A stretch of 64,000 nucleotides of DNA from Chondrosia reniformis (lineage: Eukaryota > Porifera > Demospongiae > Chondrillida > Chondrillidae): contig OX359197.1 in the NCBI GenBank assembly GCA_947172415.1, forward strand, positions 2,170,001-2,234,000. The letters run 5' to 3'. The notes below the pieces were generated by a model that saw only the letters and a list, made by a program, of their open reading frames with translations, had not been told where the DNA came from and searched no databases. Positions 1 to 64,000 of this stretch are shown here, piece by piece (within the stretch, counting starts at the first letter, position 1; every line of letters starts with the position of its first letter). A program made the translations under genes and the position numbers.

Positions 1-987
1 TGGCTGTGCAACTCTAGCGTCAGAGGCTATCACGTATACCAGAGCGTGTGGTGTGCGGAAGAGGGGGAGAACCTCTGGTGCAAGCAGGACCGGAGATGAG
101 TAATCCGCGCAACAACTATGCCGTCATTGTAGTAAAAAGGAAGATATCGTGCCTCTGCTCCCTCTTTCTTGGAAAAGGTGGTTCCGTCACAGCGACTGTC
201 ACAGGAAGAAGGCGACTTTCAGTCGATCTTCTCCAATGGATATATTATACGAATATTTCGCGTGTACAAATTTTTGTGAATTGGGGAACAAACCGCGAAA
301 ATAGCGAAAATTTGTCTCTTGCGAAAAAATACTCCTATGGTATAGAAGCCCAGTTGACCCCCAATATAAGCCCACTGACACACTATCGTATTCATACTTT
401 TACATACGGTACCAGCCAAAAAAAACTGAAGGATTTCTGTACGGCTTTGAACACAAAACGTCCTGGCGAAAACCTTATCACGTCACGTAGCAGGTACTTT
501 TAGGTGACGGACCAAACTGGACTAACTGTTGGTTAGGTCCGGTGGTCCGCTTTTTAGTTACGTACGTAAAGGGACGCCTTTCACCCGTACGTAGTTTAGG
601 TGTCAAAGCGAAGGTATTTTACACAATTAAAGTAGTGTAGCGAGACTGAGGCGAGTAGCAAGTATTAACCGAGTATCGATAGAGTTGTTAATCTTGAATG
701 TGCTAGTGCGGCTGAACCCGTTTCAGATTGCAACGATTTAATACGTAGGTTTCGATTATTAATTTTATACGGACGGAAAACGTTCAGTTTTTACTGACTG
801 GTACCGTAGTTTACGTGGTAATTGTCCCAGTTAAGTATAGTTGATTTACCAATATAAATTGAAGGGTTGAAAAAATAAAAGCCCTGTCTCTAATACAAAC
901 CCAGTCTCCAATAAAAGCCTGGGTTCAGAGGGGTTTGAAAAATACAAGCCCCGGGTTTATATTAGAGATAATACAGTAATTTACATA
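1..987. other. No recognised gene; CpG-richer block
   Basis: Open frames exist here (48-503 on plus, 199-419 on minus), but none resembles a known family and none shows clear exon borders. Positions 1-850 look richer in CpG than the rest of the window, which suggests a younger insertion or a CpG island. The methyltransferase gene to the right must continue leftwards through or past this block, so it may simply be intron. I see nothing further in it. Confidence 0.4.
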
Positions 988-1011
988 TTAATTACTCTGC
1001 ATATAACTCAC

Positions 1012-4000
1012 TTCAACAAATTTTATGTCTTTCTTGGAAGAAGCCTTCAAACGAAAGTAAGCAGTATCAAAACCAGCTCCAAGCGATATGATCTGTCCTT
1101 TATAGTCAGTCTCTTCCAGAAATGTCTTCAAGATATGATTCAAGGACACTAATCTTTGGTACATAACCCTATACATATAATATTAAAATGAATTATAATA
1201 TATACAAGTAAATAAAAACATTTACAAAAATGATGTTAGAAGTAGGAATGGCAGTGTTCACTAATACATCTGCAAAAAGTATCGAAACAAGACACTGATT
1301 ATATGATAAGGCTAATCATACAGAAGTTGAAATTTAAGTAACTTAACCATACACTTCTGTGTTTGGGCGCACTAACCTGAAGTAGATATGGTGCGCCCAA
1401 ACACAGAAGTGTATGGTTAAGTTACTTAAATTTCAGTATATATGCAACTTCTGTATGATTAGCCTTATCATATAATCAGTGTCTTGTTTCGATACTTTTT
1501 GCAGATGTATTAGTGAACACTGCCATTAATCCTACTTCTAACATCATTTTTGTAAATGTTTTTTATTTACTTGTATTCCCCCTTTTCCTCTTAATATTAC
1601 TTGTTTTAAATTGATTTGAAAGTTTTCTTGGCGAAGATCTCAAAATAACGTCTTAGACAAGAGAAATATGCCGAAAACAATCTCTTAATTAAAAAATGGC
1701 GTCCGAGAAGACCACAATTTTCGCTCTTCACAATTAAAATGCTTATTGTAGAGCGCATTCAGATTTAGGGTTATCTATTCCCTAGTTCCGAAATATTTAT
1801 GACGATTTATAACTAGTACGTGCCCGCATAAGTTCGCATATTAGCGCTACTAGTCTATTCAATAAAAGAAAAAGAAGAAGAAATGAATTTTGGAAATGGG
1901 TCTATTCCTAGTTAGCCGCTTTTCGAACGCTATAGAGCGTGTAGAGCGTCGAAGCATGTTTTGGCATTTAGGAAAGCGTGCATTAATCGCTGCAAATAAC
2001 CGAATATAACCGAAAATCGCTTCGTTGGCGATTTATGAGGTGTTGATTGCTAATACATTGGATAGGGCGGCCATTTTTTTTCAGGCCATTCCTACTTAGA
2101 GAGTACTACTGTACTCTCTGATATTTTTGTCAATAATGTTAGATGGTAAAAGATCAAGTATTTAGAAGATGATTTTTCAGTGTATAATATTTGTTGTTCT
2201 CAGCAAGGGAAACATGCATGCATGTGGGTGGGCAGACAGTATATTATACAATTAGCCTACGGGAAATCCATTTTGTAAACACTCAATAGGGTAGGCACTA
2301 TAACCCAACACAATCAGTAGTATATACAAAAGCTTGCAATAGGAAAAAAGGTGTATACAATTAAATACAATTTTGGTGAGATATGAGGTGGGTTGGGGCA
2401 GGCTTAAGTGTGAGGAGTGATGCGTTAGGTTACAGGAGTTAGTAGTGAGGGGTGAGGGGTGGCATTTTAGGTGTGAGGTTTTTATAAATATCACTTCAAG
2501 TTCCTATCCATGTGTATATGTATAAACGTGTGAACGTTTCCATTTGACATATCCATACACATATATATACAGGAGCTTGAAATGATAATAAAAAAACCTA
2601 CATGACACCTCACCATGTAGACCTCAACTGCCACCCCCCACACCTCAAAACAAAGCCCTAATCTCACAAACCTCAATCCCCACCCATCACCTCTCATCTT
2701 TCACCCTGATCCCTCACACTTTACAGTCAAAAGAAAAAGTTATGATGCTACAAAATGATATCACTATATGGGAGCAAAATAGATACATACATGCGAAATA
2801 AATTAACATTCTATAAATACACAATAAGACATTACATATTACACTAGATATGGTTCCATGCATATAAGAAATTTCCTAGGTGTAGGCATCCAGACACTCT
2901 ATTGCAGCACTGGAGATGGAGTCTAATTAGATACCCGTTAGAGATTTAAAATGAAAGCACTCATGTATACTAGCATAGATTGATTAGGCTGTCCGAATCT
3001 AGTTAAGGATGTTTTAACTGATGGACTTAAAAATAATATTAAGACTAGATGTATACATAAGAATGATGATATATTTCATAGATTAGAACTGCAAGATACT
3101 TGCAATAATGAGAAATTGAAAGAAATTATACTTGTGTGCGGAGAGAATTAGCAAGGGAATGAGAAAAAACTACAAAGTGGTAAACTATGTGATATAAATA
3201 GGCTATAGCAAATGAAGTGGAACAACCAGGACAGGCAATACATGTATATGGACAAAGAAGCCAAAAGCCTAGTAGCTAAATATAACACAGGATCAAATAT
3301 CAGGTTTCAGAAGGCATGAAACCTATTTGAAACTCTTTTGAACTGCCAGGTTTCAAAAGGAATGAAAGTATGTATAAAACTCGGAAAGGGGGCTGTTAAA
3401 ACTTGAAACCCGTGAAATTAATCTGTTAGTACATTCTTGAGCACCCTTTGAAACCTGGCTGTTCAAGAAGTTTCAAATAGATTTCATACCATATGAAACC
3501 AGTAATTTGATCCTGTGTAAATTGAGAAGTGGAACTGCAAGGTTGAGGATAGGAAGGTAGATGGCTATATATATACGTAGGTCTATATACTGATTCAGAA
3601 AAAAGAACGTAAATTGTGGAAGATAAAATCTATTTTATTTTTAAAAGTGAAAAACGTAGATTAGAGTATATAGAACAGATAAGCCAGGTTGATAGTGAAC
3701 TCTAGAAATGAAATACGGATGCTAAAGATTATGTCTGAAGCTTGCAAAAACATCACATTCTGACTCTTAAGAAAGTGGAAATTATGTATGTATGCCTAGT
3801 TTTGCTCCATGGCTCCCTCCATTGTTGAGCATGCCCTACTACTACGTACATATATACTTTCTTAAGGAATAATACTATGTTTATTTACACTTGGGCACGG
3901 TTAACTGAGAGGTTTTCGCTGTAGGGAGATTTAACAGTAAATTTAGTTCGTTACTGCCTTTTGGTTCCTTATTTATTAGTAACCACCATATATAGTCACC

Positions 4001-4911
4001 AAACCTTCTTAACTCCTTTAACCTATTTTCGATGATTATACTGTATTGATGTAATTATGTAATTGTCCCCTAGTCCTCTCTGACTTATTTTTCAAATTTT
4101 AACCTATATACAAACTGTGCTAGATTTAGTTGAGGAGTTAAACTAACCATATGACTCTAATGCACCTGATCACTCCCCTCTTACATGGAATTATGTAATG
4201 GATGTAATGTAATACATGTAATTTTCAACAATTTAACTCAAGAAAAGATGAATCTAGACCATCCTATAGACCTAGACATATATACTTAGTACCACTATGC
4301 CCCACCAAAGGCCTGTTTATCAACTTAATTCTGAAGTCACTAACATTATAGACAAACTCATTGTAGAATGTGAAACTACCTCCTCCTTTTTAAGCTTAGA
4401 AAATGTTTACCACATTCTGTGATACCATCAATTCTGAAGTTGATGATCACAGCCTTAAATAATACAAGACACTATATGGTCCATCCCCTAAACCTTGGTC
4501 AATGGTGGTGGAGTAACTTTCTTTGCAACGTTTCGCCTATCACTCCCTCCATAATGTATTGCAACCACACTCACCAAATTTGTGACTAATAAGCCAATTG
4601 CAACCTGGCTGGTCACTTTTGTGTACTGATAGAGTGTAGTCACTTTAATATATTTCTATACGTGCCCTTTGCCACATAACCATAACTGGTTGACAACTTT
4701 ATTCTTTTTGTATTGTAGCTTACTTCATTATCCACAGTGTTGCGCGCTGCTTTTCAAAACTTGACTGAAATTCCTGCGATGAAATTTGCTTCAAAAAGGG
4801 ATCGTCAAACCAACCAAAATTCACCAAGGCGGCTTTCCAACCAGTAGCAAAATCGTTGGTTCTTTGAACCATTTTCCTGTTTCTCAAAACGCTTTCCTCT
4901 CTTTCAGTCAT
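1012..4911 (-). CDS. Leucine carboxyl methyltransferase family, LCMT2/TYW4-like (5' part)
   Basis: Two exons are visible on the minus strand: 4911-4724 and 1168-1012. Exon 1 ends in phase 2 at AA|GTAAGC. Exon 2 starts after TATAG, restores the frame, and ends in phase 0 at GAA|GTGAGT. Exon 1 carries the family's N-terminal signature (KAALVNFGWFDDPFLKQ). Exon 2 carries the S-adenosylmethionine site LGAGFDTAYFRLK, closer to LCMT2/TYW4 (wybutosine tRNA modification) than to the PP2A methyltransferase LCMT1. The chosen start gives MTEREESVLRNRK; an in-frame ATG at 5010 is less likely because it adds a lysine/phenylalanine run from poly-A. The gene continues past the left edge. The 3.5-kb intron holds three mobile-element copies. 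Subfamily assignment is an inference. Confidence 0.75.
1203..1575. mobile_element. Palindromic foldback MITE, TA-flanked
   Basis: Two arms of about 175 bp (1203-1376 and 1391-1575) are near-perfect reverse complements around an asymmetric loop. The ends read TACAAGTAAATAAAA and TTTTATTTACTTGTA, so a TA target duplication of the Tc1/mariner kind is possible. The right arm has an extra TATATGCA-type insertion. The transcript would fold into one long hairpin. It lies in the methyltransferase intron. No coding capacity. Confidence 0.8.
1749..2123 (+). repeat. Hairpin-ended dispersed repeat, copy 1
   Basis: Longest plus-strand copy of a family found five times in the window. It ends in a hairpin, AGAGAGTAC, a short loop, then GTACTCTCT (2098-2119), followed by GAT. 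Internal shared blocks include AACCGAATATAACCGAAAAT and a GGCCATTTTT-type run. It begins near TAGAGCGC. Other copies: 29465-29614, 34863-35223, 43790-44085 and 56637-56893. There are no terminal inverted repeats and no ORF. The class is unknown; the terminal hairpin recalls Helitron ends but no CTRR end is clear. Confidence 0.7.
2124..3285. other. Intron sequence, nothing recognised
   Basis: AT-rich intron of the methyltransferase gene. 2380-2700 is purine/pyrimidine skewed, with many GAGGTGTGAGG- and CACCCC-like words, and gives small minus-strand frames (2252-2494, 2491-2697) that look like by-products of base skew. No family resemblance or splice structure seen. Confidence 0.5.
3286..3517. 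mobile_element. CACAG-ended MITE, copy 1 (TSD TAA)
   Basis: 232 bp with inverted ends CACAGGATCAAAT / ATTTGATCCTGTG and long subterminal inverted repeats built on GGTTTCA and TGAAACC words. It is flanked by TAA on both sides, a 3-bp target duplication as made by CACTA-superfamily transposases. A second copy is at 23253-23485 with a different 3-bp duplication (TGT), which confirms the ends. No ORF. Confidence 0.8.
3518..4723. other. Intron sequence, nothing recognised
   Basis: Remainder of the methyltransferase intron, AT-rich. No exon, repeat or RNA gene could be recognised. It ends at the exon 1 donor at 4724. Confidence 0.5.
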
Positions 4912-5100
4912 TTCTGATTCTCTAACTGGTAATACCGTGTCAGCGGCAAATTTAAAAAAAAAATGTCGGAAAGTTTTTTTTTTTTTAAATACTTTCCCTC
5001 CTTCAGTCATATTTGATTCTCTAACTGATAATACCGTATATCTGCGCCGAAATTATTTCGAGATAAAATGTCGGAAAGTTATTTTTTAGAAGATTTACGG
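4905..5100. repeat. Tandem duplication of about 98 bp at the methyltransferase start
   Basis: The blocks around 4905-4990 and 5003-5086 repeat each other. Each has CTTTCAGTCAT or CCTTCAGTCAT, then GATTCTCTAACTG-TAATACCGT, then AAAATGTCGGAAAGTT. On the minus strand this duplicates the start codon region of the methyltransferase. On the plus strand it supplies the ATG of a 67-codon frame at 5068-5271 that I cannot assign. Confidence 0.6.
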
Positions 5101-5245
5101 TATGTAGTTTTTGAAACACGGCATGGAGAAACTAGCACGCAACAGGAATCATTTAACATTTTTGATCCGATGTCGGGAACACAATCTTGTCTCCATGCAA
5201 AGGTCTTACAGTTACCATCCCCTGTTGTAGCTCCACCAGCTAAGT

Positions 5246-5735
5246 ACCGCGTAAACAATGTACGATTATAGCGTTATGCAGTGATGGGTCCGCTGTTACA
5301 ATTTGCACAACTAATCCTTCTGGTCTCGTGATCACACAGATCACAATGGCGTGTAGTAGTAGGTGTAGAGTTGTCCTTGGTACGATGGAAATCGACCGAA
5401 GAAGACTGCAGCAGGATGGACCTGTAAGACTTACTGCATTAGTGTAGCGAGCACCCAAAATGGAGGACTTGGAAGTCTCTCCTCTTCCTTACGAGTTCTT
5501 ACACAGACAAACTAATCTACCTACCGGGTTAAGTATTACTTACTGATGAGTATAGTACTGCAGTATCTTGCTGTAGTATGTGGTATGACCTGATACCTAC
5601 TATTAAGGTAATAAAAGGGTAAAGCGGGGTAACTGAAAACGATCTGAGGTGTAGCCCCGGACCGCCATTTTCCTTTGACGGAACCTTTCAAGATGATAAA
5701 TGTTAAATAACCCTTGGATCCAAGATGCCCTCAGT
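5246..5735 (+). pseudogene. Partial copy of the AKR7 promoter and exon 1
   Basis: This block is nearly identical to 40399-40935, the promoter, first exon and start of intron 1 of the intact aldo-keto reductase. It keeps the first exon with start codon (about 5346-5420; MACSSRCRVVLGTMEI) and the donor CCT|GTAAGA, with changes G17D and Q25G relative to the intact gene. No exon 2 follows. A further 26-bp match to the intron 10/exon 11 border of the intact gene lies at 6437-6462, so the copy probably once extended further. With its promoter present it could still be transcribed. I read it as a relic of a tandem or segmental duplication. Confidence 0.75.
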
Positions 5736-6239
5736 GAGCTAGTGAGGGCTAAATGGACCCATGGACAGACAATTGTGTGCAGTCACTACATTAAAAACTT
5801 ACAAATACGTAAATAAGAGAGGTTGCATACACATTTGTGGAGCTCTAGGATTAAAAGATGAGAAATTTGAATGTACTGAACTGTCTAGAATGTAATTCAT
5901 TGTTTTAGTCTTCAATCTGAAAGTAATGACTGAGAATCCAGTATTTGTACAAATAGTGTAATCACATATACTTTCTATATGTTCATGTACAATGTAACTT
6001 CATATATAGTACACTATAGGAAGTCTATGTATGTATTACAGTTACTTTTTTATATATCATACAGCTTCGTGATATAGTATATATAGTATAGGGTGTCTAT
6101 ATATGGCTTACAGTTACTTTCTATAATACATGTTCATACGTATACAGTATAGTATAGGGTGTCTGTGTATTGGTTGACTAGTGCAATGTAAAGTTGACTT
6201 TCAATACCGGTTCAATTGTCTCATTTCTTTCACTTGAAG

Positions 6240-6828
6240 GATGTCGTTCTACCTCAATACCTTCAACACTGGAAGGTTAATGAAGAGAATGAAGAGAATG
6301 GAACAATAGACACTTACTGGATTGAACAAGACTATACAAAATAGTAAGTGTACGAGCGTATATCTTGTCCATATAACTACCACATACTACAGCTGTACAT
6401 GGGTTTGGTCAGCTATGGGACATGAGTAGTGTCTCTGGCAACCTACTCTACTGTTCCTCCTGATTGATTGATGCTTCACTATCTTATCCTATACAGGCTC
6501 AACCAACTACATAATTAATAGTGATATATAGTACATACATATACGTATATAGCAGTTTCAGTATATTCTAGGATACTTGCTCAGTATACCCATTTCTCTC
6601 TTCAGTGACCAGTGGTCTGAGTTGATAGCCTTTGACTATTTAACTGGAAATACAGATCGACTGGTCAACTTGCTGACAAATTACCAATATAATAGAGACA
6701 TTGTTTCCAATCCAGTTCACAATCTGGCTCAAAATGGGAATGGGGATTTGATATTCCTAGACCACGAGACCTCATTTCTAGTCGGATGCAAGTTTTCAAA
6801 AGATCACAAAGAAAGCAAAGCATTTCAG
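6240..6828 (+). CDS. Four-jointed/FJX1-like secretory-pathway kinase (two exons)
   Basis: Exons 6240-6343 (after TTCACTTGAAG, donor GTAAGT) and 6606-6828 (donor GTATAT) join in frame to give ...YTKYDQWSELIAFDYLTGN. DYLTGNTDR matches the catalytic-loop region of four-jointed/FJX1 proteins, and IFLDHETSF matches their FLDNE metal-binding region with N replaced by H. Known members phosphorylate cadherin repeats of Fat and Dachsous in the Golgi. Upstream exons (signal anchor, N-lobe) were not found. The next exon, expected to start in phase 0, is not seen before the large inverted repeat begins at about 6965, so the gene may be interrupted by the large transposon or be a fragment. Family call is good; function is inferred. 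Confidence 0.72.
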
Positions 6829-6964
6829 GTATATCCTTATATGGTAATGTGAATCTTATATACCTATTAGCCCCTTTACTATCCATTTAATTGTCACTGC
6901 TATATATTTAAATATATAGGCAGCCTTTAAAATCTATAATATATAGTACAGCATTATGTATATA

Positions 6965-6983
6965 GTAGTAATACTAATACTAC

Positions 6984-7033
<50 letters not shown>

Positions 7034-7690
7034 AATACACATAATATTATACATAATTAAATAATTATTATAATAATAATATAAGTAAAATGATGATATC
7101 TTCTACATTTCTCTCATCTCCTACATCTTCCCTATCTCCTGCATCTTCCTCATCTTCCTCATCTCCTGCATCTTCCCCATCTCCTGCATCTTCCTCATCT
7201 CCTGCATCTTCCCCATCTCCTGCATCTTCCTCATCTCCTGCATCTCCTGCATCTTCCCCATCTCCTGCATCTTCCCCATCTCCTGCATCTTCCTCATCTC
7301 CTGCATCTCCTGCATCTTCCTCATCTTCCCCATCTCCTGCATCTTCCCCATCTCCTGCATCTTCCTCATCTCCTGCATCTCCTGCATCTTCCTCATCTCC
7401 TGCATCTCCTGCATCTTCCCCATCTCCTGCATCTTCCTCATCTTCCCCATCTCCTGCATCTTCCTCATCTCCTGCATCTCCCTCATCTCCTGCATCTCCC
7501 TCATCTCCTGCATCTTCCCCATCTCCTGCATCTCTGACATCTTCCTCATCTCCTGCATCTCCGGCATCTTCCTCATCTCCTGCATCTCCGGCATCTTCCT
7601 CATCTCCTACGTACATCTCCCTCATCTCCTACGTATATCTCCCTCATCTCCCACGTACATCTCCCTCATCTCCTATACATCTTCTCTATC
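6965..7690 (+). repeat. Left long inverted repeat with minisatellite
   Basis: The AT-rich tip (6965-7085) includes a perfect AAT microsatellite at 6985-7030. It is followed by about 590 bp of interleaved CATCTTCC and CATCTCCTG units in 15-18-bp higher-order periods. The repeat is open in several frames on both strands (Ser/Pro/Ala-rich, or EDAGD on the other strand). I do not call these genes: they are products of period-3-compatible units, and the right-hand copy gives the same artefacts. Confidence 0.8.
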
Positions 7691-8012
7691 TTCTGCATCT
7701 CCCTCCTTTCCTCAAATTCTATCTTCTCCCTCATTTTTCTCCTTACCTCTTTTCTATCAACTCCTGCATTTGTTTTATGCATAGTGGCTGTCTTCTACTC
7801 TACACTTAGATCTTATTATACTTTCTTATATATATATATATACATTCTTACATATACCTATATGCATCAATATAATATATATTTTATATCTTCTTATCAT
7901 ATTATAAATGTAATTTACATGCTTGTAATATAACAAGATTTGAATATAACAATTCATTAGTATAATATTCATACTACATGATGATTATAGCAGCTATACA
8001 GTTAATAATAAG

Positions 8013-11000
8013 TTAGTCAGTTTCATTTCTAGATCTCTTTGGATCTGGTAATTCCTCCAAATCAGGATCAGTTGCAGTATCAGATTCTGCATTGTGTGAT
8101 AACAAAGTATATATATAAGATACAAATACTTACATGATATATGATACAATATTAAACATTATGTCTATACCATAATCAGGAGGCCAATTGACTATATATA
8201 TGTATACTATTATACGTACTACAAATTATAAAATGTATATATTTAATTTTCAAGGAATCTACAATATATATTCTTCCGCATTACCTAGCTGAGTTGCAGG
8301 AGTCTCAGCTGGGAAGTCCTCATGAGTCACTGGCCCAGGAATAACATTGCTAGCTATAGATATAAAGCAAATGTATAATAATTGAAATTATTATGGTATA
8401 TACATATATATACGTATATATACATGCATGTACCTTCAAGTTGGCTACTTGGACCAGATGCAGTGGCACTTGGCCTAAATGGCACATCTGAATCTTTCAA
8501 ACCTATATATAATATAAAAACCTAATTCATTACACTTTGGCTATAAATATTATATTTAAAACAAAAAAGTTACTCATATAGGTACTCACATTCAGCTAGG
8601 TGTTTGGCAGTTGCCGAGGAAAAAGACTCATATTTAACCAATACAATGCACCTCGTACTCACAGAAAAGCCACTGGACTTGTGTAGCTGCATAAACACAC
8701 ATAAACACATGTATATTATATAATCATGTAACATATGAACAAGCACGTAAATGTATTATGATTACACATGAGATGCATTGAATTCTGATTTACTTTCTTG
8801 AAAGCCTCATCAGCAGATCCACATGGTGTGTCTGCTTTCAGGAAAAATCTGGAATTATTTCCAATGCTGCCTATTTCCTTGTATTTTTTGATAACCTCCT
8901 TGGCATCAAATAGTTGAGTGGCCAATTCAGGCGGAGCTGTTGTGGCTATAGCTATCGCTTTTTGCTTGTCAAAATGCGTTCCACCCCTTATCCACTGCAA
9001 GAACTGAATTTTCCAAAAGTATACAATAACAGAATCAGTTTCATAATAAGATTAACTTTAGGTATAGACACGTATTGACATATATATGCAGCTTTCAGCC
9101 AGCATGTCTAATGTTTGCATATATATATGCAAATATTAGACATGCTAGGTGATATTTAATACATAACCCATCTGCATGTATATACATGAATTGGAAACTC
9201 ACCATGTATGGATTATTGTTGTTGTTTTTTTCCATGTGTTGTAATAGAGCTAAACCAAGCTTTTCAATATATTCCATTGCTCTCTCCTGAGTAATTCTTT
9301 CATCTGGCATTTCGATCTGCTGTGCTTCCAAATCTGAACTTTTCATTGATTGAAGTTGAACCATAGTGGGGATGAGGGTGGATTCAATGTATGATAACAC
9401 TTGACTCCATGCATCCTCTCTGTCTACCATGATTAACAGCTGTGCATGTATTATATCACAGAAAATGTATATTGAAATGCATAAGAATCATTTTACAGAA
9501 TATTTATCAAGTGTATATAGTGATGTGGCCACATTCTTAAACTTGAAGGCTTCATACATGATACAATTAACACTGAGTTTGTAAAATGACTATGTGTAAT
9601 AACTGGTATGCAATGAAACTTGACTGACCTCCTTCAAAAACCACAGAGCAGTGGCATATCCAGGCAATATTCTTAGGGATACTTCTATCCTGCGATTAAT
9701 GCGAGTCAAGTGTTCATCTATACCATTTTGTATGAGAGGTATAAGTTCCTGCTCAACTGCTTGCATTCCTTCCTCCTTATATTTCTTGCCCAAAGCTATA
9801 ATCCCTCCAATGGCAGAGGATGCTTCTTCAAAGGCTTTGATGGTCTTGGAATAGCCTCTCACACTGATTAGCCTTGAGGTGATTTTGTTGAACTTGATAA
9901 ATACACATCTGGATGCATACCTGTAGAATACACCTTATACTACTAAAATCATCAAATTATGTACGTACTCAAAACTCATATAAATAATAGAAATAAAATT
10001 ATAAAATATACATCTATGCTAATGATTAATGCTTAACATGCTCATCTGCTTTATCACTGTGCACAGATGTAGGCATACCTTTCATTCCCTCCAATGCTGA
10101 AATTTGCTGCCAAAAGAATGGTGGAACGTGGCGTCTTGCTCCCATGCCTCAATGTACCACTTGCGGCCTGATTGTATAAATCAATGGTGAGCTGCTCCAC
10201 CAGAGCCTGGGAAGTTGGATCATCAATTCCAAGGGGACAGTTGTGCTTTGTGCATTCAGCTAATATGTGCTCCCTTGTACATTTAGAAAAGAAACGGTTT
10301 TTGTGAACCCCCAGGATGGCCAATGCTGATTTGAGAGCTGTGGTCTTATAGCTTCCAGAGGGTCCAAACCCCATGACGACTGGGCAATAACCATTCAGGT
10401 CACTTAAGAGCTGATAATGAAGTGACATGGCTGCTCCTCCTAAGAACATTAATGCAGGAGGGAAGTTTTCCCCCATTAATGCCTCCATGTTCTCTAGTAG
10501 GCAACGCATTCCCAGTCGACCAAGTTGGTCTGTTATTTGGCATGCAATGTCTGTTGGGGCTACAGAGCTACCTGCATATATATATATATATACATATCAT
10601 CCATGCTTATATATGTATGTATATATAATTAGTTTAGTATATTATTACATATATTAGTAATTAGTATATATAATTAGTCAGATTGAAATATACACTTTCA
10701 TTCAGTTAATTAACAAATCTAAATTTAAAGAGAAGTATGTATATACCTCTAAATAGATGTCCTATCCAAATATAGTTTGAGGTTGACTGATCCAACTTTT
10801 TTCCATCCTCATCAAAAATGCAATCTTTTCCTAAGACCCATGACCCATCCTCTTGTAATCCTACTGTTTGCACAGCAAATTGCGTCTTCATTGGGCCATG
10901 AATTCTTTTTCGGTTCTGAAAGTAACAAGCCAATTCTTTATCTGGAAATCCGCAGGTCAGGGTACCTATTCTACACGATTGATTGATTTCATGCAGAAAG

Positions 11001-11637
11001 TCTTTGGTCCTGATTGTGGATTCACTTGTTACATAGCATAATCTACATGTAAAAAAGATACCATGAAGGAATACAGACACTATGGTACACTATACCTATG
11101 AGAGACACTATGGTACACTATACCTATGAGAGACACTATGGTACACTATACCTATGAGAGACACTATGGCACACTATACCTATAAGAGACACTATAGTAC
11201 ACTAGAATACCTATATATGAGAGACACTGTACCTTTCATAATTTTCCCCTCTTAGTCCTCCTTCATATCTTTCTGGAGCTACTGAGATTACAAAACCATT
11301 CTCACTAGGGTTACTACAAATTACCCTGCTAACTAATTGGAAAGAAAAATCACTGAAAGAGCGATATTTCTTCTTGATGATTAGCCCAAAAGTATTCTTT
11401 GTTCCACTGTCATGAAAGTGTCCTATACGAATGTCAAAATAAGAAAGAATACTTCCAAGAAACACATGAAGGGAAGTTTTGAAACAAAGCTGAATTATAT
11501 AATGTACCTGTATCTACAATTGGATCCAGTTCATCTTCTTGTTGACCCTCAACTGCAGAAATATTGTGTTCAGCTCTATCCATTTCAGTTATGTTGTACA
11601 AAGAACCACTTTCACCACTTTCACCAGAGGTATCCAT
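8013..11637 (-). CDS. AAA-type P-loop ATPase of the large transposon, 718 aa
   Basis: Eleven exons join without a frame break: 11637-11508, 11422-11233, 11042-10747, 10571-10079, 9920-9629, 9439-9203, 9003-8794, 8686-8590, 8502-8434, 8353-8285 and 8086-8013. The start is MDTSGESGESGS and the stop follows KRSRNETD. Exon 4 holds the P-loop GFGPSGSYKTTALKSA, in which the usual GK of GxxxxGK(S/T) is YK, a Walker B-like LGIDD and a sensor-like STILLAANF. This layout resembles DUF927/SF3-type helicase ATPases, but I cannot name a family. The C-terminal third is helical and charged. The gene points towards the left repeat and lies back to back with the transposase gene. Intron 2 contains a 28-bp tandem repeat. 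It might remodel DNA or target sites for the transposase; that role is inference. Confidence 0.8.
11075..11232. repeat. 28-bp tandem repeat in ATPase intron 2
   Basis: Five to six copies of a 28-bp unit containing GAGAGACACTATGGTACACT, the last ones degenerate. It fills most of the intron between exons 2 and 3 of the ATPase gene. Confidence 0.85.
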
Positions 11638-12270
11638 TTCTAGGTTCTAGGCTTTCTGAGGAACTTGAAAGTATTTTGAATAAACTTCTGCAAAACTAAC
11701 ACTATATATAGCTATTAATTTTTATTCATCTACATATAAACACTGGGTGTACCTCAATTATCACCTTGAGGTGAAAGCACATGACTCTCTAATAATGCAT
11801 GCCCATGCTAAAGAAGATCATCCCTTTTGTGAATGGCTATGATAGGTCGACACAATCATATATTATGTATGTATATTATCTTGGCTATATATTTGGACAG
11901 TTGCACCAATATTATATTCACATTAATTGTATATAATAATAATAATATAATTTATCAGAGTGACACATGTAAATTAAACAGCACTAGGCCAAGCTGGGGC
12001 CCATGAGTCACCAAAAAAGAAAAAACTAATACAGATTTCATGACAAATTAAATTGCATAATGCAAGTGATTAAACATTCTTCAATTCTAAATATACATTA
12101 ATTTATATAAGCATTAATTGATTATCTTCATGTCAAAACAGCTCCTCTCACCAGAGGAGGAATACTATAGAAGAAAAAGAGGAATATATCAAACTCATAT
12201 GGTTGTATATGTACACAATGTTTTGCACATTAATGCATATGGGTTCTTGTTCCAAAAAGTATATATATAT
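11638..12270. other. Intergenic, nothing recognised
   Basis: Upstream flank of the ATPase gene inside the large transposon. AT-rich, no exon seen. It probably holds the ATPase promoter; no clear TATA box could be chosen among many AT runs. Confidence 0.45.
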
Positions 12271-12443
12271 ATACATTAACTTTGTATGGTAGATTTTAAT
12301 GTGCTGTAACTCCATCAAATAGAAACATATGGAGCTAATACTTGATGTCAGCATTCCCAGACATGTATGAATCATTACCAAAGAGTTTTAGAAGTTTCCA
12401 TTTTTGTTCATATTTGCCCTATCTCTCACCATACATTAACTTT
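12271..12443. repeat. 169-bp tandem unit 1 (left of CACTA insertion)
   Basis: The first unit of a 169-bp repeat that begins with TTTGTATAGCAGATTTTAAT-like sequence and ends CACCATACATTAAC. Further units follow at 22337-22505 and 22506-22660. The CACTA element sits exactly between units 1 and 2, so the array was once continuous. Confidence 0.85.
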
Positions 12444-12620
12444 CACTGCAAGAAAAAGGGCAATTTGCTATAGTTTGCAAGTTTTTCAAACTACTGATTT
12501 ACAGAACGTTTGCTAACATTTACACACAAGCTGGTTTGCATAAGGTTTGCAGAGCGTTTGTGTACTGTGGTTTTGTCACCAATTAATTCAGAAAGTCCTA
12601 TATAAACTATACACAGAGGT
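12444..12620. promoter_or_regulatory. Left terminal and subterminal repeat region of CACTA element
   Basis: After the 19-bp terminal repeat come at least five GTTTGC-type words (AGTTTGCAAG, CGTTTGCTAA, GGTTTGCATA, GGTTTGCAGA, GCGTTTGTG). In CACTA elements such subterminal motifs bind the TNPA-type protein. Binding here is inferred. Confidence 0.65.
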
Positions 12621-13620
12621 GAAGCTTAGTGGAAGTGATAATGATATTCATTAACCAATTAAACGATTAAAATGGATTCTCAGGCTAGAGCAACGTTGCT
12701 AATGATTCCAGCACCAGCGCCTTTCGGTGGAACAGATATAGGCTAAATATATCCAAAAGGTAAGATAAATAACTATACATCACTGTTAAAAGGCAAAAGT
12801 TGCCGTATTTTTATCATTTAGCAGCCTTAATTCCGTTTCACTTATGCTTAGTTAGTAATTTCAATATTTACCCCCTTTGAGTTGAAAGGCATAGAAAGGT
12901 TCAAACTCACCATAAATAGTTATCTTAGTTGTTGCTTGCCATTACAGTGAATGTTAAACGCAAAAGTTTTACCAAACTATTGTATGTTCGTATGTATGTT
13001 TATAGATGTGATTGATCTTATATCTTTCATGGGTATTCTAGATAGTTTAAAATCGCACATGATAATATCTTAGAAGGAATCGCCTGACTCCTCAGTGGTC
13101 TTTGCTAAGGTAAGAAGCAGATTAAGTACCTTAAGTATACGTAGTACTTACATGGAACGGAATGTCCTAGGCCTGTATACAATTAAGATTTTAGCTACTC
13201 TGATAGAGAGAACAGCAGAAGTATAGTCATTAGAAAATATAAACAGTCGATTATCCAGTGTTTATAATTAACTTATGTACAAACTGTACAATCATCAACA
13301 TATAAAAAAGTGCGTATATTCAATTAATGTTAGTCCTATATCCTGATAGCTATACGTAATTAATTATTAGTGTACAGGATTATGGGTGTATTGACTTGTT
13401 TATTTTTATGTTCTTACCTATACAACATACATGTTTATAACTTAGAGAATTAACTATTTTAATTATACGTACCAACATGGGGAATTCGAAAGGATGTCGT
13501 TATGCTTACTTCTTATTGTGTATAAATGTAGCATAAAAGTCACTGGATTGAAAGGTTTATGTATAATAAGGATGATAATTAACAACTGTACACAGTTATA
13601 TAGTGTTAAGAGAAATTTAC
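12621..13620. other. CACTA internal sequence, nothing recognised
   Basis: About 1 kb of AT-rich sequence between the left subterminal repeats and the 254-residue ORF. Only short shadow frames were seen (such as 13494-13721). It may hold untranslated or missed small exons. Confidence 0.4.
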
Positions 13621-13623
13621 AAA

Positions 13624-14388
13624 CTATTCAGTTCTATTGTCTTTACTTTGAGCACCTAAGAGGACCATCCTCCCTGCCCTGCATCCTCCCTCCAAAATCC
13701 TATTCCTGTAAAACTCCCTAATTGCTAACTTAGATGTATTATATTGTTTTCTTTTTGTGTCTAATTCTATTCCTAATTCCTCTACCTTATCCCTATATTG
13801 CCTAATTTCATGTACTGCCCTATCTTCTAGATTTTTCAATTCACTTACATGCCTATTAACTATGTACTGCTCTGGTAAGCTAAGCCTATCCTTAATTACA
13901 TTTTCTGCAGCTAATGCATGCTTATGAAACTCGGTATCTATTTTACGAGACTTTGGCTGTATGTCAGTGTGTCCTATCTCTTCTCTACCTTTCCCTACTG
14001 TATCGTATACTTTACATTTCTTAATCCAATCTGAAGTACGCTGAAGATTTGTTTCTCTAAAGTAGGCATCCCATTTCTCATGGTCATAGGGTAGGTCATC
14101 TGGGTCCTCTTCAGGTCTCACTAATGTCAATTTCGGTCTTTCTCCGTTGTCTTCCAATTCATGGTTCTCGGTAAAACCTTGTTGCTGAGCATCCTGTGGT
14201 TTCTTCTTTTCAGAATTTGGGGGTGTAAGCAGATCAGCCGGCACAAGCATGCTAGGGTTAGGATCATATTCAAAAACTCTTCTGGTTCTTTCAAGATTCA
14301 GCTTCCTTCTAACACGTTGTTTTCTCCTTTGTCTTATTTTCTTCTTCCAGAGGTCTTCTGATGTTTTTGGATAATGGTAATTTGCCAT
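13624..14388 (-). CDS. Unknown 254-aa protein inside CACTA element
   Basis: Single open frame, MANYHYPK to QSKDNRTE. I chose this Met over one 26 codons upstream because the extra residues look random and ATTTTACAG lies just before it, a possible acceptor of an unseen 5' exon. The N-terminus is very basic (KKKIRQRRKQRVRRKLNLER), the middle acidic (PEEDPDDLPYDHEKWD), and the last 110 residues are charged and probably coiled coil. I do not recognise a family. It could be a third transposon protein (a DNA-binding accessory factor) or a captured host gene. The open frame argues for recent selection. Confidence 0.5.
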   Translation of the reverse strand: MANYHYPKTSEDLWKKKIRQRRKQRVRRKLNLERTRRVFEYDPNPSMLVPADLLTPPNSEKKKPQDAQQQGFTENHELEDNGERPKLTLVRPEEDPDDLPYDHEKWDAYFRETNLQRTSDWIKKCKVYDTVGKGREEIGHTDIQPKSRKIDTEFHKHALAAENVIKDRLSLPEQYIVNRHVSELKNLEDRAVHEIRQYRDKVEELGIELDTKRKQYNTSKLAIREFYRNRILEGGCRAGRMVLLGAQSKDNRTE

Positions 14389-14592
14389 GCTGTAAAATTT
14401 TGTATGCATGGAGTAATTAGTAATACCAGTACCAGTACACATGCATTCATGACACATGGACACCAATGTATGCAGATAGGGTTGTTGTAGGACTAGTACT
14501 ATAGGCTATACAACTCCAAACATGTAAGCTTGCCAGTCCAATGGTTTATTTTCAATTAAGCTATATATTATAAGTTTGTTTTTAGGTGATTA

Positions 14593-15560
14593 GATTGGTA
14601 TAGCCCGAAGCAGGCTCCCCATGTTCTAAGCTTGATTATTAGATTGGTACAGCCCGAAGCAGGCTCCCCATGTTCTAAGTTTGATTATTAGATTGGTACA
14701 GCCCGAAGCAGGCTCCCCATGTTCTAAGTTTGATTATTAGATTGGTACAGCCCGAAGCAGGCTCCCCATGTTCTAAGTTTGATTATTAGATTGGTACAGC
14801 CCGAAACAGGCTCCCCATGTTCTAAGCTTGATTATTAGATTGGTACAGCCCGAAGCAGGCTCCCCATGTTCTAAGTTTGATTATTAGATTGGTACAGCCC
14901 GAAGCAGGCTCCCCATGTTCTAAGTTTGATTATTAGATTGGTACAGCCCGAAGCAGGCTCCCCATGTTCTAAGTTTGATTATTAGATTGGTACAGCCCGA
15001 AGCAGGCTCCCCATGTTCTAAGTTTGATTATTAGATTGGTACAGCCCGAAGCAGGCTCCCCATGTTCTAAGTTTGATTATTAGATTGGTACAGCCCGAAG
15101 CAGGCTCCCCATGTTCTAAGATTGATTATTAGATTGGTACAGCCCGAAGCAGGCTCCCCATGTTCTAAGATTGATTATTAGATTGGTACAGCCCGAAGCA
15201 GGCTCCCCATGTTCTAAGATTGATTATTAGATTGGTACAGCCTGAAGCAGGCTCCCCATGTTCTAAGTTTGATTATTAGATTGGTACAGCCCGAAGCAGG
15301 CTCCCCATGTTCTAAGATTGATTATTAGATTGGTACAGCCCGAAGCAGGCTCCCCATGTTCTAAGATTGATTATTAGATTGGTACAGCCCGAAGCAGGCT
15401 CCCCATGTTCTAAGATTGATTATTAGATTGGTACAGCCCGAAGCAGGCTCCCCATGTTCTAAGCTTGATCATTAGATTGGTACAGCCTGAAGCCAGGCTC
15501 CCCATGGCCATGTTCTAAGATTGATTATTAGATTGGTACAGCCCGAAGCAGGCTCTCCAC
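14593..15560. repeat. 49-bp satellite array, about 20 copies, inside CACTA element
   Basis: About 20 head-to-tail copies of a 49-bp unit containing CAGCCCGAAGCAGGCTCC and CATGTTCTAAG, with very few differences (GTTT, GCTT or GATT variants after CTAA). AGCC/GGCT can pair in each unit to make a small hairpin. It lies between the 254-aa ORF and the transposase 3' end. High copy identity implies recent expansion. Not a CRISPR: there are no unique spacers. Confidence 0.95.
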
Positions 15561-16468
15561 ATTCTTATAGTCATTGTTTTATTATTTAATGGCAAACAGG
15601 TACAATGTACATAATTGACAGGTCCAACCTGAAACATTATTATAATTGCCAACTAATGTTTCATGTGTGCATTTATATATCTTTAAGAGTCAAACTGTTA
15701 ACTTACTTCTTGATATACAGGTAAACATCAAGTTAATACAGGAACAGAACAACAGAACTATAACTTTAACCTTTCCTCTATATATAACTCATTAAAAATG
15801 ATATCCCTCCAAAATGTCATGCCCTTGTCATGTGATTTACTATTTATAACATTTATCCTTGACAAAAATGTGTATTTTTAGAGCTTGAGATTACATATAT
15901 ACTATATACTTTTATGGAACATCTAAAATAGGAAACCAGTTCTGAGCATGCTCAAAGGCACATGGTATAGAGCTTCTTGCATAACTGTGTGCGCTTTCAA
16001 ATAACATTATAATATTAATAAAATTATTATGGCTATTACGTATCATGTACACCATATAATATATAGAGGCATTTAATTAGTATATACATCTAGATTTAAA
16101 TTATATTATTACGTATAATAAAGCTGTGAAATCTGCAATAAAATAATAAAATCCCATGGAAGGTCATACTAAACATATGTACACCTATATAAATTATTTT
16201 ATGTATGCAAATTGCTGTACATTTTAAAAATCAATTGCAACAAAACAGAAATATAATAGAACCACAGACAGCTATACATAGCTGTTTCGAGCTTCTTGGC
16301 TCTCATCAGTGTGGTGCACTATATATAAAATGTGAGCTCAGCACAAGTCAGCCATTTTCCTATACAAGCAATTTCATTACATGCATAAGGAAATTAATAA
16401 ATGGCAAATCATTATAAGAGATTTGCATCACAGCTCAAAAAGTTTATGATCATATATATTGAATAAAA
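15561..16468. other. CACTA internal sequence, nothing recognised
   Basis: AT-rich 3' flank of the transposase gene. A small plus frame (16205-16417) has no recognisable content. Confidence 0.4.
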
Positions 16469-19400
16469 TCACAGAGGGATTTGACTAACAATAAGTACTC
16501 TGTCAGAACCACGTCTAGTTCCAAAATGAACATCTGCTTCTAGCCAAATGACACGTGAGCAAATGTTCTGAATAGGAATAAAAACGGAATGGATTTCCAA
16601 AGAAGTGGTCCAAATCTCACAAGGTGTACCTAGCCAATATCTGAATTCATCTGGAATAAAAAAATTTACATTGGCAAACCAAACAGAGTGTACATTTGTC
16701 AATCCACTTGCAACTGTAACCTGAGTGGAAACCTTAATGAAATAATTTATCCTACAAAGGCTGGTAGCCTGTGTTGCAGTATCTTTATGTGCTAGCACAC
16801 GACTGCAGGCATGAAACCTGCCTTCAAAGGAACCAATAGTAGAGCCATTTATCCTAACACAGTTACATTTTGAACATAGTATACCGATGTCAATTTGGCC
16901 TTCAAAAAGTCCACAGGAAATGACAATTAAAGCTTCTTTGGTAACTCTATCTAAAGATGACTCAAAAATAGGTGGTAAAGGAATCACTGATCTACTTCCT
17001 ATCTTATCACTGGAAATAGGTTTAAAGCAGACAGAAAGAGAGCCTTTCAAATTGGTGTAACCCAACAGAGGACCAAAGTCATCTTGGTATTCTTGGGGCA
17101 AACTTGAGGTAACAGTAAAATCAAGCATGCAAAATTTTCTCATAAGTTGGATCTCCACACTTCTGTTATTGGTTGGATATCCACCTAATAAACCATTCAT
17201 CCTCTCAAAAGCAAATAACCAAAAACTATACACTGGGCCAAAGTCCCTTATACACTCCTGTAGATGAAGGTGTAAATGCATATTGGGAGTCAAATACTTA
17301 GGGGAGTACAAAGCCTCAGTTTGTATACAAAAATCAGTTAACAATTTATGGGCCTCAGCAATTTCATGTGGTTTAATTATTCTAGAGCAAAGTATACTGC
17401 ATGCCTTTACAAACGTTTGCCAACATTTGTAATCATTAATTGGTAGAATAGGCCTTAAGCAAGGCAGGGAAAACAATAAGACCCAATTTTTCCACTGATC
17501 GGCACTGAAGGAAGAAAACCCAGAGGACAGCTTAAATGGTATTCTTCCAACATCAGATGGACCAATAAAATTATCTACCTTTTCCTGGATGGATTGGAAA
17601 TCATTAGGCTTAAGTTTTCCAGTCTCTTTCCAAATTGTCATCATATGCTTTGCAGTTCCTAATAGTAAATTGTGCATGGGGTCGATGATAACCATTCTGG
17701 TAGGGTCAAAGTAAGGCAATTCTAAAAGCACTGAATACTTGATCCCATACTCTTGCTGTATCTTCCTTTGCGCCTGTTGAGAAGTAGCTAAATGCCATTT
17801 GTCTGCAAAAGAATGAACAAGTGACAGCTCCCTTTTTGGCCAGTTTTCAGTGTCAAACCCACCATAATTGGGCTTGTTAATGTCCGCTGCATATGTAAAA
17901 GCTTTTAAACATTTGAGGCATCCTCTATGGGCATTAAAATTCACAAAACCTGACACTTTCCTAGCCGCAGGGGTATCACATGCAACACACAACAGAACTG
18001 CTCTAGCAAGTATTTTCCCACAGTCAGTACTTATTTCTACTCCATTGTTCCAAAATGCCTTCAATTCAGCAACTAATGGTTCTAATATGAAGTTTAGGTT
18101 AGCAGGTTCTTTTGGACCGGGTATAAGACCAAGCAACAAAATGTTTTCTGGCTTAAATCTCTCGACCCTTGGTAAATTTTGTATAGCCAAATAAATTGCA
18201 CCCAAAGAATATGGGGTATGATCAAAGGGCTGAAAAAAATCTAAATTTAACATAAATGCAAAAGTGTGCACATTACTTAATAAAGGCAAAGACTTATATT
18301 CCTGAAATTCCTTCCATATACTTCCATGGTAAACATCAGTGAGGTCAGGAGTTGGACCAACATTACGCCAATGTTGACACTTTTCCAGCATGCCTTTACG
18401 CATCAATATAGCTTCCAAACCTGTTTTAATACTTTTATAACAATAAATCATCTTTGGAAAATAAAGAGTTTTACCTGCAGAAGTTCTATAGGATTTAAAT
18501 AGAGGTTGATTGCAAGGCCTACGTTTGGATGGGTGTGGATGGTGTGGAAACTTGGCATAGCTACAGTATGCCTGCCTCTTTGAAGAATTTAGTCTTTCAC
18601 CTAGAAGGTCTTCAGACTTATAAATAGAATTACACTTTTGGCAATAAATGTACTTTTGAAAGGTGTCTTTTATATTAGTGGCTTTCTTAACCTGATAAAC
18701 AGTTCTTGGCAATTTGCCTACAAATTCAGACATAGGTCCATTAGGAAACCGTTTCAGCATAGCCTCGAAAAATTTCACAATAAACAATAGAAAGATGGAT
18801 AGAGTAGCATTTGATAATTTAGCTACAGACTGGATAGCTAACAGGAAGTGGGAATATAGAATAACCAACTTGTTGTGCCCATTGTCAGGACACGGAGATG
18901 TTTGCTCTTCATAACAATCATTGATAATGTCTTCCATCTCTTCCGGGTCAACTAGAAGATCAAGGGATTCACCTTCTTCTTCATTACCACTCATGTCACT
19001 ATCAGAGTCAACAGCCTATGTTAAATATCAGAAAATGCCATTTCTCTAACTCATATAATTGACCTGCAGTCATGCACTTCAGTGCACTCACTTCTAAATG
19101 CTCATTTCCTCCAACTAAATTCTCCAAAGAAGTATCGATTGGTATTCCTTGTTCTTGGACTTCCCTTGGTATGGAGTCCTGCCAACACATATAAAGGCAC
19201 TATTGGACAACTAAATCCATGATGCATTCAATGCATACAGTACAGCAGTGCCTTCTACATACTGAAAGTATATGCATGTATACCATTGCTTGATCTTCAT
19301 TGTGGGCTTCTTCAGATGCATGCTCTCCAACTGAATCTGATTGACATTCCTCAACTTAATTAAGAGAAGGCATAAAGGGGTACTTTTAAGGTTTATTTAA

Positions 19401-19903
19401 TCTTAATTGTTTAACAAAGTCTATATAAAATCAACATGCATGCAGCCATACCAGTTAATATAGCTCTACAGGATTTATATACATTTTAAAGGGAATATAG
19501 GCTATATCAATAATGCATGACTGAATTAATAATTGCATGCATATTATATAACACAAATACTTTGAGTTTCTTTCTTGACCATGGTATACAGCTTCTCATA
19601 CATACAATATAGTAAAATTAGTTTCAACTATGCTCTCATAATCTTTGGAATGGTACATCCTTTGACTTTTGAGCGTTTAAATGTACCATCCCAAAGATAA
19701 GTTTGACACAGCTATAAGGAATCCTTATTCTATTATGTACTCATAATATCTACATCCATTAATTATTGTTATGCATATATACCAATACTATTCTGCCAGC
19801 AATTCAGTTGCTTGTTGTAAAAAAGCTTCTTATGTCTCCAATATGCAGTTTTGGATAAGTTGGTATTACAATGAGGGCATACGTATTTGCTTTCACTTTC
19901 CAT
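16469..19903 (-). CDS. CACTA/EnSpm transposase (TNP2/Transposase_21 type), 941 aa
   Basis: Four exons, 19903-19783, 19354-19284, 19178-19092 and 19015-16469, total 2826 nt with all phases matching. The N-terminus has a small zinc-binding module, CPHCNTNLSKTAYWRHK (C2H-like), then an acidic stretch. The large exon has the family's CDTPAARKVSGF with a following HRGCLKC, then IDPMHNLLLGTAKHMM, and further on a DUF4218-like MHLHLHLQECIRDFGPVY and FERMNGLLG. This enzyme cuts at CACTA ends and integrates with 3-bp duplications, which agrees with the borders found here. It is intact, with no stops. It lies head to head with the second gene, 305 bp apart, so they probably share a bidirectional promoter. 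Confidence 0.94.
19600..19710. other. Imperfect inverted repeat in transposase intron 1
   Basis: ATCTTTGGAATGGTACAT and ATGTACCATCCCAAAGAT form arms around a short loop. Possible intronic hairpin. No known function. Confidence 0.5.
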
Positions 19904-20208
19904 GACAAAATGAAGAGAAATGAGAGCTGATTGAGCTTGCAGGGCTTATATTCTTTTCTGCTGGTAAAACACGTGCATGCTGCTAAATATCATGAGATTA
20001 AAGTCACCTGATTTACAAAGCTAGATTTGATTGGTCCTTTATATATGGACAAGGAAGAAAGTAAGCTGATTGGCTATTTAAATATGGTCATAAAACCTGC
20101 TTCCTGTATAGGAGGTCCAAAAATTCCAATGAATTTCATTAATTTTGGAGGGATTTATTCTGGCTCGGGAAGTTTGCAATTGTGCATTAGATTTGAATCT
20201 TAAAAGAA
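19904..20208. promoter_or_regulatory. Probable bidirectional promoter of CACTA genes
   Basis: The 305-bp gap between the divergent start codons of the transposase and the second gene. It is AT-rich with candidate TATATAT-like words, but no single core element can be picked. Shared promoter use is inferred from the arrangement. Confidence 0.5.
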
Positions 20209-21780
20209 ATGACTAACTTTAACAGAGATCCAAGATTTGTCTTCACAGATCCTGCTAGAGGTTTGCTCTACTATAGGTGTAATCATGTGTTTCATGTATT
20301 GCAGATTTAGCTAATACATGCAAACATATACATACCTAATTGCAGTTTTAGAGGAACTCACAGATTCAGAAGACGATGCAGGAAGCCTTAGCCAAGGACA
20401 GAGTAGCAACTATAACTTGGAAGAACCTGCTCCATACTTTGGAGGAATGACAACAACAGGTATATAAACTTCATTAAAACTATATACATTGTCCAGTCCA
20501 CAATTAAAAATTGTTTGTTTAAACAGTTTTAAGACAACTGAATTCAACTGTCACAGCCATTAAGTCAAAACTTTGTAGCTTAGAGATGGCAAATGAGACT
20601 CTAACCAATCGGTTTGAAAGATTAGAGCAGGAACAACAATTGCCAACACCCCCTTCTTCTTCTTCAAGTTCTCCTGTGACAAATCAGTCAAGTTCTATTT
20701 TACTGACATCTCCAAAGATCACTAGAAGAATCACAGGAAGAATTTCTGTTAGTGTCATGCATGAATTTAGTTTTTAAGGATATACATTCATTGTACATCA
20801 ATTTTGGATCATATACAAATTAAAATTATTTTCTAAATGCACATGTACATTGTAAATTCATCAACAGCAAGCTATACAGAGAGTGCATTCAAACTTGCCA
20901 GATGAGAAAAAATTTGATTTAAACAAAAGGTAAAATCTTACATATCTGTACTATAGCTGCACTGCATATAGTTCAAATTTTTATTTTATACCTCCTTTTA
21001 AGCTTACTGAGTCCAGAAAACCAACAAACAAGAAAAAACATTTTAGATGAGGTTCATTTACATATGCCTGAAGAAAGAAATGAACTTTTAATATGTAAGT
21101 AAATGCAACTTATCCCATGCAAACTGCACAGTATAGCTCTATATGACTATTTAGTGGGAACTAAGCGCTTATTTGAAAATCTTAAAAGAAAGAGAAGATT
21201 TGCTATTCTAACTGATGAACAGAACACCTCAAGAAAGTTAACATCAAGAAAAAGACAGAGAAGAATTAGGGTGAACTATTTATAGACAGCTTAACTCAGT
21301 CAGTCTGACCTTATGTTATCAAATGTTTCATAGAAATATGAGAACAGAGCATCACAAGCCAAATCCCATCAAGGAGAAATGTTTAGGGACATCGGAGTTG
21401 ACCATATGACAGAAGAGTCAGAAACTGAAGACCCTGTAACAAGAAAAACAAAGATAGTATTACACAAACTTCCATGGCGATCAAATGGTAAAATATGACC
21501 ATGCATGCATGTGTAAACTATATACACATAAATGTCATATACAATTCCACAGAAGCAACTGAACTATTGCATACTCTAGACAGAAAATATGAAGAGACCC
21601 TAACCAATAAACCTTACAGAACTTCTAAGCTTGATAGGATTGATGGAGCACCATCAGCTAGAATGCCACCGAGGGGAACTGCTTCTTGGATCATTAGTAG
21701 CACCTGGCAAGGTATAAATTGATTTTATTTGATTAGTAAAACTGTATGGAACCTTAAATTACTGTTCTGCAGAAACATGA
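20209..21780 (+). CDS. Second CACTA protein (TNPA-like candidate), 323 aa
   Basis: Nine exons join in frame: 20209-20260, 20352-20459, 20527-20747, 20868-20929, 21003-21094, 21155-21270, 21334-21487, 21553-21711 and 21773-21780. The start is MTNFNRDPRFVFTDPA; the last exon adds only ET and stop. An acidic N-terminus is followed by a predicted coiled coil (TVTAIKSKLCSLEMANETL), a Ser/Pro linker, a basic stretch (SRKRQRRIR), and a C-terminus with GAPSARMPPRGTASW. CACTA elements usually encode such a DNA-binding partner that coats subterminal repeats. I do not recognise the sequence itself, so the TNPA role is inferred from position and composition. Confidence 0.72.
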
Positions 21781-22336
21781 ATGGCACTAAGCTGTGATCC
21801 TACTGCACAAATGACTGCAAGCACAGGAGAGTGATCTAACTTTAAACTTTAACAACATAAGTTTCACCTTTATATACATTACAAATACATCCCAAATATA
21901 TACACACTTACTTGAATTTGTATTCACATTTTTGTTAATTCTCCAACTACTTTATCGATGTAGCCATTTTAATTTGACTTTGCGCAATACATATAAATGA
22001 TTAAAGGATAAGGTCATGATCATGCAAAAAAGGTCATTCATTTATTGAATTAGTACTAATGATATTCATAACTTTCACACCTCACCTGCCGAAACAGGCC
22101 TACTTAAAATGATATTCATAGAATCAATATTATTCATAATCTAAAATAACAAACTATAAAAACTTTGCTTCTGACAATGTATACATTGCCAACTTCAGCA
22201 AACTCTAAGCAAATTCGTTCGTTTGCTCAAGTTTGCATTGTATGTAAACTTAAGGTTTGCTGAAGTGTAAACTAATGGCTTTGCTAGCAAAACAACTAAG
22301 TTTGCACAACTGTAAACTGCCCTTATTCTTGCAGTG
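21781..22336. promoter_or_regulatory. Right subterminal and terminal repeat region of CACTA element
   Basis: 22190-22320 carries GCAAACTC, GCAAATTCG, CGTTTGCTC, AGTTTGCATT, GGTTTGCTGA and AGTTTGCACA, mirroring the left end. It then ends with the 19-bp terminal repeat at 22318-22336. 21781-22189 shows nothing else. Confidence 0.65.
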
Positions 22337-22660
22337 TTTGTATAGCAGATTTTAATGTACATTAAGGGTCGTAACTCCATCAAACTGAAACATATGGAGC
22401 TAATACTTGATGTCAGCATTCACAGACATGCAAGAATCATTTACAAAGAGTTTTAGAAGTTTCAATTTTTGTTCATATTTGCCCTATCTCTCACCATACA
22501 TTAACTTTGTATAGCAGATTTTAATGTACATTAAGGGTCGTAACTCTATCAAACTGAAACATATGGAGCTAATACTTGATGTCAGCATTCACAGACATGC
22601 ATGAATCATTTACAAAGAGTTTTAGAAGTAACTGTTTCAATTTTTGTTCATATTTGTTTT
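22337..22660. repeat. 169-bp tandem units 2 and 3, with empty CACTA site
   Basis: Unit 2 spans 22337-22505 and unit 3 spans 22506-22660. They are almost identical to each other and to unit 1 at 12271-12443. The junction at 22500-22518 preserves the sequence as it was before the CACTA insertion at the equivalent junction. Confidence 0.9.
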
Positions 22661-23252
22661 AATTTATCAACATGCACAAACAATAAATATGTATAGCACA
22701 AGAACTCTATCACACAGGTGGATGAATAAATAATTGGGGATGTATAAAGATTCCATTCTTTCAGGGCAAAGTGCCATTTGCCAAGTGCAAGTTATGCAAA
22801 TTAACAGGAGGAAGTGGTAATCCATTTCACATGAGCAAAGCCCTAGTGATAAACATGTCACATTAACAGAGTATTGTTAGAGCTATATAACCAAATGCTG
22901 TTAATATGATAGACCTTTATAGGTGGGTGTACCTCATCAGAGCCTCATCTTCAATTTAGCCAGAAGACAAATCTTATTCCAAAAGTATACAAGCTCAATT
23001 AAACTTCATTCAACACTATGTACATAACTCTATACCATGTATTATGAAGTATACCTATAGGTATTTGAACTTTTATGATATTTACATATTTGGAGCATGC
23101 ATGAATGGCTTGTCTATATTAGAGTAATAAATAGTTTATAGGTCTCAAAGCCAATCTGCTAGAAACATGAGTATGCACTTGAAAGCCAGAGGAACTACAA
23201 CAATCACAGCAGAGTCATGACTTATCTAAATTCTATATGTGTGTGTATATGT
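22661..23252. other. Intergenic, nothing recognised
   Basis: AT-rich stretch inside the large transposon. The small minus frame at 22667-22861 has no recognisable content. Confidence 0.4.
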
Positions 23253-23485
23253 CACAGAATCAAATTTCAGGTTTCATATGGCATGAAACCTATTTAAAAC
23301 TTCTTGAACAGCCAGGTTTCAAAGGGTGCTCAAATATGTATGTACTAATAGATTATTTCATGGGTTTCAAATTTTAACAGTCCCTTTTCTGAGTTTTATA
23401 CATACTTTCATACCTTTTGAAACCTGGCTGTTCAAAAAGTTCAAATAGGTTTCATGCCTTATGAAACCTGACATTTGATCCTGTG
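23253..23485. mobile_element. CACAG-ended MITE, copy 2 (TSD TGT)
   Basis: Ends CACAGAATCAAAT / ATTTGATCCTGTG, flanked on each side by TGT, with GGTTTCA-rich arms matching the copy at 3286-3517. It inserted into the large transposon upstream of its transposase. Confidence 0.82.
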
Positions 23486-23969
23486 TGTGTAGTACTTGGA
23501 TAAACAAATCAATGATGGGTAGCCTACAAACAAGTCCATTTCTATGCTACATTTACTTACAGTCAGATTTATGATTAAACTTTCCCAACCATTAATTGGC
23601 CCTTCATTCATGGCTCTCCTACCCAACATGCATATTCTACATACCAATTAGGACTAGCTTCTTGTACTCTTCTACTGCCAAATGATCTTATTATATAGAA
23701 TCATCCTTTAGCATCTTTCTCAGTGGAGAATCTTTATAAATCAATGTGTATAACCTATAAAGGGAAGTAAAACATAAATAAAAATGAGAACAATGCGATA
23801 ATTCATTCATTCACTCTATTCAAAGAATGATTTTACATTTAGCAAGGGTACAGTGTGGTTAATTTTCACCCTTAGCTTATAACTCCTTCAAGTGTGAGGT
23901 GTACATATAAGGCTGCCAAATGTATATATACAGCTCCTACCTACTGAATAAGCACCAAAGACCCAGGAA
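23486..23969. other. 5' flank of the DDE transposase gene
   Basis: No exon recognised. CCCAG lies just before the chosen ATG at 23970, so an upstream untranslated exon is possible. It probably contains the promoter. Confidence 0.4.
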
Positions 23970-26900
23970 ATGCTAGCTAAGTGGTGTGACAGACTCCAGG
24001 AGGAATGCAAGCTTTTTGAAAGAAAAGTATCAATACCACGAGAAGTAGAACCTTGTTATGCTATGGAACCTTCTGTGGCAGAATGTCCTGAGCTTTCATT
24101 AATGCCTCCTTTCATTTTGTGGTCACCATTGGAGCAGTTTGGGGAGTCATATGGCATAACTTTTACCTGCCCAAAGTGTGATGTAATTCCCTCTGAATTA
24201 AAGGCAGTTGGATGGCAATGTGGTCTAAAAGGCTCCTCTACCAACCCAAGAGTGATCCACTCAGTCGATAGTGCAGTTCTTGTGGTAGGAAGAACCTATA
24301 GGTGTTCAAGTTCACACACTGTCCTTGCATACCACCCAGATTTGATGCAGAAACTTCCTAAAAGTCTGGTACCATTCCAACTTTGGCACCGCACAGGATT
24401 CACTGTAAAATTAATAAACTGGATACAGTCTTTGGTGTTGGCTGGTGTGAGCCTAAGTGCAATAACTTCAACCTTGAACTCGAGACGACATGAATGCTAT
24501 TACCGTAGGAGGGAAACATATTACAGCATAATTCAATTGAGACAGATACCCTCACTTCTGTTTCCCTCACTAAATGAATATGAAAAAGCCTTTGGAGTTG
24601 GTAGCTCCCTGTCAAGGCATTCCACTGGTGCCATATTCCTGACTGAGTTCTGGCAAAGGAGATCTCTTTACAACAGTGTTATGGCACAAACATCAGTGAA
24701 TTCAGATGATGCCTGGTTAAGCTGTGACCACACCTTTGCCTCAGTCAGTGAGTTTGCCATGTTTGTACTGTGTATTGCACCTTATTAAGTTAATTGATAT
24801 ATGTATACATAACATACTGAAGTATAAATTCACTTTTTCACAATTCAAGATAAAATATAAGGTTAAAATTTTCAATGAATATACCTGAACTATCTATCTG
24901 TATAGAAAACATAGGAGTTTCCAGGACATCTGATGGAAAGTGGGTAACCCAGTTTAATGGTCTCTTCTGTGTGCTTAATCATTTGGGCCAGGTAGTCACC
25001 TGGAAACTTACTACTGATTTAACATTTTCACATGTGAAGGACACACTAACCAACCTGAAAGGTAGACTTGAACGACAAGGAAAGAACCTCATGGAGTTCT
25101 ACATTGACAACTGCTGCTCTTGGAGAAGGAAGCTTCAAGAGGTTTTTGGCAGTGGATTGAAAGTTAAGCTGGACATCTTTCATGCTGTAAAGAGAGTGAG
25201 TGACAAAATACCTAAGAAGCATTCCCTCAGAGTACCCTGCATAGAGGATCTTAGGACAGTGTTCAGAGATCCTACAGACAAAGGGCCTACACGTAAAAAA
25301 GCTACACCAGAGCCAGGTTAGTAAACACACATTTCATATATAATTTGTATACACTGTATATACATAAATGCATACAAACATGTACGTATATAGGTGTCTT
25401 ACTAGATAACCTCAGAGATTTTGAATTGTACTGGTCAACCAGAGAATCCATGAGTGGTGATGGAGTACTAAATGCAGCAGCTCTCAAAGAGATTTCTAAG
25501 CTAAGGAAGCACATAACAAAAGGCTGCTTGTCAGGTAATCAATGCATACAAAATTAAACATTTATATACATATATGAATCAATTTTTAACTCCTGTCCCA
25601 TGATGGCTTTCTTTAGGAATACAACCAGGAAGAGGGACCAATCGCAATGAATCACTACACAAGAATATAAATGCTATAATGAAAACCTCTAGGTAAGTTT
25701 TTTAATTATATATTTTGTAGCATATTTACATGTGTGACATAAGCTCAAATTATTGAATACATATATATATGCTGTATTATACTTTATATGTATATATACT
25801 TTTCATGCACAGGTATGGAGTGGAGTTGGCATATGCTTTACTGACCACATGTTTCTTTGTTCACAATGTGAAACGGACTGGAGGAGACCCTACTTTCCTA
25901 TTATTTGAAAACAGGGACACTTCTACATCGTGCCCAGAAACCTTTGGTCTCTCTTTCCAAGCTAATACTTGTCAATTGCAACAGGAAAAGGATCCAATGC
26001 AGAGACAACCAGTTGACTTTCAAAAAAACTCATTTGAAGACATACTGGCATGCTTTGAGGTTAGTTTCAAGAAACTAAACAAATCAAAGGTTCAGAGCAT
26101 TACTAGAATACATACTAGAATATAAAGTATTCTTAGACTAACATATATCACTCACTTTATGTTAGAATACTTTTATGCATGTAACTTGATCAGCATGCAT
26201 ATAAGTTTTGTCTGTTATTTTATAGGCCCCTTCAAACTTAGCAATATCACAATCAGACATGGCTGAAGAGGACAGCAACCCTGCCATTCCATCAGAAGTA
26301 AGCTTGTACACATATATACATTCTTGCTATATACGTATGTGGTTAAATTAATAACACAGCTTTTTACAGCAAGAATGTTAACAATTTTTAGTAAGTATAT
26401 TATACATATACAATAATTATGACATTTGACATGAATGTATATAGTATATATATGCTGGTGTAGCTCTTTGCAGAATCCCCCAATTCATATACATATAATA
26501 CAGTACAAGTTACAAAATACCAATTTAATCTAATATTTGTATAGGTACCGGACATTGACGAAGCCAATGTAATGCAGATTGACGACTCACCTTTTGAAGG
26601 ATTGGATATCACTGTAGTGAAGGGAATCCTTTTAAAGGCCATTGCTTCTTTTAAGTTGCATCAACAACTGCATGAGCAAAGTCCAACTGCCCAGATAGCT
26701 CTAAGAAACTTTCCCTTCTTACAAAAGAATTCGGGCAACCTCTTTATGTTCCTTGTTGATTCACCAGTGACAGAAGAAGAGATCAGGTTGCATGAACAGG
26801 CTTTGGATAACACTGTTGAATCTTGGAACTGTACCATAGTAAGGGCAAAAAGAGATGGTGATAGCCTTTTCTATGCCACAGCGCAGAGCATACTGGAGTG

Positions 26901-27912
26901 GGCAAGGAAGGACTGTCATTATTATCAGCATATATTATTGGAGCTGTCAAAGTATTCTTTGACTGATGCTACTGCTGTTGACAACCTTGAGCCAGCCGAC
27001 TTAATCCCTGCATTGAAACAATTTGTAGCCACTGAATGGACTGTGTCTGCCCATGAGTACACCAGTTTCCTTACAGAAAGTCAGTTGAAGAAGGAAGCAG
27101 AACGTTTGCAGAGGGATGGCATATTTGATGAAGGATTAGGAGATTTAGTACTTACTGGTATATCCAATGCCTTGAGAGTTCCCATCATTCTCTTCACATC
27201 TAAGCTAAGACTCCCCATCACTGTTTTCATGCCCACCTATACTAACATAGCTTCTATCCATTGTGTCTACATGGGATTCCTGCATCTTGGCACAGGGCGT
27301 TATGAAGTAGTGACACCACAGGGCACTGAAACAGAATCTACATGTGGAACAGGTTCGGACACTGAAGCAGCTACCAGCAGCACTTCCTTGAAAGGGTGCT
27401 CCTGTGGCAGAAAGGCAAAGTCCAAAAACCCAGCATGCTATTCTGATGAATACAGCAGCTACACATCCAAGTGTCCATGTTTCACAAGGCAAATACAATG
27501 CAACAAGCTATGTATATGCAGAGGATGCAGAAATTCTTATGGCAAAGAAGAGGCCCCTGAAGTGATGAAAAAAAGAAAACGAGCATCACATCCACTGCAG
27601 AAACATCCATTGAAAGGAGTAGGGGGAATGCATTTTATGGAAGGCTTGGCAGAATCAATAAACCTTGGCAGTGTTACCGATTTTGAGTTCATACTATTAG
27701 CAGAAATTGTTCACGAACTCTTTCAAGAAGATCAAAAACGTTTCAGTTTGTCAGATGAGGATGTCCTCTTTAATTTTTATCAGTCATGTATCCTTACCTC
27801 TTCTGCCTGTAACCTTAGTCTCCCAATCCATGAGCGATCTAAAGAGGAAGTTGTCAAGGCAGCCAGGAGTGCTCAAAGAAGAGGAGAACTAACTAAAACA
27901 CTCATAGAGTAG
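23970..27912 (+). CDS. DDE-type transposase with OTU-like and CXC domains, 1030 aa
   Basis: Seven exons join in frame: 23970-24747, 24906-25316, 25394-25534, 25617-25692, 25813-26059, 26226-26297 and 26545-27912. Near residue 70 FTCPKCD suggests a zinc-binding N-terminus. Candidate RNase H-fold acids are D in SCDHTFASVKNIG, D in FYIDNCC (followed by DIFHAVKRV) and E in GRGTNRNESLHKNIN. The last exon has an OTU-type protease fold signature, RAKRDGDSLFYATAQ, but the catalytic Cys of DGxC is Ser and the late HY pair reads RY (GTGRYEVV). It ends with a CXC/CRC-type cysteine cluster (CSCGRKAK ... CPCFTRQIQC ... CICRGC). I cannot place it in a named superfamily. It lies beside the right inverted repeat, pointing outwards. 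Confidence 0.82.
26827..27320 (+). other. OTU-like domain with altered catalytic residues
   Basis: Sub-region of the transposase's last exon. DGDSLF occupies the place of the OTU catalytic DG(N/D)CLF, with Ser for Cys, and GRYEVV the place of the catalytic HY motif. The fold call rests on these motifs and spacing of about 140 residues. If right, the domain would be an inactive ubiquitin-binding module, or a serine variant. Confidence 0.6.
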
Positions 27913-28254
27913 CACATTTTACATTTTAAATTACAGTTAACTCTACATATCTTTTAATTCTATATTTATTTGCAATTATACACCTATACTATATAATTAT
28001 TTGACTGCTTATATATAAATGGTAATTTAAAGTTTAATTCATATTGCGTATATGTATATATAATCTATTAATGGTATTAAATTCAGTGTGTAAGGCTACA
28101 TTTAGGATGACTTGATTCATTTTTCATTTATACAATGCACATAATACAGTTTATACATGTATATATTCATGTCATATATGATGCATATGTTTCCATTATT
28201 AATTTCTTGCAGTGGATATACAGATACGTGAAAAGTTGAAAAGGAAAGGAAAAA
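27913..28254. other. Transposase 3' flank
   Basis: AT-rich, with AATTTAAAGTTTAATTC-like runs and no clear AATAAA in the first 100 bp. It ends where the right minisatellite begins. Confidence 0.4.
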
Positions 28255-28890
28255 GGAGATGCTAGGAGATGCAGGAGATACAGAAGACACAGGAGATGTA
28301 GGAGATGAGGAAGATGCAGGAGATGCAGGAGATGAGGAAGATGCAGGAGATGCAGGAGATGAGGAAGATGCAGGAGATGGGGAAGATGCAGGAGATGGGG
28401 AAGATGCAGGAGATGGGGAAGATGCAGGAGATGGGGAAGATGCAGGAGATGGGGAAGATGCAGGAGATGGGGAAGATGCAGGAGATGGGGAAGATGCAGG
28501 AGATGGGGAAGATGCAGGAGACGGGGACGATGAGGAAGATGCAGGAGATGGGGAAGATGGGGAAGATGCAGGAGATGGGGAAGATGCAGGAGATGGGGAA
28601 GATGGGGAAGATACAGGAGATGGGGAAGATGCAGGAGATGGGGAAGATGCAGGGGATGGGGAAGATGCAGGAGATGGGAAAGATGCAGGAGATGGGGAAG
28701 ATGTAGGAGATGAGAGAGATGAGAGAGATGTAGGAAATATCTTCATTTTATTTATATTATTATTATTATAATTAATATTTAATTATGTATAATATTATGT
28801 ATATATAATTGTATATAATTAACTATTATTACTTACTGTATTAGTATTAGTATTAGTATTATTATTATTATTATTATGTAGTATTACTAT
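28255..28890 (-). repeat. Right long inverted repeat with minisatellite
   Basis: GAGATGCAGGAGATGGGGAA-type units (28260-28735), then the AT-rich tip with an ATT microsatellite at 28840-28875 and TAGTATTACT at the outer end. Read in reverse complement it matches 6965-7690 block by block. Its open frames (EDAGDG on plus, Ser/Pro on minus) are repeat artefacts. Confidence 0.8.
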
Positions 28891-29026
28891 TTTTATAATA
28901 TTGCGCAATTTGGATATTCCTTATATGTGCCATCAACCCTTTAGCCTTTCTAAAAGTATAGAAGCCGTACTAGTTGCAGAAGCGCTCTACTCTCGCTAGT
29001 GGCCAATAAGTGAGAAATCTCTGTGA

Positions 29027-32000
29027 ATGGCAGATAGGTACCCGAGAGGTGAGTTTGAATTGATTTTTTTAATTCATCATTTTAAGCCTCTTAATGTAGA
29101 TTTCTACTTCGTTATTTGCTAACACAACCATGTATACGTAACCCCATGCACTGTACACACACACACGCTATCGCATGTGGCAGATCATTCAATCAAGAAT
29201 ATTATATATAATAGTCAATGAATCTGCTATATAAGTACAGAAATAAATGTATACGGTATGGCATCAAATTTGGACATGTCTCCTACCAGCCAGCTGCTAG
29301 GTGCCTTTCTATATAATAGATATTGTACTTCCACAACAGCAATTATAGATATTTTATTGTACAGTGTAGTCCACATAATTCGTATCAAAGGTTATAAAGG
29401 GAATATATAGTCACTAATGCAACAGTTATATACTACTGGTTACAGATGCTACAACGCCAGTTAGGGAAGCGTGCATTAATGGCTGCAAATAACCGAATAT
29501 AACCGAAAATCACTTCATTGGTGATTTATGAGGTGTTGATTGCTAATACATTGAATAGGGTGGCCATTTTTTTCGGGCCATTCCTACTTAGAGAGTACTA
29601 CCGTACTCTCTGATGTGACCAACTGCAAGCATACCATTTTTAAACAAACTAATGATATGACATGGCATAAGGTTAGGTTGATATTATCTTTCATCTCCTT
29701 ATATTAAATTCATCTGTCACTCTATCAGTAATGTCAATTGTATTTTTTGAAGCCATACTTGGTGCAGTTGCAAGGTACAGCTCTTAGAAGTAGATAATGG
29801 GAGAGAAGATATCAACTTGTAAGTGACATATATAACTTATTAGGAATATACTTTATAATGGCTCTACCAAACACAGCTAGGTTCCTGGTAGTGAAGTTTA
29901 TTTAACAAATACATATATAGTACTAGCATGATTAACATTTTACATCAAATTCTCATTCTCTGAATAGTGTTTCAAAGAGCTAGAGGTGCTACTCCAAATG
30001 AACCTCCTCAGAATATGGCTTCTCCAACAATACATTTAAGGAATAACAAGTCTATTCAGCCCCAATTACACTCTCATCCTAATATTGGAGAGCAGTTACC
30101 ACGACAACCAATCCAATCTAGAGGTAAGCATCCTTATAGAGTCACTCCTTAGTCAATGAATACCATTATACCTACTTGGCTACACACATTCAAAATAATA
30201 ACCTGTCTACAGATTCATGTTGTAACTGATCTCTGTGAGTCTTTGGTTACAAGTTGATTCTATAATTAGCAAAGTTATCATTTCACCGAATATATACATG
30301 CAGACTAGAAGCAATTACATAATAAATGTTATAAAGTATGTTGTATATTATGTTTTAGCAATGGAAAGGAGACCAGGTGAGGTCATTACATTTCTGGAGC
30401 AACATAGGGAGAGTCATATAAAGTACTGTGATGCTCATATAGTACGTTTTGATCTTGAGCAGGAGCATGTTATATCTCAAGGACAGAGACAACAGTTGGA
30501 CTCTACTTCAAGTGTAGCTGCTGCAAATAGTCTGTTCTACCAGTTCCTTTACAATGACCCAGCTCCAGAGACACTTGAAGCAGCTGCTAAAGTACTGAAG
30601 GAAGCTCCTGATACTACAAACATGAATAAGAGTTTTGCAAAGGTTATTGAGGATTTCTTATCTCTCAATGCTACCCCATCAGGTGGGTATGCATGTGTAA
30701 CTATGAGTGTAACATTCTTGTAAACATATTCATAGCTTTGGCTTACCTTATAAGAATACTGTAGTATAGTCCATTTTAAAGTTCTTGTAACTTTATACTT
30801 AAATGCTAAGATTATGGACAAAAGAATGATCATTCATTTGAATCTTTGAATAGGCCTGTGTGGCTAGGTAGGTTTTCCATGTAGCTAATCATTCGTCTCT
30901 AGCCTGAACAATTTAAAAAAAAAAATCCAACATTTCGAAACCTATACAGGGATCATCATCAGGGAATGAAAAAACAGTGATGTTGTGACAATATATAGCT
31001 AGCAAATTAGAGTGTTAACCAGTTCAAACTGGATCAAAACAATTAAAACAATTAACTGTGTGTGGTTAAATACTAAGCAGTATAAGTAATTACTGGCTAT
31101 TTAGCAAGGCCAGGTACACAGATGGAAGTGGACCACGTTCCCTGTTGAGGGGGGCTCGCTCCTTGTGGATGTACCAAGACTCTAGGTACGATCTTTGGTA
31201 GAAAGGTAGAAATTTTTAGGGGCTGCCATAGGCAGCCCCTTATATTGTTTTCATTTGCCGATTACGTTGTACGGCTTCATGTTACGGAAAGATATATATA
31301 TATATACATATATATACTACGGGTTCATACGCAACTATTATAACACTTATTTTATACATCGATATATGTATAATACGAGTTCATACGTAACTATTGTTAC
31401 ACTTAAGTTATACGTCAATACATCGTTTTTGCAAATGGTGGCATTCAGGAAGCTTTAGTTAACGAAGCTTTTCCATCGTTATTTATAAAGTTCAGGACAC
31501 TTAAGCGTCCTCAATCGTTAGTATTACGAATATATATATTAAATCCCAACGATGCGTCCAAGTAGTTCGAGTTAATTCAGGGGGCGGCAGCCCCACGAGT
31601 TTTTAAACTCGAAATACTTGTTTTTTTTTTTAAAATTGTTCAGGCTAGAGACGAATGATTAGCTACATTCATTTGAATGTTACTCATCAGATTACATAGA
31701 GTATATATGTATATAACCACACCACTTATTTTTCTTAGTTTCTTGGCACTCTAATAGAGAAAATGTACCTCCTCAGAACGTACCTCCTCAGAACGTACCT
31801 CCTCAGAACGTACCTCCTCAGAACGTACCTCCTCAGAACGTACCTCCTCAGAACGTACCTCCTCAGAACGTACCTCCTCAGAACGTACCTCCTCAGAACG
31901 TACCTCCTCAGAACGTACCTCCTCAGAACGTACCTCCTCAGAACGTACCTCCTCAGAACGTACCTCCTCAGAACGTACCTCCTCAGAACGTACCTCCTCA

Positions 32001-35000
32001 GAACGTACCTCCTCAGAACGTACCTCCTCAGAACGTACCTCCTCAGAACGTACCTCCTCAGAACGTACCTCCTCAGAACGTACCTCCTCAGAACGTACCT
32101 CCTCAGAACGTACCTCCTCAGAACGTACCTCCTCAGAACGTACCTCCTCAGAACGTACCTCCTCAGAACGTACCTCCTCAGAACGTACCTCCTCAGAACG
32201 TACCTCCTCAGAACGTACCTCCTCAGAACGTACCTCCTCAGAACGTACCTCCTCAGAACGTACCTCCTCAGAACGTACCTCCTCAGAACGTACCTCCTCA
32301 GAATGTACCTTATCAGAATGTACTTCCTCAGAACGTACCTCCTCAGAACGTACCTCCTCAGAATGTTCCTTATCAGAATGTACCTCCTCAGAATGTACCT
32401 TATCAAAATGTACCTACTCAGAATGTACATCAGGTTGATCTTAACCAGTCCACTCTACCAGTAAGTGTATACATTCTGTAGCTACGTACGTATATAGAGT
32501 GTACTATACAGTTCCATTAATTGTGTCATATATGTGCCCAGTTATATATGCATGCTGACAATATATAAAGATCTCTACATTTGTACTGAATAATATTTAT
32601 TATATATAAAATATCTCCTTGTAGTATTTCTCATGTAAATATGTTTTGTGTCTCATTCTGTAGGGCCCTCTATTAAAGCTACAAGAAAATGCATTTGGTG
32701 TATACCAATCGTATAAGCTGGCTGAAGGAGACAGTGAAGTAAGGTTTGTCAGACTAGCCATAGTGAAGAACAAGCCATCAGTCTTAGAGACAAAGGGAGA
32801 TCAATTAGAAACATTAAAACGATTAAGGCAGTGCGGTCCTAAAAGTGAAATCAAGGGATACATAGATGTTAAAGATTTAGCTAAGCAATGTAAAGATAGG
32901 ATACGAATGATATATGGTCAAGCGGGAGCAGGAAAGACAACTGCCATGAAACACATCTGTCAACAAGTAGCTCTCTCTCAGATCAAGAGTGATTTTGCGC
33001 TCATTCTCTTCTTTCCTTTGAGAGAGGAGAGTGTTTCTCGCTGTACCGACCTCCCCAGTCTACTCGGATACTATGGGGAGGGGTCCTCTATAGACATCAC
33101 CATGGAAACCAAAATGCTAGAGGAAGGAAAGGGCCGAGACACATTGCTGATATTTGATGGTGCTGACGAAGCTAGAGAGCTTCTACAGAAGGGATCCAAT
33201 TCTGTCCTTTTGAAGATGTTAGAAGGGAAGTTGCTACCGGAAGCCTCAATCATACTTTCTAGTCGACCTGGTGTATGTCCTGAACTACAGAAATATGCAA
33301 ATCAGTTCTATGAAGTACAGGGATTCGATAAGCAGGCTGTTAAGGCTTACGTGAAGGAGTTCTTCAAAGATGATCCACTTTCTGCTGAGAGAATGTTGCA
33401 GACCATCAGAGATCGTCCTGATTTGGAGGGCGGAGTCTACATTCCAATGAATCTGTTTATTTTCTGTTCCACTTTCAAAGCCAATCAATATTCACTTCCT
33501 GCCACCATCACAGAATGTTACCAAGGTCATGTTAGTGACCTATGTTCTAGGGAATGCGAAAAAGATGGAAGAGATGTCTACATTGACCCAACTCTTTCTA
33601 AGCTCCCAGAAGACCTACAGGACCTCCTTTGGCGTCTAGGAGAACTTGCCTTTAAAGGTTTGACAGCTAAACCATCCAACTACATTTTCACTGAGCAAGC
33701 CATTCGGAATGTCTTCCCTGAAATTAAGGGAAAACCCCATGACTCTGTTTTCAAAGGATTCCTTCACCTACACAGTGGAAAACATGGAGGATATAGGCCA
33801 ACATTCTCTGGCAACTTCTCCCATGCAACTCTCCAAGAGTTCTTTTCTGCCCTTCACCTGAGTCAGCTCTCCGAAAAGGATCAGGTTATTTTGTGGAAGG
33901 AGCACATTTTCAATCCATCCTTTGCTGTGGTCTTGCGATTTTATGCTGGGCTGACCAATTTATCTTGCAAAGATTTCATCCCATCATGTCTTGTCACGCC
34001 TCATGCCACTCCCACAACAGCTGCTCCTCCCAATGTAGCTGGTGCTACTCTGCAGCTTCCAGATAAATCTGATTTTGAGAATCCTCAGCTCCTCTTCCTG
34101 TTGCATGCGCTTCATGAGTCTCAAAATGAGACTGTTATCTGTGAAACATTGAAGCACTTGAATAGTTCACTTACGTTTTATAATGATCTAGGTTCATTTG
34201 ATGTGATGGTTGTACTAAAATGTTTAGCACACTGTACTCATTTGATTGAGCTGGATATGTATGGAAACAAAAATCCATTTCCTGTTGAGAGTGTTAAGCG
34301 TTTACTACACAGCAACCAAAACTTGCAAAAGCTGAAAGGTTGTGTCCTTGATCACTTGACTGAAGATGGTAAGACATTACTTTACATGTTATAACACTGT
34401 TTTTATATAAACCTATTGTAACAAATAAATAGATATTTCTGTCTATATGACCGCATAACTAAGTGATAAGTGTTAGATATTTATTATTTTAATTCATAGT
34501 TATCAAGTTGTTATCAATTAATGATTGTTGACTATGTTAATAATGATAATAATGATCTGTGTGTGTATAACTGATTAGATGCAGTGACTGTGTTCACAAG
34601 AACATGTTCAGTGAAGAAGCTGGAACTGAGGATTACCAAGTCCACTTCATTATCTGCCGTAATGAGAGTGTTTTCATTGAAGGGATTGGAGACACTGAGT
34701 TTGAACCTTGATGGCTGTACAATAACAGTGAGTCACTATGCATCATTTTTCTAATTATTATGAAGCAGGTAACTGTATATTAGCTGTAACCTCCCAAATA
34801 GGTAATAGTTGCACAATAATTTCTTAATGACTCTCTTGGTTGGTTTGCATCCAATTCTTATCATAGAGTACGATAGTACTCTATAAGTAGGGATGGCCGA
34901 AAAAAACATGGCCACCCTATCTAATGTATTATCAATTAACACCTCATGATTCAACAACAATAGGATTTTCGGTTATATTCAAGTGTTTGCAGTCGTTTTT

Positions 35001-38000
35001 GCATGCTTTTCAAAAAGCCAAAATATGTTTCGATGCTCTACAACCTTCGCAAAGTGGTAAAACCGAAATAGGCCAAATTCTGAAATTCCTCCTTTTTTCT
35101 TCTTCTTTTTTCAAATGAACTAGCACTAACATGCGAACTTACGCAGGTACACACAAGTACTAAATCGTCGTTAATGTTTCAGAACTAGGAAATAGGTAAC
35201 CCTAGATTTCAACGCGCTCTATCCGAAGCGTGTTACTTTTGATTCTGTGTTGTATTTTAAGATTTATTTATGCATGCAGGAATCTGAAGGTAGCTCATTA
35301 GAGGAACTTGTTCCTAGTAATCTCTCTCTGAAGGAGTTCAGTTTGGATTGTTCAAGTGCCAAGATACTATCACACAGACAATTCTTTGATTGTATCTCCA
35401 TTGTTACTAGTCTTTCAAGTCTTAGGAAATGTGATGTTGAGCTATCAGAATTTTCAGAAGGAGGTATGCTAATATGTGATTTTGAATGAGATTATACTGT
35501 ATGTTGTTAATAGTGTTTGTTATTGATAAGTTTAATGAGTGTTGACTATGTTAATAATGATAAAGTGTGTTGTTTGTGTTTGTTTTAGATGCAGTGACTA
35601 TGTTCACAAGAACATGTTCAGTGAAGGAGCTGGAACTGAGCATTGTCGAGTCCACTTCATTATCTGCCGTAATGAGAGTGTTTTCATGGAAGGGATTGGA
35701 GACACTGAGATTGACACTTGGTAGCTATAACACTGTCTGTACTATTACAGTGAGTTATATTTCTAATGTGTATGTCATTATTGTGAAGCAGGCAACTGTA
35801 TATTAGCTGCAACCTCACGTACACTGTATATTTCCAAATAGTGAAAAGCTACACTATAATTTCTTAACGATTCTCTCAGTTGGTTCGCATCCATTTCTTA
35901 TATATAAATTACTCCTTTTCTTCAACCTCTAGTCACTACTACACTAGAGTGTTTGTGATAGTTTATGCATACTTATTGCCAAACTGAAAAGCGAGGTTAG
36001 TAATCGTGACGCCCGAGTCACTATGCGTTTGTATATATCTGTAGTATTCAATTTTTGACACCTCAAGTGCACAATTAAGGGTTCTCGTCAGCCAGGATGT
36101 GTTCAACTGGCACGCACACCTACTCAACATAGCTTCTTATAGATGTACGTAGTGACATTATCTTAATTTCATTTTCCATTAGCTTCTTTAGCCATCGATA
36201 TCTGCCTTAAATCCGCCATTTTGGATGAAGTACGACATGTCCTTGCATCAAATATAAGCCTGAACACTTCACCCTCGCGATGCCCACATTCAGGCATACC
36301 TCTCGGTGTTAACAATAATTGAGTGGTTCAATCGTTTTTAAAACACTATACCGCAGCACAATTGAAATCACCGATACAAGTGCGAGCAAACTTAAGCTTA
36401 ACTGTGTGTTAGCTGTATTCTCACATATATTTCCAAATAGTTAATAGTTGCACAATAATTTCTTAATGATTCTCTTAACTTGTGTACTTACAGTCTATTA
36501 TATATGCAAACAAATTATACCTAAGTTGACTTAGTTTTTAACCTTAGCCATGCAACGTTGAATAACTTGTTTGTCATTTAATTTAAGTCACTCTGTGTCG
36601 TATTTTTAAAATTTATTTATGCATGCAGGAATCTGAAGGTAGCTCATTAGAGGAACTTGTTCCTAGTAATCTCTCTCTGAAGGAGTTCAGTTTGGATTGT
36701 TCAGATGCCAAGATACTGTCACACAGACAATTCTTTGATTGTATCTCCATTGTTACTAGTCTTTCAAGTCTTAGGAAATGTGATGTTGAGCTATCAGAAT
36801 TTTCAGAAGGAGGTATGCTATTATGTGGTTTTGAATGAGATTATACTATACGTAGTTGATAGTGTTTGTTATTGATAAGCTTAATGAGTGTTGACTATGT
36901 TAATAATGATAAAGTGTGTGTTTGTGTTTGTTTTAGATGCAGTGACTATGTTCACAAGAACATGTTCAGTGAAGGAGCTGGAACTGAGCATTGTCGAGTC
37001 CACTTCATTATCTGCCGTAATGAGAGTGTTTTCATGGAAGGGATTGGAGACACTGAGATTGACACTTGGTAGCTATAACACTGTCTGTACTATTACAGTG
37101 AGTCATTTTTCTAATGTGTATGTCATTATTATGAAGCAGGCAACTGTATATTAGCTGCAACCTCACGTACACTGTATATTTCCAAATAGTGAAAAGCTAC
37201 ACTATAATTTCTTAACGATTCTCTCAGTTAGTTTGCATCAATTTTTATTGCCGAACTGAAAAGCGAGGTAAGTAATCGTAACGCCCGAGTCACCATGCGT
37301 TTGAATACGTATATCTGTAGCATTCAATTTTTGTCACCTCAAGTGCATAATTAAGGATTCTCGTCAGTCAGGATTTGTTCAACTGGCACGCACCTGCTTA
37401 ACATAGCTTCTTATAAATGTATGTAGCGACGTAATCTTCATTTCATTTTGCATTAGCTTCTTTAGCCATCGATATCTCCCTTAAATCCGCCATTTTGGAT
37501 GAAGTACGACATGTCCTTGCATCAAATATAAGCCTGAACACTTCACCCTCGCGATGCCCACATTCAGGCATACCTCTCGGTGTTAACAATAATTGAGTGG
37601 TTCAATCGTTTTTAAAACACTATACCGCAGCACAATTGAAATCACCGATACAAGTGTGAGCAAACTTAAGCTTAACTTTATGTTAGCTGTATCCTCATAT
37701 ATATGTATTTCCAAATAGTTAATAGTTGCACAATAGTTTCTTAATGATTCTCTTAACTTGTGTACTTACAGTCTATTATATATGCAAACAAATTATACCT
37801 AAGTTGACTTAGTTTTTAACCTTAGCCATGCAACGTTGGATAACTTGTTTGTCATTTAATGTAAGTCATTCTGTGTTGAATTTTTAAAATTTATTTATGC
37901 ATGCAGGAATCTGAAGGTAGCTCATTAGAGGAATTTGTTCCTAGTAATCTCTCTCTGAAGGAGTTCAGTTTGGATTGCTCAAGTGCCAAGATACTGTCAT

Positions 38001-40061
38001 ACAGACAATTCTTTGATTGTCTCTCCATTGTTACTAATCTTTCAAGTCTTGAGAAATGTAATATTAAGCTATCAGAATTTTCAGAAGGAGGTATGCTATT
38101 ATGTGGTTTTGAATGAGATTATACTGTTTGTAGTTGATAGTGTTTGTTATTGATAAGCTTAATGAGTGTTGACTATGTTAATAATGATAAAGTGTGTGTT
38201 TGTGTTTGTTTTAGATGCAGTGACTAAGTTCACAAGAACATGTTCAGTGAAGGAGCTGGAACTGAGGATTACCAAGTCCACTTCATTATCTGCCGTAATG
38301 AGAGTGTTTTCATTGAAGGGATTGGAGACACTGAGTTTGGACCTTGATGGCTGTACAATAACAGTGAGTCCCTATGCATCATTTTCTCATTGTCATTTAT
38401 GACTGAGTTATGAATCCTTAGATAGCAAACTTACATAGTTTCTATAGACATTAAACGTTTGTACATTTAATTGAGTTGAGAAATATATCACTGACCTATA
38501 TTAATTTCTTACTTCAGGTTGTTATACTCTATTTACACTCAATCCTCCCTTATCCGGACGCCCACTGATACGGGGAGCATGTTCCGGGCATATCTGAGTT
38601 ATGGACAGTGCCCAGTGTCTGGATAAGGGAGGATTGAGTGTACTCGTATATACAGGTTCAATATTGAAATGTACAGTATTTGTTAATGGTAACACATTTG
38701 TTAACTATGGGCATTCTTTATAATATATAGTTGCACCAGTTGCAACTCAAATTCTATTGAACATATTAATGTGAATATATTTATAAAGTTTAAATGTACA
38801 CTTTATATAGGGATGTAAGGAAGAATTTGAATCATTAAAATCAGCTATTACCAATATCAGTCACTTGAACAAGTTAGCATTTCATTGTAATCAGATGAAG
38901 GGACCGTCCCCTTTAAAGTGTATTGAATGTATATCTCAGAACAGATCAATTAATTACTTGGAAGTTGGATCAAGTACGTAAGTTCCTTATTATCAAGTCT
39001 GTGTTGTACGTTGTACATTTTATTGTATCAATCATAGATACTGTACGTATACTGTACATTTGTTTGACACACTTATTGTTAGTCTTTTTATACACATTTG
39101 TTCTCTTTATGTATGTGATGCCAGCTACATGTCTGTACTGTGAATGTATTCTATAAAATGAACAGTGCTGATATATTTCTTTGTACTCTCCACAGCCGAT
39201 GGACATGACCTGGTTCCTGTGCTGGAAATGGTACAGTTGAGGAGACTCATAGTGTGGGACACAGATCCAGTACCTCTACTACACTCATTAAAGAACAGAA
39301 GAGATGTATTAGAAGAATTAATATTTGTTATCCACTATCTGAATTTTGAATCATGGGTCAGTTTTAAGTGTGTTTGCTATCTTTAGCTGTTGACCTGACA
39401 TTGTTTAGAATAATCATTTTAATTGCTAAATATTTTGTAAGTGTCAGTATATTTTGATGTATTATGTATACGTACTGTATACTGTAAATATAATTAAAGC
39501 TAGGACATTTTAAAGGAATATCAAGCTCTGTAATACCTACCATTCCACTGACATTCTGTGTTAGAGGAGTCATGTTTGTATTTACATTTGTATTCATCTG
39601 ACAGTCACTTTGTTTAATATACGTACATATATACACTATAGATTGTAGCTAAACTAAATTGTATTGATACATACATTTCTATTAGTATAAGAGATAAATT
39701 AAATTTTCTTTAAATATTCAAGAGGTGCATGGTAGTTACATCATCAATGAGTCCTTTAGCCTATTTTGTATGATGTAATGTGTTGATGTACGTACGTATA
39801 TTACATTTGCTGATGTAGGTTGAGACTGTTGACCCGAATGAGATTGAAGAAGCATGCTCAGCAGCTAAAGTCAGAACACTTGGTGTTGGGATATCACAAG
39901 GTATTGACGGATCAAAGAAAGTGGCAAAAGCAATCAGTGCTGGTCTCTCAAGGAATGAACATGTACAAACTGTAAAGTCACTTGAGAAGTGTCCAGTACA
40001 GAGCTCAAATGAGAAACATACAAACATTACAGTTAAATGGGAGGAGCTTGATTCTCTTTAA
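29027..40061 (+). CDS. NLR immune receptor (CARD-like, VPPQN repeat, NACHT, LRR), 1555 aa
   Basis: Fifteen exons join in frame: 29027-29048, 29968-30123, 30359-30682, 31739-32460, 32664-34368, 34579-34727, 35280-35463, 35589-35749, 36629-36812, 36937-37097, 37907-38090, 38215-38363, 38811-38973, 39196-39356 and 39819-40061. Residues 60-167 look like a CARD/death fold (EVITFLEQHRESHIKYC ... AFKVIEDFL-like end). Residues 175-400 are VPPQN repeats. The NACHT domain has its P-loop GQAGAGKTT near residue 493, LLIFDGADEA near 569 and SSRPG near 608. Leucine-rich repeats fill 977-1555. It is a cytosolic receptor of the sponge NLR kind. Downstream signalling through CARD-like contacts is inferred. 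No transmembrane segment or signal peptide. Confidence 0.93.
29465..29614 (+). repeat. Hairpin-ended dispersed repeat, copy 2 (5' truncated)
   Basis: Matches the last 150 bp of the copy at 1749-2123, including the terminal hairpin at 29590-29611 and the following GAT. It lies in NLR intron 1. Confidence 0.75.
30844..31666. mobile_element. Element with 44-bp inverted ends and hammerhead-like core in NLR intron 3
   Basis: GTAGCTAATCATTCGTCTCT (30881) and its complement ending at 31666 border about 785 bp; both arms run into A/T tracts. CATTCATTTGAAT occurs as a direct repeat at 30831-30843 and 31666-31678, so the true left border may be 37 bp further out. Inside the left end, the minus strand has CTGATGA ... 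GAAA spaced like a hammerhead ribozyme core (about 30935-30965), as known from Penelope-like retroelements. No ORF. The class is uncertain. Confidence 0.6.
31768..32412 (+). repeat. 15-bp coding repeat, about 43 VPPQN units in NLR exon 4
   Basis: An almost perfect tandem array of CCTCCTCAGAACGTA, with only the last units varying (VPYQN, VLPQN, VPTQN). In the gene's frame each unit encodes VPPQN. The other frames are also open and give YLLRT- or RRYVL-type shadows, which are not genes. The array links the CARD-like domain to NACHT and is likely a flexible polyproline-type spacer whose length should vary between individuals. Confidence 0.93.
34863..35223 (-). repeat. Hairpin-ended dispersed repeat, copy 3
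   Basis: A near full-length minus-orientation copy with its hairpin at 34864-34885. It lies in the NLR intron between exons 6 and 7, where the sequence repeated in the other LRR introns is missing. Confidence 0.75.
35280..38363 (+). repeat. Three tandem LRR exon pairs with their introns
   Basis: A-type exons (184 nt, start ESEGSSLEELVPSN) at 35280, 36629 and 37907 alternate with B-type exons (start DAVTMFTRTCSVKELEL) at 35589, 36937 and 38215. The B exons at 35589 and 36937 are identical in protein. The outer B exons (34579, 38215) share a different variant. The long introns after 35749 and 37097 also match each other for several hundred bases (about 35990-36480 against 37250-37740). The repeat unit is about 1.3 kb. 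Confidence 0.92.
38536..38640. mobile_element. Short TA-flanked MITE (pogo/mariner-like)
   Basis: 105 bp with inverted ends CACTCAATCCTCCCTTATCC, flanked by TA on both sides, in an NLR intron. The TTATCCGGA word recalls Tigger/pogo ends. Confidence 0.75.
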
Positions 40062-40548
40062 ACATTAGCAAATATTAGATAAACTACTAATGTACTGTAC
40101 ATATAGTAATGGTTTTGTAAATATTTGTACACAACACTAGATATAATAACAATATAATACACTAGTACTGCGTGACAGTATCGCTACAAGTAGCACTAGT
40201 ACATCTTGTCAGAGATGACATTTCACAGAGCGCGTCGTGTCTGCACACATCTCCACACTTCTTTTATTTGGTCCTTTGACCTCCCATAACGATTATAATG
40301 ATACATATCAATCAAAGATATAGCAAATTGAAATGGCCACTCCGGTACAATCTAGTCGTGATTATATTATAGGAAAAAGGAACAAGATTAGCTATAAAAG
40401 TATCGTGTAAACAATGTTCGAAGGTCCTTTGTTCGATTATAGCGTTATATATGCCCATGATTATAATCTAGGTATACCACATGGGTCTGTTCCAATTTAT
40501 TCATTGCACAACTATAATCCTACTGGTCTCGTGATCACAGAGATCACA
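40062..40548. promoter_or_regulatory. NLR-AKR7 intergenic region with AKR7 promoter
   Basis: 487 bp between the NLR stop and the reductase start. The part from 40399 is duplicated at 5246. An in-frame ATG at 40414 would extend the reductase by 45 residues, but that extension has no counterpart in AKR7 proteins and is not intact in the duplicate. Confidence 0.55.
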
Positions 40549-45387
<4,839 letters not shown>

Positions 45388-45485
45388 TCATACGTATATT
45401 GCAGCTCAATTAATGCTAATATATGCTTATAAAACTAAGTAGCCAATTAACAGATGATTTTAATGTTAGTTTTTTTCTGTTGAAC

Positions 45486-45491
45486 AATAAA
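45486..45491 (+). terminator. Polyadenylation signal of AKR7 gene
   Basis: AATAAA about 100 bp after the stop codon, the only canonical signal close by. Assigned by position. Confidence 0.6.
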
Positions 45492-45711
45492 AATGTCTTT
45501 ATAATTACTTATTTACATCATATACTTCACTTACGTATATACATTCAGCAGTGATGAATATACAGTACACCAAATGATTACTTTATAGGACTATACTTTG
45601 AGTTTAATTGATAAGTATATGATAAACAGGATGTTTATATGCTGATGATAATGGGTTCAAAACAGTCATGGTGATATATATATGTAAATTACGTTACATT
45701 TTGTCCTTATT

Positions 45712-45832
45712 TGGAGATGGTATGATACATACGTTTTACATGTTGTTACAACAGAAAGCTATGTCTACGTATATATAACTTTGAAACAATTGAAAGCGTT
45801 CCCTTGAAGATGGAATAATGTGCAATTCTACG
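45712..45832 (+). pseudogene. Degenerate copy of AKR7 exon 10
   Basis: GAGATGGTATGATAC and, further on, CTTTGAAACAATTGAAAGCG-TTCCCTTGAAGATGG resemble parts of exon 10 (45136-45216) with changes, an insertion and an internal deletion. It lies in the gap between AKR7 and the Calx-beta gene. The rest of 45388-46001 shows nothing. Confidence 0.4.
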
Positions 45833-46001
45833 TAAGTACATGTATATATATATATAAATGTTATGATTAATATCACATATTTCTTATTATATATTTGGAT
45901 CAGTTAGTAATCTGTGATAATTATGTAATTAGTTGCTACAAGCATGAAGTTAAGTCTTATGATAGAAAGGAAAGGTACATCATTGATTCAATGTATATCA
46001 A

Positions 46002-47086
46002 CTACTTGCAGCTGTCTGAATCAAACTGGCTGAATTCAAAGTCAGAGGCAAAAGCTTCAGACACCTTGTAATCTCTGAAGTTACCTTCTATTACTGTGCC
46101 AAGAGGCTGAATTTTGCCACTTGCAGAGCCAGCCTGATTGCTCCCAGCATATAGGCAATTGCGCCGTGTACCGTCCCATTCCATATTATATAATTCAGCT
46201 ATAAAACTACGCTCTGTAGATGGTGGTGGAGGAAGAAGTGTAACAATATAGTGAGGAACAGATCCATCTCTTTCTTGAAGGATTCTATCAAATGTTTCAT
46301 TGAATTTGTCCAAAGTTACATCCACATTCCAGAATTGACCTGAATTGACACATTCAATAAAAGTACTGTACATAAGTGCTCCATAAAACATGCTAAGCCC
46401 TCAAAATACATATAGGCATCAAAACAGTCAATATCCTATGGGTAGTCGGTAAGTAATCTGGCTTGCCAGTCCCTCCTTGCCTTGGGATTTTTATGTACAG
46501 TCTTTATATGTATTCATATAATATTATTCGTAGGTACTGGAATCAAGTGATCAAGGTCTAAACCTCTTACCTATGAATCCATGTGATGTTGGATTAAGAT
46601 TGAGTCCTCTAGACACTGTCACCTTCATTGCATATGACTCAAACTGTCTTTCACAGGTAATCCATAAAACCACATTTTCATTGGCACAATTTGGCAAGGA
46701 AATCCTAAAACCTCTTCTTGTTCGCATCAATACAATACCATTCTCAGTTCTTTTGTTGACAACAGATTCACCATTAAATTCAGCAAAGCAGGTATTATTT
46801 TTTAAAGTAACCTCTAGCTGAGTGCACACTCCTGTACTGTCTTCTGTGAGTATAGCCACATGTGTAATTACGTGTCCAGTGTGGTTCATCAGCAAAGCTT
46901 CAGTGTACAAGGTGTTTACAGACGTACATGTGTCTGAGATAACATTAAACCAAGTGTTTGGAGAACCATGAATTTCATAGCACAATGATATACCAGCACT
47001 AAATTCTTCTGTGTTTCCACCAGGTACTACCTTTAGAGGAACTGTATACACCGGATCAGCCATTATTGTGTCATTTGCTCTCATAA
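46002..47086 (-). other. Unique C-terminal domain of the Calx-beta protein
   Basis: The last two exons (516 and 338 nt, about 284 residues) are not Calx-beta. They hold several cysteines (SLCYEIHG, SDTCTSVN, GVCTQLEV, NNTCFAEF, LPNCANE, WITCERQF, RRNCLYAG) and end SQFDSDSCK. Sponge aggregation factors carry a sponge-specific Wreath domain, and this region is a candidate for it. I could not verify the match. No transmembrane helix or GPI-like tail. Confidence 0.55.
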
Positions 47087-50000
47087 CTGCATACATTTAA
47101 GAGGTACGTAAGGCATTATTAGATATCAAAAAGACTAAAATGTTACAAATAATGACTCACCAGTTATATCCTGGATACAAACTGTAGTCTCAGTAATTGG
47201 TCCTGGGCCTACAAAGCTGAGGTTCATTGGAATTGTCAGTGTGACTTGAAAACACTCTTCTTCCTCTAAGATGTCATCCATTGTTGTTGAAATGACAGCA
47301 GATTCAACCCTTGGATCAACTTGAAGAAGAGTGTCGTCAAAGTCAATTCCACCTAAGTACGTATGTGTATGGATTAATATAAAGGTTGATCAAACAACAT
47401 GTTTTACTGTAAAGAAGTCCCACGAAGCAGTCAATGTGACTTACCAAAGGCTGTACCATTCTGTGTCTCTACTAAAACAAAAAATGATTGACTAGTATCA
47501 CCCGAAAGAGAGAAAGTTATTACTGCATCAAATCCCTCAACAACTGTGTACAAATCTCTGGCAAATGAAACAGTGATCCTTTCATCTACATCAAAAAGGT
47601 ACATACAACAAGATTATTAGCTTGGATTGTATAATAGAAAAAATGTATCATTCAATGCGAAGTTGAAGGTTTAAAAAATACTCTTTAATTCAAATCCTGC
47701 AATTTTTCAAATTTTATTTAACATAAATGACATGTTCAACTAGCAGTTCCTTTCTTCACCTGTCATCTTGTTTCAAGCAACAATGATCTAAATACCTTAT
47801 ATACATATTTCCATTCATCCTGACACATAAACTTCCATAAAATGAAAACTCATTTATCAACAGGAACTTTTAATGTTTGCTATTTAACTACGTATGCTAA
47901 CTTTAGGCATGTTTTACAGTAATATATTGTTAATATTTCTGTATTCACAAATGTTAATTAAGAAAATACAGTAATATTGACAAGAACAGCACATACCATT
48001 ATCAATAATAGCAACGTTCAAAGATGCCCCAAGCTGCAGATTGAGGCCACCATCATCATCTATAGACAATTCTACACTAAAGTCCTCCATTTCTTCAACC
48101 ATATTATCATCCGTTGTACTAATTGTAAGGGACTGCCTATCTGCACCATTGAAGGTTATACTACTGCCAATTGTGTAATCATCACCTAGCAGACGGGAAA
48201 GATTAGTATGAAAAAAATTACTGTGAGGTCAAATCAAAATATTGCAGATGCAGGCAAATCTTGCATACTTCAGACACACACATTCAATTCCCAATATACG
48301 GAAATACATATATGTTAAATATATAATTAAAATGCATCATTCAACATGTACAGTAAATTCTCAGGACGAACTCGTTGCTTTTCCTTCAATAGCAGTGATT
48401 CCGAGAGAAAACATTCCTTTGTAGCAATCATCAGCCACAACATCAACACTCATAGATTCTCCTTCAGTAATGTTTTTAGATGTGACTTCAAAATGGACTG
48501 TTAACTCTAGAAAAAGAATAACGTACTTAATGATGAAGGAAAAGTATTATGCATGTCTTCTCTCCAGATACATCATATATAGAATTTAGTATATAAAAGA
48601 AGAAGAAGAAGAAGTAATTACATAAATTAGTTACATCTATCCATAATCACATGCACAGTAGTTAAGCAACAGTTCTTTACATGTCTATGGTAATACTCTT
48701 ATGGTGTCACAACATGTTATATATATGAGTACCTGATTCATCAGTAATGGTAGCAGATGCATTGGATGGAGTTCCAATGGCAATATCTAGAAGTTCTGAT
48801 GAGGTAGTCTCTTCCAAACTTAATTCAAAGGATTCCAGTGGCTCAACGCAATCACTATCAGTTGTTCCTATGGTTACAGTTGCCAACATACTTCCTGCTA
48901 CAAAGCGAGCGATGTGTGGTCCCTCATCATAATCATCACCTAAAGAAGACAGTTATTAGAATTAGGCACAGCTGTGAAAATATGGAAGCAAGCATTACTT
49001 CCTGCTGATCCTGGGGTCAACACTATAGATACATCATAGTCCTCGGCTGAAGGACCATCTGCAACAACATGGACTACAATGGTCCCTCCTTCACTGACAG
49101 AATAGTCAGTTTCGTTGAAGTTCACAGTCACCACTACAATGATAGTAATGGTAATAGCATAAATAATATGACTACTAGTGTAAGCAATAAGTACATATAT
49201 ACATATAACTTTATATGTGTGAACACCCCTAAAATGTGGTCACAAAAATTCGTGATATACGTAGGCATTACGTCTTATATCTTGCTCTATATACGTATAG
49301 TACAGGTAAGTACATGTACGTACGTAAGTGTCATCTGGGGCATACGTATTTACAATAAACATCCTGATGCAAGATATATTACATCAAAAGTTACATATAC
49401 AGACATTGTGTTATATTGATACAACTGACCTGATACATCAACCACAGTAACTTCAGTTGACATTATTCCACCTAGACTTATGTTTAATCCACCATCATCA
49501 ATAACTTCAAGTTCAAGGATAAACATCTCATTTATTTCTTTTATATCATCTTGTCTTGCACAAAAGGTAAAATTATTGCTGCTTCCATCGGGAGACATTG
49601 TGACAGGAACCCCTTGCAGGAAGTAGTCCATTGACACAGATGTTTCAATTATGTTTACACTAAAGGGTACTGCAAAACCGGAGCTTGTGTTTATGTTTAT
49701 AGTAATACAGTTGTTTTCAGCAACTGAATAAACGCTCTCTTCAAACTCCACAGAGAGACCTATATAAATGTACAGAAGCATAACCATATGTACTACCATA
49801 CAGTGGATGTAACACTAATATATAGTGGTGGACAGGGCTTGATTCCTATAGGGCACTTTTCATTGATTTTTTTCAAAATAATGTTTATAGAATTCACATT
49901 GATTTCATAATGTACGTACCATATGTACGTATGTACGTATGTATGTATTGACTCTCACCAGTAAAGGCTTCCAGAATAGTAACATTAGCCGTGTCAGGAA

Positions 50001-53000
50001 TCCCAATTTTAACTCCAAGATCTGTTAGTATATTCAGTGACAATGTCACAGTTTCACTTGGCTCAAGTACACCATCATCAATAGCAGTTAACTTCACCAC
50101 AGCTTCAGTGGTAAGAATTGAAAAGTTTACTATTTCTGGAGTCAAGTCAACATCTAAGTGACAAAATATAGAGACTCCCAATTATCAATACACTAAGGAC
50201 TCACAAAAGATCCAGATGAAAACAAAGATTCTTAGGGTCACCAATGAAGACTGGAATTCCCATAAATACGTAGCCATACGGCCCAGTGGAGAAAAAGATA
50301 AGTAAAAGGAGAAAACTTTTGTATCCTCATCGCTAGGCTTAGTTCCCTATAGGCCTTTTCCTCTACTAGTAGATGTTTGTAGCATTTTTCAACATGCTAC
50401 ACTACGTACATATGTACGTACTGTATGTTAATCTGATGAAATCATACATAAGTACATAAATACTGTACATACCCTACATACGTACCTCCTAATTGGCTAG
50501 CTATAACTTCAACTTTAAAACTTTCACTGGAGTTCTTATCAGCTATCAATTTGACTTCAATGGACTCTCCCTCCACAACAGTGTAGGTTGGTCTCTCAAA
50601 GCTGACAAGGATATCTGTGCATGAAGCAAAGAATAAAGTTACAAAACACTTTACATCCAAATAAGTCAGATTAACGACAGATTATTGATTATTTGCAACA
50701 TACGTATATACGTACCTTCTGTGTTATCATCAATGGCTAGAGTTGCAGAGATATTAACAGTCACTACACCCAAGCTAGATGCTGATGGAGTCAGTTCAAT
50801 ATTAAGAAAATATGTTTCAATTCTCTCTTTAATATCATCTTCAAAGGCTTTGATGAAAATACTAGCTGAAGTAGACCCTGCTGAAAATGTTGCTTCACTT
50901 TCATTGAGTATAGCAAAGTCGGATTCTGGTAGTATACGACAGATAATAATATATATTAAATCTTCATGCTTAAACAATAAAACAACCTGATAGACTGGTA
51001 CATTGTAAAATGGAGCAATGAAAAAAATTATCTCTCTCTAAATTGAAAACAAAAATCAGGAAAAAAAAAGGAATTTTAACTAAAAGCACTGGATTAAAAT
51101 ATGTATATGGGTCACTGATGAAGGGTGGAATTCCCAGAAACAGCTGTCAGGCTCAGTGGAGCAGAAGAAGGAAGAGAAGAAAAGAAAAGACTCCTGTATC
51201 TTTATCTAAAGCTCTCTTCAGGTTTAGTTCCCTAGAAGATAATACCCATGAAATATCTAATACACCAATTTCCTACATGCTATGCCTATTCTGTAAAAAA
51301 GTCTTCAGAAGAACTTTTAAGAAGCAGATGTATTATTATTAGAGTTACCTCCATCCAATTGGGTGACTCTAATTGTATATGCCTCACTGGCAGCCTGTGT
51401 AGATTCAAGAAACACTTCAGCAATATCCCCCTCCAAAACAGAGTATTCTGAGGGCTTAAAGAATACTGTAATACCTGTAATATGGTATCACGGTTAGGAT
51501 AAAAGAGATAAGAAAGGAAATGTATTAGCATACTTTCATTAGTCCCAGGTATAATTATAGTAGTTAGTGATGGATCTCCCAACTCCAATCCGAGACTCCC
51601 TGCTGTCGGACTTAGGCTCAGTCTAAGGTTAAATTCTTCAGTCGGCTCCTTTACATCATCAGCTAAGGCTGTGAGGTTAACACTAACAGTTTCCATAAGT
51701 GGCTCAAAGGTGACAGTATTAGCCACAAGAAGATCTGGCCACAAATAAAATAAAGAAGTTGAACAATTAGGCATACCTAAGAATCATTCATGTATAAACA
51801 TGCCTAATCACAGTAGGTGTCTTACCTGCAGAGGCATTGTGAATAAGTGAAACATTAAAGCTGTCTACATATTGTACACTGGCTTTAATTAAAATCGTTC
51901 TAGTATCTCCTTCAGGAACAATGTACATAGCATCTTCAAACATGACTTGAAGCACTATAGATGAAATATATTATAACATTGGAGTCAGAAGACTGACTAA
52001 ACATATTTATGTACTTGAATATAGGAATACATACATGGAAAGGGAGTTAATGGTGCTGAGCCTTGTAAAGGCTTGACATGATGTAAATATAATCACTAGT
52101 TGCCATTAATTGGACTTCAGTTTTCTACCCAAGATAAGATTTCAGTCAATTAGCTGGTCAGGAATAATATCTCCCTTGATTATATATGTATGTATGTACA
52201 TATGATGTACGTACGTACATATATATTATTAAAGAAGATTTCCTGGTCAAAACATCCAAATGGGTTTTTTAATCTGTTGCTGATGCTCTATGAACTACTG
52301 TTATGTTAAGCATATTATATGCATACAAGTACATGTGTAAGTATAGGACTTGTTTGTTTTAAATATGTGTGCTGAAATTAAAATATATTTTTCGAGCAGA
52401 GAAATCACCTTATCACCACTTACCAGTAGGATCCTCAATCCTAAGACTAGCACTGGACTGATTTCCCAATGCAACATTCAAGCCACCTGCATTGTTGTTC
52501 AGCAATAGGCTTAAGGAATAGGTTTCGTCTGTTTCTTTAATGTTATCAGCTAATGCTTCCAACATAAATGAAAAGGAGGTTTTGCCAGGTGTAAACAGAA
52601 TGGGACTTCCCATTATTCTGTAGTCATCTGGTGATTGTGATATTCCAAGTGATACATTAAATGGTATTGAAAAGTTACCACTTGCAAAAAGTGTTATACT
52701 AATTGTGTCTCCTTCACTGACAACGTAACTGCTACGGTCAAAGTTAACTAAAATTGCTGCAAAGAGAAACATACACATTAAGTAGTTAATATGCAGAGTA
52801 ATGGTGCCCCAGTCAATATAAAAACTAAGCTTAGTTATTTGCCTTCAGTGAGATATGTATATTATACGTACATACGTATACATGTATACACATTCTTTTA
52901 CATATATATCTTATAGCATTGTGGGTAGTTACACCTGCATAATTTGTTTCAAAAGTACACATTTACATAAATGCTATAATTAAGTGCACATCAGAGAACT

Positions 53001-56000
53001 TGTCCATCCTTAGTGTTTGTTAGCAGATTTATTATAAAAGCATATATGTAGAAACTGAATATAGAGTCTCCATTACAGACTTTTTTAGTTATCATTGTCT
53101 CTATAAACAGCATAATTTTGATTTATTTGGCAAGGGAGTGTGTAGTTTGTCTAATATATCCATTGGTTTCAAAGAATCTACAGATTATATCCATGCTGCA
53201 TTATCTACAAGTACTAATTGAAGAAAATGTAGATTTTTTACAATTGCCACATTTTATATGCATGTTCGTCCAGAGTCAAATGATGAGACAAGCATGTTCA
53301 TGTTAAGCCAACGAACATAAAAAGGTATACATGCCTGGGAATTGCAACACTGTATATACGTACGTACATACGTATATATAATACTTATCTAGTTTTGCAC
53401 TGTCATGTAACTGTATCTGCATTAATAAAGTTTCTGTACTTGGTTTTTATGCACAAACTAAATTAAATGATTACTAAGTATTGCATAATACAATAAATTT
53501 CTCAATGTTATATGATAAAGATTTTCATAATTTCAAAAGAAGGAATCTGTCATTGAGTATACCAATTCAATTAGAAATGTGTATATCACATTTACTACAG
53601 TACGTATAAGCTAATTCAAGCATCTAGAGCCACTTACTCACCTTCAGTAGTATCCATTACTTGAATTAAAGTTGATGACTGGCTTCCCAGTTTAATACCA
53701 AAATCAATACTTTCTGAATCCAAAATTAAATTTAAAATGAATTCTTCCAATGGCTCCACCAAATCATCCAGTGCTGCAGTTAAGCTAACAGTTTGACTTA
53801 ATGAACCTGGTCCAAATGTCACAGTTGCTGTGGATAAACTAATATCTTCACAGGAAAGGAAAACAGGAGAAATGCAAAAGGTTCATTCATATGTGTATGA
53901 CACATAGCTTGTGCAGTCATACGTAGCTCAGTGGCAGAATGCTGGAGGCTAAAGCTAATAGTCAAAGGTTCATCTCTCGGCAACTATTTTCACTTTTTTT
54001 AATAACTTAATGACACTATTTCTTAGAGCTATGATTTAGAATAGATCCATAGAGCTTTGAGTGTGGATACAATCAAGCCTTCTTTACTTCACTATTAAAC
54101 ATGTAGTGAGATGCTCTTGTTGAAAGTGTAATTATAGGAGTAAATGTGTGAAACATTGCCTCTCTAATCACACCTTGATGAGACCATCTCATTAATGATT
54201 AATAGACCAATAAGTATAGTTTCCATTAAATTCTTTGTGGTTAGGTTACCCCATAAAACTTACCTTCTTCCCCATTCATTGTAATGTTTACAGTGTAGCG
54301 TTGATCACTTCTGTTACTTGCTGTCAGAGTAATGTTAATTGTCTCGCCCTCTTCCACTTCATACAGATTTTTTTCAAACTCCACAAACACCTCTACATAT
54401 AGAATACAATGTTATAGGGTGAAGGCTGACTTGAGATTTACATATATACACATTGAGGAGTTCAAACCTGTTGCATCTTCAATTGTAACTTCAGTTGAAC
54501 TTCTGTTTCCTTTTGTAACTGTGAAATTATCAGGTGTTGGAGGAATCAAAACAAGTGTAACTGTCTCTAATAGCTCCTTTATATCATCCTCTTTGGCTGT
54601 AAATACGAATGACTTGGAAGTGTCTCCATGAAGGAACTGTACACTTGCAGTATCCAACTGAAAATCTGTGAAAAGTGTCAGGTTATGAGTTGGATGTGGC
54701 ATCAAATTAAGAGATAATGGAATTACATGGAATTACATTTCAATTGCAGATAGAGATGAGTATTTTTATACTTTAACTTAATGAACAAAACAAAATTATC
54801 CCAGAACACTTAATTAACCTTGAGCATGAGTTTCATCTGCCTTAGATTATTAATATAATGCTCATGACACTTACCATCATTGTCCTCGGGGGTTACTGAT
54901 ACAGAGTATGGCATACTAGCTTCAACATTGGCTTCAATTGTAATGTTAATAGATTGCCCTTCTGTTACTGCATACTGTTCCTTTTCAAAATTAACTTCAA
55001 GTACTATATAATGCAATAATTGTGAAAACAAACTAATGTAGGATATTTACTTAAATTTGTAATGCATCAATTGTAGTATGTTTAGGTAAAGTAAGAAAAA
55101 TTATAGATACGTACGTACATAAAACTCCAATGTAATCAATAGTTATTATCGACTTACTTTCATTATCCAGAATTCTAATTGTAGATTTACTGATGCGTAG
55201 TCCAATGTCTCTTGGTGGATCACCTACAATTGAGAGCTCCAGGTTTGCAAATTCTGTTTGTTCAGCTATTTCATCATCGACCAGAAATACTTTAACAGAA
55301 CCTTCTTTCATTCCAGGAGTAAATGTTACAATGTTCTCCCCAAGAGCTATGTCAGTCACTAAAAGGTAAAATATGTACAATTATATCATTCTAAGACTTA
55401 AAGCACTGTATGTTATGTTAGAAGTACTGCATGTTATGTAGGAAGTAGGTGTCTTATACAGTCTAAAACTACAATACAAACCTTCAGCAGTTCCTGGACT
55501 GACTGTGACATTGATGGTAAAGTCAAATGAGAAATCCTTATCTGTAACAACAGTTACAATTACTGATCCGTTATTTTCAGAAACAGAAAAAATTGGTTCA
55601 CTAAATCCAACCATAAGCACATCTAAAACAAGTGAAAATACATATATCATTAAACAGTACAACAATACATTATATTTCATATAAGGAAGGATTACAATGT
55701 ACGTATATATGTGAACATGTACATACGTACCTATACGTATGTACGTAAGTATGTATGTACATATACATGGTGTATGAAAGTTATAATTAAATTTTTACAC
55801 TACACAAGGCAATACAAAACTAAGGTGATCAGAATAACTGTACATGGCTAGCTTTAAAGTAATATTCAGGAGACCTTGGTTATATGACATTTGACAATAT
55901 TTAAGGTAAGCCTATCTCTAGAGGTAACATATAGTGAGGGTCCACCATAGTGTTGAAATAAAAACAGTAAAATACTGTACCATCGTCTTGGATGATAATC

Positions 56001-59000
56001 TCTGTAGCATTTGGAGTACCAATCAAGTCTTCTACCAACCCTGAGGGTCCAGCCTCAGCTTGGATAAGAACAACAAAAAAGGTTTCTTCCAGTTCTGAAA
56101 TCATATCATCAGATATGGGAACAGAAACTGACATGTTGAAGACATTTTGGGGAAATGAAACTTTAATGGTTTCATCAGGGAAATCCCCAGGCCCTATAGG
56201 AATAGATATTAAATACCTAATCAAACATTTCATGTGGATAGAAATAAATGTACATATGTATGTGTGTACATACCTACTGCTGAGTTGGACATTGGTGCTA
56301 GGAACACAGTTGAATTCCTAGCAATGCAATCACTTCTGCTGACATAAATGTCTACTAGACCACCCCTTATATCCTCTGGAGTCATGTACATGAGATCGTT
56401 TACAGTGTGAACCACTATACACAGATAAATTAAATATAATTATTACACATACTAGTGGAGTGTAAAGAGCTATAGAGAGAACCGGAGTGTCCCCATTACC
56501 ACTCCAAAATATGGTTGAGCCATAAACAGCTGTTTTGGACTTTGGAACCATTTAGTATGGATTAAATGGAAATACAGTAGAATCTCATTATTACGAAATC
56601 GCTTATAGTGAATGTCTCAATATAGTCATAGACTAACCAACAAGAATATGAAGAAGAAGATGAAGAAGAAGAAAACGAAAATGGGAAATTTCAAAGTTCG
56701 TTCATTTGACAGCGGAACACGGTCGCTTCCCTTAAAGGCCAGTTTATAGCATGGCTGGTCTATGTTTAACTATACATAGCCTTTTTTCAGCGATTTTCAG
56801 CCTATTTCAGATTTTCGCTCATATACAAATGTATAGGGAAAACGAAACAACCGGTACCATCCCTACATAGAGAGTACTACCATACTCTCTGATTATCTAC
56901 ATTCAATATAGTGAATATTCAACATAAGGAACTAATTTTGGTCCCCTTTGAGCTTCACTATAATGAGATTCCACTGTATATGAGTGGCCTATCTGCCAGC
57001 AAGTAAGGCTATGTGGCTTTTACTTATCAGCAGAATAAGGTATGGTAAAAGTGTGGCTAACTTATTACAATGAAAATATGGTTTAAAACTAAAGCCAACT
57101 GAATGTTAGACTTTGGATTTATTCTGCCTCTTATTCAGAGGGGCTACACAGTATGTATGAAAGATAACACATACATTGTAGCAACATGTACTGTGAGTAG
57201 AAGTGTAGACTATCAATACTTAAAAGTACATACAGTAAGTATAAACAATTTATAGTTAAATGCATTTATTCACCTTCATTATCACGAATAGATATTGTCC
57301 CTTGAACTTCAGTCAAATCAAACATCAGACCACTGGAACCACTTTCCAAAACAGAGAATATAAATGATTCATTACACTTTTCTGGAATATCATCATTAAG
57401 AATTTCAATTTGAAATGTAGTTTCATTGGTTCCCAAGGAAACATCAACAACTGTATTATTAATTTGAAAATCTTCATATTCTATGAAAAACGACATCTAA
57501 AGTGAACAGCCATGCAGATATTACTATCAAGTCATATGACAATATTCTCTCTCTCAAAGTCAACACACCTACAAATGTGCTACAATAATACACAATTAGC
57601 TATTCATTTACAGCTATCCATCACAGCAAAATAAAACACAAATCACATGTGCAGTTACTGACCTAATGCAGAGTCATTCATTAAATGAATTCTCAATGAA
57701 AAGGGCACTGAAAAATCACTTAAAATATTCATTGATATTTCTAAAAAAGATTGTTCTCCCTCGACTATAGTTCTTTCAAATACAGCTTCAATTACCAACT
57801 CATCTAAAGAGTAAATTAAATAGGAAAATATTAGCAAAATTGTTAAATTTCAATTAATTAAAATAATTACCATCATCAATAATTGTAACTTCCGTTTGAT
57901 TTCTGTTTTGGTCTACTTCTGTAAACATAGTCTCGTTGGTGACACTTAGTATAACTTCAAACTTTTCATCAAGTTCAGCTTCATCATCTGGAACTGTATT
58001 AATTGTAGCATTAATTTTTCTAACATTCTCTGGTATAACAAAAGTATTCTTTAGTAAAAAGACATCTATTTTCTTCCCATTAACTGCAATTAGAGAGAAA
58101 CACAAATATCATATAACTTATATAAGAAAAACATGCAAACAATAAATTACCCATTCAACAAAATGTTGTACAAAATTTTCAAAATAGCAATAATGTTTGA
58201 CAGAACAGCAAATTAGTGCATGTAAATAAAAAGTGGGGAAATTTGTACTGTATATATATATTAAATACAGCATAATATTCCAGTCAAATATAGAGATTTT
58301 ACTACTGGTCAATTGGTCAACAGGTTCCATATACACATTATTTACATATGTACATACGTAGGGTATATTGGATAAATGTACGTACTTATGTAAAATTATA
58401 CACACAGATGTTATACCAGGGTGGCCTTGAGTGTGAATAAAGTTGCTTACAGTATATATGTACATATGTACGTATGTCAATAATTTTGTAAACATAGCTA
58501 CACACATCATCTACAATTCAAAGTCTCAAAATCATAGTAATCAATGTCTGTAGGCAAGTTTAAAATTGCTCTCAAGATTAATACAGATATTCCAGTCTCA
58601 ATCAAAACAAATAAGGCATTCAAACCAACATTCTTGAAAATGGAAATTGTAGACATTCAGATCTGTTGTTACTACTGTAAATACATACGTACATCTGAAT
58701 CTCGCTGATTCTCAGCCAGATTCTCCCATTTTTGTTTTCAATATTACCTTGAAATGGCTACCATATAGGGTTCGAAGGATAAAAATTCTTATCTTTTGAA
58801 AGGATCATCTTTCGACTTTTAGAGCATCTAAAGAGATAGTTTTGTTGTGTCTCTTGAGTGTCAGACGTTTCGACCCCGAGGGTCTTTATCAGTGAGTCTA
58901 GAAAGATAAGTTCAGCGCAATTAGAAAAACCCTTATTCTATTGATCTTATTCTTCCAAAATCCAAATTTAATTGTACATATCATATGAGTGCAGTATCAT

Positions 59001-62000
59001 AATTAACATGATATTATACTCAAAGTACGTATACAGCAGGCCTACATACGTACGTATGGAGGTCTATACAATTTATAATATGGTTATATTACAAACCTGA
59101 AGCATACATTGAGCCCTCTTTTGAAACCACTTCAATCATAACAGTGATGTTAGTGCCTATGTGATCCCTGTCAACTTCTATCTCCACATCCAAAGCACCA
59201 GAAAACTCTTCCACTCGATACTCACTCTGAGAGAAGAACACCTTGTAAGGGGCATCATCTGAAGTACAAAAAGAAAGATGTAATTATACATAAAACAGTA
59301 AAATTAAAGTGTCACTGTGACAATCGTAACTCAATGATACAACACGTATATATACCTAGTTCCAATCCAAGCAAATGGTTTTATATTTTAATTCAGTGAT
59401 ATCTGTCTAGGATTTATCATTATACATAGCAGAATTATGTAAGTGAGAAGGGAAGCATACCTAATTTAATAGTACATTTAGTGTTGTTTTCAGTATGTTA
59501 AGACTACGTAGCTCAGAGGCAATTACTTTTAATTATACCACATATAACCAACTTGACTTACCATCTATTATAAGGGCATCTGCCTTTTCAGACGCAAACT
59601 TAAGTCTGCCTTCAAATGGTATCTCTCCTTCAGAATTTAGTACATCATTGAGCAACCGAAGAGAAAATGTTTCATTTAATTCAGGAATATCATCATTCAC
59701 TATTCTAATGTTAAACGGATCTGAGACTCCACCACTATTAGGTTGAAAACAGACACTTTCTCTCTTTTCTTCAAAATCAACACCTCCTATATTTGGAAGA
59801 TACAACACAACCTGTATATAAGTTAGGAAAGGATAAAAGTATACATACATATATTTAACTCATGCACACATGGTCACATTTAAAAGTAAAAGTATCTACA
59901 TTATTATATAGGGATACATTTACAACTATAACTAATACAAATTAGTATGTGTAAACGAGATTTGATCAGTTTAAAAGGAACTAACAATAAAGTTACCTAC
60001 CCGTAGCAACTGTTAAAGCATCAATTATGTCTGTGTTCATTCTACTTAGAATTTGAACACAAAACTGAACTTCATATTCTCCTTGAGCAGACAGTTCTTT
60101 ACTCAACTGACTTTTACCCTCAATCACAGATAGGTCTTCTGGGAAGACAACAGTCACTTCTATGTACATCAATAAAATATTTGTTAATCAAATGGAAGGT
60201 ATATGGCTATAATCTTTATGATGAATCTAAGATACACGATGTACATATATACGTGTATGTATGCAAACATACACAGACACTGTGAACAATATATTTTAAC
60301 AATTTTCTTTACCATCTTCATCAACAATCTGGACTGTAACAACATCCACATTAAAAGCTATTGTATATATGCCTGTATGGAACGTTTTGTTAAATGTAGC
60401 CTCGAATTGTTCAAGGTCTTCAAGAACATTATCATTAATGATCCCAACAGCTGCAGTAGCCATAGTTTCATTAGCTAAGAATGTTAGCTCTAAAACCTCA
60501 TCTACAAAGTCCATATTTGCTAAAAGGAAAAGAAAAACACTTTTAATAGTATGATAAAGGTTCAATAAAGCACACAGGTACGTACCTGTAGCTGGTAGGT
60601 TCTTCACTTCCTTTAGCAGTACAAAGACAGAATATTCAAGAGGCACAGGTACACTTGACTGAGCTGTAAGTGTCAGCATATCATTCTCCTTGATTTCCTC
60701 AAACTCAGATGTAAAACCCACTAATATGGCTATTTAATGTAACAGCAATTATAAATTATAATACTAGGTAGTATACGTACGTACTTACAGTATCATTGGT
60801 CATACCGTACTAAGGTAACTGTTTTAACAAAGCATGCAATGCAATGGCATTAACTTTAAATAATAATATGTACATATATACTTGTAAACTTTATTCATAG
60901 GAAGTTCATCTAGATCTGTTATATACAAAAATAGTAATGAATTGGGGAGAAGTACAATGTACGTAATTGTTACTTTTATTGGCTTAAAGACTGAGATTTA
61001 TTGAGCATCAGCAACACTAATTCAAAAGCTGATTCAATCAATATTGCTGTGCTCAGTAAATCTTAATCTACTGTATATATTTACATCTTAGTAGAAATTG
61101 CTGAAAAAGATCTCCAGGTAGAAATGTTCAATTTGACAACAATTTGTGTTGCTGATGCTCAACTAACCCCTATAACTAATATAAATGTAACAAATACTCC
61201 TTATCATTCCATAAATACATCTTGTGTACTAATACAATTTAGATATATCAAAGATAGAGTTTATACATTATGGATTGCACTAACCTTCATCATCTTCAAC
61301 AACTATTGTAACAACATTTCCTTGTGGAAAGGAAATCAAACAGTCAGTGACTTGAGTTGCTACAAGTGTACACTCTCTACGACCATCAGATATTGTGTTA
61401 TCAGGAAGTAACTCTAACTGATCAGATCTTGTGTCTGATCCTTCTATATCAGCATCAGAACACTCGGGATCATTACATCGATACACAAACGTGTAAGGTC
61501 CTAATACAGACAAAAAGAATAGATTAAGAAATATAGTAAGGTAAACAATTGCTTAAAGTGATAAGTTATACTTAGAGTTCATATTACTTTTGGAATTTAG
61601 TTGATACAAACTGCATCATTCACTAGGGTACTTATATACTACTAACTATTACTACTACTACTAAGAAGTCCGCTCTGTTTTAAATCATTTCAGCTTCATG
61701 CAGTGATTTGATCTACTCCTTTGACAACTTTTGGGGTAGATTTCCAGCAGAGATATTGCCAATGATGACAACAATTGGACCCAGGCCTCACTTCCTATCT
61801 GGGATGGAGGCCTGGGTGCAAGGAATGCAACCCAATTTGCTCTTTTGTCTTTTTGGCTTCAGCTGCGGGTTGTAGCAGCATGATATGCCAACGTTTTCCA
61901 AGAGAAGTGACTTATCAGGCACATAATAATGCCATACAAAATTGGAGTGAAGGATGCGAAGCTCCACCTCTCCCAAGACCAGATTCCTCCAGCCAAATAT

Positions 62001-63971
62001 CATAGGATACACCTAGAGTGACTGCCTATTTTAAGTAACTAAAGGAAGCAGCTCCAGATTCCCCCACTCATGCTTGCCTTTTGACAGTCATTAGGATAAA
62101 GAGGAAGGAAGGGGCTTGGCTTCAAACTCTCCCAATATCATCTCTATACTTGTACAAGGAAGAAGATACCTTTGTGTCAGCCACACAAATATCATCCGTG
62201 TGGAACCCGGCTGCTAGGAAACCTACAGCATACACTTCTGTAAGAGTCTGGGATGTCACTCTTGCCACTTGGCAATTGACGACCTCATCTAGAGATCACT
62301 TGGACCTGTAAAGATCTTAGCACATACTTAAGCCGGCAGGAATTTGCAGCAAAGATTCGATGGGGTTACAGTCCTGCCTTGGAAGAGTGGCAGGGCATTG
62401 GTTTGGGATGCCACGTGTTCTGCTACCTTTCTCCCATCTCATCTTGAATTGACTACCAGGGAAGGGGAGCTGTGGTGAATCAGGTTGAGCAAAGGAAAAA
62501 GCCAAGGATACCAAGCTGACAACAACCCACCATTTTGTCTCATTGACAGTTAAAATCACTGGCTGTTTGGATCTGAGGCTGAGGTGTTCTTTCAAGAATT
62601 TGACCAAAGAGGAGACAGGAGAACCCTGGCACATGACTTGTCAATACCCTTTACAGAGAATTTAAATATAATTACACTTACTTAGACTGTGTCCAAAAGA
62701 GAACACATAATGAATTTGCTAATGTTGTTTTAGATAAAAGTGTTCATGAGAAGGCTAAGAAAACCAAATACAGAGTGCCACACACTTTGGATTAGAACTG
62801 TTTTTTGCTAGTGATTTCTTGCAAATGTGTGATTCCAGCTTGTCTACTCATAGCAAATGGTCACTACTCTTGTGTCAAAATGAACTCAAAAATTTAAATT
62901 TAACTTTTGATGTATCAAAGAATGTTTATTAGGAAATACATAAATCTAAACTTATAATCATCCTACATCTCTCATGTAGAATGATAGCATGATTTTCAAT
63001 CAAGTACTTCAATGTGAACATTTTGCACCTCCCCAGACAAGATTCATGTGTATATACTTTCATTGACAACTAATTTGATGTAGGATTTCACAACAGTCCT
63101 ACGAAACTTACTTCTTCTGTTTGCCACACATTTTGGATCAGAACTGTTTTCTGCTAATCTAATAGTGATTTCTTCCAAATGTGTGATTCCAGCTTGTCTA
63201 CTCATAGCAAATGTAACAGGTTCTGCATTCTCTTTGGTCACTATTCTTGTGCCAAAGAGAATGTTAACAGCTGCAAATGTCAGACAAGAAAGGACTGGAT
63301 GATCAACATTTATGCATCTACATATAGCGATATTAATACCTATTTAGAATAATGAAATATGCTTGAATTAACCATGCACATATGAAAAATCTAAGATATC
63401 ATTTTCCTACATGCTTTGCCTATTCTGTAAAAGAGCCTATAGAGGAACTAAACCTGAAGAGAGCCTTGGATGAAGATACAGGAGTCTTTTCTTCCTTCTT
63501 TCATCTCCTGGGTCAGACAGCCATTTCTGGGAATTCCACCCTTCATCAGTGATCCTGGGAGTCTTTGTTTTTTTCTTTATCTTTATCTTGATCTTCTGTG
63601 AATCCTTGGCATGCATGATAATCAAATTGCATTGCATTGAAATTTCAATTTATGAATTTATTGGGATTTTTACAAGAAATAAAATCAAAGCAGATTATTA
63701 GAATTGATCTAAATAATAACATTCCAGAGTATAAGAATGAGTTATTTTCAGAGCTTACGAGTATCTGTAATGGTGATGGTAACTTCATCATCACAAGGAT
63801 TGCTAGCAGCTGGATTGGTATCAAGTATAATCCTAAACGTTTCAGGCCCTTCACATCCTCGTGTATCATTCAGGATAGTTATACAAATTTCCTCAGATTC
63901 ACTATCATCCTCAAATATCAGTCTTTCAAATCCACTTCCACTGGCAGGTACAGGGATATACTCAAAATTAG
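46002..63971 (-). CDS. Giant Calx-beta protein, probable sponge aggregation factor (3' 35 exons)
   Basis: About 2299 residues are encoded here; the N-terminus is outside. Exons in order: 63971-63759, 63270-63112, 61500-61285, 60720-60586, 60519-60313, 60159-60001, 59786-59562, 59258-59097, 58083-57871, 57803-57663, 57480-57274, 56414-56274, 56193-55981, 55622-55482, 55358-55158, 55003-54875, 54665-54468, 54392-54264, 53845-53642, 52756-52424, 51954-51826, 51734-51534, 51474-51349, 50925-50716, 50614-50486, 50153-49959, 49759-49430, 49133-48999, 48939-48733, 48506-48372, 48185-47997, 47585-47445, 47352-47161, 47086-46571, 46339-46002. All introns are phase 1. The exons encode 17 Calx-beta repeats plus one half (VxFExxxYxVxEG first half; DDxxExxExFxLxL second half). 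Many N-glycosylation sites; no membrane segment. This matches secreted, calcium-dependent sponge aggregation factors used in cell adhesion and self-recognition; that identity is inferred. Confidence 0.85.
49430..49759 (-). other. Fused exon encoding a whole Calx-beta repeat
   Basis: 110 codons covering both halves (SVEFEESVYSVAENN to DDIKEINEMFILELE), without the intron that splits nearly every other repeat. Together with 52424-52756 it is one of two such exons, best explained by precise intron loss. Confidence 0.8.
50234..50380 (+). repeat. Intronic dispersed repeat, copy 1
   Basis: Shares GTCAC-AATGAAG-TGGAATTCCCA, CAGTGGAG and TTAGTTCCCTA blocks with 51108-51325 and, inverted, with 63403-63565. 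The family is confined to introns of the Calx-beta gene in this window. No ends or ORF defined. Confidence 0.6.
51108..51325 (+). repeat. Intronic dispersed repeat, copy 2
   Basis: The longest copy, with GGGTGGAATTCCCAGAAAC, CTCAGTGGAG, AAGACTCCTGTATC and CATGCTATGCCTATTCTGTA blocks. Confidence 0.65.
52424..52756 (-). other. Second fused Calx-beta exon
   Basis: 111 codons from ILVNFDRSSYVVSEGD to ADNIKETDETYSLSL and the IEDPTG end. It holds the two halves in one exon with phase 1 borders. Confidence 0.8.
52757..53641. other. Long intron of the Calx-beta gene, nothing recognised
   Basis: AT-rich intron with several ACGTACGTACATA-type words, which recur through the introns of this gene. A plus-strand frame at 53118-53306 is not convincing. 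Confidence 0.4.
53925..53985 (+). ncRNA. tRNA-like sequence (SINE head or tRNA relic)
   Basis: TAGCTCAGTGG fits the A box consensus, and GGTTCATCTCT, about 35 bp on, is a weak B box. Stems do not close well, so this is not a working tRNA. Likely a tRNA-derived SINE fragment in a Calx-beta intron. A similar A-box word (ACGTAGCTCAGAGG) occurs at 59504. Confidence 0.4.
56575..56976. mobile_element. TA-flanked mariner/pogo-like MITE carrying a nested repeat
   Basis: Ends CAGTAGAATCTCATTATTAC and the complement of AATGAGATTCCACTG, flanked by TA. The hairpin-ended repeat at 56637-56893 lies inside it, so the MITE is the older insertion. Confidence 0.72.
56637..56893 (+). repeat. Hairpin-ended dispersed repeat, copy 5 (nested)
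   Basis: A diverged plus-orientation copy ending in the hairpin at 56869-56890 and GAT. It starts with a GAAGAAGAAGA run, as at the equivalent site of copy 1. Confidence 0.65.
58259..59096. other. Calx-beta intron with hammerhead-like motif
   Basis: Minus strand at about 58862-58897 reads CTGATAA, a GACCC/GGGTC stem with a 3-nt loop, then GAAAC, the order of a hammerhead core with one core change (G to A in CUGANGA). The rest of the intron shows nothing. Confidence 0.4.
60984..61075. mobile_element. Small imperfect palindrome (MITE-like)
   Basis: GAGATTTATTGAGCATCAGC pairs with GCTGTGCTCAGTAAATCTTA across a short loop. Intronic. No target duplication defined. Confidence 0.45.
61738..62640. 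other. Unexplained G+C-richer block in Calx-beta intron 2
   Basis: Composition differs clearly from the flanking AT-rich introns. Several overlapping frames exist on both strands (61775-62005 and 62081-62311 plus; 61788-62012 and 62317-62634 minus), none recognised. CAGGCCTC / GAGGCCTGG words near 61786-61815 form a small inverted repeat. Probably a degraded insertion (retrocopy or transposon). Confidence 0.45.
62775..62890 (-). pseudogene. Degenerate duplicate of a Calx-beta exon
   Basis: About 115 bp match the exon at 63112-63270: GATTTCTT-CAAATGTGTG, ATTCCAGCTTGTCTACTCAT, TTGTG-CAAA. Internal deletions break the frame and no splice sites remain. Relic of a local exon duplication. Confidence 0.7.
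63403..63565 (-). repeat. Intronic dispersed repeat, copy 3 (inverted)
   Basis: Inverted copy of the repeat at 51108-51325, sharing CATGCTTTGCCTATTCTGTA and CTGGGAATTCCACCCTTCAT. Confidence 0.6.
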
Positions 63972-64000
63972 CTAAAAATGATGTTAATATGTTAAAAATC

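Follow-up and report, generated by a model that had tools for sequence, protein, structure and literature searches.

A sponge DNA transposon pairing a DDE-OTU-CXC transposase with a putative replication-type helicase

Architecture and setting of the element

The stretch of DNA analysed here, which we call the window, comprises 64,000 nucleotides of the sponge Chondrosia reniformis (C9:2170001-2234000). It contains a DNA transposon in which two long inverted repeats flank divergent, multi-exon and uninterrupted genes for an ATPase and a transposase. In window coordinates its features are:

6952-28938: DNA transposon, split by a nested CACTA element of 9.9 kb
6952..7097, + strand: left terminal region, AT-rich/TAA part, from by-eye comparison with the C13 left end
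7098..7608, + strand: array of the left inverted repeat, built from short units, CATCTCCTG/CATCTTCCY, in a 9/18/27-bp register
8013..11637, - strand: gene for an ATPase, putatively of helicase type, 11 modelled exons
10079..10571, - strand: modelled core exon of the ATPase, from alignments and a structure model
12444-22336: nested CACTA transposon with a TTT 3-bp target duplication and CACTGCAAG../..CTTGCAGTG ends
16472..19015, - strand: CACTA transposase (Pfam Transposase_21, E 7.2e-15)
23970..27912, + strand: gene for the DDE transposase (7 modelled exons; about 1026-1030 amino acids), which includes an OTU-like and a CXC domain
26545..27912, + strand: exon with the OTU-like domain and the CXC cysteine cluster
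28263..28740, - strand: right inverted-repeat array
28741..28938, - strand: right terminal region
28906-28938, - strand: terminal motif GGTTGATGGCACATATAAGGAATATCCAAATTG
28939..28946, + strand: site at which the right-hand 8-bp target duplication is expected, CTTTAGCC

A preliminary description had placed the element at 6965-28890, between long inverted repeats of matching block order. Such repeats are present, with arms at 7062-7569 and 28267-28774 that are 508 nt long, 83% complementary and ordered on both sides as AT-rich end, array and gene; the limits of the enclosed element, however, had to be moved, the right end being at 28938 and the left homology extending to about 6952, with the terminus itself missing. 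Without the CACTA element and one TTT the transposon measures 12,091 bp, in agreement with the earlier estimate of about 12 kb. When compared by eye with the copy on C13, the inverted repeat runs outward to 5'-GGTTGATGGCRCATATAAGGAATATCC, and the homology of the window ends at about 6952 while C13 extends about 46 bp farther, its left end reading GGTTGATGGCGCATATAAGG... outside the common CATTATGTATATAGT. These outermost bases (GGTTGATGGC...) are absent from the left end of the window copy, which may consequently no longer be able to move in cis. The left partner of its target duplication was likewise not found, the best candidate agreeing at 6/8 bases. A genome-wide search with the 33 places of the terminal motif, allowing up to 3 mismatches, gave five sites, against none for the reversed control, and a looser form yielded one further site; within the window the motif is seen once, at the right end (28938).

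The nested CACTA element carries a 49-bp tandem array of its own (14589-15559), and its TTT target lies in a duplicated repeat, 12306-12443 resembling both 22371-22508 and 22540-22677. Possible host-gene exons flank the transposon at 6607-6830 and 28945-28995, and its right end adjoins a possible splice acceptor, CTTTAG. The left of these exons, in which Pfam detected nothing, presumably resembles a four-jointed/FAM20-type kinase. Just to the right of the transposon is an NLR-like gene, a 576-aa open frame with a NACHT domain (32664-34391, E 3.4e-24), and at 31765-32428 a 15-bp unit, GTACCTCCTCAGAAC, is repeated 44 times with 96% matches, the array being open in several frames.

The transposase and the ATPase

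The two back-to-back open genes of the preliminary description are borne out by our exon models (11637-8013 on the minus and 23970-27912 on the plus strand), each of which gives one open frame with a single terminal stop; the exon joins were modelled from GT/AG signals, and alternative acceptors are possible. A database search, in which scoring was confined to the 7,992 candidates with the most words in common, recovered 151 relatives of the transposase, 120 of them listed at 27-39% identity, the one named coral protein among those listed being from Oculina patagonica. In an alignment of 34 relatives hand-picked from these 120, the residues of the DDE triad are kept in 34, 34 and 33 sequences respectively, and domain matches comprise OTU in 29/34 and MSL2-type CXC in 11/34. 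The catalytic cysteine of the OTU domain is kept in 33/34 of them; in the window and C5 copies it is replaced by serine (DGDS, 26848-26883), so that their OTU domain is probably not a protease. Matches to transposase profiles are marginal: Transposase_mut in 1/34 relatives (E 0.084) and DDE_Tnp_ISL3 in 3/34 (best 0.0053). The KDZ transposase domain is absent among 25 of the 31 Pfam families matched in the 34 relatives, and the window transposase pieces gave no match to the PHD finger. In the structure model of one relative, P0001 (pLDDT 81.6), residues 1-465 match ISCth4 and residues about 608-786 match OTU domains, the predicted fold of the DDE half being an RNase H-like domain of the ISCth4 type. 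A viral fold library returned chiefly OTU-like matches, and no relatives were found in viral contigs by a pattern method. From the predicted fold we infer an IS256/MULE-type transposase.

The ATPase product has about 680-707 residues, depending on two acceptor choices. Its core exon contains what we take to be a Walker A motif (GPSGSYKTT), a Walker B-like motif (LGIDDP) and a motif-C-like AANF, and the model of this exon has an AAA+ arrangement. Among the structural matches listed for the core, the nearest solved structure, by a modest margin, is the SCCmec Cch helicase, and no TnsC/MuB/IstB-like ATPase is present. The window ATPase scores 14.5 bits against Pfam DUF927, below the curated cut-off of 22.6; DUF927 was matched weakly in 7/23 members of the ATPase family (best 0.0024), generic AAA models being better. 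With the spliced product as query, none of 7,184 candidates was recognised as a homologue, probably because a length limit excludes exon-sized entries; the core-exon alignment as query recovered 35 relatives. A pattern method found no relative of the ATPase in viral contigs or in genome contigs. PHROGs gave no match for the window ATPase exon or its relative P0136 and a weak primase match for relative P0130 (0.025); Pfam detected nothing in two C-terminal regions, one of them a suspected winged helix. We infer that the ATPase is a ring-forming, replication-type helicase resembling DUF927/Cch.

Copies, sister elements and recurrence of the gene pair

We searched the 117.4-Mb genome (15 contigs) for a 32-mer of the array with up to 2 mismatches. 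All 42 of the 42 matches fall inside three copies of the window element, and the control gave 0; more diverged arrays escape this search, and one such is visible beside a related end at C1:6998175. The arrays are therefore not ordinary satellite DNA, free occurrence of which had earlier been named as a finding that would speak against the element. The copy at C5:4544401-4562576 is collinear with the window (90-92% identity in the main aligned pieces, gaps counted). It is decayed, with both genes present and bearing stops, and lacks the CACTA element, window positions 12235 to 22650 being reduced to about 45 bp. On C13 the left part of the element is present at 96% identity and breaks off inside the ATPase. 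For the ATPase dN/dS is 0.49 for the window against both C5 and C13, and for the transposase 0.72 against C5. As the copies compared are decayed and also carry stops, these values suggest, with that reservation, that the ATPase is under constraint no weaker than that on the transposase.

The ends and target duplication, which the preliminary description had left to be fixed, could be established in two sister elements, C2a (8,672 bp) and C2b (8,363 bp), whose two aligned pieces show 98.8% and 98.2% identity. They have 5'-GG..CC-3' ends, perfect 8-bp target duplications (GTTTTTCC and GAATTTTC) and inverted repeats of about 870-905 bp holding a different array with a 16-bp unit. Their OTU-CXC transposase is 46-61% identical to that of the window in the matched pieces, and in place of the window-type ATPase they carry a divergent DUF3987 gene. 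This partner scores 116.1 bits in Pfam, above the cut-off of 27, and matches phage helicase and primase families. A terminal pattern of the sister subfamily (up to 3 mismatches) found 14 ends, of which four belong to C2a/C2b, six are single and four lie in two gene-less, MITE-like elements with the same type of ends:

C2:3527143-3527335: gene-less element, 193 bp
C1:6680443-6680645: gene-less element, 203 bp

The duplications of the 203- and 193-bp elements are ATAATTCT (8/8) and CAGATATC/CAGATTTC (7/8), respectively, so that within the sister subfamily three elements agree at 8/8 bases and a fourth at 7/8. A 6-bp duplication first read in C2a/C2b was overturned by these two short two-ended elements, which give 8 bp and GG ends.

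These data bear on the nature of the ATPase. Bacterial systems provide a precedent for an AAA+ regulator acting with a transposase, and Tn7 and Mu make target duplications of 5 bp. An ATPase of the Tn7/Mu/IS21 type would pick or mark the target and activate the transposase and have no replication role, and both the AAA+ arrangement of the core and the better fit of generic AAA models to the family would suit it. Against this, the top structural match among those listed is a helicase, the alternative partner DUF3987 matches helicase and primase families of phages, and the sister duplications are of 8 rather than 5 bp. We regard a regulator of this kind as unlikely. The analogy with Tn7 drawn in the preliminary description is thus not specifically supported, nor is a Tn7-like family assignment, given the nearest ATPase structure (by its modest margin) and the 8-bp duplication in the sisters.

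Whether the two genes belong together was judged by their linkage elsewhere in the genome, where matches were collapsed by hand into 14 transposase loci and 23 ATPase loci of either type. An ATPase lies within 16 kb at 9/14 transposase loci. Eight of these pairs are divergent (the window on C9, C5, C2:3745, C2a, C2b, C2:7286, C1:5009 and C9:2695), and that at C2:4321 is on the same strand. Random uniform placement in 20,000 runs gave a mean of 0.08 linked loci and a maximum of 3, a contrast that is only indicative since the 16-kb limit was chosen after the data were seen, transposons cluster, and members of one subfamily do not count as independent. At the other 5/14 loci three ATPase queries, which a more diverged ATPase would escape, found no ATPase within 16 kb: C6:3664 (covered to C6:3666439) and C2:4759 are longer but contain stops, C4 is broken up, and the loci at C5:4812 and C8 consist of short fragments. 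In other species, no contig common to the ATPase matches and the 120 listed transposase matches was recognised by eye.

The pair therefore recurs at other loci of this genome, a point that the preliminary description had posed as a question, in C2a/C2b between inverted repeats with fixed ends. Of the outcomes regarded beforehand as adverse, a transposase with no linked ATPase found occurs at five loci, against the nine that are linked; copies that exclude a gene also exist, namely the two gene-less elements and an ATPase found with PHD remnants (below), and the pairing is still supported. ATPase loci without a transposase found nearby (for instance C14:1860, C10 and C2:7436) might suggest that inverted repeats enclosed a host gene or passenger on a single occasion. 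Recurrence of the same layout across several lineages that have diverged, and with either of two ATPase types, largely refutes this, and we consider it very improbable.

The ATPase that accompanies PHD remnants belongs to a second kind of transposon. In C1b, array-bearing inverted repeats of kilobase length enclose a window-type ATPase (34% identity) that is divergent from a fragment of a PHD finger; the ends are GCCATTAGAGAGAGG, with TAGTCGAAC on both sides and, at the left, four further bases. Five of nine PHD matches have an ATPase match within 0.9 kb, in divergent orientation. In remnants, signatures of SWIM (0.04), ZSWIM RNase H-like (5.3e-6) and MULE (0.0021) domains are all below cut-off and that of PHD (E 1.9e-6) is above it, the ZSWIM, MULE and PHD values being from a remnant at another locus. 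At one C6 locus there are pieces of MULE-like and PHD type but no match to the ATPase, which counts against an ATPase/PHD pairing. Rehavkus elements are MULE-like, with a PHD finger and a minisatellite before the 3' inverted repeat, according to PMC6446971. The C1b relative, as distinct from the window element, fits this description in its PHD finger, its array by the inverted repeat and its MULE-like affinity. Rehavkus-like elements lie at C1:3624539-3632138 and C1a, where this type of ATPase is again enclosed by kilobase-long inverted repeats with arrays, and the C1 copies, together with partly read copies on C14 and C12, have apparent internal deletions. Judged by sequence similarity, the window-type ATPase is common to the window transposon and an apparently Rehavkus/MULE-like transposon of the same genome.

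Possible role of the helicase and comparison with known systems

The usual view of eukaryotic DNA transposons with inverted repeats is that their movement is cut-and-paste and that they depend on the host for copying. We favour, with some caution, a reading of the window element as a two-gene eukaryotic DNA transposon that has its own replication-type helicase, is possibly replicative and can exchange one helicase for another. Its basis in sequence consists of the array-bearing inverted repeats, the DDE-OTU-CXC transposase, the recurrent divergent ATPase and the ends and duplications of the sisters. The ATPase, as a putative helicase, would be recruited to the element, perhaps via the terminal arrays, and would unwind DNA so that an intermediate of the element is copied before reinsertion; either the window-type or the DUF3987 helicase could serve. 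Two kinds of ATPase, one resembling DUF927 and the other of DUF3987 type, alternate beside a single type of transposase, and a single kind of ATPase accompanies two types of transposase, which argues for a real functional need. A bolder proposal, possible but doubtful, is that there is a class of eukaryotic DDE transposons moving by copy-out/paste-in, with a self-encoded helicase that loads at iteron-like arrays, insertion of the free copy, and a portable helicase that can be swapped between window-type and DUF3987 forms and between two transposase types.

Alternatively, the ATPase could be a helicase with an accessory task (end processing, repair or anti-silencing), comparable to the RecQ of KolobokH, with movement remaining cut-and-paste. 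Kolobok lineages carry RecQ helicases (PMC9587614), which gives a precedent for accessory helicases in DDE transposons, and MULEs are said to resemble cut-and-paste elements (PMC6446971). However, DUF3987 and DUF927-type domains are reported in PMC5862659 to replace known helicases in the primases of mobile elements, that is, replication rather than repair helicases, and one DUF927 protein is a demonstrated helicase there. We hold an accessory role to be rather improbable. If the replication-type reading is true, replicative movement of eukaryotic DDE transposons becomes directly testable, and helicase types of prokaryotic mobile elements are tied to eukaryotic transposons. We found no report in the open-access literature of a DUF927-like/DUF3987 partner in a eukaryotic DDE transposon; the transposase family may be in Repbase.

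Helicase genes are known in other DDE transposons: AcademH has one, and KolobokH, whose target is TTAA, is another case. KolobokH is alike in being a eukaryotic DDE transposon that encodes a helicase, in one Kolobok element a RecQ on the complementary strand (PMC9587614), if the window ATPase indeed acts as one; it differs in the RecQ type of its helicase and in its transposase superfamily. IS3EU elements (PMC12730594; also described in PMC10853768) include fungal members with transposase and alpha-kinase genes in opposite orientations, as are the two genes here. Their 6-bp duplications and TAYGG..CCRTA ends rule out membership, the present family having 8 bp and GG(Y)AGATGG / GGTTGATGG ends. 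The 8-bp duplication of Zisupton (PMC12730594) is compatible with that of the sister elements.

For the ATPase, the SCCmec Cch and SaPI Rep proteins offer the nearest fold to the core and are likewise encoded by mobile elements. They differ in being bacterial, and the window ATPase is below the Pfam DUF927 cut-off; SCCmec and SaPI elements are moved by other recombinases. SaPI Rep recognises short repeats next to its own gene (PMC7581432), which makes an origin-like role of the terminal arrays worth testing.

Rehavkus shares array-bearing inverted repeats with the window element and, in this genome, the same ATPase type divergent from PHD/MULE remnants, whereas the window element has another transposase, other ends and no PHD match. 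With the IS256/MULE group, typified by ISCth4, the window family shares the DDE triad, the fold predicted for the DDE half in one relative and, in the sister elements, an A/T-rich 8-bp duplication, which is inside the 8-11 bp range given for MULEs (PMC6446971); MULEs often have long inverted repeats, as does the window element. It differs in its added OTU and CXC domains, its linked ATPase gene and its marginal sequence matches. ISCth4 moves by copy-out/paste-in (PMC7780238), and by analogy a copy-out route is plausible for the window-type element.
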